A stretch of 36,084 nt of DNA from assembly GCA_021324255.1 (NCBI GenBank), contig JAJPJL010000055.1:1-36084 (forward strand), in the 5' to 3' direction. The notes beneath the pieces were generated by a model. The model was not told the DNA's origin, searched no databases, and saw only the letters and a program-made list of their open reading frames with translations. The stretch comes from Bacillota bacterium. GTDB taxonomy: Bacteria; Sysuimicrobiota; Sysuimicrobiia; Sysuimicrobiales; Segetimicrobiaceae. Positions 1 to 36,084 of this stretch are shown one piece after another (positions within the stretch are counted from its first letter, which is position 1; every line of letters begins with the position of its first letter). The translations under genes and the position numbers were made by a program.

Positions 1-242
1 AGGCGCTCGCGCGTGAAGATCTGCGCGACGAGCCCCATGTCCTTGACGAGATGGGTCTCGGCGCCGTCGTACGTGGCGATGCCGGCGCTCTCCTGGCCGC
101 GATGCTGCAGGGCGTAGAGACCGAGGTGCGCGTACGCCGCGGCCGGCGCGCCGTGCGTCCAGATGCCGAACACGCCGCACTCCTCGCGGAGCTTGTCCCA
201 CGGGAGCATCATCGCGCCGGGGCGCGGGACCGCGTCGCTCAT
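1..242 (-). CDS. purF: Amidophosphoribosyltransferase PurF, N-terminal part (runs off left edge)
   Basis: First committed step of purine synthesis: PRPP plus glutamine gives 5-phosphoribosylamine. Only about 80 codons are in the window. The translation has a short propeptide-like leader, then [10 protein letters not shown] with Cys22, the expected N-terminal nucleophile of the class II glutamine amidotransferase domain after propeptide removal, then [14 protein letters not shown], a hallmark of the PurF glutaminase domain. The ATG at 242-240 overlaps the purL stop (ATGA), so it is translationally coupled as the last visible gene of the pur operon. The phosphoribosyltransferase domain lies outside the window. 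Identification is secure; completeness cannot be judged. Confidence 0.95.
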
Positions 243-2503
243 GCGGGGCGCTCCTCCATGTCCGACGCCGCGGCGAGCGTCGCGAGGTCGACGTCCAGCC
301 AGGGGCCGGCCGAGCCCGGCGCGGTCGCGCCGGCGCGCGACGGGGCGACGCCGGCGCCGACAACGAGGCGGCCGCCTCCCACGCTCCCGATGACCTTGAG
401 CGGCACCGCGAACCGTCGCGCGAGGTCTCCGAGCGCGCCGAGCGCGCCCGGGCGCAGCGACACCACGATCCGCCCGACCTGCTCGCCGAACAGGATCTCG
501 TCCGGCCGTCTCTCATCCGCCGCATCCAGCACCACGCGGGCGCCCAGCCCGCCGGCGAGGCTGCACTCCGCCAGCGCGACCGCGATCCCGCCCTCGGAAC
601 AGTCGTGCGCGGACGACACCACCCCGGCGGCGACGGCCTCGCGAACGCAGCGAATCGCCCGCACCACCGCGGAGACGTCCGGTTCCCGCAGGCGGCCCGC
701 GGTGATCCCGTGCACGGCGGCGAGGTACTCGCTCCCGTCGAGCCACCCGCGCTCGCATCCGACGAGCGCGATGAGATCGCCCTCGCGGGTCCACCCGACC
801 CCGGCGTGGCGCCGCACGTCGTCGAGGCGGCCCAGCATCGCGACGACGGGCGTGGGGTAAATGCCCTCGCCCGCCTCGTTGTAGAAGCTGACGTTGCCGC
901 CGACGACCGGCACGTCCAGCGCCTCGCAGGCGTGCGCGATACCATCCACGGCCCGGCGGAACGTCCAAAAGACGTCCGGACGTTCCGGGCTCGCGAAGTT
1001 GAGGCAATCCGTGACCGCCGCCGGCGACGCCCCCACGCAGGCCAGGTTTTGCGCCGCCTCCAACACCGCGAGGACGCCGCCCACGTAGGGGTCGAGGTAG
1101 CAGGACCGGCCGTTCCCGTCCACGGTGAGGGCCACGCCTCGGGGCGCCGCTTCACGGATCCGCAGCACCGCGGCGTCCGCGCCCGGGGGCACCACCGTGT
1201 TGGTCTGGATCATGTGGTCGTACTGCCGGTACACCCACCGCTTGCTCGCCACGCCCGGGGAACGCAGCAGCGCGACGAGCGCGTCCTCCGCGACGGCCGG
1301 CGCGAGGCCCGCCGGGTCGAACCCGCGCAGCGCGGCCAGGTACGCCGGTTCCACGGCGTCGGGCGCGTACGAGGGCGCGTCGGTGAGGTGCCGCGGATCC
1401 AGCCGGGTCACGACGTCGTCGCCGTCCCGGATCACGAGCAGCCGATCGTCGGTGATGGCACCGATCACCGCGGCCGCGAGCCCCCACCGCCCGGCGATCC
1501 GGCGAATCTCCGCCTCGCGGCCGGCCCGCACGACGAGCAGCATGCGCTCCTGGGACTCCGAGAGCAGCACCTCTTCCGGCGTCATGCCGTCCTCACGCCG
1601 CGGCACGATCCCGAGATCGACGTCCATGCCCACGCCGCCGCGGGCGGCCATTTCGGACAGCGCGCACGTCAGCCCCGCCGCGCCGAGATCCTGCAGCGCC
1701 ACGACGGCCCCCGTCGCCAGCGCCTGCAGCGTCGCCTCGATCAGCAACTTGCCGGCGAACGGGTCGCCCATCTGCACCGCCGACCGGTCCGCCGCTTCGC
1801 CGGCCAAGCCGGCCGACGCAAACGCGGCGCCGTGCATGCCGTCCCGCCCGGTCCGGGCGCCGAGGTACACGACCGCGTTGCCGGGTCCGGCGGCCCGCGC
1901 CGTCGCAATCCGGTCCTCCCGGACCAGCCCGAGGCACGCCACGTTCACCAGCGGGTTGCGCCGGTAGCACGGCGCGCACGCGAGCTCACCGCCCACCGTC
2001 GGCACGCCGATGCTGTTGCCGTAGCCGGCGATCCCGGCCACGACGCCCTGAATGGTGCGCGCGACCCCGGGATCGTCGGGCGGCCCGAACCGCAGCGAGT
2101 CGAGGAGGGCGATGGGACGCGCGCCCATGGCCAGAATGTCGCGGATGATGCCCCCCACCCCGGTCGCCGCGCCATGGTACGGCGCGACCGCGCTCGGATG
2201 GTTGTGGCTCTCCATCTTGAACACCGCGGCCCATCCGGCGCCCACCGACACCGCCCCGGCGTTCTCTCCGGGACCGCGGAGCAACCCGGGTCCGCGCGCG
2301 GGCAATCGCTCGAGCACGGCCCGGCTGTGCTTGTAGGCGCAGTGCTCGCTCCACATCACGTCGAACATGCCGAGCTCGGCCGCGGTCGGATCCCGGCCCA
2401 GACGGCGCCGGATCTCGTCGCGCTCCGACGGGCGCAGCCCGGCGCCTGGCGCCCGAACGGCGGAGGCCGGGACCGCCGCCTCCGTGCGGGGCCGCGCCGC
2501 CAC
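239..2503 (-). CDS. purL: Phosphoribosylformylglycinamidine synthase subunit PurL (small type)
   Basis: ATP-dependent synthetase subunit that turns FGAR into FGAM with ammonia channelled from PurQ, with PurS as the bridging subunit. About 754 aa, the size of Bacillus-type small PurL and not the 1,300-aa enterobacterial fusion. Visible motifs include [16 protein letters not shown] near the N terminus, [20 protein letters not shown], and [21 protein letters not shown] in the AIRS-like domains. The frame stays open further upstream into purQ, but the GTG at 2503, just after the purQ stop (2508-2506), gives an N terminus about as long as in homologues, so I chose it. Its stop overlaps the purF start (ATGA). 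Confidence 0.95.
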
Positions 2504-2505
2504 GC

Positions 2506-3234
2506 TCAGTGCACCTCGACGGGCCGCATCGACACGCGCCGGCCGGTCGCGATCCACGTCGCCAGCGACGAGAAGATGCGCGCGCCGTCGGTGCCGCCCA
2601 CAAGCTCGTCGCTGGCGCGCTCAGGGTGCGGCATGAGCCCGAGAACCGCGCCGGACGGGCTGGCGACGCCGGCGATCGCGTCCTCGGAGCCGTTCGGATT
2701 GACGGCGGGCGTGACGTCGCCGTGCGCGCTGCAGTACCGGAAGACGACCTGCCGGTACGCGGCCAGCGCCGGCCGCCCCGCGGGCCCGATCAGGTATCGC
2801 CCCTCGGCGTGGGCGATCGGGATGCGCAGCACGTCCCCCGGCTTGAGCCCGCACGTGAACGGCGTGTCCGCGCGTTCCGTGCGCAGGTGCACGAACTCGC
2901 AGCGGAACTGTCCGCTCAGGTTGGGCTGCATCGCGCCCGGGAGCAACCCCGCCTCCAAGAGGGTCTGAAACCCGTTGCAGATGCCGAGCACGAGCCCTCC
3001 GCCCGCCACGTACGGCTTGAGGGCGCGGACCGCGGGGGAGGTCGTGGCGATCGCGCCCGCCCGCAGGTAGTCGCCGTAGGAAAATCCGCCGGGGAGGATG
3101 ACCGCGTCGAGCCCGGCGAGCGATCGCTCCTCGTGCCACACGTACTGCCCATGGTGTCCGAGCACGTCGCGCACCGCATGGTACGTGTCCGCGTCGCAGT
3201 TGCTCCCGGGGAACACCACGATCCCGATGTTCAC
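2506..3234 (-). CDS. purQ: Phosphoribosylformylglycinamidine synthase subunit PurQ (glutaminase)
   Basis: Class I glutamine amidotransferase supplying ammonia to PurL. 242 aa, slightly longer than the roughly 225 aa usual in Bacillus. It starts MNIGIVVFPGSNCDADTYHA, the standard PurQ N terminus. The nucleophile elbow GICNGFQ places Cys86, and LMPHPER gives the His203/Glu205 pair. The start is GTG, preceded by a GAGGGG ribosome binding site. The gene lies between purS (31-nt gap) and purL, whose GTG start is a few bases beyond the purQ stop, so the three subunits are made together. Confidence 0.95.
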   Translation of the reverse strand: MNIGIVVFPGSNCDADTYHAVRDVLGHHGQYVWHEERSLAGLDAVILPGGFSYGDYLRAGAIATTSPAVRALKPYVAGGGLVLGICNGFQTLLEAGLLPGAMQPNLSGQFRCEFVHLRTERADTPFTCGLKPGDVLRIPIAHAEGRYLIGPAGRPALAAYRQVVFRYCSAHGDVTPAVNPNGSEDAIAGVASPSGAVLGLMPHPERASDELVGGTDGARIFSSLATWIATGRRVSMRPVEVH

Positions 3235-3265
3235 GCGCCACCCCTCGTGTGCGTCGTGTGGTGTG

Positions 3266-3502
3266 TCATACGATGTCGTACCGGTATTGTTCGATCAGCG
3301 TGTTGGCGAGAAAGCCCTCGCACATGTCGCGGACGCGGTCGTCCAGGCGCTCCGTGCCATCGAGCTCGATCTCGAAATAGCGCCCGGCGCGGACCGCCCG
3401 GACGCCCGCGTGGCCCAGCGCCGCGAGCCCCTTGTGGATCGCCTGGCCAGGCGCGTCCAGCACCCCCGGCTTGAGCGTCACGATGACGCGAACGGTCGGC
3501 AC
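3266..3502 (-). CDS. purS: Phosphoribosylformylglycinamidine synthase subunit PurS
   Basis: Small (78 aa) bridging subunit that joins PurQ to small-type PurL in the FGAM synthetase complex. The sequence PTVRVIVTLKPGVLDAPGQAI followed by a GLAALGHAGVRAVRAGRYFEIELDG strand-helix pattern is typical of PurS, and the short acidic middle and LIEQYRYDIV end fit. It starts with GTG at 3502-3500, 37 nt after purC, and precedes purQ. Presence of purS agrees with PurL being the short form. Confidence 0.93.
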   Translation of the reverse strand: MPTVRVIVTLKPGVLDAPGQAIHKGLAALGHAGVRAVRAGRYFEIELDGTERLDDRVRDMCEGFLANTLIEQYRYDIV

Positions 3503-3539
3503 GCCGCCGCCCGCGCTCAGTTGGTCCCGCCCGCGGGCG

Positions 3540-4445
3540 TCATGACGGCGCCTCCAACGAGCGCCCCGTGAACCGACGGTAGACTTCGAGGTAGCGCGCG
3601 CGCGTCGCCTCGACCACGTCGTCGGGCAGCGGCGGGGCCGGCGGCCGCCGGTCCCACCCCACGCGAGTCAGGTAGTCGCGTACGACCTGCTTGTCGTAGC
3701 TCTCCATCGAGCCCGTCGCCGCGTAGGACGCCGCGTCCCAAAAGCGCGAGGAGTCCGGGGTCAGCGCCTCATCGATGAGGGTCAGCACGTCGCCGAGGAG
3801 CCCGAACTCGAACTTGGTGTCCACCAGGATGAAGCCGACCCGCTCCGCCAGCGCCGCCGCCTCCCGGTACAGCGCGAGGCTCACGTCCGCGAGCCGTCCG
3901 GCGAGCGTCGGCCCGAGGCGCGCCGACAACTCGGCGGCGGAGATGTTCTCGTCGTGCCCCCGGTCATTCTTGGTCGCCGGCGTAAAGATCGGCTCCGGCA
4001 GCCGGCTCCCGGCGCGAAGGCCCTCCGGCAGCGTCACGCCGCAGACCCGGCCCGATGCCTGGTATTCGCTCCAGGCCGAGCCCGCGAGGTAGCCCCGCAC
4101 GACGCACTCGAAGTCGATCCGCCGGCACCGCCGGACGAGCATCGCGCGCCCGGCCAGGCGATCACGATACGGGTGCAACGCCGGCGGAAACGCGCCGGCA
4201 TCGATGGTGATCATGTGGTTCGGCACGACCGGGCTGAGGCGCTCGAACCAGAAGGCGGACAGGCCCGTGAGCACGCGGCCGCGGTCCGGGATGCCGGTGG
4301 GGAGCACGCTGTCGAACGCCGAGAGCCGGTCCGTTGCCACCAGCAACAACTGATCACCGAGGTCGTAGATGTCGCGCACCTTGCCGCGGGAAAACATCGG
4401 CAGGTCGATGCGCGTCTCCAGGAGCGCTGCGGCGTGTCCGGTCAT
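3540..4445 (-). CDS. purC: Phosphoribosylaminoimidazole-succinocarboxamide synthase PurC
   Basis: SAICAR synthetase: condenses CAIR with aspartate using ATP. 301 aa, the longer family version (about 300 aa, as in yeast) rather than the 235-aa Bacillus type. Motifs seen: SRGKVRDIYDLGDQLL near residue 20, DRLSAFDSVLPTGIPDRG, and ATKNDRGHDENIS. The frame extends 49 codons upstream of the chosen ATG, but that ATG is preceded by a strong GGAGGTGAGGAGG ribosome binding site and the conserved sequence starts about 15 residues later. It sits 46 nt after purB in the operon. Confidence 0.95.
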   Translation of the reverse strand: MTGHAAALLETRIDLPMFSRGKVRDIYDLGDQLLLVATDRLSAFDSVLPTGIPDRGRVLTGLSAFWFERLSPVVPNHMITIDAGAFPPALHPYRDRLAGRAMLVRRCRRIDFECVVRGYLAGSAWSEYQASGRVCGVTLPEGLRAGSRLPEPIFTPATKNDRGHDENISAAELSARLGPTLAGRLADVSLALYREAAALAERVGFILVDTKFEFGLLGDVLTLIDEALTPDSSRFWDAASYAATGSMESYDKQVVRDYLTRVGWDRRPPAPPLPDDVVEATRARYLEVYRRFTGRSLEAPS

Positions 4446-4491
4446 GATCGCCTCCTCACCTCCCTGAGCTCGAGCGTGTCGCGTCTTGCGG

Positions 4492-5892
4492 TCACCGGCC
4501 GGCGGCGTCCCCGCCCGCGCGGCCCGCGGCATGCGCCGGCCGTGATGGATTCCCCGTCCCCTCCCGTGGCGGCTGCTCCGCCTCCGGATCACTCCCGGCC
4601 GCGCCGTCGAGGCCCGCGCGCGCGAAGATCGCGTCGACGTAACGCAGCGCGGCGGCGGGGTCGAAGCACGCGTCGAGCTCGGCGTCGGTGAGCGCCCCGG
4701 ACGCGCGCACGAGCTCGCGGAACGCGCCCCGCCCTTCCCACGCCTGCATCGCCGCGGTCTGGACGATCCGGTAGGCGTCGTCCCGGGCGAGCCCCTTGTC
4801 GAGCAGCGCGAGCAACACGCGGTGGGAAAAGACGAGCCCGCCGGACCGCTCCATGTTGGCCCGCATCTGCTCGGGATACACGCGCAGCCCCTCGATCACG
4901 CCGGCGAGCTTGCGGATCATGTAGTCGAGCACGGCCGTGGCGTCCGGGACGATGACGCGCTCGACCGAGGAGTGCGTGATGTCCCGCTCGCCCCACAGCG
5001 CGATGTCCTCGAGCGCCGACGCGGCGTAGCCGCGCATCACGCGGGCCAGGCCTGCGATGCGCTCGCAGATGATCGGGTTGCGCTTGTGGGGCATCGCCGA
5101 CGACCCCGTCTGCCCGGGGCGAAACGGCTCCTCCACTTCGCGCAGTTCGGTGCGCTGCAGGCTGCGGATCTCGGTCGCGATCTTCTCCAGCGTCCCCGCC
5201 ACCACCGCGAGGTGCGCGACGTACTCGGCGTGCCGGTCGCGCTGCAGGACCTGCGAGGACGCCGGCGCCGGCCGCAGCCCGAGGCGCTCACAGACCCGCG
5301 CCTCCACCTCCGGCGGCGTGTGTGCGAACGTCCCGACCTCGCCGGAGAGCTTGCCCACGGCGATGACCTCGCGGGCGCGGCGCAGCCGCTCCAGGCCCCG
5401 GCCGACTTCGGCGTACCACACCGCGGCCTTGAGCCCGAACGTGATCGGCTCGGCCTGCATGCCGTGGGTGCGCCCCGCCATCACGGTGCGGCGGTGGGTC
5501 CGTGCGAGCGTGCGGAGGGCCGCGTGCAGCCGTGCGAGCCCCGCCGCGAGGAGATCGGCGGCCCGCACCATCAAGACCGACTGCGCCGTGTCCACGACGT
5601 CGGAGGACCCGAGGCCCTTGTGGAGGTACCGCGCGTCGTCGCCCGCCGTCTCCCCGACGACGCGCAGAAACGCGACCACGTCGTGCCGCGTCTCCCGCTC
5701 CTCGATTTCGTCGATGCGCGCCACGCTCGTGACGCGCGCGCGCTCGCGCAGGCGGCGCGCCGCGTCCTGCGGGATCAGGCCGAGCGCGGCCTGCGCCTCC
5801 GCCGCGAGCAGCTCGATCTCCAGCCACGTCGCGAACTTGGTCTCCGGGCTCCAGAGCGCCGCCATCTCCGGCGACGTGTAGCGCGTGATCAC
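4492..5892 (-). CDS. purB: Adenylosuccinate lyase PurB
   Basis: Cleaves SAICAR to AICAR and adenylosuccinate to AMP, releasing fumarate. The family signature GSSAMPHKRNP is present, as are RTHGMQAEP and the N-terminal YTSPEMAALWSPETKFATWLE pattern. The start is GTG at 5892, overlapping the purA stop as GTGA; the frame stays open upstream through purA only because of high GC. The protein is 466 aa, about 35 residues longer than usual. The extra length is a C-terminal, low-complexity Gly/Ala/Pro/Arg tail after the last helix (about residue 430), probably unstructured. Confidence 0.95.
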   Translation of the reverse strand: MITRYTSPEMAALWSPETKFATWLEIELLAAEAQAALGLIPQDAARRLRERARVTSVARIDEIEERETRHDVVAFLRVVGETAGDDARYLHKGLGSSDVVDTAQSVLMVRAADLLAAGLARLHAALRTLARTHRRTVMAGRTHGMQAEPITFGLKAAVWYAEVGRGLERLRRAREVIAVGKLSGEVGTFAHTPPEVEARVCERLGLRPAPASSQVLQRDRHAEYVAHLAVVAGTLEKIATEIRSLQRTELREVEEPFRPGQTGSSAMPHKRNPIICERIAGLARVMRGYAASALEDIALWGERDITHSSVERVIVPDATAVLDYMIRKLAGVIEGLRVYPEQMRANMERSGGLVFSHRVLLALLDKGLARDDAYRIVQTAAMQAWEGRGAFRELVRASGALTDAELDACFDPAAALRYVDAIFARAGLDGAAGSDPEAEQPPREGTGNPSRPAHAAGRAGGDAAGR

Positions 5893-7175
5893 GGGACGCT
5901 CTCCTGGGTGAAGATGACGTCGGACCGCCCGGCGCCCACCCCGATCATCGTGATCGGCACGCCGACGATCTCCTCGATCCTGCGGAGAAAGACGCGCGCC
6001 TCTACGGGGAGGTCCGTCAGCCGGCGCGCGCCCTGCGTCGGCGCGCGCCAGCCGGGCAGCTCCTCGTAGATCGGCTCCACGCGCCCCATCGCCGCGGTGT
6101 GGGGCACGGTGTGCACGGTGCGGCCGTCGAGGCGGTACGCGACGGCGAGACGCACCGCGTCGAACGTGTCGAAGATGTCGAGCTTCATGACGGCGAGCTG
6201 CGTGAACCCCGCCACCTCGGCCGCAAACCTGGCCGCGACGCCGTCGAACCATCCGCACCGCCGCGGCCGGCGCGTGGTGGCGCCGTACTCCTGCCCGAGC
6301 TCGCGGATCAGGTCCCCGGTGGCGTCGCACAGCTCCGTCGGCATCGGACCCGCGCCCACCGCCGTCGTGTACGCTTTGGCGATCCCCAGCACGCGGGTGA
6401 TGCGGTACGGCGGGATGCCCGCGCCGGCCGACGCCCCTCCCGCCAGCGTCGTCGACGACGTCACGTACGGATACACACCCCAATCGAGATCGCGCATCAC
6501 CCCGAGCTGACCTTCGAGCAGGATCATCCGGTCGGCCCGCAGCGCCTCCTGGATGAGCGGATGCGTGTCGGTGATGTACGGGCGGAGGCGATCGGTCCAC
6601 CGCCCGCAGCGGGCCAGCATCGCGCCCGCGTCCACGGGCTCGTGGCGGTAGACGCCGCGAAACAGCGCGCTCTTGCGGGCCGCCACGAAGCGGATCTGCT
6701 CCGTGAGATGCCCCGCTTCGAGCAGATCCCCGACCCGAATGCCGGTGCGCCCCGCCTTGTCGGCGTACACGGGCCAGATGCCCTGCTTGGTCGTCCCGTG
6801 CGGCGCGCCCCCGCGCGCCGCCTCCTCCAGCTCGTCCATCGCGATGTGATACGGAAACACGAGGTGCGCGCGCTGATCGAGCCAGAGCCGGCCGACCGTG
6901 GGCACGCCGGCGCGTTCGACCTCGTCGATCTCCGAGAGCAGCGCGTCCGGGTTGACAACCACGCCGGGGCCGACCACGCACTGGGACGCCGGGTGAAAAA
7001 TGCCGGACGGCAATAGATGCAGCCGGAACGTTCCGCGCTCGTTTTGGATCGTGTGGCCCGCATTGTTCCCGCCGTTGTAGCGGACGACCACGTCGGCGTG
7101 GGCCGCGAGGGTGTCGACGACTTTGCCCTTGCCCTCGTCGCCCCACTGGGCTCCTACGATCGCCGTCACCGGCAT
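5889..7175 (-). CDS. purA: Adenylosuccinate synthetase PurA
   Basis: GTP-dependent condensation of IMP with aspartate, first step to AMP. 428 aa, the normal length. It begins MPVTAIVGAQWGDEGKGKVVD with the GDEGKGK phosphate-binding loop, then RYNGGNNAGHTI (IMP site), and continues with GPGVVVNPDALL and KLDIFDTFD in expected order. The stop overlaps the purB GTG. Upstream lies a 109-nt spacer after purE that contains one copy of the dispersed repeat, one of the larger gaps in an otherwise tight operon. Confidence 0.96.
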   Translation of the reverse strand: MPVTAIVGAQWGDEGKGKVVDTLAAHADVVVRYNGGNNAGHTIQNERGTFRLHLLPSGIFHPASQCVVGPGVVVNPDALLSEIDEVERAGVPTVGRLWLDQRAHLVFPYHIAMDELEEAARGGAPHGTTKQGIWPVYADKAGRTGIRVGDLLEAGHLTEQIRFVAARKSALFRGVYRHEPVDAGAMLARCGRWTDRLRPYITDTHPLIQEALRADRMILLEGQLGVMRDLDWGVYPYVTSSTTLAGGASAGAGIPPYRITRVLGIAKAYTTAVGAGPMPTELCDATGDLIRELGQEYGATTRRPRRCGWFDGVAARFAAEVAGFTQLAVMKLDIFDTFDAVRLAVAYRLDGRTVHTVPHTAAMGRVEPIYEELPGWRAPTQGARRLTDLPVEARVFLRRIEEIVGVPITMIGVGAGRSDVIFTQESVP

Positions 7176-7242
7176 CTAACTCACCCGATGGCCGGCCGGA
7201 TGTGCCCCGGACGCGCCGGCGCACGCCGCGGGCCCAGCAAAA

Positions 7243-7290
7243 TCCGGCCGGCGCGGACCCGTGCCGGAGCCGGGCGAAGACGCATCAGCG
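7243..7290 (+). repeat. Dispersed intergenic repeat, copy A
   Basis: A 48-bp unit in the purE-purA spacer. It begins with a CCGGCCGG core, has GGACCCGTGCCGGAG in the middle and ends GACGCATCAGCG. It aligns without gaps to copy B at 19577 with 36 of 48 identical bases by my hand count. The last part includes the purE stop codon (7287-7285). The TCCGGC and GCCGGA arms can form a hairpin. It lies antisense to the pur genes. Confidence 0.6.
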
Positions 7291-7815
7291 CGTCTCCCGC
7301 GGCGGCGCCATGCCGGCTTCGGACGACGCCAGCCGCGCCGCCTTCTCCTCGACCTGCGCGGCGAGCTTGGCCTTGTACGCGCGGACGCGCTCGCGGAGCG
7401 CCGGGTCGCCGACCCCGAGGATCTGCGCCGCCAGCAGGGCGGCGTTGCGGGCCCCCCCGATCGCGACGCACGCCACCGGCACCCCCGAGGGCATCTGCAC
7501 CGTGGACAGGAGCGCGTCCATTCCGCCGAGTGCTCCTCCCGGCAGCGGCACGCCGATCACGGGCAGCGCGGTCCGTGCGGCGACCACCCCGGCCAGGTGC
7601 GCCGCCGCGCCGGCGCCGGCGATGAGGACGTGGATGCCCCGCCCCTCGGCCTCGGCGACGTACCGCTCGACGCGGTCAGGCGAGCGGTGCGCCGACGCGA
7701 TCGTGAGTTCGTACGGCACGCCGAACTCCGCCAGCAGCCGGCCCGCCTCTTGCATGAGCGGGAGATCGGAGTCGCTCCCCACGAGAATCCCCACGCGGAC
7801 GCTCGCGCCTGTCAC
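7285..7815 (-). CDS. purE: N5-carboxyaminoimidazole ribonucleotide mutase PurE
   Basis: Class I PurE, which converts N5-CAIR to CAIR and normally works with PurK; no purK is in the window. 176 aa. VGILVGSDSDLPLMQEA and SAHRSPDRVERY are the phosphate and substrate loops, and AGAGAAAHLAGV and GVPLPGGALGGMDALLS follow. The chosen start is GTG at 7815, overlapping the purD stop (GTGA) and preceded by GGAGGTG; the frame also stays open upstream inside purD by chance. The C-terminal 10-15 residues are low complexity, and the last codon and stop lie in repeat copy A. Confidence 0.94.
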   Translation of the reverse strand: MTGASVRVGILVGSDSDLPLMQEAGRLLAEFGVPYELTIASAHRSPDRVERYVAEAEGRGIHVLIAGAGAAAHLAGVVAARTALPVIGVPLPGGALGGMDALLSTVQMPSGVPVACVAIGGARNAALLAAQILGVGDPALRERVRAYKAKLAAQVEEKAARLASSEAGMAPPRETR

Positions 7816-9119
7816 CTGGACACCTCCTCGACGGCCTGCGCGGTCTCCGTCATGACCGGATGCCATCCGATCCCGATGTCCCGCCGCAGGGTCTTGCCGG
7901 CAAAGTCGATGCGCGCCGCCATGCCGTACGCGCGCGAGCGGGCCTCGCCGACCGAGCCGCCCGTGCCCACCACGTTCAGGACGCGGCCGCCGGCCGTGAC
8001 GAGGCGGCCGTCCCGCACCGCGGTGCCGGCGTGGAACACGAGCGTACGGTCGTCGCCCGGGGCGGCGTCGAGCCGCTCGATCACGTCGCCCGCGCGCGGC
8101 CGGTCCGGATAGCCCGCGGCGCAGAGCGCCACGCACACCGCCGTCTCGGCCCGCCATCGCAACGCGAGCCGGCTGACGTGTCCCGCCAGGACGGCGTCCG
8201 CGATCTCGAGCAGGCTCGTCTCCAGAAGCGGGAGCAGCGCCTGCGCCTCCGGGTCGCCGAAGCGCACGTTGAACTCGAGGACGCGCGGCCCGTCCGGCGC
8301 GAGCATCACGCCGGCGAACAGCACGCCGCGATACGTCCGCCCCTCCTGCGCCATCGCCCACAGCGCGGGCGCGAGGATCTCGTCGACGATCCGATCCAAC
8401 ACCCCGTCGGGCACGCCCGGCGCGGGCGCGACCGCGCCCATGCCGCCCGTATTGGGCCCGCGGTCGCCGTCGCCGAGGCGCTTGTAGTCGCGCGCCGCGA
8501 TCAACGGGACGAGATCGACGCCGTCCGTGACGGCAAACACGCTCAACTCCCGGCCCGGGAGCACTTCCTCCACGACGATGCGCGCGCCGGCGTCGCCGAA
8601 GCGCCGCCTGAGCATCAGCGTCTCGACCGCGGCCACGCCCTCGTCCGCGGACCCCGCGACGACGACGCCCTTGCCAGCGCAGAGGCCGTCGGCCTTCACC
8701 GCGAGAGGGCGCGCCGCGCGGCGCACGTACGCCGCCGCCGCCTCGCCGTCGTCGAAGACGCGAAACGGCGCCGTCGGGATCTCATACCGGGCGCACAGCG
8801 TCTTCATGAAGACTTTGCTGGCCTCGAGCTCGGAGGCGGCCCGCGTCGGCCCGAACGCCCGCAGCCCGCGCGCCGACAAGGCGTCGACGAGGCCCGCGGC
8901 AAGCGGCGCCTCGGGCCCGATCATCACAAGGTCCGTCGACAAATGCTCGGCCGCGGCGACGACCGCGCCGGTGTCGGAAATGTCGCACGGGATGCAATCG
9001 GCTACGGTCGCGATGCCGGGGTTGCCGGGGGTGCAAAAGAGTGTGGCGCCGCCCCGGCTGTGGAGGGCCCACGCGAGCGCGTGTTCCCGACCTCCGGATC
9101 CCACGATGAGGACTCGCAC
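7812..9119 (-). CDS. purD: Phosphoribosylamine-glycine ligase PurD
   Basis: ATP-grasp ligase making GAR from phosphoribosylamine and glycine. 435 aa with the GTG start at 9119, the usual length. It begins VRVLIVGSGGREHALAWAL, the PurD N terminus; GPEAPLAAGLVDAL, KADGLCAGKGVVVA (ATP-binding lysine loop) and DRGPNTGGMGAVAP follow. An alternative GTG at 9203 would lie at or upstream of the predicted transcription start, so it is rejected. First gene of the pur operon, with a leader of about 80 nt and a GAGGTG ribosome binding site. Its stop overlaps the purE start. Confidence 0.95.
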   Translation of the reverse strand: MRVLIVGSGGREHALAWALHSRGGATLFCTPGNPGIATVADCIPCDISDTGAVVAAAEHLSTDLVMIGPEAPLAAGLVDALSARGLRAFGPTRAASELEASKVFMKTLCARYEIPTAPFRVFDDGEAAAAYVRRAARPLAVKADGLCAGKGVVVAGSADEGVAAVETLMLRRRFGDAGARIVVEEVLPGRELSVFAVTDGVDLVPLIAARDYKRLGDGDRGPNTGGMGAVAPAPGVPDGVLDRIVDEILAPALWAMAQEGRTYRGVLFAGVMLAPDGPRVLEFNVRFGDPEAQALLPLLETSLLEIADAVLAGHVSRLALRWRAETAVCVALCAAGYPDRPRAGDVIERLDAAPGDDRTLVFHAGTAVRDGRLVTAGGRVLNVVGTGGSVGEARSRAYGMAARIDFAGKTLRRDIGIGWHPVMTETAQAVEEVSR

Positions 9120-9205
9120 CGGGCCGCGCACCTCATGCGCCGCGATCGGAATAGTTCGGGTTTTACGGACGATGCTGCGAAGAGGGAGCGACGACGTCCT
9201 CACGG

Positions 9206-9234
9206 ACTATAGCATACGGAAACTAACATGCCAA
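9206..9234 (-). promoter_or_regulatory. Promoter of the purine operon (sigma-70/SigA type)
   Basis: Minus strand: TTGGCA (9234-9229), 17-bp spacer, TATAGT (9211-9206). Transcription should start near 9199, leaving a leader of about 80 nt before the purD GTG at 9119. It lies in a short AT-rich island within very GC-rich DNA, between divergent purD and the ketosynthase gene. I see no PurR box or purine riboswitch fold in the leader. Confidence 0.7.
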
Positions 9235-9343
9235 GGATCGCGCGCATTGTTCGTGTTTTGACCGGGCACGTCGTCCCGGGGGCAAGGAATGGCGCCGGCG
9301 CTGGCGAAGGTTTGCACCAACTTTCCGGCTGGAGGTCCCTGCG

Positions 9344-10579
9344 GTCCGCGCGGTCATCACGGGGATTGGGGCGGTCACGCCCGTGGGCCTGTCGGCCCCG
9401 GGGACCTGGGCCAACCTGGTAGCGGGTCAAAGCGGCGTTCGTCCCCTCACCCGCTTCGACGCCTCCCAGTATCCGGTCAGGATCGCGGCCGACGTCCCCG
9501 GGTTCGATCCGCTTTCGGTCATGACCCGGAAGCGCGCGCGCCGGACCGCCCGGTTCGCGCAGTTCGCGGTCGCCGCCGCGCACGAGGCGCTGGCCGACGG
9601 CGCCCTCGCGCTGCGGGACGACCTGCTCGATCGCGTCGGCGTGACCATCGCGACCGCGCTCGGCGGGATCAGTGAGATCGACGCGGAAGCGCCGCGGCTG
9701 TACGGCAGCTCGCCCCACCGCGTCACCCCGTTTCTGCTGCCCATGCTCATCGCGAACATGGCCTCCTCGGCCGTCAGCATTCACTTCGGCATCCGCGGGC
9801 CGTCCAATACCTCGGTGGGCGCGTGCGCGAGCGGCGCGATCGCCCTCGCCGAGGCCCGGCGCTGGCTTCTCGACGGCGACGCGGATTACGTGCTCGCCGG
9901 CGGGACGGAAGCCGCCCTGACGCCGTCCGTGTGGGCCGCGCTGTGCTCGCTCGGCGCGCTCAGCACGCGCAACGACGCGCCCGAGCAGGCCAGCCGCCCG
10001 TTTGATCGGGACCGCGACGGGTTCGTGTACGGCGAAGGCGCGGTCGTGTTTCTGGTGGAACGCGAGGACGTGGCCCGGCGGCGCGAAGCCCGCATCTACG
10101 CCGAGCTCGCCGGCGCGGGGCTCACCAGCGACGCGTACCACGAGACGGCGCCGCGGCGGGACGGTGACGTGGCGGCCGCGGCCATGCGCCAGGCCGTGCA
10201 CAGCGCCGGGGCCGTGCCCGACCAGGTGGATTTGGTCGTCGCGCACGGCACCGGCACGCCGCTCAACGACATCGCCGAGACCCTCGCGATCAAGCAGGCA
10301 CTCGGCGCGCACGCGCGGGCGGCCCTCGTGACCGCGCCGAAGAGCATGGTCGGCCACCTGATCGGCGCCGCCGGCGCGCTCGCGGCCATGGTGGGCGTGC
10401 TCGCGATCCACACCGGCCGGATCCCGCCGACGATCAACCTCGAGCATCCCGATCCCGCCTGCGATCTCGACTACGTCCCGCTCGTCGCACGGCGTGCCCG
10501 CGTAGGGCTGGCCGTCGCGAACGCGTTCGGCTTCGGCGGTCAAAACTCCGTGGTGGCGGTTCGTGCCCACGAGCGGTAG
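9344..10579 (+). CDS. fabF: Beta-ketoacyl-ACP synthase II-like (FabF family), start codon unclear
   Basis: Condensing enzyme of type II fatty acid synthesis. The Cys-His-His triad is complete: SVGACASG (Cys about 161), AHGTGTPLND (His about 301) and KSMVGHLIGAAG (Lys333/His338), numbered from 9344. Full length from 9344 is 411 aa, matching FabF of about 413. The conserved first strand VRAVITGIGAVTP lies upstream of the first canonical start in frame, GTG at 9383. Between the upstream stop (9224-9226) and 9383 there is no ATG, GTG or TTG in this frame. A GGAGGT at 9331-9336 sits 7 nt before GTC at 9344, the best-placed start if it were GTG; CTG at 9329 is another option. Divergent from the pur operon. 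Confidence 0.88.
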   Translation, partial: VRAVITGIGAVTPVGLSAPGTWANLVAGQSGVRPLTRFDASQYPVRIAADVPGFDPLSVMTRKRARRTARFAQFAVAAAHEALADGALALRDDLLDRVGVTIATALGGISEIDAEAPRLYGSSPHRVTPFLLPMLIANMASSAVSIHFGIRGPSNTSVGACASGAIALAEARRWLLDGDADYVLAGGTEAALTPSVWAALCSLGALSTRNDAPEQASRPFDRDRDGFVYGEGAVVFLVEREDVARRREARIYAELAGAGLTSDAYHETAPRRDGDVAAAAMRQAVHSAGAVPDQVDLVVAHGTGTPLNDIAETLAIKQALGAHARAALVTAPKSMVGHLIGAAGALAAMVGVLAIHTGRIPPTINLEHPDPACDLDYVPLVARRARVGLAVANAFGFGGQNSVVAVRAHER

Positions 10580-10703
10580 GACCCGCCGCGCGCGCCACCG
10601 AACTGCATGGCGGGCATCCGGGTCCCGCTCACACTCGACGCCACGAGCGCCCGCGGGTCGCGGGCTGCGGCGATCCCGACACGTGTAGCGAGGAGGCGGA
10701 GCC

Positions 10704-11513
10704 GTGTTCGAAGGGACGTTTCAGGGCAAGGTTGCCCTCGTCACCGGCGCCTCCCGCGGCATCGGGCGGGCGACGGCCGAAACGCTGGCGCGGGGCGGCG
10801 CCGCCGTCGTCGTCCACTACCACCGCAACCAGGCGCTGGCCGAAGGCGTTGCCGCCGCGGTCCTCGAGCGGGGCGGGCGCGCCGTCGCGGCCGGCGCGGA
10901 TTTAGAGAAGCCCGACGAGATCGACCGCCTCTTCGAGCTCGTCGCCGAGCGGTTCGGCGCGCTCGACTTCTTCGTGGCGAACCACGCGGCGACGGCGTTC
11001 AAGACCACGCTGGACGCGAAACCCCACCACCTGCAGCGCACGTTCGACCTCATCCTGCGGTCGCTCGCGCTGTGCGTGCAGCGCGCCGTGCCGCTGATGC
11101 AGGGACGCGAGGCGGCGATCGTCACGATCGGCGGCCAGGGGACCGTGGAGATGCTGCCGCACTATGCGATCCTGGCCTCCGCGAAGGCGGCGCTGGAGAC
11201 GTGGACCCGGTACCTCGCGTATGAGCTCGCCGGGCGCGGCATCACGGCCAACTGCGTGAGCCCGGGTGTGATCTTGACGGATTCGGCGCGGCACTACGGG
11301 GGCGACCGCTTCGCGGAGTTCGACCGCCTGGTCTCCACGTTCGCGCCCGCGGGCCGCATGGGGCAGCCGCAGGACGTCGCGGATGCCGTGGCGTTCCTCT
11401 GTAGCCCGGGAGCGCGGTACATCCTCGGGCAGACGATCGTCGTCGACGGCGGCTTGGGGCTCGTGTCCGCGCCGTTCGAGTTGTTCCGGCGGCGGGGGGA
11501 GGTGCGCGCGTGA
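10704..11513 (+). CDS. fabL: FabL-type enoyl-ACP reductase (short-chain dehydrogenase fold)
   Basis: SDR-fold oxidoreductase, 269 aa, GTG start after an AGGAGG site. The Rossmann motif TGASRGIG is at residues 14-21. The catalytic residues are spaced Y154-x6-K161, not the Y-x3-K of FabG-type ketoreductases. Y-x6-K is the spacing of enoyl reductases FabI and FabL. The stretch after it ([15 protein letters not shown]), the APAGRM motif and the GQTIVVDGG end resemble Bacillus subtilis FabL from memory, while TGxxxGIG argues against FabI. I therefore infer an NAD(P)H-dependent enoyl-ACP (or enoyl-CoA) reductase. It follows the ketosynthase by 124 nt, a gap with no evident signal, and its stop overlaps the next start (GTGA). 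Confidence 0.75.
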
Positions 11514-12373
11514 ACAAGGTCATCAGCACCGACCAGGTGATCGCGGAGATCCCAAACGGCGCCACGGTCGCCATCGGGGGCTCGTCGCTGTCGCGCAAGC
11601 CGATGGCGCTGGTCCGGGCGCTCGCGCGGAGCGACCGGCGCGATCTGCGGCTCATCGTCAACGTCGGCGGCCCCGAGGTCGATCTGCTGATCGGCACCGG
11701 CAAGGTGGCGGAAGTGATCTTCGCGTTCGTGGGGTTCGAGGTCATGGGCCTGGCGCCGCACTTCCGGCGCGCCCGCCAGGACGGCGCCCTCAAGTTTCAG
11801 GAGTGGACGGAATATACGGTGATGGCCGGGCTCGACGCGGCGATCAAGCGCGTGCCGTTTCTTCCGACGCACTCGACCCTCGGCACGGACGTCCTGCGGC
11901 ACAGCGCCGCGTTCACGACGATCCAGGACCCGTTTCACGGCGAAACGCTCGTCGCGGTGCCGGCCCTGCGGCCGGACGTGGCGCTCCTGCATGTCAATCT
12001 CGCGGATCCCCAGGGCAACGGCGTCGTCCTCGGCGACGGCCACATGGACGCGCTGTGCGCCAAGGCGGCCCGCAAGACGTTCCTGTCCGCGGAGCAGATC
12101 CTCCTCCCCGAGCGCCTGCAGACGTACGGCCGCGACGTGCACATCTTCCGCACCATGGTCACCGGGGTCGTGGAGGCGCCGTGGGGGGCGCACTTCACCG
12201 GGTGCGCGCCGGAGTACCGGGCGGACCTGCAGCACGTCCAGGAGTACCTCGGGGCCGCGCGCGACGGCGCCGGCTGGCACGAGTATCTGGAACGGTACGT
12301 CTACGTGAATCACCGCGACTACGTGCGCGCGCTCGGCGGCGAGCGGACGCTCGGTGAGCGGCTGCGAGTCTAG
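11510..12373 (+). CDS. Family I CoA-transferase, subunit A (GctA/IpdA-like)
   Basis: 287 aa alpha subunit of a two-subunit CoA-transferase. The N terminus [20 protein letters not shown] is the usual family I start, with the glycine-rich turn GGSSLSRKP. The central [21 protein letters not shown] and [15 protein letters not shown] patterns fit the GctA/IpdA branch (glutaconate CoA-transferase; in actinobacteria IpdA of sterol ring degradation). The GTG start overlaps the upstream reductase stop, with GGGGGGAGGTG before it. Substrate is unknown; the catalytic glutamate should be on subunit B. Unlike most such pairs, subunit B does not follow at once but after 251 nt. Confidence 0.82.
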
Positions 12374-12624
12374 TGGAGCGTCTTTGATGTTTGACGAGGG
12401 TAGTTGGGCCGGCCGGATCTGCTCGGAGCGGGCGTTCGACGCCCGCGGTGCGCACGTGTGCCTCCGCATTTTCGCTTGTGCGGCGGACAAAGCGACAACG
12501 CGGAATCGGGTAGGCGTCGGTCCGCTGAGCGAAGGGCAGGTCCGGCCGGCTCGAACCCTTGCCGGAGTGCGTGCTGCAACGATGCGGTGACAAGGGCACG
12601 GCGACGAGACCGAAGGAGGATCCC
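12374..12624 (+). other. 251-bp structured spacer between CoA-transferase subunit genes
   Basis: No convincing ORF. It contains a tight hairpin at 12428-12446 (GCGGGCG/CGCCCGC around TTCGA), a second potential hairpin where CCGCA and TGCGG pair around TTTTCGCTTG, and dispersed repeat copy C at 12541. The stretch from about 12406 to 12446 also has a CCGGCCGG-n-CGGAGC-GGGCG layout like the repeat and may be a decayed copy. The last bases hold the AAGGAGG ribosome binding site of subunit B. It could be an inserted non-autonomous element or a leader controlling subunit B. Confidence 0.5.
12541..12568 (+). repeat. Dispersed intergenic repeat, copy C
   Basis: The 28-bp core matches copy B (19577) at 24 of 28 positions by hand count, including the contiguous block GAACCCTTG. 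TCCGGC and GCCGGA arms flank a 14-nt loop. Downstream similarity fades, with only a GCAA...GATGCG remnant. Sense orientation relative to the flanking CoA-transferase genes. Confidence 0.6.
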
Positions 12625-13470
12625 ATGACCGAGTACAGCGTCGACGAGCAGATCATCACGTGCATGGCGCGCGAGCTGCGCGGCGAGTACCTGGTGAGCT
12701 CGGTGACCGCGTTCGGGTCGCTCGCCGCCCACCTGGCGAAGAGCACGCACGCGCCTGACCTCGCGGTGCTGTCGACGCCGGAGTCGGGCATGGACGCCGT
12801 GCCGCTGCCGACCCTGTCGCTGGGCCAGTTCCTGACCGAAAACCAGCGCGCGATCCCGCTGACCATGGAGGACATCTTCGACGCGATCTTCACCGACCGG
12901 TTCCGCATCTGGATCAACCCGGCGCAGATCGACCAGCACGGCAACGTCAACATCTCCGTCATCGGCGCGTGGGACAGGCCCAAGGTCGCGCTGGTGGGCT
13001 CGCGGGGCATCCCCGAGGACACGAGCCACCTCTCGCAGGGCCTGTACTACCTGACGCAGCACACACCGCGCACGGTCGTCGAGCACGTCGACTTCATCAG
13101 CGGCGCGGGCTACAACCCGGAGCGGCGCAAGACGCTCGACGGCCACGGCGCCCCCACGTGCCTGGTCACGAACCTGGGGGTGTTCGGCTGGGACCCGGAG
13201 TCGGGCCGGATGTTCGCGCGCAGCCTGCACCGGGGCGTCACCCCGGACACGGTGCGCGAGGCGACCGGATTTGCGATCGAGCTCGGCTCTCGGATCCCGA
13301 CGACGGAGCCGCCGACGGCGGAGGAGACGGCGATCATCCACGCCGCCGACCCCCTCGAGGTCCGCAAACTCGAGCTGCTCTCCGGGAAGGAAGCGGCGGA
13401 GAAATTCGCCGCCATCTACGAACGCGAGCGGCAGGCGCTGCACGCCGCCTGGCCCCGCCGCCGGCAGTAG
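12625..13470 (+). CDS. Family I CoA-transferase, subunit B (GctB/IpdB-like)
   Basis: 281 aa beta subunit, ATG preceded by AAGGAGGA. The segment LAVLSTPESGMDA carries Glu53 in an E-S-G context, matching the position of the catalytic glutamate of family I beta subunits that forms the acyl-glutamyl anhydride. FRIWINPAQIDQHGNVNISVIG and GSRGIPEDTSHLSQGLYYLTQHTPRTVVEHVDF are typical of this branch. The C-terminal helix is charged and ends in Arg/Gln. With subunit A it should form an active transferase, or a thioester hydrolase/lyase as in the IpdAB group; the acyl substrate cannot be read from sequence. Confidence 0.82.
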   Translation: MTEYSVDEQIITCMARELRGEYLVSSVTAFGSLAAHLAKSTHAPDLAVLSTPESGMDAVPLPTLSLGQFLTENQRAIPLTMEDIFDAIFTDRFRIWINPAQIDQHGNVNISVIGAWDRPKVALVGSRGIPEDTSHLSQGLYYLTQHTPRTVVEHVDFISGAGYNPERRKTLDGHGAPTCLVTNLGVFGWDPESGRMFARSLHRGVTPDTVREATGFAIELGSRIPTTEPPTAEETAIIHAADPLEVRKLELLSGKEAAEKFAAIYERERQALHAAWPRRRQ

Positions 13471-13478
13471 CGGGCTCG

Positions 13479-14255
13479 GTGGATTTCGCGGTCCCGGGAT
13501 CGCTGCGCGGCCGGCGCGCGGCCGTGACGGGCGGCGGCCGCGGCATCGGCCGTGCGACGGCGCTGCGGCTGGCCGGTCTCGGCGCCGACGTCGCGGTCAT
13601 CGCCCGGACGGAGGCCGAGATCGCCCGCGTCGCCGCCGATGTCGAGGAGCGGGGCGTGCGGGGCCTCGCCCTGGCCGCCGACCTGACCACGTCCGCGGCA
13701 TGCCGGGCGGCCGTCGAGCGGGTGACCCGCACGCTCGGCGGGCTGGAGATCCTCGTCAACAACGCCGGGTGGACGCTGACGAGCGCGTTTCTCGACGAGG
13801 ACGAGGCCTACTGGCGGCGCGTCGTGGACGCGAACTTCTGGAGCACCGTGTTTTGCAGCCGCGCCGCGCTGGAATGGATGACCGCGCACGGCGGAGGGAC
13901 GATCGTGAACGTGGCCAGCGACGCTGGGCGCGTCGGCACCGCGGGGGAGGCGATCTACTCCGCGGCCAAAGGCGGCGTCATCGCGTTGACCCGGTCGCTC
14001 GCGCGGGAAATGGCGCGCCATCAGGTGCGCGTCAACTGCGTCTGCCCCGGGCCGACCGAGACGGCGGTGCTGACGGAGAACCAGAGCGATCCCGCGCACG
14101 CCGGGAAGATCGAGCGGATGATCCGGCTGATCCCCATGCGCCGCGTGGCGCAGCCCGAGGAGATCGCCGACGCGATCGTGTTTTTCGCGAGCGACGCCTC
14201 GCGGTACGTGACGGGTCAGGTGCTCAGCGTCTCCGGCGGGCTGACGATGGTGTAG
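13479..14255 (+). CDS. Short-chain dehydrogenase/reductase (FabG-like)
   Basis: 258 aa classical SDR. Cofactor motif TGGGRGIGRA near residue 18, NNAG at the middle of the fold, the serine in NVASDAG and active-site AIYSAAKGG giving Y-x3-K, then PGPTETAV. This is ketoreductase-type spacing, unlike the FabL-like enzyme upstream, so the two SDRs probably do different steps: 3-ketoacyl reduction here, enoyl reduction there. The GTG start at 13479 lies 8 nt after the CoA-transferase stop; the frame is open upstream by chance. It could also be a hydroxyacyl-CoA dehydrogenase of the BadH kind. Confidence 0.82.
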   Translation: MDFAVPGSLRGRRAAVTGGGRGIGRATALRLAGLGADVAVIARTEAEIARVAADVEERGVRGLALAADLTTSAACRAAVERVTRTLGGLEILVNNAGWTLTSAFLDEDEAYWRRVVDANFWSTVFCSRAALEWMTAHGGGTIVNVASDAGRVGTAGEAIYSAAKGGVIALTRSLAREMARHQVRVNCVCPGPTETAVLTENQSDPAHAGKIERMIRLIPMRRVAQPEEIADAIVFFASDASRYVTGQVLSVSGGLTMV

Positions 14256-14259
14256 GCAG

Positions 14260-15312
14260 ATGGCGGTGAACGGCGGGCCGATCCGCATCGCAGTGGACTG
14301 CATGGGCGGCGACCGGGCGCCGGGCGAGATCGTCGCGGGCGCGCTGGCGGCCGCGCGCGCCCACGGGCTCTCCCTGCTCCTCGTCGGCATCCCGGAGGCC
14401 GTGGCCCCGCTCCTGCCCCACGAGCCGTCTGCCGCGGGCGCGGATCCGGCGAGCCGGACGGTGGAGCTGGTGCCCAGCGACCGCGCGGTGCCGGAGGGGG
14501 CGCCGCCCCTCGCGACGCTCCGGGCGATGCCGAACGCGTCGATGTCGGTGACGATGCGGCTGATCCGGCAGGGCCGCGCGGATGCCGCGATCAGCGCGGG
14601 CAGCACCGGGCCGACGTTGCTGGCGGCGATCCGCGAGATCGGGATGATCGAAGGCGTCCGGCGCGCCTGCGTCGGGCGGCAGATCCTGGAGATCCACCCG
14701 GAGACGTTCCTGATCGACCTCGGGCCGACGATCGACTGCGAGGCGCACCACCTGGTCGAGTTCGCCGTGATGGGCACGACGTACATGCGGGTCTTCGGCG
14801 GCGTGGCGGAGCCCACGGTCGCGCTCCTCAGCAACGGCCGCGAGCCCGGCAAGGGCAACAAGGTCGTCAAGCAGGCGGCGGATCTCCTGGCGCGCAGCGG
14901 CCTCCGCTTCGTCGGGCTCCTGGAGGGGCACCACCTGATGGCCGGGGAGGCCAACGTCGTCGTGTGCGACGGGTTCGTCGGCAACGCGGTGCTCAAGACC
15001 GTGGAAGGGCTCGGCCGCGAGGCCGCGGCGTGGCTCCGGCGCGAGCTCGACGGGGTCGTCCCGGCCGCCCGGGCGGACGAGATCGCCCGGCGGCTGGTCG
15101 CGTGGACCAACCCCATCGACCTCCAAGGCAGCCTCCCGCTGCTCGGCGTCCGCGGCAACGTGGTGATGGCCCACGGCGCGTCGGATCGGACGGCGATCCA
15201 AGCGGCGATCGGGCAGGCCGTGGACGCGGTGCGCGGCGGCTTTGTCGAACGGCTGCGCGCGGCGCTCGGCGATATGCGCGAGCACCTCGGCCGCACCACG
15301 ACGCGCTCCTAG
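14260..15312 (+). CDS. plsX: Phosphate acyltransferase PlsX
   Basis: Makes acyl-phosphate from acyl-ACP for phospholipid synthesis by PlsY; peripheral membrane enzyme. 350 aa, normal length. Motifs: IRIAVDCMGGDRAPGEIVAGAL at the N terminus, AAISAGSTGPTLLAA in the middle, ALLSNGREPGKGNKVVKQA, and VVVCDGFVGNAVLKTVEG. It starts ATG 4 nt after the upstream SDR stop, so it is operonic. PlsX links this cluster to acyl-ACP metabolism and suggests the ketosynthase and reductases feed membrane lipid synthesis. Confidence 0.92.
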   Translation: MAVNGGPIRIAVDCMGGDRAPGEIVAGALAAARAHGLSLLLVGIPEAVAPLLPHEPSAAGADPASRTVELVPSDRAVPEGAPPLATLRAMPNASMSVTMRLIRQGRADAAISAGSTGPTLLAAIREIGMIEGVRRACVGRQILEIHPETFLIDLGPTIDCEAHHLVEFAVMGTTYMRVFGGVAEPTVALLSNGREPGKGNKVVKQAADLLARSGLRFVGLLEGHHLMAGEANVVVCDGFVGNAVLKTVEGLGREAAAWLRRELDGVVPAARADEIARRLVAWTNPIDLQGSLPLLGVRGNVVMAHGASDRTAIQAAIGQAVDAVRGGFVERLRAALGDMREHLGRTTTRS

Positions 15313-15342
15313 GGCCGCGCCTCGGGCGCACGAGGGTGGACG

Positions 15343-15387
15343 GGCCGGCCGAGCCGCGGACCCATGCCGCAGCCCGGCCGTGACGCG
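15343..15387 (+). repeat. Dispersed intergenic repeat, copy D (divergent)
   Basis: In the 100-nt spacer after plsX. Compared with copy A it shares GGCCG, then after a 3-nt insertion CGCGGACCC-TGCCG-AGCC with few changes, and a trailing TGACGCG like the GACGC of the others. Same plus-strand orientation. The weakest of the four copies, since random similarity is easier in such GC-rich DNA. Confidence 0.45.
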
Positions 15388-15412
15388 CCCGCGCAGGCGA
15401 AGGGAGAGGACG

Positions 15413-15952
15413 ATGGATCGACCGGCACCCGAACCGCCGCAATTCCCAGCCGGGGCGTACGAGGTCCCCGGCGACTACGAGGATGGACGCCTCCGCGCCC
15501 AGATCGCGGAGATCGAGCATGCGCCGGTGCGGCTGCGGGCGGCGGTGGCCGGCCTCGCCGGGGATCAACTCGGCGCGGTGTACCGGAACTGGTCGATTCG
15601 GCAGATCGTGCACCATATCGCCGACAGCCATCTCAACGGCTACATCCGGTTCAGGCTGGCGCTCACGGAGGAACGGCCGACGATCAAGCCCTATGACGAG
15701 AGCAGTTGGGCGCGCCTGGAGGATGCGCTCACCGCCGACGTGGAACCATCACTGCGGCTGCTGGAGGGTGTCCACGCCCGGTGGGTACACCTGGCGCGAT
15801 CGCTTCCCCGGGACGCGTGGCTTCGGGCCTTCTATCATCCCGAGAGCCGGGAGACGGTGCCGCTGTGGCGTCACCTCGACCAGTACGCCTGGCACGGGCG
15901 GCATCACACGCAACAGATCGTCTGGGTGAGGGAGCACCGGCTCACGCCATAG
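15413..15952 (+). CDS. DinB/YfiT-family putative metal-dependent hydrolase or thiol transferase
   Basis: 179 aa, ATG after AGGGAGAGG. The four-helix DinB fold is supported by the metal-ligand pattern: RQIVHHIADSH (His67) and DQYAWHGRHHTQQI (His161 and His165), a spacing like Bacillus subtilis YfiT. The segment YIRFRLALTEERPTIKPYDE also matches the YfiT subgroup. Members bind Zn or Ni and some transfer bacillithiol or mycothiol; the thiol used here is unknown. It follows plsX by 100 nt containing repeat copy D, so cotranscription is uncertain. Confidence 0.82.
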   Translation: MDRPAPEPPQFPAGAYEVPGDYEDGRLRAQIAEIEHAPVRLRAAVAGLAGDQLGAVYRNWSIRQIVHHIADSHLNGYIRFRLALTEERPTIKPYDESSWARLEDALTADVEPSLRLLEGVHARWVHLARSLPRDAWLRAFYHPESRETVPLWRHLDQYAWHGRHHTQQIVWVREHRLTP

Positions 15953-16096
15953 GCCGCGCCGCTCGTGCCGGCCTGCGGGGAATCATCCGACGGGTGCCCC
16001 GAGCCGCGGGGCGCAGCCCGTTGGCCGTCTGCACGCCGGCGCCGGCCGGCCCCGGCGGCGAGCGCCGCCGACACGCAACACCGTGGGGGACCATCG

Positions 16097-16813
16097 ATGC
16101 GACTGTACATCATGCAACTCGGCATCAACCCGGCGGCGGGGTCGCCGTACCCGGGGTACCTGATCCAGGTCGGCGACGGCACGAACGTCCTCGTGGACAC
16201 CGGCTTCGGCCCGAAGATGGTCGAGGTGAGCCGCCAGCCGGGCCATCAGGGCGCCCGGATCACCGAGGACGACCTCGTCGTCAACCAGCTGGCCCGCATC
16301 GGCGTCCGCCCCGAGGACATCACCCACCTCGTCGCGACGCACTTCGACGGGGATCACGCGGGGTGCCTCACCGCTTTTCCGCGCGCGGAGATCGTCGTCC
16401 AGCGACGTCACTACGAGACCGCGAAGTCGGGCCACCCGCGCTTCGCAGGCACGCGCGAGCAGTGGGACGATCCCCGGCTGCGGTACCGCCTCGTCGACGG
16501 CGACACCACGTTGCTCCCCGGCATCGAGCTCATCGAGACGAGCGGCCACGTGCCGGGGCATCAATCCGTGCTCGTCCGGCTGCCCAAGACCGGTCCGGTC
16601 CTGCTCGCCATCGACGCGATCGCCCGCGCGCTCGGGGACCACACGCCCGAGACGCGGCCCATGGGACCATACGATCTGGACGAGGCGGGGACCCGCGCCA
16701 GCACGCGCAAGCTCGTGGACCTCGCGGCGCGCGAGGGCGTCAAGCTGATCGTCTACGGACACGATCCCGAGGAGTGGAAGAAGCTCAAGAAGGCGCCGGA
16801 GTTCTACGCCTAG
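16097..16813 (+). CDS. Metallo-beta-lactamase-fold hydrolase (N-acyl homoserine lactonase-like family)
   Basis: 238 aa. The first metal motif reads THFDGDHAG: His82, Asp84, Asp86, His87, i.e. H-x-D-x-D-H with Asp where most family members have the second His. Other expected ligands are present: GHVPGH (His151/155), Asp173 in AIDAI, and His222 in VYGHDPEEW. The layout (LVDTGFGP near residue 33, GHVPGHQSV, terminal YGHD) fits the AttM/AiiA-like lactonase branch, though many members are not quorum-quenching enzymes. The ATG at 16097 is chosen because homologues start with a short strand like MRLYIMQLG; the frame is open further upstream. Convergent with fdhD. Confidence 0.8.
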   Translation: MRLYIMQLGINPAAGSPYPGYLIQVGDGTNVLVDTGFGPKMVEVSRQPGHQGARITEDDLVVNQLARIGVRPEDITHLVATHFDGDHAGCLTAFPRAEIVVQRRHYETAKSGHPRFAGTREQWDDPRLRYRLVDGDTTLLPGIELIETSGHVPGHQSVLVRLPKTGPVLLAIDAIARALGDHTPETRPMGPYDLDEAGTRASTRKLVDLAAREGVKLIVYGHDPEEWKKLKKAPEFYA

Positions 16814-16840
16814 CGGGAGCAGCGCTGGAAGGCGGCGGAC

Positions 16841-16855
16841 GCGCCGGGCCGGCGC
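16841..16855. terminator. Possible short hairpin between convergent genes
   Basis: GCGCCGGGCCGGCGC is a near-perfect palindrome in the 44-bp gap between the convergent hydrolase and fdhD genes. There is no T-run on either side, so this is only a candidate bidirectional terminator; such GC palindromes arise easily here. Confidence 0.25.
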
Positions 16856-16857
16856 GA

Positions 16858-17775
16858 TCAGTGGCGCGCGCCGCCTCGGTCCGGCGCGTGGACACGCACG
16901 CGCTCGGCGCCGCTGTACACGTTGAACTGCTCGCCCCGGAGAAAGCCCACCAGGCTCACCCCGAACTCCCGCGCGGTGTCGACCGCCAGGCTGCTCGGCG
17001 CGGAGACGGCGCAAAAGACGGGGATCCCCGCCGCCGCCGCTTTCTGCACCAGCTCGAAGCTGGCGCGCCCGCTGACCATCACGACATGGAGATCGAGCGG
17101 GACGCGCCCGTCGAGCCAGGCCCAACCGACCAGCTTGTCCATCGCGTTGTGCCGGCCGACGTCCTCCCGGAGCGCCACGAGACGACCGTCGCGGTCGAAG
17201 AGCGCGGCGGCATGCAGGCCGCCGGTGGCGGCGAACAGGCTCTGCGCCCGCCGGAGCGTCCCCGGCAGCGCGGCGAGCGTCCCCGCGTCCACGACGAGGC
17301 CGCCGCGGACATGCGCGAGACCGCGCAGGCGCAGCGCCTCCAGGGTCGCCTTGCCGCAGACGCCGCACGCGCTCGTCGTGTAGAAGTGCCGTTCCAGCGC
17401 GGCGAGCGCCGGCAGGACCGGCGACCGCAGCGCGACGTTCACGATGTTGTACTGCTGCGCGCGGTCGACCTCGGGGTCCGCGCAATACGACATGCGCGCG
17501 ATCTCATGCGGGTCGCGGAGCACGCCCTCGCCGAACAGGAACCCCGCGGCGAGCTCGAAGTCATGGCCGGGCGTGCGCATCGTCACCGCGACCGTGCGCG
17601 TCTCGCCCCCGGCCACGAGCCGGATCTCGAGCGGCTCCTCGGTGGCGACGACGTCGGTGCGCGGGGCGCTCGCGCCCGCGCGCACGGTGTGGATCGCGAC
17701 GCGCGTCTTCGCCCCGGCCCGCACGGCCGTGCCGGCCGGCTCCCCGCGGCGGGGTACGCGCCCCGCGCTGCCCAT
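16858..17775 (-). CDS. fdhD: Formate dehydrogenase accessory sulfurtransferase FdhD
   Basis: Delivers sulfur from a cysteine desulfurase to the Mo(or W)-bis-MGD cofactor, required for active formate dehydrogenase. 305 aa. The redox-active CGVCGK motif is present (Cys137/Cys140), with TEEPLEIRL and MRTPGHDFELAAGFL before it and DVGRHNAMDKL and VSGRASFELVQKA after it, all FdhD hallmarks. Start ATG at 17775 with GAGGAGGGCGGG upstream; the frame is open further into the neighbouring gene. Last gene of the minus-strand formate dehydrogenase region, 32 nt after a solute-binding protein gene. Confidence 0.95.
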   Translation of the reverse strand: MGSAGRVPRRGEPAGTAVRAGAKTRVAIHTVRAGASAPRTDVVATEEPLEIRLVAGGETRTVAVTMRTPGHDFELAAGFLFGEGVLRDPHEIARMSYCADPEVDRAQQYNIVNVALRSPVLPALAALERHFYTTSACGVCGKATLEALRLRGLAHVRGGLVVDAGTLAALPGTLRRAQSLFAATGGLHAAALFDRDGRLVALREDVGRHNAMDKLVGWAWLDGRVPLDLHVVMVSGRASFELVQKAAAAGIPVFCAVSAPSSLAVDTAREFGVSLVGFLRGEQFNVYSGAERVRVHAPDRGGARH

Positions 17776-17807
17776 GACGATCCCGCCCTCCTCGGTCGGG
17801 GCGGCCC

Positions 17808-19418
17808 CTACTTCCACGTCGCGTAGATGGCCGCCCACTTCTCCGTCGGTACGATGCTCACGCCCTCGAGGTGGCTGCTCGTCACCACGTAGAAGTTCTG
17901 CGCCCACAGGAAGATCCAGGGCGCGTCATGCCAGATCAGCTCCTGCGCCTGCTTGTAGATCGCCCGGCGCTGCTCCGGGTTCATGGTCGTCTGCCCGGCG
18001 AGCAGCAGCTCGTCCACCTTGGCATCCTTGTAGAACGTGGAGATGTAGCCGTGCGGCGGCCACAGGCCGGAGTAAAAGACGCCGAAGAGCTGGGAGGCCG
18101 CATCCAGGTACGGACCGGCCTGCCCGAGCATGTACATCTGAATCGGCGTGCGGTCCGCCGGGGTCGCGAGCGCGCCGATGTAGCTCGGCCAGTCGGCGGT
18201 CTCCACCGCGGCCTTGACGCCGACGTTGGCGAGCTGCGCGGCGATGGCCTGGGCGGCCTGATAGTCCTGGATGTAGCGGCCCGTGGGCGCCCGGAACGCG
18301 ACGCTGAAGCCTTGGGGGTAGCCGGCTTCGGTGAGCATCCGCTTCGCGCGCGCGGGATCGAACGGCCAGCCGCCCGGCTGGATCCGCGTGTAGCCGAACT
18401 GGTTGGGCGTCGTCGGCGCTTCCAGCACGGTCGCGAGGCCGAAGAGCACACTGTGGATGATGGCCTGCTTGTTGACGGCGTAGTTCATCGCCTGGCGCAC
18501 GCGCACGTCCTTGAACGGGCCCCAGAGGTTGTTCATCCCCACCCAGATCGCGCGGTCGGTCGGGCCCTCCACGACGCGCAGCGACGGATCCCTGCGCATC
18601 GCGGGCACGTCGGGCGCGGGCGGCGCGAACGCCATCTGCACGTCGCCCGCGCGCAGCATGGTCTCGCGGGTCCCCGCGTTGGGGACGACGCGGAAGATCA
18701 CCTGGTCGAAGTACGGCTTGCGCCCCCAGTAATCGGGATTGCGCACCAGCGTGATGTGGTCGCCGTGCACCCACTCCTTGAAGATGTACGGCCCGGAGCC
18801 GGCGTTGACCGGTCCCAGCGCGAGCTTGGCGTTCCCCAACGCCTTGGCCGCGGCCGGCGACACGATCTCGGCCGCCGTGGTCGCCAGCTCTTCCGGCAGC
18901 GTGGCGCTCGGCTCCTTGAAGTGCAGCACGATCGTGTAGGGGTCGGGGATCTCGATCCGGCCGGTGTCGAGCGCGCTCCAGTAGTAGCGTGACGAATTCC
19001 GGACCGACGGATCCAGCATCCGCTCGATGTTGAACTTGACGGCCTGCGCGTCGAAGGGGGTGCCGTCTTGGAACTTGACGCCCTGGCGCAGCTTGAACGT
19101 GTACGTGCGGCCGTCGGGGCTCGCCGTCCACGAGGTCGCGAGCTGCCCGACGAGCTTGGTGTACTGCGGCTGCCCCGGGGCGACGCCGGACCGCTCGTCG
19201 TTGTACCAGATCAGCGGATCGTAGATGTAGTCCACGATGTTCGAGACCGTGGCGGTCGTCTGCCCGGCCGGGTCCAACGTGTCCGCGTCGATGCCGAGCG
19301 CGATCGCAAGGGTGGCCGGCGCCGCCGCCAGGCCGCCTCCCGGCACGCCCGCCAGCGCCGCAAAACCGAGACACGCAGCGACACCGGCCGTCACAAGCCG
19401 CGTCGTTAGGGTGGCCAT
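17808..19418 (-). CDS. ABC transporter substrate-binding protein, family 5 (peptide/nickel type)
   Basis: 536 aa secreted or lipid-anchored binding protein. N terminus MATLTTRLVTAGVAACLGFAAL is a signal peptide; VAAC could be a lipobox, though an AAAPA cleavage site is equally possible. ALGIDADTLDPAGQTT, YDPLIWYNDE, WTASPDGRTYTFKLRQGVKFQDGTPFDAQAV and the long C-terminal lobe are typical of OppA/DppA/NikA-type proteins. The ligand cannot be inferred. No permease or ATPase of this class is in the window, so it is an orphan here, between the formate dehydrogenase genes and fdhD. Confidence 0.88.
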   Translation of the reverse strand: MATLTTRLVTAGVAACLGFAALAGVPGGGLAAAPATLAIALGIDADTLDPAGQTTATVSNIVDYIYDPLIWYNDERSGVAPGQPQYTKLVGQLATSWTASPDGRTYTFKLRQGVKFQDGTPFDAQAVKFNIERMLDPSVRNSSRYYWSALDTGRIEIPDPYTIVLHFKEPSATLPEELATTAAEIVSPAAAKALGNAKLALGPVNAGSGPYIFKEWVHGDHITLVRNPDYWGRKPYFDQVIFRVVPNAGTRETMLRAGDVQMAFAPPAPDVPAMRRDPSLRVVEGPTDRAIWVGMNNLWGPFKDVRVRQAMNYAVNKQAIIHSVLFGLATVLEAPTTPNQFGYTRIQPGGWPFDPARAKRMLTEAGYPQGFSVAFRAPTGRYIQDYQAAQAIAAQLANVGVKAAVETADWPSYIGALATPADRTPIQMYMLGQAGPYLDAASQLFGVFYSGLWPPHGYISTFYKDAKVDELLLAGQTTMNPEQRRAIYKQAQELIWHDAPWIFLWAQNFYVVTSSHLEGVSIVPTEKWAAIYATWK

Positions 19419-19497
19419 ATCATCCGCCCCACGGGGGGCACCCCCTTTCGGCGTCCCGCCGCCGGGCAGTGATTGCGCGCCGCGCACGACTCGGGGA

Positions 19498-19530
19498 CGT
19501 GTCCGCGTTCCTTACTTCGGCGCGGACACG
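19498..19530. other. 10-bp inverted repeat hairpin after the formate dehydrogenase operon
   Basis: CGTGTCCGCG (19498-19507) and CGCGGACACG (19521-19530) pair perfectly around a 13-nt loop. It lies in the 200-nt gap between the iron-sulfur gene stop and the binding-protein start. No T-run follows on the minus strand, so it may be a terminator of unusual type, an RNA-processing or stabilising hairpin, or a protein site. Confidence 0.5.
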
Positions 19531-19576
19531 CCGCGGCCCCTGTGCGCGTTGCGCACGGCGCCGGTGCGTGATCGCA

Positions 19577-19624
19577 GACGGCCGGCTTGAACCCTTGTCG
19601 GAGTTCGGCAATGACGCATCAGCG
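19577..19624 (+). repeat. Dispersed intergenic repeat, copy B
   Basis: 48 bp, collinear with copy A (36/48 identical) and matching copy C in its first 28 bp (24/28). Contains CGGCCGGCTTGAACCCTTG and ends GACGCATCAGCG. As in copy A, the final part includes the stop codon (19621-19619) of the adjacent minus-strand gene, here the iron-sulfur half of formate dehydrogenase. The stem change GCCGG to GTCGG keeps a G-U pair. Confidence 0.6.
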
Positions 19625-20458
19625 GCCGCCCGGATCCGGGTTCACATACGTAAATCCGAACCGTCCCTTGACGCACAGGTTGCCGCGCGTGATGTCGTGG
19701 TCCGCGGGAGACGTGACCTTGACGATGCGGTTGCCCTGCACGTGCAGCTCGAGGGCGCAGCCCACGCCGCAGTACGGGCAGATCGTCTCCGCAACGTGCT
19801 GCCGGCTCTCGTCCCACTCGCCCGCCTGCCGCATCCGGTGTTCGATCAGGGGCATCAGGGCGCCGGTCGGGCACACCGCCACGCAGTTTCCGCAGAAGAC
19901 ACAGCGTGACTCCAGGAGCGGCGCGTCGGCCCCGGTGTCGATGCGGGCCGCAAACCCGCGGCCGGCGACCGTCAGCGCAAACGTATGCTGGGCGTCCTCG
20001 CCGCAGGCTTCGACGCACTTGTAGCAGAGGATGCACTTCGCGTAGTCGCGTACGTACAGGTCGTTGTCGTCGCGCAGCGGTTCGAGGACCCGCGCGACGT
20101 CGCTGCCAAACCGCGCCGGGTCGCCGTGGTACGCGGCGAGGTGCGCGGCGAGCTCGGGCGCCGTGGAGGTGTCGACCGACGACGCGAGCATCTCGAGGAC
20201 GACCTTGCGGGCCCGGCGGACGCGCTCGGTGTCCGTCCGCACCCGCATCCCGGGTTCCACGCGGCGCGAGCAGGACGGCACGAGGGCGCGGCTGCCCTCC
20301 ACCTCTACGACACAGGCCCGGCAGACGTTGACCGGCGTCAGGTTGGGATGGTAGCAGAGGGTGGGCGCGTCCATGCCGGCGCGCCGGAGCGCTTGCAGGA
20401 TCGTCATCCCCTCGTCCGCCCCGAGGGTCCGCCCGTCGACCTCGATGACAATGCTCAT
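19619..20458 (-). CDS. Formate dehydrogenase alpha subunit, detached N-terminal iron-sulfur half
   Basis: 279 aa electron-transfer protein. Domains in order: [2Fe-2S] ferredoxin-like (Cys35, 46, 49, 63); two [4Fe-4S] ferredoxin motifs (Cys142/145/148/152 and Cys186/189/192/196); then the small [4Fe-4S] domain that in one-chain enzymes starts the molybdopterin domain (ICPYCGVGC with Cys227/230/234, and NLCVKGRFG with Cys262). The His-Cys cluster seen in NuoG and many FdhA proteins is missing; residues 91-140 have no Cys. The protein ends FTYVNPDPGGR, exactly where homologues continue into PDRLxxPLIR, which here begins the catalytic gene 22260-24224. ATG overlaps the NuoF-like stop (ATGA). Confidence 0.88.
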   Translation of the reverse strand: MSIVIEVDGRTLGADEGMTILQALRRAGMDAPTLCYHPNLTPVNVCRACVVEVEGSRALVPSCSRRVEPGMRVRTDTERVRRARKVVLEMLASSVDTSTAPELAAHLAAYHGDPARFGSDVARVLEPLRDDNDLYVRDYAKCILCYKCVEACGEDAQHTFALTVAGRGFAARIDTGADAPLLESRCVFCGNCVAVCPTGALMPLIEHRMRQAGEWDESRQHVAETICPYCGVGCALELHVQGNRIVKVTSPADHDITRGNLCVKGRFGFTYVNPDPGGR

Positions 20459-21732
20459 ACGACCTCACCCGGGCGTCCGTGCGCCGCGCTCGCGCCGCCG
20501 TTGCTCGACGACGGCGCGCCCGGCCGGAGCGCGAGCGCGCTCAGCACCGCGCCGGCCGCCGTTTGACCGAGGCCGCAGATGGACGCGTCCGTCATCGCCG
20601 CGCCGATGTCCGCGAGCAGTTGCGGGTCCTCCGGCCGCGCCCGGCCCGACGCCAACCGCGTGACGATCTCCAGCTGCCGCTGCGTGCCGACCCGGCACGG
20701 GACGCACTGGCCGCACGATTCCTCCTGGAAAAACCGGGCCACCCGCAGCACGATATCCCACAACGACGCCGTCTCGTCGAGCACGATCACGGCGCCGGAT
20801 CCCACGGTACCCCCGACGGGCTGGAGGCCCTCGAAGGTCAACGGCAGATCCAACCGGTCGGGACCGAGGAACGTGCCGGCGGCCCCGCCGCACAGCACGG
20901 CCTGCAGGCGCCGGCCCCGCCATACGCCGCCCGCCAGCGCCAGCAGCTCCCCGAGCGTCGTCCCGAACGGGACCTCGTACAACCCCGGGCGCTCGACGTG
21001 CCCGCTCACGCAGAACAGCTTCGTCCCGGTGGACCGGTCCGTGCCGTAGCGCCGGAACCCGGAGGCGCCCTCCAGTACCACGATCGGGACGTTGCACAGC
21101 GTCTCCACGTTGTTGACGAGCGTGGGGTCGCCAAACAGGCCCGCCTGCGTCGGGAACGGGGGCTTGTTGCGCGGTTCGCCGCGGCGGCCCTCGACCGAGT
21201 TGAACAGCGCCGTCTCCTCGCCGCAGATGTAGGCGCCCGCGCCGCGGACGACGCGGATCCAAAAGGCGCGCCCGGTCCCCGCGACGTCGGCGCCGAGGAG
21301 CCCCGCGCGCTCCGCCTGGTCGATCGCCCGCCGGAGACGCGCGGCGGCGAGCCGGTACTCGCCGCGCACGTAGACGAGCCCGTCCTCGGCTGCGACCGTG
21401 AGCCCGGCGATCGTCATCGCCTCCACGACGGCGAACGGGTCCTGCTCCATCAGCACGCGATCCTTAAAGGTGCCCGGCTCGCTCTCGTCGGCGTTGCAGA
21501 CCACCCGCCGCCGTCCGGCGGCTTCCGCGACGGCGCGCCACTTGCGGCCGGCCGGAAACGCCGCGCCGCCGCGCCCGAGCAGTCCCGAGGCCTCCAGCTC
21601 GGACAGCACCCACGCCGGCCCGCGCTCCGCGACGCGTGCAAGCGCCGCGTAGCCGCCGAGCGACCGGTACGCCTCGAGGCTCTCCGGATCAGCGACGCCG
21701 GCCCGCGCCAGGAGCCGCCGGACCTCAGGCAT
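20455..21732 (-). CDS. NADH-binding NuoF-like beta subunit of NAD-dependent formate dehydrogenase
   Basis: 425 aa. Carries the NADH site GLLGRGGAAFPAGRKW (about residues 50-65), FMN-binding CNADESEPGTFKDR and GAGAYICGEETAL, and the C-terminal [4Fe-4S] motif ESCGQCVPC with Cys340/343/346 and distal Cys386 in SICGLGQ. The role is to pass electrons from the iron-sulfur chain to NAD+, or the reverse. The ATG at 21732 lies inside the end of the NuoE-like gene (8-nt overlap); the frame is open upstream but lacks conserved sequence. Like FdsB/HoxF but without a fused NuoE domain. Tail after residue 400 is Gly/Ala/Ser rich. Confidence 0.92.
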   Translation of the reverse strand: MPEVRRLLARAGVADPESLEAYRSLGGYAALARVAERGPAWVLSELEASGLLGRGGAAFPAGRKWRAVAEAAGRRRVVCNADESEPGTFKDRVLMEQDPFAVVEAMTIAGLTVAAEDGLVYVRGEYRLAAARLRRAIDQAERAGLLGADVAGTGRAFWIRVVRGAGAYICGEETALFNSVEGRRGEPRNKPPFPTQAGLFGDPTLVNNVETLCNVPIVVLEGASGFRRYGTDRSTGTKLFCVSGHVERPGLYEVPFGTTLGELLALAGGVWRGRRLQAVLCGGAAGTFLGPDRLDLPLTFEGLQPVGGTVGSGAVIVLDETASLWDIVLRVARFFQEESCGQCVPCRVGTQRQLEIVTRLASGRARPEDPQLLADIGAAMTDASICGLGQTAAGAVLSALALRPGAPSSSNGGASAAHGRPGEVV

Positions 21733-22270
21733 CGCCGCCCGCCTGCCCGAGCGCCGCCGCGATGACGCCGGCCGTCGCGTGCCCGAGTTCGCGCCCGCCG
21801 GCCACGGCGACGGGCGCTTCCTCGCACCGCCCGAGGCACGGCACCGTCTCCCAGTCGACCGCCGGCGGCGCCGCGGCGCCCCGGCCGTTCCGCGCATCGC
21901 CGTGCGCCCCGCCCGCAAATCGCCGCGGCGGTCCGTAGCGGGCCTGGAGGTCGCGCACGAGGACATCGGCGCCCCGCAGCCGGCACGATACGTCGTCGCA
22001 GACGTGGAGGATCGTGCCGCGCGGCGGGTCGAGCCGGAACAACGCGTAAAACGTCGCGACCCCCCAGACGTCGGGAAATGGCAGGTTCATCCGGTCGGCG
22101 AGGTGATGGAGCGCGCCGCGGGGCAACCAGCCGAGATCGTCCTGCACCGCATGGAGGAGCGGCAGCAGGTCGGACCGGCGCGGCTCGGCGCCCACGCGGG
22201 CGAGGGCCCGGTCCACCGCCTCGCGCTCCCGCTCGCTAGCGGGCGCCGGGGGATTCGGCTCAATCGGCAC
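21725..22270 (-). CDS. NuoE-like [2Fe-2S] gamma subunit of NAD-dependent formate dehydrogenase
   Basis: 181 aa thioredoxin-like ferredoxin. The [2Fe-2S] ligands are HVCDDVSC (Cys91, Cys96) and VPCLGRC (Cys145, Cys149), the standard C-x4-C / C-x3-C NuoE pattern. The N-terminal helical part with LLPLLHAVQDDLGWLP and VWGVATFYALFRLDPP is also typical. A loop of about 20 residues rich in Gly/Ala/Arg (120-138) is inserted before the second Cys pair. Start is GTG at 22270, overlapping the catalytic gene by 11 nt, with GGAGGAG upstream. Works with the NuoF-like subunit as the diaphorase module. Confidence 0.92.
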   Translation of the reverse strand: MPIEPNPPAPASEREREAVDRALARVGAEPRRSDLLPLLHAVQDDLGWLPRGALHHLADRMNLPFPDVWGVATFYALFRLDPPRGTILHVCDDVSCRLRGADVLVRDLQARYGPPRRFAGGAHGDARNGRGAAAPPAVDWETVPCLGRCEEAPVAVAGGRELGHATAGVIAAALGQAGGDA

Positions 22271-24224
22271 GCGACATCTCCTCCTGTCCCACGACCTCGT
22301 CGCGCCACCCGCCCCGCGCCGCGACGCGCTCGATGGCCACCGCCGTCGCCTTGAACTCCGCGGTCCCCGATTTCGGATCCCACGCGTCGATCGTGAGCAC
22401 GTTGGTCGGCACCGTGTCGGGATGGTGGAGCGTCATGAAGCAGAGCCCGGGCGCGAGCGTGTCGTCGAGCTTGACCGGTACGAGGAGCGACCCGCGGCGG
22501 GACCGGACGCGCGCGAGATCCCCGGGCTCAAGGCCGAGCCGCCGGGCGTCCGCGGGCCAGATGCAGAGGTACTCGGTCTGCGGGCGCGGCGCCGCGTAGC
22601 CGCGCGACTGGGTGCCGGTGTTGTAGAATTCGAGCCTGCGCCCCGTCGTGAGCATAAACGGGTACGCGTCGTCCGGCTGCTCCACGGGCGGTTCCCACCG
22701 GACCGGGATGAGCGGCGCCCGCGGGCCGTCGACCGGACGCCGCCACAGGCGCTCGTGCAGGAACTTGCTGCCCGGGTGGCCCTCGTCGGGGCACGGCCAC
22801 TGCAGCCCGCCGGCCTCGGCGAGCCGGGCGTAGGACATCCCGCGGTGCCGCGCGGAGAGGCGCCGGACCTCGTTCCACACGTCCTCCGCGCCCGTGTACC
22901 CCCACCGGTGCCCCAGGCGGCCGGCGAGGTCTTGCAGGATGGCGATGTCGTCGCGCGCCTCCCCCGGGGGATCGACCGCCTTGCGCATCAGCTGCACCCG
23001 CCGCTCGGAGTTCGTGACCGTGCCGTCGCACTCGCACCACGACAACGCCGACGGCAGGACGACGTCGGCGATCTCGGCGGTCTGGTTGAGCGCGACGTCC
23101 TGGAGCACGACGAAGTCGAGGCCGCCGAGCAGCTCGCGGCTGCGGTGGAGATTGGCCTCCGACATGAGCGGGTTTTCGCCGATGATGTAGGCGGCGCGGA
23201 TCTCGCCGCGCTCCATGCCCTCGAACATCAGGCTCTGGTGGCGCCCGCGCCGGGACGGGAGCGCCGTGCCCCAGGCGGCCTCAAACGGCGCGCGCTGCTC
23301 CGCATCCTCCACGTCCGCGCCCCCGGGCAGGCGGTTCGGAATGGCCCCCATGTCGCCGCCGCCCTGCACGTTGTTCTGGCCGCGCAGCGGGTCGAGGCCG
23401 GAGCCGTACCGCCCGACGTGCCCGGTGATGTTGGCCAGGTTGCACAGCGCATACACGCCGTCCGTCGCGTTGTGATGCTCGGTGATGCCGAGCGTCCAGC
23501 AGATGATCGCGCGCGGCGCCCCGGCGTACATCCGGGCCACACGGCGGACGGTGTCCGCCGCGATGCCGGTGACGCGCTCCGCGAACTCCGGCGTGTAGGT
23601 CGCGATCGCCTCGCGGTACGCCTCGACCCCGGTCGTGGCGTGCGCGATGAACTCGCGGTGCTCGAGCCCCTCCTCGAAGATCACCCGCGCGATCGCGTTC
23701 GCGAGCGCGATATCCCCGCCGACGCGGATCGGCAGGTGCAGGTGCGCGAGCTGCGCCGTCGGCGTGCGCCGCGGATCGACGACGACGAGGCGCGCGCCGT
23801 TGCGCATGCCGCGCAGCATGTGATGGAACATGATCGGGTGGGTCTCGCGCGGGTTGGACCCCCACAAAAACAGCAGGTCCGTGTGCTCCATCTCCTCGTA
23901 CGACGTCGTGCCGCCGCCCGCCCCGTACACCGTCTCCAGACCGGAGACGCTCGGCGCGTGTCAGGTCCGGTTGCAGCTGTCGATGTTGTTGGTCCCGAGC
24001 ACCACCCGCATGAACTTCTGCGCGACGAAGTTCACTTCGTTGGACGCCTTGGAGCAACTCAGGCAGCAGAAGGCGTCCGGCCCGTGGTCGCGGCGAATCT
24101 CGCGGAACCGCCGCGCCACCAGATCGAGCGCCTCGTCCCAGGCCGCCGGCGCAAGCGCGCCGGCCCGCCGGATCAAGGGCTGCGTCAACCGCGCCAACGG
24201 CCGCTGATACCCTCGTGCCGCCAT
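22260..24224 (-). CDS. fdhA: Selenocysteine-containing formate dehydrogenase, catalytic (molybdopterin) half, UGA readthrough
   Basis: One gene of 654 residues if the in-frame TGA at 23963-23961 is read as selenocysteine (Sec88). Before it: FCCLSCSKASNE with the conserved Lys, and LGTNNIDSCNRT; after it: HAPSVSGLETVYGAGGGTTS with the conserved His. This is the FdhF/FdhA active site T-[Sec/Cys]-H-A-P-S-V. A SECIS-like hairpin follows. The remainder (DLLFLWGSNPRETHP, VVVDPRRT, ITGHVGRYGSGLDPLRGQNNVQGGGDMG, ENPLMSEANLHR, then the C-terminal beta-barrel with GRRLEFYNTGTQSR) is a full molybdopterin oxidoreductase. It lacks the N-terminal CxxCxxxC [4Fe-4S] domain, supplied by the gene at 19619-20458. 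ATG at 24224 follows GGAGG. Confidence 0.93.
23931..23963 (-). promoter_or_regulatory. Selenocysteine UGA codon and bacterial SECIS hairpin
   Basis: TGA at 23963-23961, then 18 nt, then the apical loop GGUCU (23942-23938) closed by a perfect 7-bp stem CGUCUCC (23949-23943) / GGAGACG (23937-23931). From memory, E. coli fdhF has the same 18-nt distance and a GGUCU loop bound by SelB. The hairpin is coding sequence at the same time. This supports Sec insertion over termination. Confidence 0.9.
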
Positions 24225-24265
24225 CGCCGCCACCTCCGGGCTCCCGCTGTTCGGGGTTCAAAAAA

Positions 24266-24274
24266 ATTATATCA
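24266..24274 (-). promoter_or_regulatory. Extended -10 promoter of the formate dehydrogenase operon
   Basis: Minus strand TGATATAAT: a consensus TATAAT (24271-24266) with the TG of an extended -10. No good -35 is seen at 17 bp. Followed by a run of T/A unusual in this GC-rich DNA. Start of transcription near 24259 gives a leader of about 35 nt with the GGAGG of the catalytic gene. It separates this operon from the upstream propeller gene, whose stop is at 24293. Confidence 0.6.
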
Positions 24275-24292
24275 CCCGCCCGGCGCCCGCCG

Positions 24293-25684
24293 TTACGGAG
24301 GCGGCGAGCCGAAGGCCACGAGGACGTTGGCGGGAGCGGCGGCGCCGACGAGCACGAGGTCGCGCCCGAGCGTGACGCCGCCCTTCCACGCGAACCCGCC
24401 GGTGGCGCCGTGCCACAGGACCCGGCCGGTCCGCGCGTCCACCGCCCACACGACGCCGGCGTAGTCCGCCGCGAACACCACGCCGCCCTGTGAGACCGCG
24501 GGCGACCCCAGGATCTGCTTCGCCCCCGTGAACTGCCAGACGATCCGGCCCGTCGCCGCATCGAGCGCCACGAGCCGCCCCGGCAGGTTTGGCGAAAACG
24601 TGGTCACGCCCGGCGGAAAGTCCTGCGTGCCGACGAAGATCCGGCCGAACCCGACGGCGCCGCTACCCAGAATTTCCGCGACCGCGGACGGGCCCGAGAG
24701 GCTGGTCCGCCACCGCAATGCGCCGGTCCGAGCGTCGACCATATAGTACGCGCCGTCCTTCTCGCCCGCGCCGACCCCGAGTCCCTGGGGGAGCACCACG
24801 AGATTCGGCGTCGCGAGGAAATCCTGATCCCGGGTGTCGTGAGGATACGTCGGCCCAAACGCCCACCGGAGGCGCCCCGTCGCGGCGTCGAGGGCCAGGA
24901 TCGAGTCCGACCCCACGTCGGGGCCGGCCGGCGGCGCGTCCTTCGGCGTCGGGTTCCCCGTGGCGACAAACAACGTGCCCGTCTGCGGATCGACGGACGG
25001 GCTGTCGAACACGCCCGCCCCGCCGCCGCCGGCGTACTGCGGAACGACGTACGTCCAGACGACGCCGCCGGTCACGGCGTCGAGCGCGACGAGGCGGCCG
25101 CGCGCGGTCGGCTCGTCGTAGATGCCGTCGATCCCCACGTAGACGCGGTTGCCCCACACGAGCGGCGCGGACCAGATCGTCTCGCTCTTGGACGGGTCGC
25201 CGACGCGGGTGCGCCACATGAATCCCCCGGTGGCGGCGTCGAGGCACACGACATCCGTCTCCGCCGTCGCGGCGTAGACCCGCGGCCCGGCGAGCGCGGG
25301 CGTTCCGTTGATGCCGAGCGTCGGGAACCCGTACGCGGTCTGGCCCCGCGCGCCGAGCGCGACGTGCCACCGCTCGGTTCCCGTGCGGAGATCCAGCGCG
25401 TACAACGTGCCCCTCGACGATCCCACGTAGGCGGTGCGCTCGTCCAGCGCCGGGCTGCCCGGGATCGCGCCGTCGGCCGCAAATCGCCAGATCGGGCGCA
25501 GCGCGCCCACCTTGGACGGGGCCATCCCGGCGTCCGGCTGGAACGACGACATGCCGAAGTCATGGCCCCGCATGGGCCACGCGGCTCCGGCGGGCGGGGC
25601 CGGCGGGGCTTGCGCCGCGGCGAGCGCGGCGAGCGTCAGGCACGCGCAGGCCGCGACGGCCGCGGCGCGGGATGCTCGGTGCAT
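24293..25684 (-). CDS. Secreted PQQ-type beta-propeller repeat protein
   Basis: 463 aa with an N-terminal signal peptide (MHRASRAAAVAACACLTLAALAAAQA), so exported. At least seven blades carry the signature [A/V]LDxxTGxxxW: YALDLRTGTERW, CLDAATGGFMW, ALDAVTGGVVW, ALDAATGRLRW, MVDARTGALRW, ALDAATGRIVW, AVDARTGRVLW. This is the quinoprotein-dehydrogenase-like fold. I see no clear catalytic Asp/Asn or heme c motif, so it may be a binding or scaffold propeller and not an enzyme. The ATG at 25684 follows GGAGGT. It lies between the sugar hydrolase gene (67-nt gap) and the formate dehydrogenase operon, same strand; functional link unproven. Confidence 0.85.
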   Translation of the reverse strand: MHRASRAAAVAACACLTLAALAAAQAPPAPPAGAAWPMRGHDFGMSSFQPDAGMAPSKVGALRPIWRFAADGAIPGSPALDERTAYVGSSRGTLYALDLRTGTERWHVALGARGQTAYGFPTLGINGTPALAGPRVYAATAETDVVCLDAATGGFMWRTRVGDPSKSETIWSAPLVWGNRVYVGIDGIYDEPTARGRLVALDAVTGGVVWTYVVPQYAGGGGAGVFDSPSVDPQTGTLFVATGNPTPKDAPPAGPDVGSDSILALDAATGRLRWAFGPTYPHDTRDQDFLATPNLVVLPQGLGVGAGEKDGAYYMVDARTGALRWRTSLSGPSAVAEILGSGAVGFGRIFVGTQDFPPGVTTFSPNLPGRLVALDAATGRIVWQFTGAKQILGSPAVSQGGVVFAADYAGVVWAVDARTGRVLWHGATGGFAWKGGVTLGRDLVLVGAAAPANVLVAFGSPPP

Positions 25685-25751
25685 GCCTACCTCCCACATC
25701 CGGTATCGGACGGGCGCGACGGTCTGTCCTTCGCCGCGCGCGGGCGGCCCG

Positions 25752-27035
25752 TCACGGCGCGGGCGCGATCGGCTCCTGGAGCAGGTCCATGACGAGGGCC
25801 GCGGTCCAGGAAAAGTCCCCGCCGCCGATCCCCTCGCCCGTCTCCGCGTGGAAGTACTCGCACCAGCCGCCGCGGCGCACGAGGTCGACCGTCGCGCCGG
25901 CGAGCCGGCGCGCGTCGTCGCGGAGCCCGAGCTCCTCGAGCCCGCGGGCGAGCAGCCAGTTGGTGTTGACCCACACCGGGCCGCGCCAGTACCGGGCCGG
26001 CTCGAACTCGGGTTGGTCCGGCGGGACCGTCGGGAGCGCGCGGCAGCCGCGGCTGCGGCGTTCGTACCGGGCCCACATCGCCGCCGCCTGCGGGGCGCTC
26101 ACCAGGCCGCCGTAGATGGCCCCCAGGCCGGCAATGGTCTGCGCGGCCACGGGGCGGCGGCCCCTGAGGTCGAAGTCCAGAAACAGGCCCGACGCCTCGT
26201 CCCAGAGGAACCGGTGATACGCGTCGCGGAACGCGCGCAGCTCGTCGCCGGTCCAGTCGCGCGGGCGTCCGAGGGCGTCCGCGATCCGGCCCAGATCCAC
26301 CGCGGCGCGGTACCAGATCGCGTTTTGGAGCGCGTCGTACACGGCGAACGGCGTGTGGGGCAAAAACGCGCCGAGGTCGTAGCCGTGCCGCGCCATCACC
26401 TCGACGAGGTACAGGTACAGGTCGTAGTCGGCCTGCCGGGGCCGCTCGGACGCGGTCACCACCGCCGTGTCGTGGCGCGTGTAGGCCCGGGCGGGACGCA
26501 GCCCGAGGCCGGCCGCGAAGTCCCAGCGCGGGCTGTTGTCCAGGCCGCTCTCCCACGGATGCACGAGCACGACGAGCGGGGCCTCCGGCACCGTGCGGTG
26601 CCGCGAGAAAAACCGGAGCGCGTCCCGCAGCGGTTCATAGAGACGCTCCCACCAGGCGTGCCGGAGGCGCGCGTCCGGCTGCGCGCGCCCCGCGCGGTAC
26701 ACCGCGGTCGGCAGCACCGGCGGATGGGTAATCCCGCTCGTCCGCTCGCCCGCGCGGCGCGCCGGCACGTCCGGCCACCAGTCCGGCCCGGGGACGTACC
26801 CCGTGACGTCCGGGTGGTAGTGAATGTGCGGCAGCATGCCGTTCGTCCACTGCGCGGCGAGCAGCGCGTCGACCTCGCGTTCCATCCGGGTCCAGTCCAC
26901 GCGCGCGAGCGCGAGCGCGACGAACGCGCTGTCCCAGTTCCACTGGTGGGGATACAGGCGGGGGCTCGGCCGCGTGTACGCTCCCATGTCGTTGCGGCGG
27001 AGCACGGCCAGCGCCTGCGCGACGAGGTCGTCCAT
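25752..27035 (-). CDS. GH63-like glycoside hydrolase (mannosylglycerate/glucosylglycerate hydrolase type)
   Basis: 427 aa (alpha/alpha)6-barrel glycosidase. PHQWNWDSAFVAL near residue 30, HPWESGLDNSPRWD (Asp166, candidate general acid) and WCEYFHAETGEGIGG...FSW (Glu393, candidate base) are the diagnostic segments of the GH63/MGH group; YWRGPVWVNTNWLL is also shared. The size matches bacterial mannosylglycerate and glucosylglycerate hydrolases. No signal peptide, so it works in the cytoplasm on imported substrate. ATG at 27035 is chosen; GTG at 27041 would overlap the ATPase stop (GTGA) and is possible. The substrate is inferred from family resemblance only. Confidence 0.8.
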   Translation of the reverse strand: MDDLVAQALAVLRRNDMGAYTRPSPRLYPHQWNWDSAFVALALARVDWTRMEREVDALLAAQWTNGMLPHIHYHPDVTGYVPGPDWWPDVPARRAGERTSGITHPPVLPTAVYRAGRAQPDARLRHAWWERLYEPLRDALRFFSRHRTVPEAPLVVLVHPWESGLDNSPRWDFAAGLGLRPARAYTRHDTAVVTASERPRQADYDLYLYLVEVMARHGYDLGAFLPHTPFAVYDALQNAIWYRAAVDLGRIADALGRPRDWTGDELRAFRDAYHRFLWDEASGLFLDFDLRGRRPVAAQTIAGLGAIYGGLVSAPQAAAMWARYERRSRGCRALPTVPPDQPEFEPARYWRGPVWVNTNWLLARGLEELGLRDDARRLAGATVDLVRRGGWCEYFHAETGEGIGGGDFSWTAALVMDLLQEPIAPAP

Positions 27036-27037
27036 CG

Positions 27038-28141
27038 TCACCGCGATCCGGGGAGCGGGATGACGCCGCCCGTCCGGGCGTCCATGAACCGGACGCGCGC
27101 GCCGTCGACGCGCAGCCACACCGGCTGGCCGGGTTCCGCGCGGAAATCCGCGGGGACGATGACCTTGACCACCTGCGCGCCGACCGCGGCCGTGAGCAGC
27201 GTCTGGGCGCCGAGCGGCTCGATCGCGACGGCCGCGGCTTCGAGCGCCTCCGGCTCCGGGCCGAGCGAGGCGGTGATGTGCTCCGGGCGGATCCCCGCGA
27301 GCACCGCGCCGTCCCCCGCAGCCGCGAGCGCCGCGGCCGCTTCCACGGACACGGCGAGGAACTGGCCGGACACGCTGAGCGCGGCCCGGCCGTCCCGCGC
27401 GCCGAGCCGTCCCTCGAGAAAGTTCATGGGCGGGCTGCCGATGAAGCTGCCGACGAACCGGTTCGCGGGCGCGTCGTACACGCGCGCCGGCGTGTCGTCC
27501 TGCACGATCCGCCCGCTCTGCATGACCGCGATCCGCTCGCCGAGGCTCAGCGCTTCGACTTGGTCGTGGGTCACGTAGATCGTGGTCACGCGCAGTTCCC
27601 GGTGGATGCGCTTGAGCTCCGTCCGCATGTGGAGCCGGAGCAGGGCGTCCAAGTTGCTGAGCGGCTCGTCCATCAAGAGCAGGTCCGGACGCATGACGAT
27701 CGCGCGGGCGACCGCGACGCGCTGCCGCTGGCCCCCGGACAGCTGGGCGGGATAGCGGTCGAGCAGGTCCCGAATCTGCAGCAGCTCCGCCGCCTCGTCC
27801 GCGCGCCGGCGCTGTTCCGCGGCGGGGACCCGCGCCATGCGCAGCCCGAACACGATGTTGTCGTAGACGCGCAGGTGCGGAAAGACGGCGTAGGATTGAA
27901 ACACCATCGCGATCCGGCGCCGGCCGGGCGCGAGCCGCGTCACATCGCGCGCGCCGATCTGAATCCGGCCGCGGGCGAGCTCCTCGAGGCCGGCCACGGC
28001 GCGGAGCACCGTCGTCTTGCCGCATCCGGACGGACCGAGCAGCACGAGGAACTGGCCGTCGTCGATCGCGAGAGACACGTCGTCGACGGCGACCACCTTG
28101 CCGTAGGTCTTGCGCAGATGTTCGAGCCGGACCTCCGCCAC
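27038..28141 (-). CDS. Sugar ABC transporter ATPase (UgpC/MalK/MsmX type)
   Basis: 367 aa. Walker [10 protein letters not shown] (residues 36-44), Q-loop [10 protein letters not shown], signature LSGGQRQR (134-141), Walker B LLLMDEP (154-160) and switch His in YVTHDQ. The C-terminal third carries the MalK-like OB-fold regulatory region (IRPEH motif). It powers import of the sugar bound by the protein at 29982. Starts with GTG at 28141 after a 138-nt gap following the permease; ends next to the hydrolase start, showing cotranscription of uptake and cleavage. Confidence 0.93.
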
Positions 28142-28279
28142 ACGACCACCCGCCAGCGCTGCGTTATCGTTCGCCTTCTTGGGTGACGGCGCCGAACGCC
28201 CGTCCCCCGTCGCTCCACGACCGGCGCCGCGGACCAGCGCCGCCGCCGGACCACCCCGCGCCCCGGCCCGCCGCGGGCG

Positions 28280-29095
28280 TCACCGCAGCGTGACGCCCCA
28301 CAACGTCAACAGGTAGCGCCGGATCAGCAAGATGATCACGAGCGCCGGCACGATCATGAAGAATCCGCCGGCGAACCGGTAGTCCAGCGGCGCGCCGCCG
28401 CCGCCGCCCACGACCGAGGTGAGGATGAGCGCCGGCAGCGTCCGGTGATCGACCGTCAGGATCGAGGCCGCAAAGACCTCGTTCCACGAGGTGATGAACG
28501 TGAAGATCGCCGCCGCGGCCAGCCCCGGCAGCGCCATCGGGAGCGTGATGCGCACCACGGCCCCGAGGCGGCCGCTCCCCAGCGTCATCGCGGCCTCCTC
28601 AAGCTCGTACGAAATCGCCACGAAGATGCCCGTCACCATCGTCATCACGAACGGCACGGCCAGGGCCGTGTGCACGAGCGCGACCCCGAGGAGCGTATCG
28701 TACAGCCCCCAGCGGATGAACGCCACGGCGAGCGGGATCGCGAGGATCGTCGCCGGGAACATCTTCGTCGCCAGCACCAAAAACTGCACCGCGTCGCGGC
28801 CGCGAAACCGGTAGCGGGCGAGCGCGTACGCCGCCGGCGCGGCGACCAGGAACTCCATGCCGATCGTCATCACGGCCACGACGAGGCTGTTCCAGGTGGA
28901 CCGCAGGACGTCGGTGGCGCCGAGAAACGCGCGCATGGTCGCGAGCGTAAACGTCCCGGGCCAGATCGGCCGCGGCCACGCGTAGAGCGTGTCCCGCGGC
29001 GTGAACGCGGCGAGCGTGATCAGCGCGAGCGGAAAGACCACCCACGCCGCCACCAGCGTGGCGGCGCTGTAGATCGCGAAGCGGCGGAACGTCAC
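28280..29095 (-). CDS. Carbohydrate ABC transporter permease (MalG-like)
   Basis: 271 aa inner-membrane protein with about six hydrophobic segments. FRRFAIYSAATLVAAWVVFPLALITLAAF is the first, and the EAA coupling loop is ELEEAAMTLGSGRLGAVVRITLPMALPG, well conserved. SWNEVFAASILT and the final WGVTL are typical of MalG-type permeases. The GTG start overlaps the stop of the partner permease (GTGA). After its stop there are 138 nt without a gene; I see no clear terminator there. Confidence 0.92.
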   Translation of the reverse strand: MTFRRFAIYSAATLVAAWVVFPLALITLAAFTPRDTLYAWPRPIWPGTFTLATMRAFLGATDVLRSTWNSLVVAVMTIGMEFLVAAPAAYALARYRFRGRDAVQFLVLATKMFPATILAIPLAVAFIRWGLYDTLLGVALVHTALAVPFVMTMVTGIFVAISYELEEAAMTLGSGRLGAVVRITLPMALPGLAAAAIFTFITSWNEVFAASILTVDHRTLPALILTSVVGGGGGAPLDYRFAGGFFMIVPALVIILLIRRYLLTLWGVTLR

Positions 29096-29958
29096 CCGGC
29101 GACCTCCCCCGGACGGGGGCGGAGCACGCGGAGATACGTCCACGTCGCCGCGCCCGACACGAGCAGCATCAAAGTGCCGTAGGCGGCCGCGACGTGGGGA
29201 TTGCGGTACAGCGAGTACCACAGGTAGGACTCGCCGGCGAGCACCGGGAGCAGCCGCCCCGTGAGCATCATCACCGGCGCAAACACCTCGAAGGCGAGGA
29301 TCGTGCGGATGATGAGGGCGGTCTGCAGGCTGGCGCGAAGCAGCGGCAGGGTGACGTGGCGCAGCGTCCGCCACGGCCCCGCGCCGAACACGTGGGCCGT
29401 CTCGAGGTAGTCGCGGGGGATGAGCTGGAGGCCGCCGAGCAGGATCAGCATCACGATCGCCGTGGCGCGCCACACCTCCGTCAGCACCACGGCGGCCAGC
29501 AGCCAGCCCGGCTGGTCGTACGTCAGGTACGGCGCGGGCTGCGCCACCCGGCCGGCGGCGAACAACAGCGCGTTCAGGTAGCCGCGCTCCGTGAAGATCG
29601 ACAGCCAGATGAGCCCGGCGGCGAGATCGGAGATGCCGATGGGCACCGCGCACAGGTACAGGAAGATCCCGTGCCCCGCGAAGCGGGTCTGCACGAGCAT
29701 GGCCATCGCCAGGCCGAGCGCGAGCTGCAGCGGGATCGCGATCGCCGTGAAGACGATCGTGTCCCGGACCGCCGGCACGAAGTGCAGGTCCGAGATCATC
29801 TGCCGGACCGGCGCCGCGCCCAGCCGCCCGGTATCGGGGTCCGTCAGCCCGAGCACGAACGCCTGGACCATCGGGTACACGATGAACACGCCGAGAAACA
29901 CAAGCGTGGGCAGCACGAGCAGGTAGGGCGCCCACGCAGCGCGGCTCGACCTGACCAC
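29092..29958 (-). CDS. Carbohydrate ABC transporter permease (MalF-like)
   Basis: 288 aa with about six membrane spans starting AAWAPYLLVLPTLVFLGVFIVYP, the typical MalF/UgpA N terminus. The EAA loop reads DYLETAHVFGAGPWRTLRHVTLPLLRAS, keeping the central Gly. GTG start at 29958, 23 nt after the binding protein. It pairs with the MalG-like permease to form the transmembrane channel. Confidence 0.92.
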   Translation of the reverse strand: MVRSSRAAWAPYLLVLPTLVFLGVFIVYPMVQAFVLGLTDPDTGRLGAAPVRQMISDLHFVPAVRDTIVFTAIAIPLQLALGLAMAMLVQTRFAGHGIFLYLCAVPIGISDLAAGLIWLSIFTERGYLNALLFAAGRVAQPAPYLTYDQPGWLLAAVVLTEVWRATAIVMLILLGGLQLIPRDYLETAHVFGAGPWRTLRHVTLPLLRASLQTALIIRTILAFEVFAPVMMLTGRLLPVLAGESYLWYSLYRNPHVAAAYGTLMLLVSGAATWTYLRVLRPRPGEVAG

Positions 29959-29981
29959 GGACCGGCCCCGGCGGGTCCGCG

Positions 29982-31328
29982 CTAATCCAATTTACACGGC
30001 GTGATGGCGGGGTCGGGCGGCGGGCAGACCGCGTTCTGCGCGCGGTACAGCGCCTCCAGCTTGCGCGCCTGGTCGTTGAGCACGTCCTGGATGTTCTTGC
30101 CCTGGATCACGATCAACTGGAACGCGTCGGTGTAGATCGGGACGAACTCGGCGGTCCGCGCGCCCAAGCCGACGGGCAGGAGCGCCGTGTGCGCGTCCGG
30201 CGCGCCGGCCTGGGCCGAGACCCCGTCGGCCACCACCTTCACCCATCCGGACGTCGCCGACCGGGCCACTTCCGGTGACACGGGGAAGAACCCGTCGCCC
30301 TGCAGGGTCGCGAGCTGCGTCGACGGCCGCGTGAGGTACTCGATCAGCTTGGTCCCGCCGTCCACGTCCGGCGCGTTTTTCGTCAGCGAGAGCCCCACGA
30401 TGACCGAGATGAACGACCGGCCGCGCGGGCCGGCCGGCGACGGCAGCACGACGAAGTCGTCGGGCTTTTGGCGCACGGCGGGGATCAGGCGTGCGGTGTG
30501 GTCCCACGCCACCCAGACCTCGCCGGAGAGGAGCGGCTCGTACATGAACTCGTAGGTAAACGAGGACGGGTGCGTGACGCCCCACAGCCGGCGCAGGTAT
30601 TGCCACATGGCGACGGCGTCCGGGGACTTGAAGCGCTTGACCTGCGCGCCCGTGAACGACGGGTACGCGTACCCGTGGAGAAACCGGCCGTACAACCCGT
30701 TCGGGCCCACGGGAAAGCCGAGCCGGCGCTGCCCGGCAGCCTGCTGGATATTCTGGCCCCACGCGAGCAGGTCGTCGTACGTCATGCGCATGGGGTTGCG
30801 GCCCTTGGGGAAATACTGCAGCGACGATTTCGTCGCCGCGAACGCGTAGGTCGCCTGCATCCACGGGATAAACGCCTGCGTGCCGCCCATGCGGGACGCG
30901 GCCAGGAGATCCTTGTAGAAGGTCCGGTCCCGGATCGCGTCCAGCTGCTTCTGCACCGGCGCCATGTCCCGCACCAGCCCCGCGCTGAGCAGGATCGGGT
31001 ACAGCCCGTGGAGCGCGCCGGTGACGCTGATCGTCGATTTGCCGGCTTTGGCCTCGGCGGTCAGGCGGTCCATGTACGGACCGTCCGGCTCGGCGATGAA
31101 CCGGACCGGAATGCCGGACGCCTTCGTGAACCCGGCGAGCAGGCTGGTGCGCGCCCACTCCTGCTCCTGGATCGGGATCAGCTGGTCGGTGGTGAAGACG
31201 ATCTCCTGGGGCGCCGCCCCGAACGCCGGGCCCCGGCCGAGGCGGACCGCCGCGGCCGCGCCGGCGAGCGCCCCCGCGGCCGCGATGAACTGGCGCCTCG
31301 TCAGCCGGACGGCCTGGCGATCGGACAT
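29982..31328 (-). CDS. Sugar ABC transporter substrate-binding protein with Tat signal
   Basis: 448 aa family 1 solute-binding protein. The N terminus RLTRRQFIAAAGALAGAAAAV is a twin-arginine signal, implying export of the folded protein. EIVFTTDQLIPIQEQEW, then the two-lobe pattern with GEVWVAWDHTARLIPAV and STQLATLQGDGFFPV, fits extracellular sugar-binding proteins. Start ATG at 31328 follows GGAGGGAG. First gene of the sugar importer/hydrolase operon; its ligand is probably what the GH63-like enzyme cleaves. No clear promoter was found upstream. Confidence 0.9.
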   Translation of the reverse strand: MSDRQAVRLTRRQFIAAAGALAGAAAAVRLGRGPAFGAAPQEIVFTTDQLIPIQEQEWARTSLLAGFTKASGIPVRFIAEPDGPYMDRLTAEAKAGKSTISVTGALHGLYPILLSAGLVRDMAPVQKQLDAIRDRTFYKDLLAASRMGGTQAFIPWMQATYAFAATKSSLQYFPKGRNPMRMTYDDLLAWGQNIQQAAGQRRLGFPVGPNGLYGRFLHGYAYPSFTGAQVKRFKSPDAVAMWQYLRRLWGVTHPSSFTYEFMYEPLLSGEVWVAWDHTARLIPAVRQKPDDFVVLPSPAGPRGRSFISVIVGLSLTKNAPDVDGGTKLIEYLTRPSTQLATLQGDGFFPVSPEVARSATSGWVKVVADGVSAQAGAPDAHTALLPVGLGARTAEFVPIYTDAFQLIVIQGKNIQDVLNDQARKLEALYRAQNAVCPPPDPAITPCKLD

Positions 31329-31401
31329 CACGCTCCCTCCTTGTGGCCCGCTGTGGTGAGGTGGGGTTCGGTTCGAGGGGAGCAGTTCCTGCCGATCAAC
31401 G

Positions 31402-31433
31402 CGGCAGGAGGGGCCGCACGACCCCTCCTGCCG
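31402..31433 (-). terminator. Strong 12-bp hairpin after groEL (terminator candidate)
   Basis: CGGCAGGAGGGG (31402-31413) and CCCCTCCTGCCG (31422-31433) are perfect complements around an 8-nt loop. It lies 25 nt beyond the groEL stop and before the sugar-binding protein gene. No T-run follows, so classic intrinsic termination is not proven; the related GGCAGGA is repeated just after it on the minus strand, so it could instead be an operator. Confidence 0.5.
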
Positions 31434-31458
31434 GCACGCGCCATGCCGTCCGCCCGGC

Positions 31459-33395
<1,937 letters not shown>

Positions 33396-33422
33396 ACCAG
33401 CCTCCCTTCCCGGCAGGGTGTC

Positions 33423-33449
33423 TTAGCACTCTGACCTTATGAGTGCTAA
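33423..33449 (-). promoter_or_regulatory. CIRCE operator (HrcA binding site)
   Basis: Perfect consensus TTAGCACTC - 9 nt - GAGTGCTAA. It begins 2-3 nt after the predicted transcription start and ends 27 nt before the groES ATG, the standard place for HrcA repression of groESL. No hrcA is in the window. Confidence 0.97.
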
Positions 33450-33458
33450 TCTACGCTC

Positions 33459-33488
33459 ACTATAGGGAAACGTGGTGAACGCGGGCAA
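33459..33488 (-). promoter_or_regulatory. groESL promoter
   Basis: Minus strand TTGCCC (33488-33483), 18-bp spacer, TATAGT (33464-33459). The -10 is identical to that of the pur operon. Start near 33452 directly abuts CIRCE. Confidence 0.65.
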
Positions 33489-33492
33489 CCAC

Positions 33493-33560
33493 AAATTCGC
33501 CGGAAAACAGGATGCCAGGCCTCCAAATCGCGCCCGCACGCGCCCGCACGCGGCGAATTT
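33493..33560. repeat. Distant 10-bp inverted repeat and tandem decamer upstream of groESL
   Basis: AAATTCGCCG (33493-33502) is the exact complement of CGGCGAATTT (33551-33560). Between them CGCCCGCACG occurs twice in tandem (33531-33550). The whole lies in the 197-nt gap between tsaD and groES. Could be a terminator stem for tsaD, a protein site, or chance. Confidence 0.4.
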
Positions 33561-33592
33561 AATGTTTGCGATTGCACCGCGGATCCTTCCGG

Positions 33593-34645
33593 CTACGCGG
33601 TGATGCCCGTCTCCGGCACCGGGTCCGTGAGGTCAAGCTCCGCGTAGGCGCCGAGGCGGAGGGACGAGCGCTCGCGGCGCTCGAGGCGGTGCGCGCCCGC
33701 GGCGGCGATCATGCCGGCGTTGTCGGTGCAGAGGATCGGGGGCGGCACGTGCAGAGGGATGCCGAGGGGCTGCACCGCCTCGGCCATGCGCCGGCGGAGC
33801 AGGGAGTTCGCGGCCACGCCGCCGCCCAGCAGCACGGCGCCGGTCCGCCTGGCACGCGCGGCCCGGACCGTCTTCTCCACGAGGACGCCGACGAGCGCCT
33901 CCTGGAACGACGCCGCCGCGTCCGCGACCCACGCGGCGTCCGGGGCGCCGCCGTCCGGGGCATGCTTCGCCAGGGCGCGCAGCACGGCGGTCTTGAGCCC
34001 GCTGAAGGAAAAGTCGAGGCTGTGCTCGTCCGGAAACGGCCGCGGCAACTGGACGGCCCCGGCCCGCCCCCGCGCCGCCGCGCGGTCGATCGCGGGCCCG
34101 CCGGGATACCCGAGGCCGAGCGCGCGGGCCGCCTTGTCAAAGGCCTCGCCCGCCGCGTCGTCGCGGGTCGCGCCGAGCACCTCGTACCGGCCGTGTCCGG
34201 CCATCAGGATCAAGTCGGTGTGCGAGCCCGAGACGAGCAGGACGAGCGCCGGGAGCGCCAGGTCCGGGTGGTGGAGCAGGCTCGCGTAGACGTGCCCCTC
34301 GAGGTGGTTCACGCCGATGAGCGGGCGGCCGAGGGCGAGCGCCGTGGCCTTGGCGGCGGCCACGCCGACGGCGAGCGCGCCGACGAGCCCCGGACCGCAC
34401 GTGACCGCGATGGCGTCGATCGCCGCCAGCGCCACGCGCGCGTCGTCGAGGGCCTGGTCGATCACGGGGCCGAGCCGCTCGAGGTGACGCCGGGACGCGA
34501 GCTCCGGCACGACGCCGCCGTACCGCGCGTGCAGGTCCACCTGCGATGCGACGACGTTGGACAGCAGGCGCCCGGAGCCGCCGGCCGCGGCGAACACCGC
34601 GGCCGAGGTTTCATCGCACGACGTTTCGATGCCGAGGACGTTCAC
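33593..34645 (-). CDS. tsaD: tRNA N6-adenosine threonylcarbamoyltransferase TsaD
   Basis: Transfers threonylcarbamoyl from TC-AMP to A37 of ANN-decoding tRNAs (t6A). 350 aa. [17 protein letters not shown] at the start, NHLEGHVYA with metal ligands His114/His118, [21 protein letters not shown] and [12 protein letters not shown] complete the ASKHA fold. GTG start, 24 nt after rimI. Final gene of the tsaE-tsaB-rimI-tsaD set; its stop is followed by the groESL control region. Confidence 0.96.
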
Positions 34646-34669
34646 CCGGGGCTCGCGGCCGCGTGCCGG

Positions 34670-35209
34670 TTACGCCGGGCCGCCCGACGGCGGAGCGCCG
34701 CCCTCGAGCGTGGCGCGATTGTGCTTGAAGCGCGCCTGGAACGCGTGTTCCCACACGTTCCCCGTCCACATCACGATCGCGTCTTCGCGGTTGTCGCTGT
34801 AGTAGCCCCGGCGGACGCCGATCTCCTTGAACCCGTACTTGCGGTAGAGCGACTGTGCGCCGACATTGGTCTTGCGCACTTCCAGCGTCACCCACCGCGC
34901 GCCCCGGCGCATGGCCTCGTCGAGCAGCGCCACGAGCAGCCGCTCCCCGATCCGCCGCCGGCGGTATTCGGGGGCCACCGCGATCGTGGTGACGTGCGCT
35001 TCGTCGAGGATGATCCACATGCCCGTGTAGCCGACGACCTGGTGCATGGCGCGCGCGACCAGGTAGCAGGCCAGCCGGTTTTCGCGCAGCTCGTGCGTGT
35101 AGGCATCGCGCGGCCAGGGGGTCGGGAACGACGCCTGCTCGATCTCGGTGACCCGGGCCAGGTCGTCCATGTGCATCGGCCCGATGGTGATGTCGTTCGT
35201 CACGACCAT
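34670..35209 (-). CDS. rimI: Ribosomal protein S18-alanine N-acetyltransferase RimI
   Basis: 179 aa GNAT acetyltransferase. ITIGPMHMDDLARVTEIEQASFPTPWPRDAY is the RimI N terminus, APEYRRRRIGERLLVALLDEA the acetyl-CoA loop, and ARWVTLEVRKTNVGAQSLYRKYGFKEIGVRRGYY the C-terminal signature. ATG at 35209 is chosen; GTG at 35215 would overlap the tsaB stop and is also possible. The usual place between tsaB and tsaD supports the name. The last 20 residues are variable. Confidence 0.92.
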   Translation of the reverse strand: MVVTNDITIGPMHMDDLARVTEIEQASFPTPWPRDAYTHELRENRLACYLVARAMHQVVGYTGMWIILDEAHVTTIAVAPEYRRRRIGERLLVALLDEAMRRGARWVTLEVRKTNVGAQSLYRKYGFKEIGVRRGYYSDNREDAIVMWTGNVWEHAFQARFKHNRATLEGGAPPSGGPA

Positions 35210-35211
35210 GG

Positions 35212-35955
35212 TCACCCGTTTCCCGGTTGGGCCGGGCTTTCCTGCCACTCGCGCAGCGCCGGCCGCCGCCCGTACACCGGCAGGAGGACCCCGGGATCGT
35301 CGCGCGCTCCCGCGATCAACCGGAGCCGTCCGAGCCACGCCACGACCGCGGCCCTCGGATGCACATACGGCGGACCCGGGACGCCACGTCCGTCCAGGGC
35401 TCCGAGGAGCGGCTGCGCGTAGCGGCTGAGCGCGTCCCCCACGACGAGCACGCGGCCCGGGCCGGGATCGGCGCTCCCGGCGGCGCCGCGGAGCGCCGCC
35501 AGGACCTCCGCGGCCACCGCCTCCGGCGGCGCCACGGTCGGGGGGACGAGCGGCTCGGGTTCGCCGGCCACGGGAACGCGATACAGCGCCGCGGCCACTT
35601 CACCGCGGTGCGCGTCCAGGGCGGCGAGCACCGCGTCGCGCGGTCCGGCGGCGAGCGCGAGCGCCTCGAGCGTGCCCACGCCCACGAGCGGCGTGCGCCG
35701 GGCGCGCGCCCACGCCGCCGCGGTCGCGATCCCGATCCTGAGCCCGGTGAATCCCCCCGGGCCCACGCTCACGGCGATGCCCTCGACATCCCCCGGCCCG
35801 AGCCCGGCGTCGCGCAGCATCCCGTCGACGGCGGGCGCGAGCCACTCGAGGTGACGCATCGGCCCGCGGAGCACGCGCTCCGCGAGCACGCCGGACGCAT
35901 CGACGACGGCGGAGGACGCGAGCGGTGTCGCCGTCTCTACTCCCAGCACCCGCAC
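35212..35955 (-). CDS. tsaB: tRNA threonylcarbamoyladenosine biosynthesis protein TsaB
   Basis: Partner of TsaD in t6A synthesis, 247 aa. MRVLGVETATPLASSAVVD and GIAVSVGPGGFTGLRIGIATA are the TsaB hallmarks (ASKHA fold without catalytic metal site). GTG start at 35955, overlapping the end of the upstream partial gene by 19 nt. Stop overlaps or abuts the rimI start. Confidence 0.95.
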   Translation of the reverse strand: MRVLGVETATPLASSAVVDASGVLAERVLRGPMRHLEWLAPAVDGMLRDAGLGPGDVEGIAVSVGPGGFTGLRIGIATAAAWARARRTPLVGVGTLEALALAAGPRDAVLAALDAHRGEVAAALYRVPVAGEPEPLVPPTVAPPEAVAAEVLAALRGAAGSADPGPGRVLVVGDALSRYAQPLLGALDGRGVPGPPYVHPRAAVVAWLGRLRLIAGARDDPGVLLPVYGRRPALREWQESPAQPGNG

Positions 35956-36084
35956 GCCGCGAGCTCCCTCACAATTTGGCGGTACCGATCGTCCAGCGCG
36001 GTAAAGCGCAGCAGCCGGTCGTCGTCACCCCCGCCGTAAGCGATGTCGATCCCGAGATGCGCGCCCAGGACGCCGGCGCCGGCG
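35937..36084 (-). CDS. tsaE: C-terminal end of a gene, probably tsaE (runs off right edge)
   Basis: An open frame enters from the right edge and ends in TAG at 35939-35937, overlapping tsaB. It encodes about 48 residues including GAHLGIDIAYGGGDDDRLLRF and RYRQIVRELAACGCWE. The conserved ATPase core of TsaE lies outside the window, so the name rests on position: tsaE usually precedes tsaB-rimI-tsaD. The alternating strand pattern with an arginine-rich end is compatible. Confidence 0.6.
   Translation of the reverse strand, partial: AGAGVLGAHLGIDIAYGGGDDDRLLRFTALDDRYRQIVRELAACGCWE

Follow-up and report, generated by a model that had tools for sequence, protein, structure and literature searches.

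The window analysed here is a stretch of 36,084 nucleotides, contig C84 of the 3.74-Mb draft genome (G000) of a soil bacterium. It carries four copies (A to D) of a short dispersed repeat, all of which were found at the sites given in a preliminary description; A, B and D group into one family of 46-nt direct repeats, in which B shares 78% and D 67% identity with A. The boundaries given at first were too small, and the elements were redefined at positions ~7177–7287 (A), 12370–12592 (C), 15309–15393 (D) and 19564–19621 (B), all annotated on the plus strand. Copy A is a complete short element between the stop codon of purE (TCA at 7285–7287 on the plus strand, TGA on the minus strand) and the start codon of purA (CAT at 7173–7175), and now supplies the sequence upstream of the latter. 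Copy C is a full-length element, consisting of a long palindrome with a tip of ~64 nt and a degraded right end, and its left TAG (12371–12373) is the stop codon of an ORF at 11510–12373 with a CoA-transferase domain. The segment 12541–12568 (plus strand), initially taken as the whole repeat, is only the right arm of copy C, and was recognised as the right end of a 218-bp element when genomic copies were aligned. Copy D is a tip-deleted form of 85 bp, the left TAG of which (15310–15312) is the stop codon of an ORF at 14260–15312 with an FA_synthesis domain. Copy B is a short form with a decayed left end, where a GTGCGTGATC remnant was identified by eye, and its right end (TCA, 19619–19621) is the stop codon of a minus-strand ORF at 20458–19619. 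The copies do lie between genes, as was proposed, yet not simply so: each of the four is flush on a stop codon. The left end of C and D adjoins a plus-strand gene, and in A and B it is the right end that adjoins a minus-strand gene. Elsewhere in the window (24536–25251), a 38-nt direct repeat occurs four times, with identities of 74% and 71% to the reference and spacings of 327, 192 and 159; it is probably a repeated coding motif.

The length of the element varies from ~58 to 310 bp, the 218-bp form being the commonest. The full element is a long imperfect palindrome with arms of ~79 bp and a variable tip, in which the two ends pair with each other over most of the element, both in single-sequence folds and in the consensus of 17 aligned copies. 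Instead of the stem around a conserved 14-nt loop that had been suggested, full-length copies form a stem between the right arm and a left arm at a distance of up to ~218 nt. A short hairpin was not confirmed either, as the short copies A, D and B fold no better than shuffled sequences (z of −0.74, −0.2 and −1.28, respectively); the long copy C does fold better than its shuffles (z of −4.06). The ends are inverted repeats, the left one reading GYGCnnCRTC... and the right one its complement, each beside TA, usually as CTAG, and most intact copies display TAG at both ends. The tip exists as a ~64-nt version with GCGGGCGTTCGACGCCCGC, as longer versions in the congener G001, as a 23-bp module in contig C51 of G000, or is missing in a tipless form of ~82–86 bp. 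It is flanked on both sides by a CCGGCCGG repeat, which would offer a route for its deletion. Tip deletion is supported by the comparison of copy D (85 bp) with a 225-bp full-length element at the orthologous stop codon in G001, since both carry CCCATG, while the other copies mostly have CCCTTG. The 23–24-bp module (GACGTnCTGGYTCACGCCGTAGGC) is also a separate dispersed repeat in six of the 12 genomes of the family. With up to two mismatches it was found five times in G000, 20 in G001, 15 in G004, nine in G007, 35 in G008 and eight in G010, the reversed control giving 0 in all 12. It occurs with a tandem spacing of 23 bp in G008 and stands alone in G004, besides forming hairpin tips of the present elements; the tip of copy A (near 7216–7233) is a diverged version of it.

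The distribution of the element was investigated with a covariance model of 220 positions built from 17 full-length copies and run over 43 genomes, a search that the preliminary description had proposed. Many matches were indeed obtained, 37 in G000 (three of them reverse-strand duplicates) and 46 in G001, where the set of elements has diverged from that of G000. Weak matches were obtained in G005 (five, best E-value 6.9e-5), G020 (one, 0.029) and G036 (one, 0.07), and none in the other 38 of the 43 genomes, the congener G002 among them. Using one full copy as BLAST query, 67 matches were obtained at E-values up to 10, including those of the palindrome against its own other arm; the ten best full-length matches in G000 shared 80–100% identity with the query copy across most of its 218 bp, and their flanks were unrelated. 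A DNA query over the 43 genomes returned G000, G001 and two weak single matches, and the exact core was present in the own genome only among 41 genomes. A 23-base core was detected solely in Centralia_MAG_233 when a wider genome-contig collection was scanned, from which the genome of the window was possibly left out. Four of the five matches in G005, which belongs to another genus of the same family, resemble each other (L130, L133, L136 and L139; 70–79% over ~100–160 bases) and have similar arms. One G005 match directly follows CTAG, and this genome probably harbours an older relative of the family. The claim that all copies share one orientation was not upheld, as individual contigs such as C108 and C101 carry copies on both strands. 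A strand rule relative to replication was rejected for the same reason, and a draft assembly gives no orientation for its contigs.

Comparison with relatives revealed occupied and empty sites for all four window copies, which are the marks of insertion. At the purE–purA junction, G002 (CGATAGATG) and G005 (CCGTAGATG) show a TAG stop followed by ATG with no spacer, while stop and start overlap in G003 and are one base apart in G004. In G000, the same junction reads CGCTGA, the element and GTTAGATG, that is an insert of ~110 bp with GTTAG before the ATG of purA, and a longer element (~285-bp insert) is present in G001. In two species, such an element thus separates two genes whose operon joint is seamless in relatives. 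TA(G) flanks the insert of G000 on both sides, one side having decayed to TGA, which would reflect a duplication of TA, TAG or 4 bp. The C site holds a full element in G000 and a truncated element in G001, and none in G002, G003, G004 and G005. The truncated element (contig C126 of G001, ~12637–12720) follows the same stop codon as the one at 12370 of the window and belongs to a different subfamily, which suggests repeated use of one target. At the D site, the short form of G000 and the long form of G001 occupy one orthologous stop, and no element follows the same gene in G002–G005, where the upstream gene alone is syntenic. G001 lacks copy B at the corresponding site. As three of the four sites (A, C and D) are filled in both G000 and G001, many insertions are old or the same stop codons were hit twice, as at site C with its differing subfamilies; part of the set is thus old, and current activity is not implied.

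Taken together, repeats A to D are very probably copies of a non-autonomous MITE family, that is an imperfect palindrome with inverted-repeat ends inserted into the TA of a CTAG target with a probable duplication of TA. The elements are too small for a transposase gene. Of the two possibilities named earlier, a mobile or an RNA element, the mobile one is supported by the dozens of copies recovered and by the occupied and empty sites among relatives. Mobilisation would occur in trans, by a transposase of IS630/Tc1-mariner type. G000 and G001 each contain one IS630-type DDE_3 match, and G002 contains two; none of these four loci bears the ends of the element. With 0–1 mismatch the left-end pattern retrieved only known copies and no new element; with up to three mismatches it gave 129 matches against 69 in the reversed control, with no autonomous partner among the matches listed. 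An autonomous element with matching ends was thus not found by these searches or by the search for DDE_Tnp_1 described below, in an assembly that is 95% complete; possibly the elements are cross-mobilised, or the source has been lost or remained unassembled.

A variant of the MITE reading, possible but clearly less probable than an IS630-type enzyme acting on TA, is that the mobilising enzyme is of IS5 type and duplicates 4 bp (CTAG). Several copies show CTAG, TTAG or GTAG at both ends, and MITEPsy1 (100 nt) is reported to duplicate CTAG or YTAA and to resemble ISPsy2 (PMC3189936). Reading the ends by eye, the base preceding TAG was found to be the same on both sides in some copies (T/T in C27, G/G in C40), whereas several others have different bases before the two TAGs, which argues against the IS5-type variant. 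The CTAG target itself is supported by the C that precedes TA in 27 of 32 left-flush copies, and both a TA and a longer duplication (TAG or 4 bp) fit the end readings. No gene for PF01609 (DDE_Tnp_1), the one IS5-type model covered, was detected in G000 or G001, while the same search was positive in nine of 14 control genomes.

The link with stop codons was quantified on 67 copies, namely 65 of the 83 matches in G000 and G001 plus copies A and D of the window; 13 partial-model matches, the three reverse-strand duplicates and two weak full-length matches (C94:2357-2568 and C92:1485-1587 of G001) were excluded, and the left ends of the G001 copies in C70 and C42 were extended by hand from BLAST hits. 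A stop codon was accepted when it closed a frame open for at least 60 codons with a codon-position G+C content typical of coding sequence, gene calls being made by a heuristic of frame and third-position G+C and not by a gene finder. By this criterion, 46 of the 67 copies provide the stop codon of a coding-like frame with at least one of their ends (left only in 28, right only in 14, both in four). In this genome of 71% G+C, CTAG is scarce and often lies at TAG stop codons. Gene calls placed 26 CTAGs at stops, 27 between genes and 23 within genes, and over 436 kb including the window, 27 of 48 non-genic CTAGs outside elements were stops by the same test. The stop-codon link is therefore mostly explained by the choice of CTAG and the loss of gene-breaking insertions, and the excess over this baseline for all 67 copies gave p = 0.24. 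It became significant only after dropping the 10 copies without a stop triplet at either end (46/57 versus 27/48, p = 0.010). Significant targeting of stop codons beyond the choice of CTAG was accordingly not established.

Two further readings attribute a role in the host to the position after stop codons. The first, which is unlikely, considers a MITE lineage specialised on stop codons as safe landing sites, where it would serve as an interchangeable cassette of the 3'-UTR. With a constant palindromic stem and swappable tips (long, 23-bp module or none), the cassette would set the fate of the mRNA 3' end for dozens of genes in one lineage, and its arms would stay complementary through RNA selection. 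Distinctly less probable still is a host-useful 3'-end module kept after stops, such as a terminator or an mRNA-stabilising or RNase III-cleaved hairpin. The 46 of 67 flush copies, the comparison restricted to 57 copies and the preponderance of left-only over right-only stop ends (p = 0.044) are in line with such a module, but the test on all copies is not. In addition, no T-tract terminator-like site falls at a copy in the region 7000–20000, and copy A breaks up two operon genes that relatives join without a gap.

It is equally improbable that the copies were dispersed because they function as a structured regulatory RNA, be it a riboswitch, an attenuator or an sRNA. In the 17 full-length copies without large inserts, 95.7% of the cells of the consensus structure are paired, compared with 92.7% in shuffles and 30–40% when the structure is slid. 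Double changes affect 11 of the 52 pairs versus 6.0 in shuffles (one of 500 as high), and the covariation score is 0.209 versus 0.159 (none of 500 as high). However, all double changes are located in the palindrome arms (helices 1, 2, 4 and 5), and the tip helices 8 and 9 are free of them. Several of them, for example CG to GC at columns 49–184, are one change common to six G001 copies, and independent covariation events are therefore few. Palindrome arms can be matched to one another by correction of the DNA itself, with no selection on RNA, and such correction would explain the covariation as well as RNA selection would. The covariation thus supports maintained palindrome arms and not a riboswitch. 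Moreover, the copies adjoin unrelated genes by either end and are present in two of three congeners only. No match to Rfam was obtained in the window at the gathering score, which agrees with the initial statement that the repeat fits no named repeat or riboswitch family; a riboswitch or other named RNA was rejected on this ground. At a lax threshold, positions 7000–20000 gave two unrelated matches only, with E-values above 2 and neither at a copy.

Chance similarity of G+C-rich intergenic sequence can practically be dismissed: the core pattern is not above chance within the window alone (five matches versus 3.17 expected with up to two mismatches), so that the test had to be genomic, and there it occurs at six distinct sites of G000 against 0 in the reversed control, while each of the four copies scores above all 500 of its dinucleotide shuffles against two or more of the three family copies from elsewhere that served as targets (the exception being A against the G001 copy, where 13 of 500 shuffles scored as high).

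Under the MITE reading, the element would first enter a CTAG site at its TA, with TA duplicated. When the target is a TAG stop codon, the first base of the element, a G, would restore TAG, so that the gene survives and the insertion would be tolerated. Some copies would later lose their hairpin tip, probably by deletion between the CCGGCCGG repeats at its base, for which slippage is a plausible route, giving rise to the short forms of the window. The family is short, palindromic and non-coding, and is inserted into stop codons with the host genes left intact. It offers a clear case of short mobile palindromes spreading through a very G+C-rich genome without gene breakage, because many CTAG targets lie at stop codons and the stop is rebuilt by the element itself. 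Knowing the family would also keep genome annotators from mistaking these repeats for riboswitches. A limited literature search found neither the present family nor a stop-codon MITE in this lineage; the elements, recorded here at four sites of the window, accordingly form a new family of a known type, one without earlier label within a familiar class of bacterial mobile elements.

Among known systems, REP/REPIN are short single palindromes with a RAYT transposase, from which the present family differs by its long inverted ends and flanking TA. IS630 reportedly prefers TA within CTAG (work attributed to Tenzen and Ohtsubo, 1991), and the CTAG target, probably with TA duplication, is alike here, whereas a transposase bounded by such ends did not turn up. 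MITEs with TA termini and long stems form a recognised class in bacteria, represented by RUP (repeat unit of pneumococcus, 107 bp), Correia/NEMIS and ERIC (PMC2229807). RUP and the TA-flanked MITEs share with the present family a small non-coding sequence, terminal inverted repeats, TA termini, a long stem-loop and many intergenic copies. The present elements are not known to be related to them in sequence and are set apart by their very high G+C content, longer palindrome and exchangeable tip, and RUP is linked to IS630-Spn1, while no partner IS was found here. MITEPsy1 of Pseudomonas syringae is likewise a MITE inserting at CTAG, but is reported to have a 4-nt duplication, IS5-type ends and 18-nt inverted repeats of another sequence (PMC3189936). 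Finally, the BOX repeat of Streptococcus pneumoniae supplies the stop codon of genes, as seen for 36 of 58 overlapping CDSs (PMC3049150). BOX differs by its boxA-B-C layout, its host and its link to ISSpn2 ends, and resembles the present family in providing a stop codon and in having a variable middle.

Follow-up and report, generated by a model that had tools for sequence, protein, structure and literature searches.

A formate dehydrogenase alpha subunit (FdhA) of the FdsABG type is a single chain of about 950 aa with a NuoG-like N-terminal part. A locus in which this subunit is encoded by two genes, placed in reversed order around the genes of a diaphorase, raises the question of whether the chain is truly split or the gene has been broken, and of which part of the enzyme has moved to the second chain. 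The window, i.e. the whole stretch of DNA analysed (36,084 nt; GCA_021324255.1, contig JAJPJL010000055.1, Segetimicrobiaceae), derives from a draft genome of 142 contigs. The locus is a tight four-gene operon located on the minus strand (window 24224-19619), in the order catalytic FdhA chain, NuoE-like, NuoF-like, Fe-S chain. The relevant features are the following.

22260..24224, minus strand: catalytic chain, FdhA domains without the [4Fe-4S] domain; 654 aa, ATG at 24224, selenocysteine (Sec) codon 88
23931..23949, minus strand: bSECIS-like apical hairpin, CGUCUCC-GGUCU-GGAGACG; 7-bp stem, loop GGUCU
21725..22270, minus strand: NuoE/FdsG-like [2Fe-2S] subunit; 181 aa, PF01257 (2.7e-25)
about 20455..21732, minus strand: NuoF/FdsB-like FMN/NADH subunit; 425 aa from MPEVRRLL, PF01512, PF10589, SLBB
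19619..20458, minus strand: Fe-S chain; 279 aa, [2Fe-2S], two [4Fe-4S] and a C-terminal FdhA-type [4Fe-4S] domain
16858..17907, minus strand: FdhD sulfurtransferase; NCBIfam NF001943, 318 bits against a cut-off of 269

Neighbouring genes of the operon overlap, in transcription order, by 11, 8 and 4 nt. FdhD likely serves the maturation of the catalytic chain. A gene for a family-5 extracellular solute-binding protein (window 17808-19487), found elsewhere only in the nearest relative, separates fdhD from the operon. Directly upstream of the operon is the gene of a PQQ-type beta-propeller protein of 468 aa (window 24293-25699), not conserved with the operon.

The two alpha chains, of 279 and 654 aa, are complementary. 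Pfam domains identified in the catalytic chain are Molybdopterin (PF00384) and Molydop_binding (PF01568) only; the Fe-S chain features Fer2_4, Fer4-type domains and, at residues 221-273, Molybdop_Fe4S4. Positions 52-672 of the Fdh-alpha model TIGR01591 (NCBIfam, 672 positions) are covered by the catalytic chain, which, with one domain absent, scores 647.5 bits, under the cut-off of 666.25. Positions 1-49 sit on the Fe-S chain, and no single chain matches the entire model above cut-off. Aligned by sequence to Rhodobacter capsulatus FdsA (6tg9_A), the Fe-S chain spans residues 27-303 and its catalytic partner residues 299-949, which puts the break near residue 300-305, immediately C-terminal of the proximal-cluster domain. 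The original prediction was accurate on these points: FdhA is split, its pieces lie in reversed order around the diaphorase genes with the coordinates and overlaps reported, and the CxxCxxxC [4Fe-4S] domain, missing from the catalytic half, is found at the C terminus of the last gene, beside the [2Fe-2S] and two [4Fe-4S] modules. The C227/C230/C234/C262 motif of this domain is invariant, and all 16 cluster cysteines are conserved in each of 28 aligned split and fused sequences. The His-Cys cluster, which had also been reported as missing, has no ligands in the Fe-S chain of the window, nor in any of the aligned split relatives. Near the lost site, some split Fe-S chains carry an insert of about 25 residues (APAAAGERDRREPGHHEAPVG, with a PGHH motif; L113:6995-7909, L085:6995-7900).

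The idea that the molybdopterin active site has to be rebuilt from two polypeptides did not hold. The catalytic chain holds Sec88-His89, Arg281 and the two pterin-binding Pfam domains. With UGA written as Cys, Sec88-His89 and Arg281 do not vary across 26 sequences, as expected of the Fdh-alpha metal site. In E. coli FdhF, Lys44 lies between the pterin and the cluster. Its counterpart is presumably Lys264 of the Fe-S chain, which is invariant. It is the proximal [4Fe-4S] cluster, with the neighbouring lysine, that has moved to the other chain; this is the electron exit and not the active site. The predicted structure of the catalytic chain (pLDDT 83.7) superposes on formate dehydrogenases over 614-634 residues: ForC 8rqz_C (Z 41.0, 2.7 A over 618 residues), FdhF 1fdi (Z 39.4, 3.0 A over 634) and FdsA 6tg9_A (Z 38.6, 2.8 A over 619, covering FdsA 305-941). 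The model of the Fe-S chain is of moderate quality (pLDDT 71, below 50 at residues 146-189), and can be superposed along its entire length on chains of the NuoG type (Z 16-19, 3.6-4.8 A).

A substrate other than formate is conceivable, as the family includes nitrate reductases and other enzymes. The Arg281-Gly-Gln and Sec88-His89 motifs, however, place the catalytic chain in C/UH RGQ, a motif class of formate dehydrogenases (PMC8808070), most of the solved proteins that match best, in sequence and in structure, are formate dehydrogenases, and FdhD is encoded nearby; oxidation of a different substrate is quite improbable.

The catalytic frame contains a single in-frame UGA at codon 88 (window 23963-23961, minus strand), and is therefore open only if UGA is read as selenocysteine. 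The codon aligns exactly to the selenocysteine of E. coli FdhF (X in 1aa6). In the first survey UGA was found in all 64 split loci, window included, in which codon 88 was aligned; fused relatives have UGA or Cys at this place. The inner six pairs of the downstream hairpin are kept in 64/64 split loci (window included; 58 different sequences), and compensatory changes involve both sides of the stem (e.g. C-G to U-A, G-C to U-A, C-G to G-C). The loop is GGUCU, in a few loci GGGCU. The folding energy is unexceptional in GC-rich DNA (z -1.37), and no Rfam family matched the window at gathering thresholds; the SECIS assignment thus rests on loop and covariation. SelA and SelB are encoded by adjacent genes in the same genome, with tRNA-Sec (anticodon UCA) close by, and SelD is encoded as well. 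tRNA-Sec was identified above cut-off in 6 of 7 other split-bearing genomes tested. Judged by codon, 3' hairpin and decoding genes, the catalytic chain is a predicted selenoprotein. The SelD gene of this genome (L162, G000:C92:36492-37412) also contains one in-frame TGA, and SelD is probably a selenoprotein itself. Selenocysteine is not strictly tied to the split: L171, L172, L173 and L174, found in Actinomycetota with genomes of 6-10 Mb, have Cys at this position, and are members of the split clade with the same gene order.

A stop codon inside the catalytic frame and a 142-contig assembly could denote a decayed or misassembled gene, a deletion or a contig error having disrupted FdhA. The stop, however, is a conserved selenocysteine codon, the genes overlap tightly, the cluster cysteines are invariant, and the arrangement recurs in other genomes. 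Homologues were gathered by searching 100 relatives and by a single scan across species genomes; among them, the order catalytic chain, NuoE, NuoF, Fe-S chain was found at 73 loci, and in 73/73 the Fe-S chain ends 0-20 residues past the Fe4S4 domain. Fused relatives have the order NuoE, NuoF, alpha, and their chain continues into the catalytic part. The split was also identified on contigs of 9.5, 7.7, 4.8, 4.6 and 4.4 Mb, including single-contig chromosomes. Decay or misassembly has a negligible probability, and the four overlapping genes do look like a working operon. Since the same arrangement is conserved in relatives, the split of the FdhA chain is real, and is neither an artefact nor due to chance.

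Split loci are not restricted to one lineage. According to record titles, which come from metagenome bins and may be individually wrong, they reside in eight phyla: Bacillota, Acidobacteriota, Chloroflexota, Actinomycetota, Planctomycetota, Rokuibacteriota, Dormiibacterota, Eremiobacterota. A near relative of the window locus is L071, titled Bacillota (isolate Centralia_MAG_233). In the phylum of the window, strong matches to the split Fe-S chain were found in 9 of 43 genomes. The catalytic chain was used as query in genomes sampled per phylum, and matches at E up to 1e-170 were counted in 52/400 genomes of the phylum of L106 (titled Chloroflexi), 32/396 of that of L089 (Acidobacteriota) and 56/396 of that of L109 (Acidimicrobiia, Actinomycetota). 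These counts (about 8-14%) take in a few fused or short forms, about a dozen in Actinomycetota, and the true frequency of the split there is somewhat lower. Three Acidobacteriota matches resembled fused forms on account of surrounding open frames of 904-946 aa, but these loci proved to be split as well; the frame simply stays open on the upstream side. The best plasmid matches examined correspond to fused FdsA-type relatives. Split formate dehydrogenases appear to be common in uncultured soil bacteria, as a widely conserved rearrangement of a known enzyme. This spread in soil bacteria of many phyla was not part of the original prediction, which did not include the selenoprotein status of the catalytic chain either.

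Module shuffling is common in this superfamily, and the two chains might belong to different enzymes, the catalytic chain borrowing its Fe4S4 domain elsewhere. Three other Molybdop_Fe4S4 matches were found in the genome, in open frames of 711-1007 aa. The one on C53 is NuoG of complex I, that on C125 is a protein of 696 aa with all matches far below cut-off, and the third is on C137; none of the three is on a short chain able to supply a lone domain. No other strong match was found in the genome by the Fdh-alpha search. A second full-length fdhA next to an unconserved locus, which would have spoken against a functional split, is thus not what the genome contains; nor is an assembly error plausible with the same split on single-contig chromosomes of relatives. 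Moreover, the genes of the two chains keep the same places in the operon across loci. In the tree of catalytic chains the split members group in a single clade (support 100/99), and so do the Fe-S chains in theirs (SH-aLRT 99, with long branches outside the clade), a pattern that joint inheritance of the pair would produce. That the two chains belong to different enzymes is therefore very improbable.

The sister of the split catalytic clade is, in this sample, a set of short Sec-containing FdhA proteins (100/99) found in Actinomycetota (L181:7333-9480, L182:6897-9332, L183:8275-10407), which have Fe4S4 and catalytic domains in one chain, no NuoG-like part and no evident redox partner. That of L182 measures 811 aa, and its gene lies between FdhD, on the upstream side, and a gene for a sodium:solute symporter. 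The split may have originated from an FdsA-like alpha chain which was cut and reordered, or from a short FdhA which handed its Fe4S4 domain to a HoxU-like subunit. As the nearest relatives outside the clade are short FdhA without a NuoG-like part, simple fission of an FdsA-type chain is not established.

Taken as a whole, the locus very probably encodes a cytoplasmic, Sec-containing, NAD-linked enzyme, an FdsABG-type formate dehydrogenase with an alpha subunit composed of two polypeptides. The assembly of a complex, its electron route, NAD as acceptor and the direction of catalysis are inferred. The catalytic chain would bind Mo- or W-bis-MGD, with Sec88, His89 and Arg281, and convert formate to CO2; FdhD would load the sulfur ligand. 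Electrons would cross the subunit interface from the pterin to the proximal [4Fe-4S] cluster (C227, C230, C234, C262, with K264) at the C terminus of the Fe-S chain, and move through two further [4Fe-4S] and one [2Fe-2S] clusters of this chain to the NuoF-like subunit ([4Fe-4S], FMN), where NAD+ would be reduced. In FdsABG the path runs through bis-MGD, A1, A2, A3, A5, B6 and FMN, and A4, the His-Cys cluster of Rhodobacter FdsA, is off the path, at the dimer interface (PMC7171172). A1, A2, A3 and A5 map here to the Fe-S chain, B6 and FMN to the NuoF-like chain, and A4 is missing. All path clusters being present and the missing one off-path, the electron path can be complete. The original prediction had not considered the off-path position of A4. 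Loss of this cluster predicts that the complex may be monomeric, or dimerize through other contacts.

The acceptor might alternatively be NADP+ or, by bifurcation, NAD+ plus ferredoxin. Related modular NuoEF-like enzymes bifurcate, and HylCBA-FdhA of Clostridium acidurici has been described as bifurcating (PMC5736913). The NuoF-like chain of the window, in contrast, has NuoF core domains only, with no C-terminal ferredoxin domain, and lacks the additional cluster-binding domains described for HylB. Acceptors other than NAD+ are, on this ground, unlikely.

Similarities to known systems are only partial. FdsABG of R. capsulatus (6tg9/6tga) and Methylorubrum FDH1 (7vw6) share domains, clusters A1, A2, A3 and A5 and the NuoEF-like diaphorase with the system described here; in structural alignment, sequence identity to the catalytic chain is 35-37%. 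FdsA, a single chain, has Cys and A4; here alpha is made of two chains, the gene order is different, Sec is present in most members and A4 is lost. HylCBA-FdhA also has a NuoG-like protein (HylA) separate from FdhA, and Sec in FdhA, but that FdhA reportedly retains a [4Fe-4S] domain of its own, and HylB is of the bifurcating type (PMC5736913). E. coli FdhF (1aa6), which contains Sec, and HDCR FdhF (7qv7) are the solved catalytic chains closest by sequence, but the Fe4S4 domain is on the same chain and the redox partners are different. The short Sec-FdhA of L181-L183, although sister to the split chains, are single-chain proteins. In the portions available of a study on Sulfobacillus, Sec-containing catalytic subunits of cytoplasmic formate dehydrogenases are reported beside NuoEFG-like genes (Justice et al. 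2014; PMC4378227). The arrangement is perhaps the same; transfer of the Fe4S4 domain to the NuoG-like gene is not mentioned in the part of the text compared. A literature search, with most subscription journals outside its scope, found no account of the FdhA split. This is apparently an undescribed subunit variant of FdsABG-type NAD-dependent formate dehydrogenase, hence a known enzyme rather than a novel type of system. The solved formate dehydrogenases used for comparison carry the proximal [4Fe-4S] cluster on the chain of the molybdenum site; the surprise is the location of this cluster on another chain, and the spread of this solution.

Whether the split is of benefit to the cell can be answered only tentatively. 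The catalytic gene is the first of the operon, and failure at the UGA therefore costs only 87 residues. It is possible, though doubtful, that the arrangement is adaptive: the chain dependent on Sec, metal and FdhD would be made first and mature without an Fe-S cluster of its own, and the Fe-S/NADH arm would dock only onto finished chains. The proximal cluster would then be a detachable electron exit; less would be lost when UGA decoding fails, and other electron carriers may gain access to the site.

The catalytic chain is naturally cluster-free, and provides a test of the need for the proximal cluster in Mo insertion, maturation and CO2 reduction; the split also marks a ready break point for the engineering of CO2-reducing enzymes. 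Genes of this type are a trap for annotation, as a UGA interrupts the catalytic gene, which also falls short of the curated cut-off, and the Fe-S chain resembles a fragment of a hydrogenase or of NuoG. Counts of formate oxidation in soil may therefore be too low.

Follow-up and report, generated by a model that had tools for sequence, protein, structure and literature searches.

A predicted selenocysteine formate dehydrogenase whose alpha subunit is divided between two genes at opposite ends of a permuted operon

The window (the whole stretch of DNA that was analysed, 36,084 nucleotides) carries an operon that quite probably encodes a cytoplasmic, NAD-linked formate dehydrogenase with selenocysteine (Sec), the alpha subunit of which is encoded as two separate proteins; the assignment is made from sequence. 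The gene of the catalytic chain (fdhA-cat) and the gene of the iron-sulfur (FeS) protein carrying domain I are found at opposite ends of the operon. The genes overlap at their ends and all lie on the minus strand, in the order fdhA-cat, nuoE, nuoF, FeS/domain I; a gene encoding an SBP_bac_5 solute-binding protein and then fdhD follow. The split alpha subunit and the permuted operon are a more unusual feature than Sec itself. The Sec part is routine, a textbook case that adds a member to the commonest family of bacterial selenoproteins; among these, Sec formate dehydrogenase is the most widely distributed (PMC13188914; PMC5029168). The features are as follows.

22260 to 24224, minus strand: fdhA-cat, formate dehydrogenase catalytic chain (bis-PGD binding domains II-IV), with an internal UGA.
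23961 to 23963, minus strand: predicted Sec codon UGA, equivalent by alignment to Sec140 of E. coli FdhF.
23931 to 23949, minus strand: SECIS-like apical stem-loop of 7 bp with loop GGUCU, CGUCUCC[GGUCU]GGAGACG.
21725 to 22270, minus strand: NuoE/FdsG-like [2Fe-2S] subunit (PF01257, 2.7e-25).
20455 to 21732, minus strand: NuoF/FdsB-like FMN/NAD-binding subunit (PF01512, 4.5e-45; PF10589, 1.1e-24).
19619 to 20458, minus strand: NuoG/FdsA-like iron-sulfur protein, with [2Fe-2S] and two [4Fe-4S] ferredoxin domains and a C-terminal Molybdop_Fe4S4 domain.
19640 to 19798, minus strand: split-off domain I, residues 221-273 of the FeS protein (C227, C230, C234, C262, K264).
16858 to 17907, minus strand: FdhD sulfurtransferase (PF02634, 1e-67; NF001943, 318 bits, over the cut-off).

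The NuoF-like subunit also matches TIGR01959 (441 bits); its ORF opens at 21966, and the start at 21732 was chosen from homology, which begins near residue 85. The true start of fdhD is probably inside the ORF 16858-17907. FdhD sulfurtransferase is needed for formate dehydrogenase maturation. The SBP_bac_5 gene (17808-19487), between the FeS gene and fdhD, has a counterpart at this place in one congener (L046); no other split locus of the phylum showed it. Immediately upstream of the operon, and likewise on the minus strand, is a gene encoding a PQQ-type beta-propeller protein (24293-25699).

Two ORFs of the minus strand, 23961-24233 and 22260-23930, share one frame and are joined by TGA 23963-23961; the peptide across the junction is DSCNRT-U-HAPSVSGLE. 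An earlier note on this DNA had read them as a single gene at 22260-24224 with an in-frame UGA at the catalytic Sec/Cys site, which ordinary gene calling would break. All of this holds: gene calling indeed returned the two ORFs, the UGA aligns with Sec140 of FdhF, and the best and likely start is ATG 24224, 8 nt behind GGAGG at 24237-24233. The joined product matches PF00384 (7.5e-70) and PF01568 (4.3e-25). The active-site Sec/Cys, His and Arg of formate dehydrogenase alpha subunits are present as U91, H92 and R284, aligned with U140, H141 and R333 of FdhF (residues of fdhA-cat are counted in the frame opening at 24233). The in-frame TGA is kept in 9 of 9 near homologues of the phylum, a count that takes in the window's own genome, and in all 80 of the best relatives found in a scan of named genomes; the protein downstream of it is 55-94% identical among homologues. 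A second Sec codon, the terminal TGA 22262-22260, was proposed since a hairpin follows it; this was rejected, and the codon taken as a real stop, because the downstream peptide is unconserved and the codon is CGA in one homologue (L049).

The UGA is followed by a stem after 11 nt and by its loop after 18 nt. The earlier note had described an 18-nt space and then a 7-bp stem with a GGUCU loop: stem and loop stand, and the 18 nt reach the loop, the stem being at 11 nt. The likeness to fdhF geometry that it had claimed is real, as the register is that of E. coli fdhF (L140). The window has 607 TGA triplets, both strands counted; only that of fdhA-cat has a 7-bp stem at this offset, and the same triplet alone has GGTCT there; the hairpin is therefore not attributed to chance. 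All seven pairs are formed in 100% of cells among 15 homologues of the phylum, three of them changed on both sides, and the covariation score was reached by none of 500 shuffles. Across 95 homologous TGA sites (E. coli fdhF included), the GGTCT loop is kept at 92 and the four loop-proximal pairs at 94; the outermost pair is not conserved. GGUCU is absent at the hairpin position from all four Cys (TGC) homologues checked. Variant loops are GGGCU in two Rokubacteria (L061:3846, L064:6250) and AGUUU in Evansella (L119:6229). The fold z-score of the hairpin alone (-0.96) is unremarkable, as expected in GC-rich coding DNA. An Rfam search of the window gave no match, and the bacterial SECIS was assessed by alignment instead: a hairpin directly 3' of the UGA, a conserved G/U loop and covariation support were found.

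The source genome (3.7 Mb, 142 contigs, 95% complete) encodes the Sec machinery that had been anticipated elsewhere in it. On contig 83, selA (PF03841, 8e-132) adjoins selB, the product of which (646 aa) has GTPase, SelB-wing_2 and wing_3 winged-helix domains; tRNA-Sec (anticodon UCA) is located 1.5 kb after selB. Two TPP-enzyme ORFs (N- and C-terminal domains; L013:7882-9203) are found between selB and selC; judged by eye, the pair resembles sulfopyruvate/phosphonopyruvate decarboxylase. On contig 92, selD has its own in-frame TGA (ACAG-U-ASK; L142:3493-4413) and is a predicted selenoprotein; the genome would therefore encode at least two. In the phylum, selB matches over the cut-off were found in 31 of 43 genomes and tRNA-Sec matches over the gathering score in 36 of 43. 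Two genomes of one genus (g20), G039 and G040, have a UGA-containing fdhA, and selA and selB were found in neither assembly; in G040 this is explained by a contig break, since 90 bases separate the tRNA-Sec from a contig end, on the flank that carries selB in G035 and G036, and the reason is probably similar in G039.

Decoding of UGA 23963-23961 as Sec is thus predicted, and the prediction is supported. It is extremely improbable that the TGA is a true stop or a lesion and fdhA a broken gene (pseudogene or sequencing error): the two ORFs given by ordinary gene calling are what such a gene would yield, but the codon and the protein beyond it are conserved in all the homologues given above, the stem after it covaries and the genome has the full Sec machinery. 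Neither a genome devoid of selB and tRNA-Sec nor a TGC or TGT in place of the TGA, the two findings that the earlier note had named as evidence against Sec, was encountered.

The [4Fe-4S] domain I is absent from the catalytic chain and is found instead in ORF 19619-20458. The catalytic chain matches positions 52-672 of TIGR01591, and positions 1-49 match residues 225-273 of the FeS protein; fdhA-cat stays below the curated cut-off (647.6 versus 666.25 bits), a deficit that corresponds to positions 1-51, which are missing from it and are located in the FeS protein. Likewise, residues 6-53 of FdhF align to the FeS protein and residues 61 onward to the catalytic chain. The FeS protein matches PF13510 (2.9e-20), PF12838 (1.3e-10) and PF04879 (8.6e-20); C227, C230, C234, C262 and K264 of its domain I align with C8, C11, C15, C42 and K44 of FdhF. 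Across 13 homologues there is no variation at any of its 16 cluster cysteines, nor, within domain I, at the four Cys and the K44-equivalent Lys. Neither piece is over any cut-off of the curated NCBIfam models. AlphaFold models of both chains are poor (mean pLDDT 51 and 58). Alignments of the catalytic chain to the formate dehydrogenases nearest to it among solved structures begin at about residue 57-64, after domain I; they begin later in structures with a preceding N-terminal extension.

The split type is found in 9 genomes of the phylum (that of the window, four relatives in its family and four in another family), all with the order cat-nuoE-nuoF-FeS/domain I. Among the 80 named loci, 73 have a catalytic chain without domain I; the other 7 (Bacillaceae) have a fused domain I and no NuoE/F genes nearby. 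An FeS gene with domain I is visible downstream of the catalytic gene in 55 of the 73 split named loci; in the other 18, it is beyond the sequence examined or was not found in it. Both halves are visible in 64 loci of about a dozen phyla, and every one of them has domain I off the catalytic chain and on the FeS protein. The phyla, read from record titles, are Chloroflexota, Actinomycetota, Acidobacteriota, Planctomycetota, Gemmatimonadota, Rokuibacteriota, Bacillota, Spirochaetota, Eremiobacterota, Dormiibacterota and Thermomicrobiota, with a deltaproteobacterium. Most of the genomes are metagenome-assembled, as would be expected if the split were an artefact of assembly or binning, but it recurs in these 64 loci from many independent assemblies and in an isolate, Aquisphaera insulae JC669 (L065); this recurrence in an isolate refutes the artefact, which is given practically no weight. 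In a Chloroflexota/Thermomicrobiota subgroup (L073, L076, L082, L115, L128, L137), the catalytic gene and nuoE are some 2 to 5 kb apart, with other sequence between them; the split halves are therefore even farther apart.

In the tree of catalytic chains, a single branch separates the 82 split rows from the remaining ones; its SH-aLRT is 95, or 92 under a mixture model after removal of long branches. The Bacillaceae fused group adjoins the split rows. Branch support for a single origin of the split is moderate, and there are few fused sequences in the outgroup. Matches were selected by their similarity to the window, so that close relatives with a fused alpha subunit may be under-represented. 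For the split-off domain I, a closest relationship to its counterpart in the fused Bacillaceae sister group is not clear.

Relative to NuoE - NuoF - fused alpha, the order cat - NuoE - NuoF - FeS/domain I is circularly permuted. In another family of the phylum (L055-L059), nuoE and nuoF precede a fused FeS-domain I-catalytic gene with UGA; in one genome of a further family (L054), nuoF is accompanied by a fused gene with Cys. Comparison of gene order with these fused relatives gives the split order as the fused order cut after domain I and rotated. A fused ancestor, nuoE-nuoF-[FeS-domain I-cat], would thus have been cut between domain I and the remainder and cyclically permuted, possibly by tandem duplication of the operon and then loss of opposite parts. 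A search of a plasmid collection gave no match over 60% identity.

NAD-linked interconversion of formate and CO2, at an active site made from two chains, is the likely function. SelB and tRNA-Sec would decode the UGA as Sec at the following stem-loop; Sec, His and Arg of the catalytic chain would hold and serve a Mo/W-bis-PGD centre, and formate would be oxidised at this Sec-ligated centre. The C-terminus of the FeS protein would supply in trans the proximal [4Fe-4S] cluster and also the Lys that is located between cluster and cofactor in FdhF. Electrons would pass from the [4Fe-4S] of domain I through the clusters of the FeS protein and the NuoE/NuoF-like pair to NAD+; CO2 reduction by the reverse flow is the alternative direction.

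Two other functional readings were weighed. The catalytic chain could work without a proximal cluster or take one from another protein, the FeS protein serving NuoEF alone; NuoG-like proteins can keep domain I for structure only. Against this stand the invariance of the four Cys and the K44-equivalent Lys, and the location of domain I, off one chain and on the other wherever both are visible; this reading is very unlikely. An enzyme that is not NAD-linked, in which the NuoE/NuoF/FeS module feeds ferredoxin, quinone or a bifurcating partner, is somewhat less improbable and still unlikely. It agrees with the lack, in split-type FeS proteins, of the His-ligated N-terminal cluster region of NuoG/FdsA, which is present in fused relatives; with the likeness of the FeS protein to HydA of bifurcating hydrogenases (NF040763, 164 bits, below the cut-off); and with the Bacillaceae sister group, devoid of nearby NuoE/F genes. 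However, the window encodes a NuoF-like subunit with FMN and 4Fe-4S domains, such a NuoF is also present in almost every split locus of sufficient length, and among solved structures the FeS protein is most closely related to the FdsA chains of NAD-dependent enzymes. NAD linkage is thus the preferred reading.

Among known systems, E. coli FdhF (formate dehydrogenase H, PDB 1AA6/1FDO) shares the Sec-UHAPS motif, Arg333 and 38% identity with the catalytic chain, and its SECIS has GGUCU at the same distance from the UGA, but it has domain I (residues about 1-60) in its chain and no NuoE/NuoF partners. The best sequence match among solved structures (627 bits) is the FdhF subunit of HDCR (PDB 7QV7), in which, by contrast, domain I is fused and the partners are an FeFe hydrogenase and HycB-like proteins. 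The Bacillaceae Sec-FdhF (Neobacillus, Mesobacillus, Evansella; L093, L112, L119, L134) keep UGA and SECIS; they differ by the fusion and the gene neighbourhood given above. B. subtilis ForC/YjgC (PDB 8RQZ; PMC8808070) also joins NuoG-like clusters to a formate dehydrogenase, but as one chain with Cys, the partner ForE (DUF1641) and a link to menaquinone (PMC8808070). Rhodobacter capsulatus FdsABGD (PDB 6TG9) and Methylorubrum FDH1 (PDB 7VW6) share the association of NuoE-, NuoF- and NuoG-like modules with a formate dehydrogenase. Such NAD-dependent enzymes use Cys, not Sec, and the catalytic subunits reviewed in 2026 are single chains that carry clusters and Cys ligands (PMC13397495). R. capsulatus FdsA (6TG9) is one chain, of which residues 168-303 match the FeS protein of the window and 301-952 the catalytic chain. 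The operon thus has the NuoE- and NuoF-like subunits of the Fds type; in place of a single-chain FdsA with a NuoG-like N-terminus, it has two genes, one at either end.

No description of a split formate dehydrogenase was found in the open-access literature; subscription journals may hold one. On balance, these loci appear to form a widespread, undescribed class found in about a dozen phyla, with a two-polypeptide active site that arose by a single ancient fission and operon permutation and kept Sec; as part of this joint reading, Sec and the bis-PGD pocket would be on one chain, and the proximal [4Fe-4S] cluster and the bridging lysine on the other. Annotation tends to miss the split enzyme twice: its gene is interrupted by the UGA, and both pieces score below the curated family cut-offs. 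Domain I ordinarily packs against the pterin cofactor, and the split offers a natural experiment on whether it can work in trans, a question relevant to the engineering of CO2-reducing enzymes. The conserved fission and operon permutation, with Sec in every copy seen and in many phyla, are a clean marker of the history of the enzyme.
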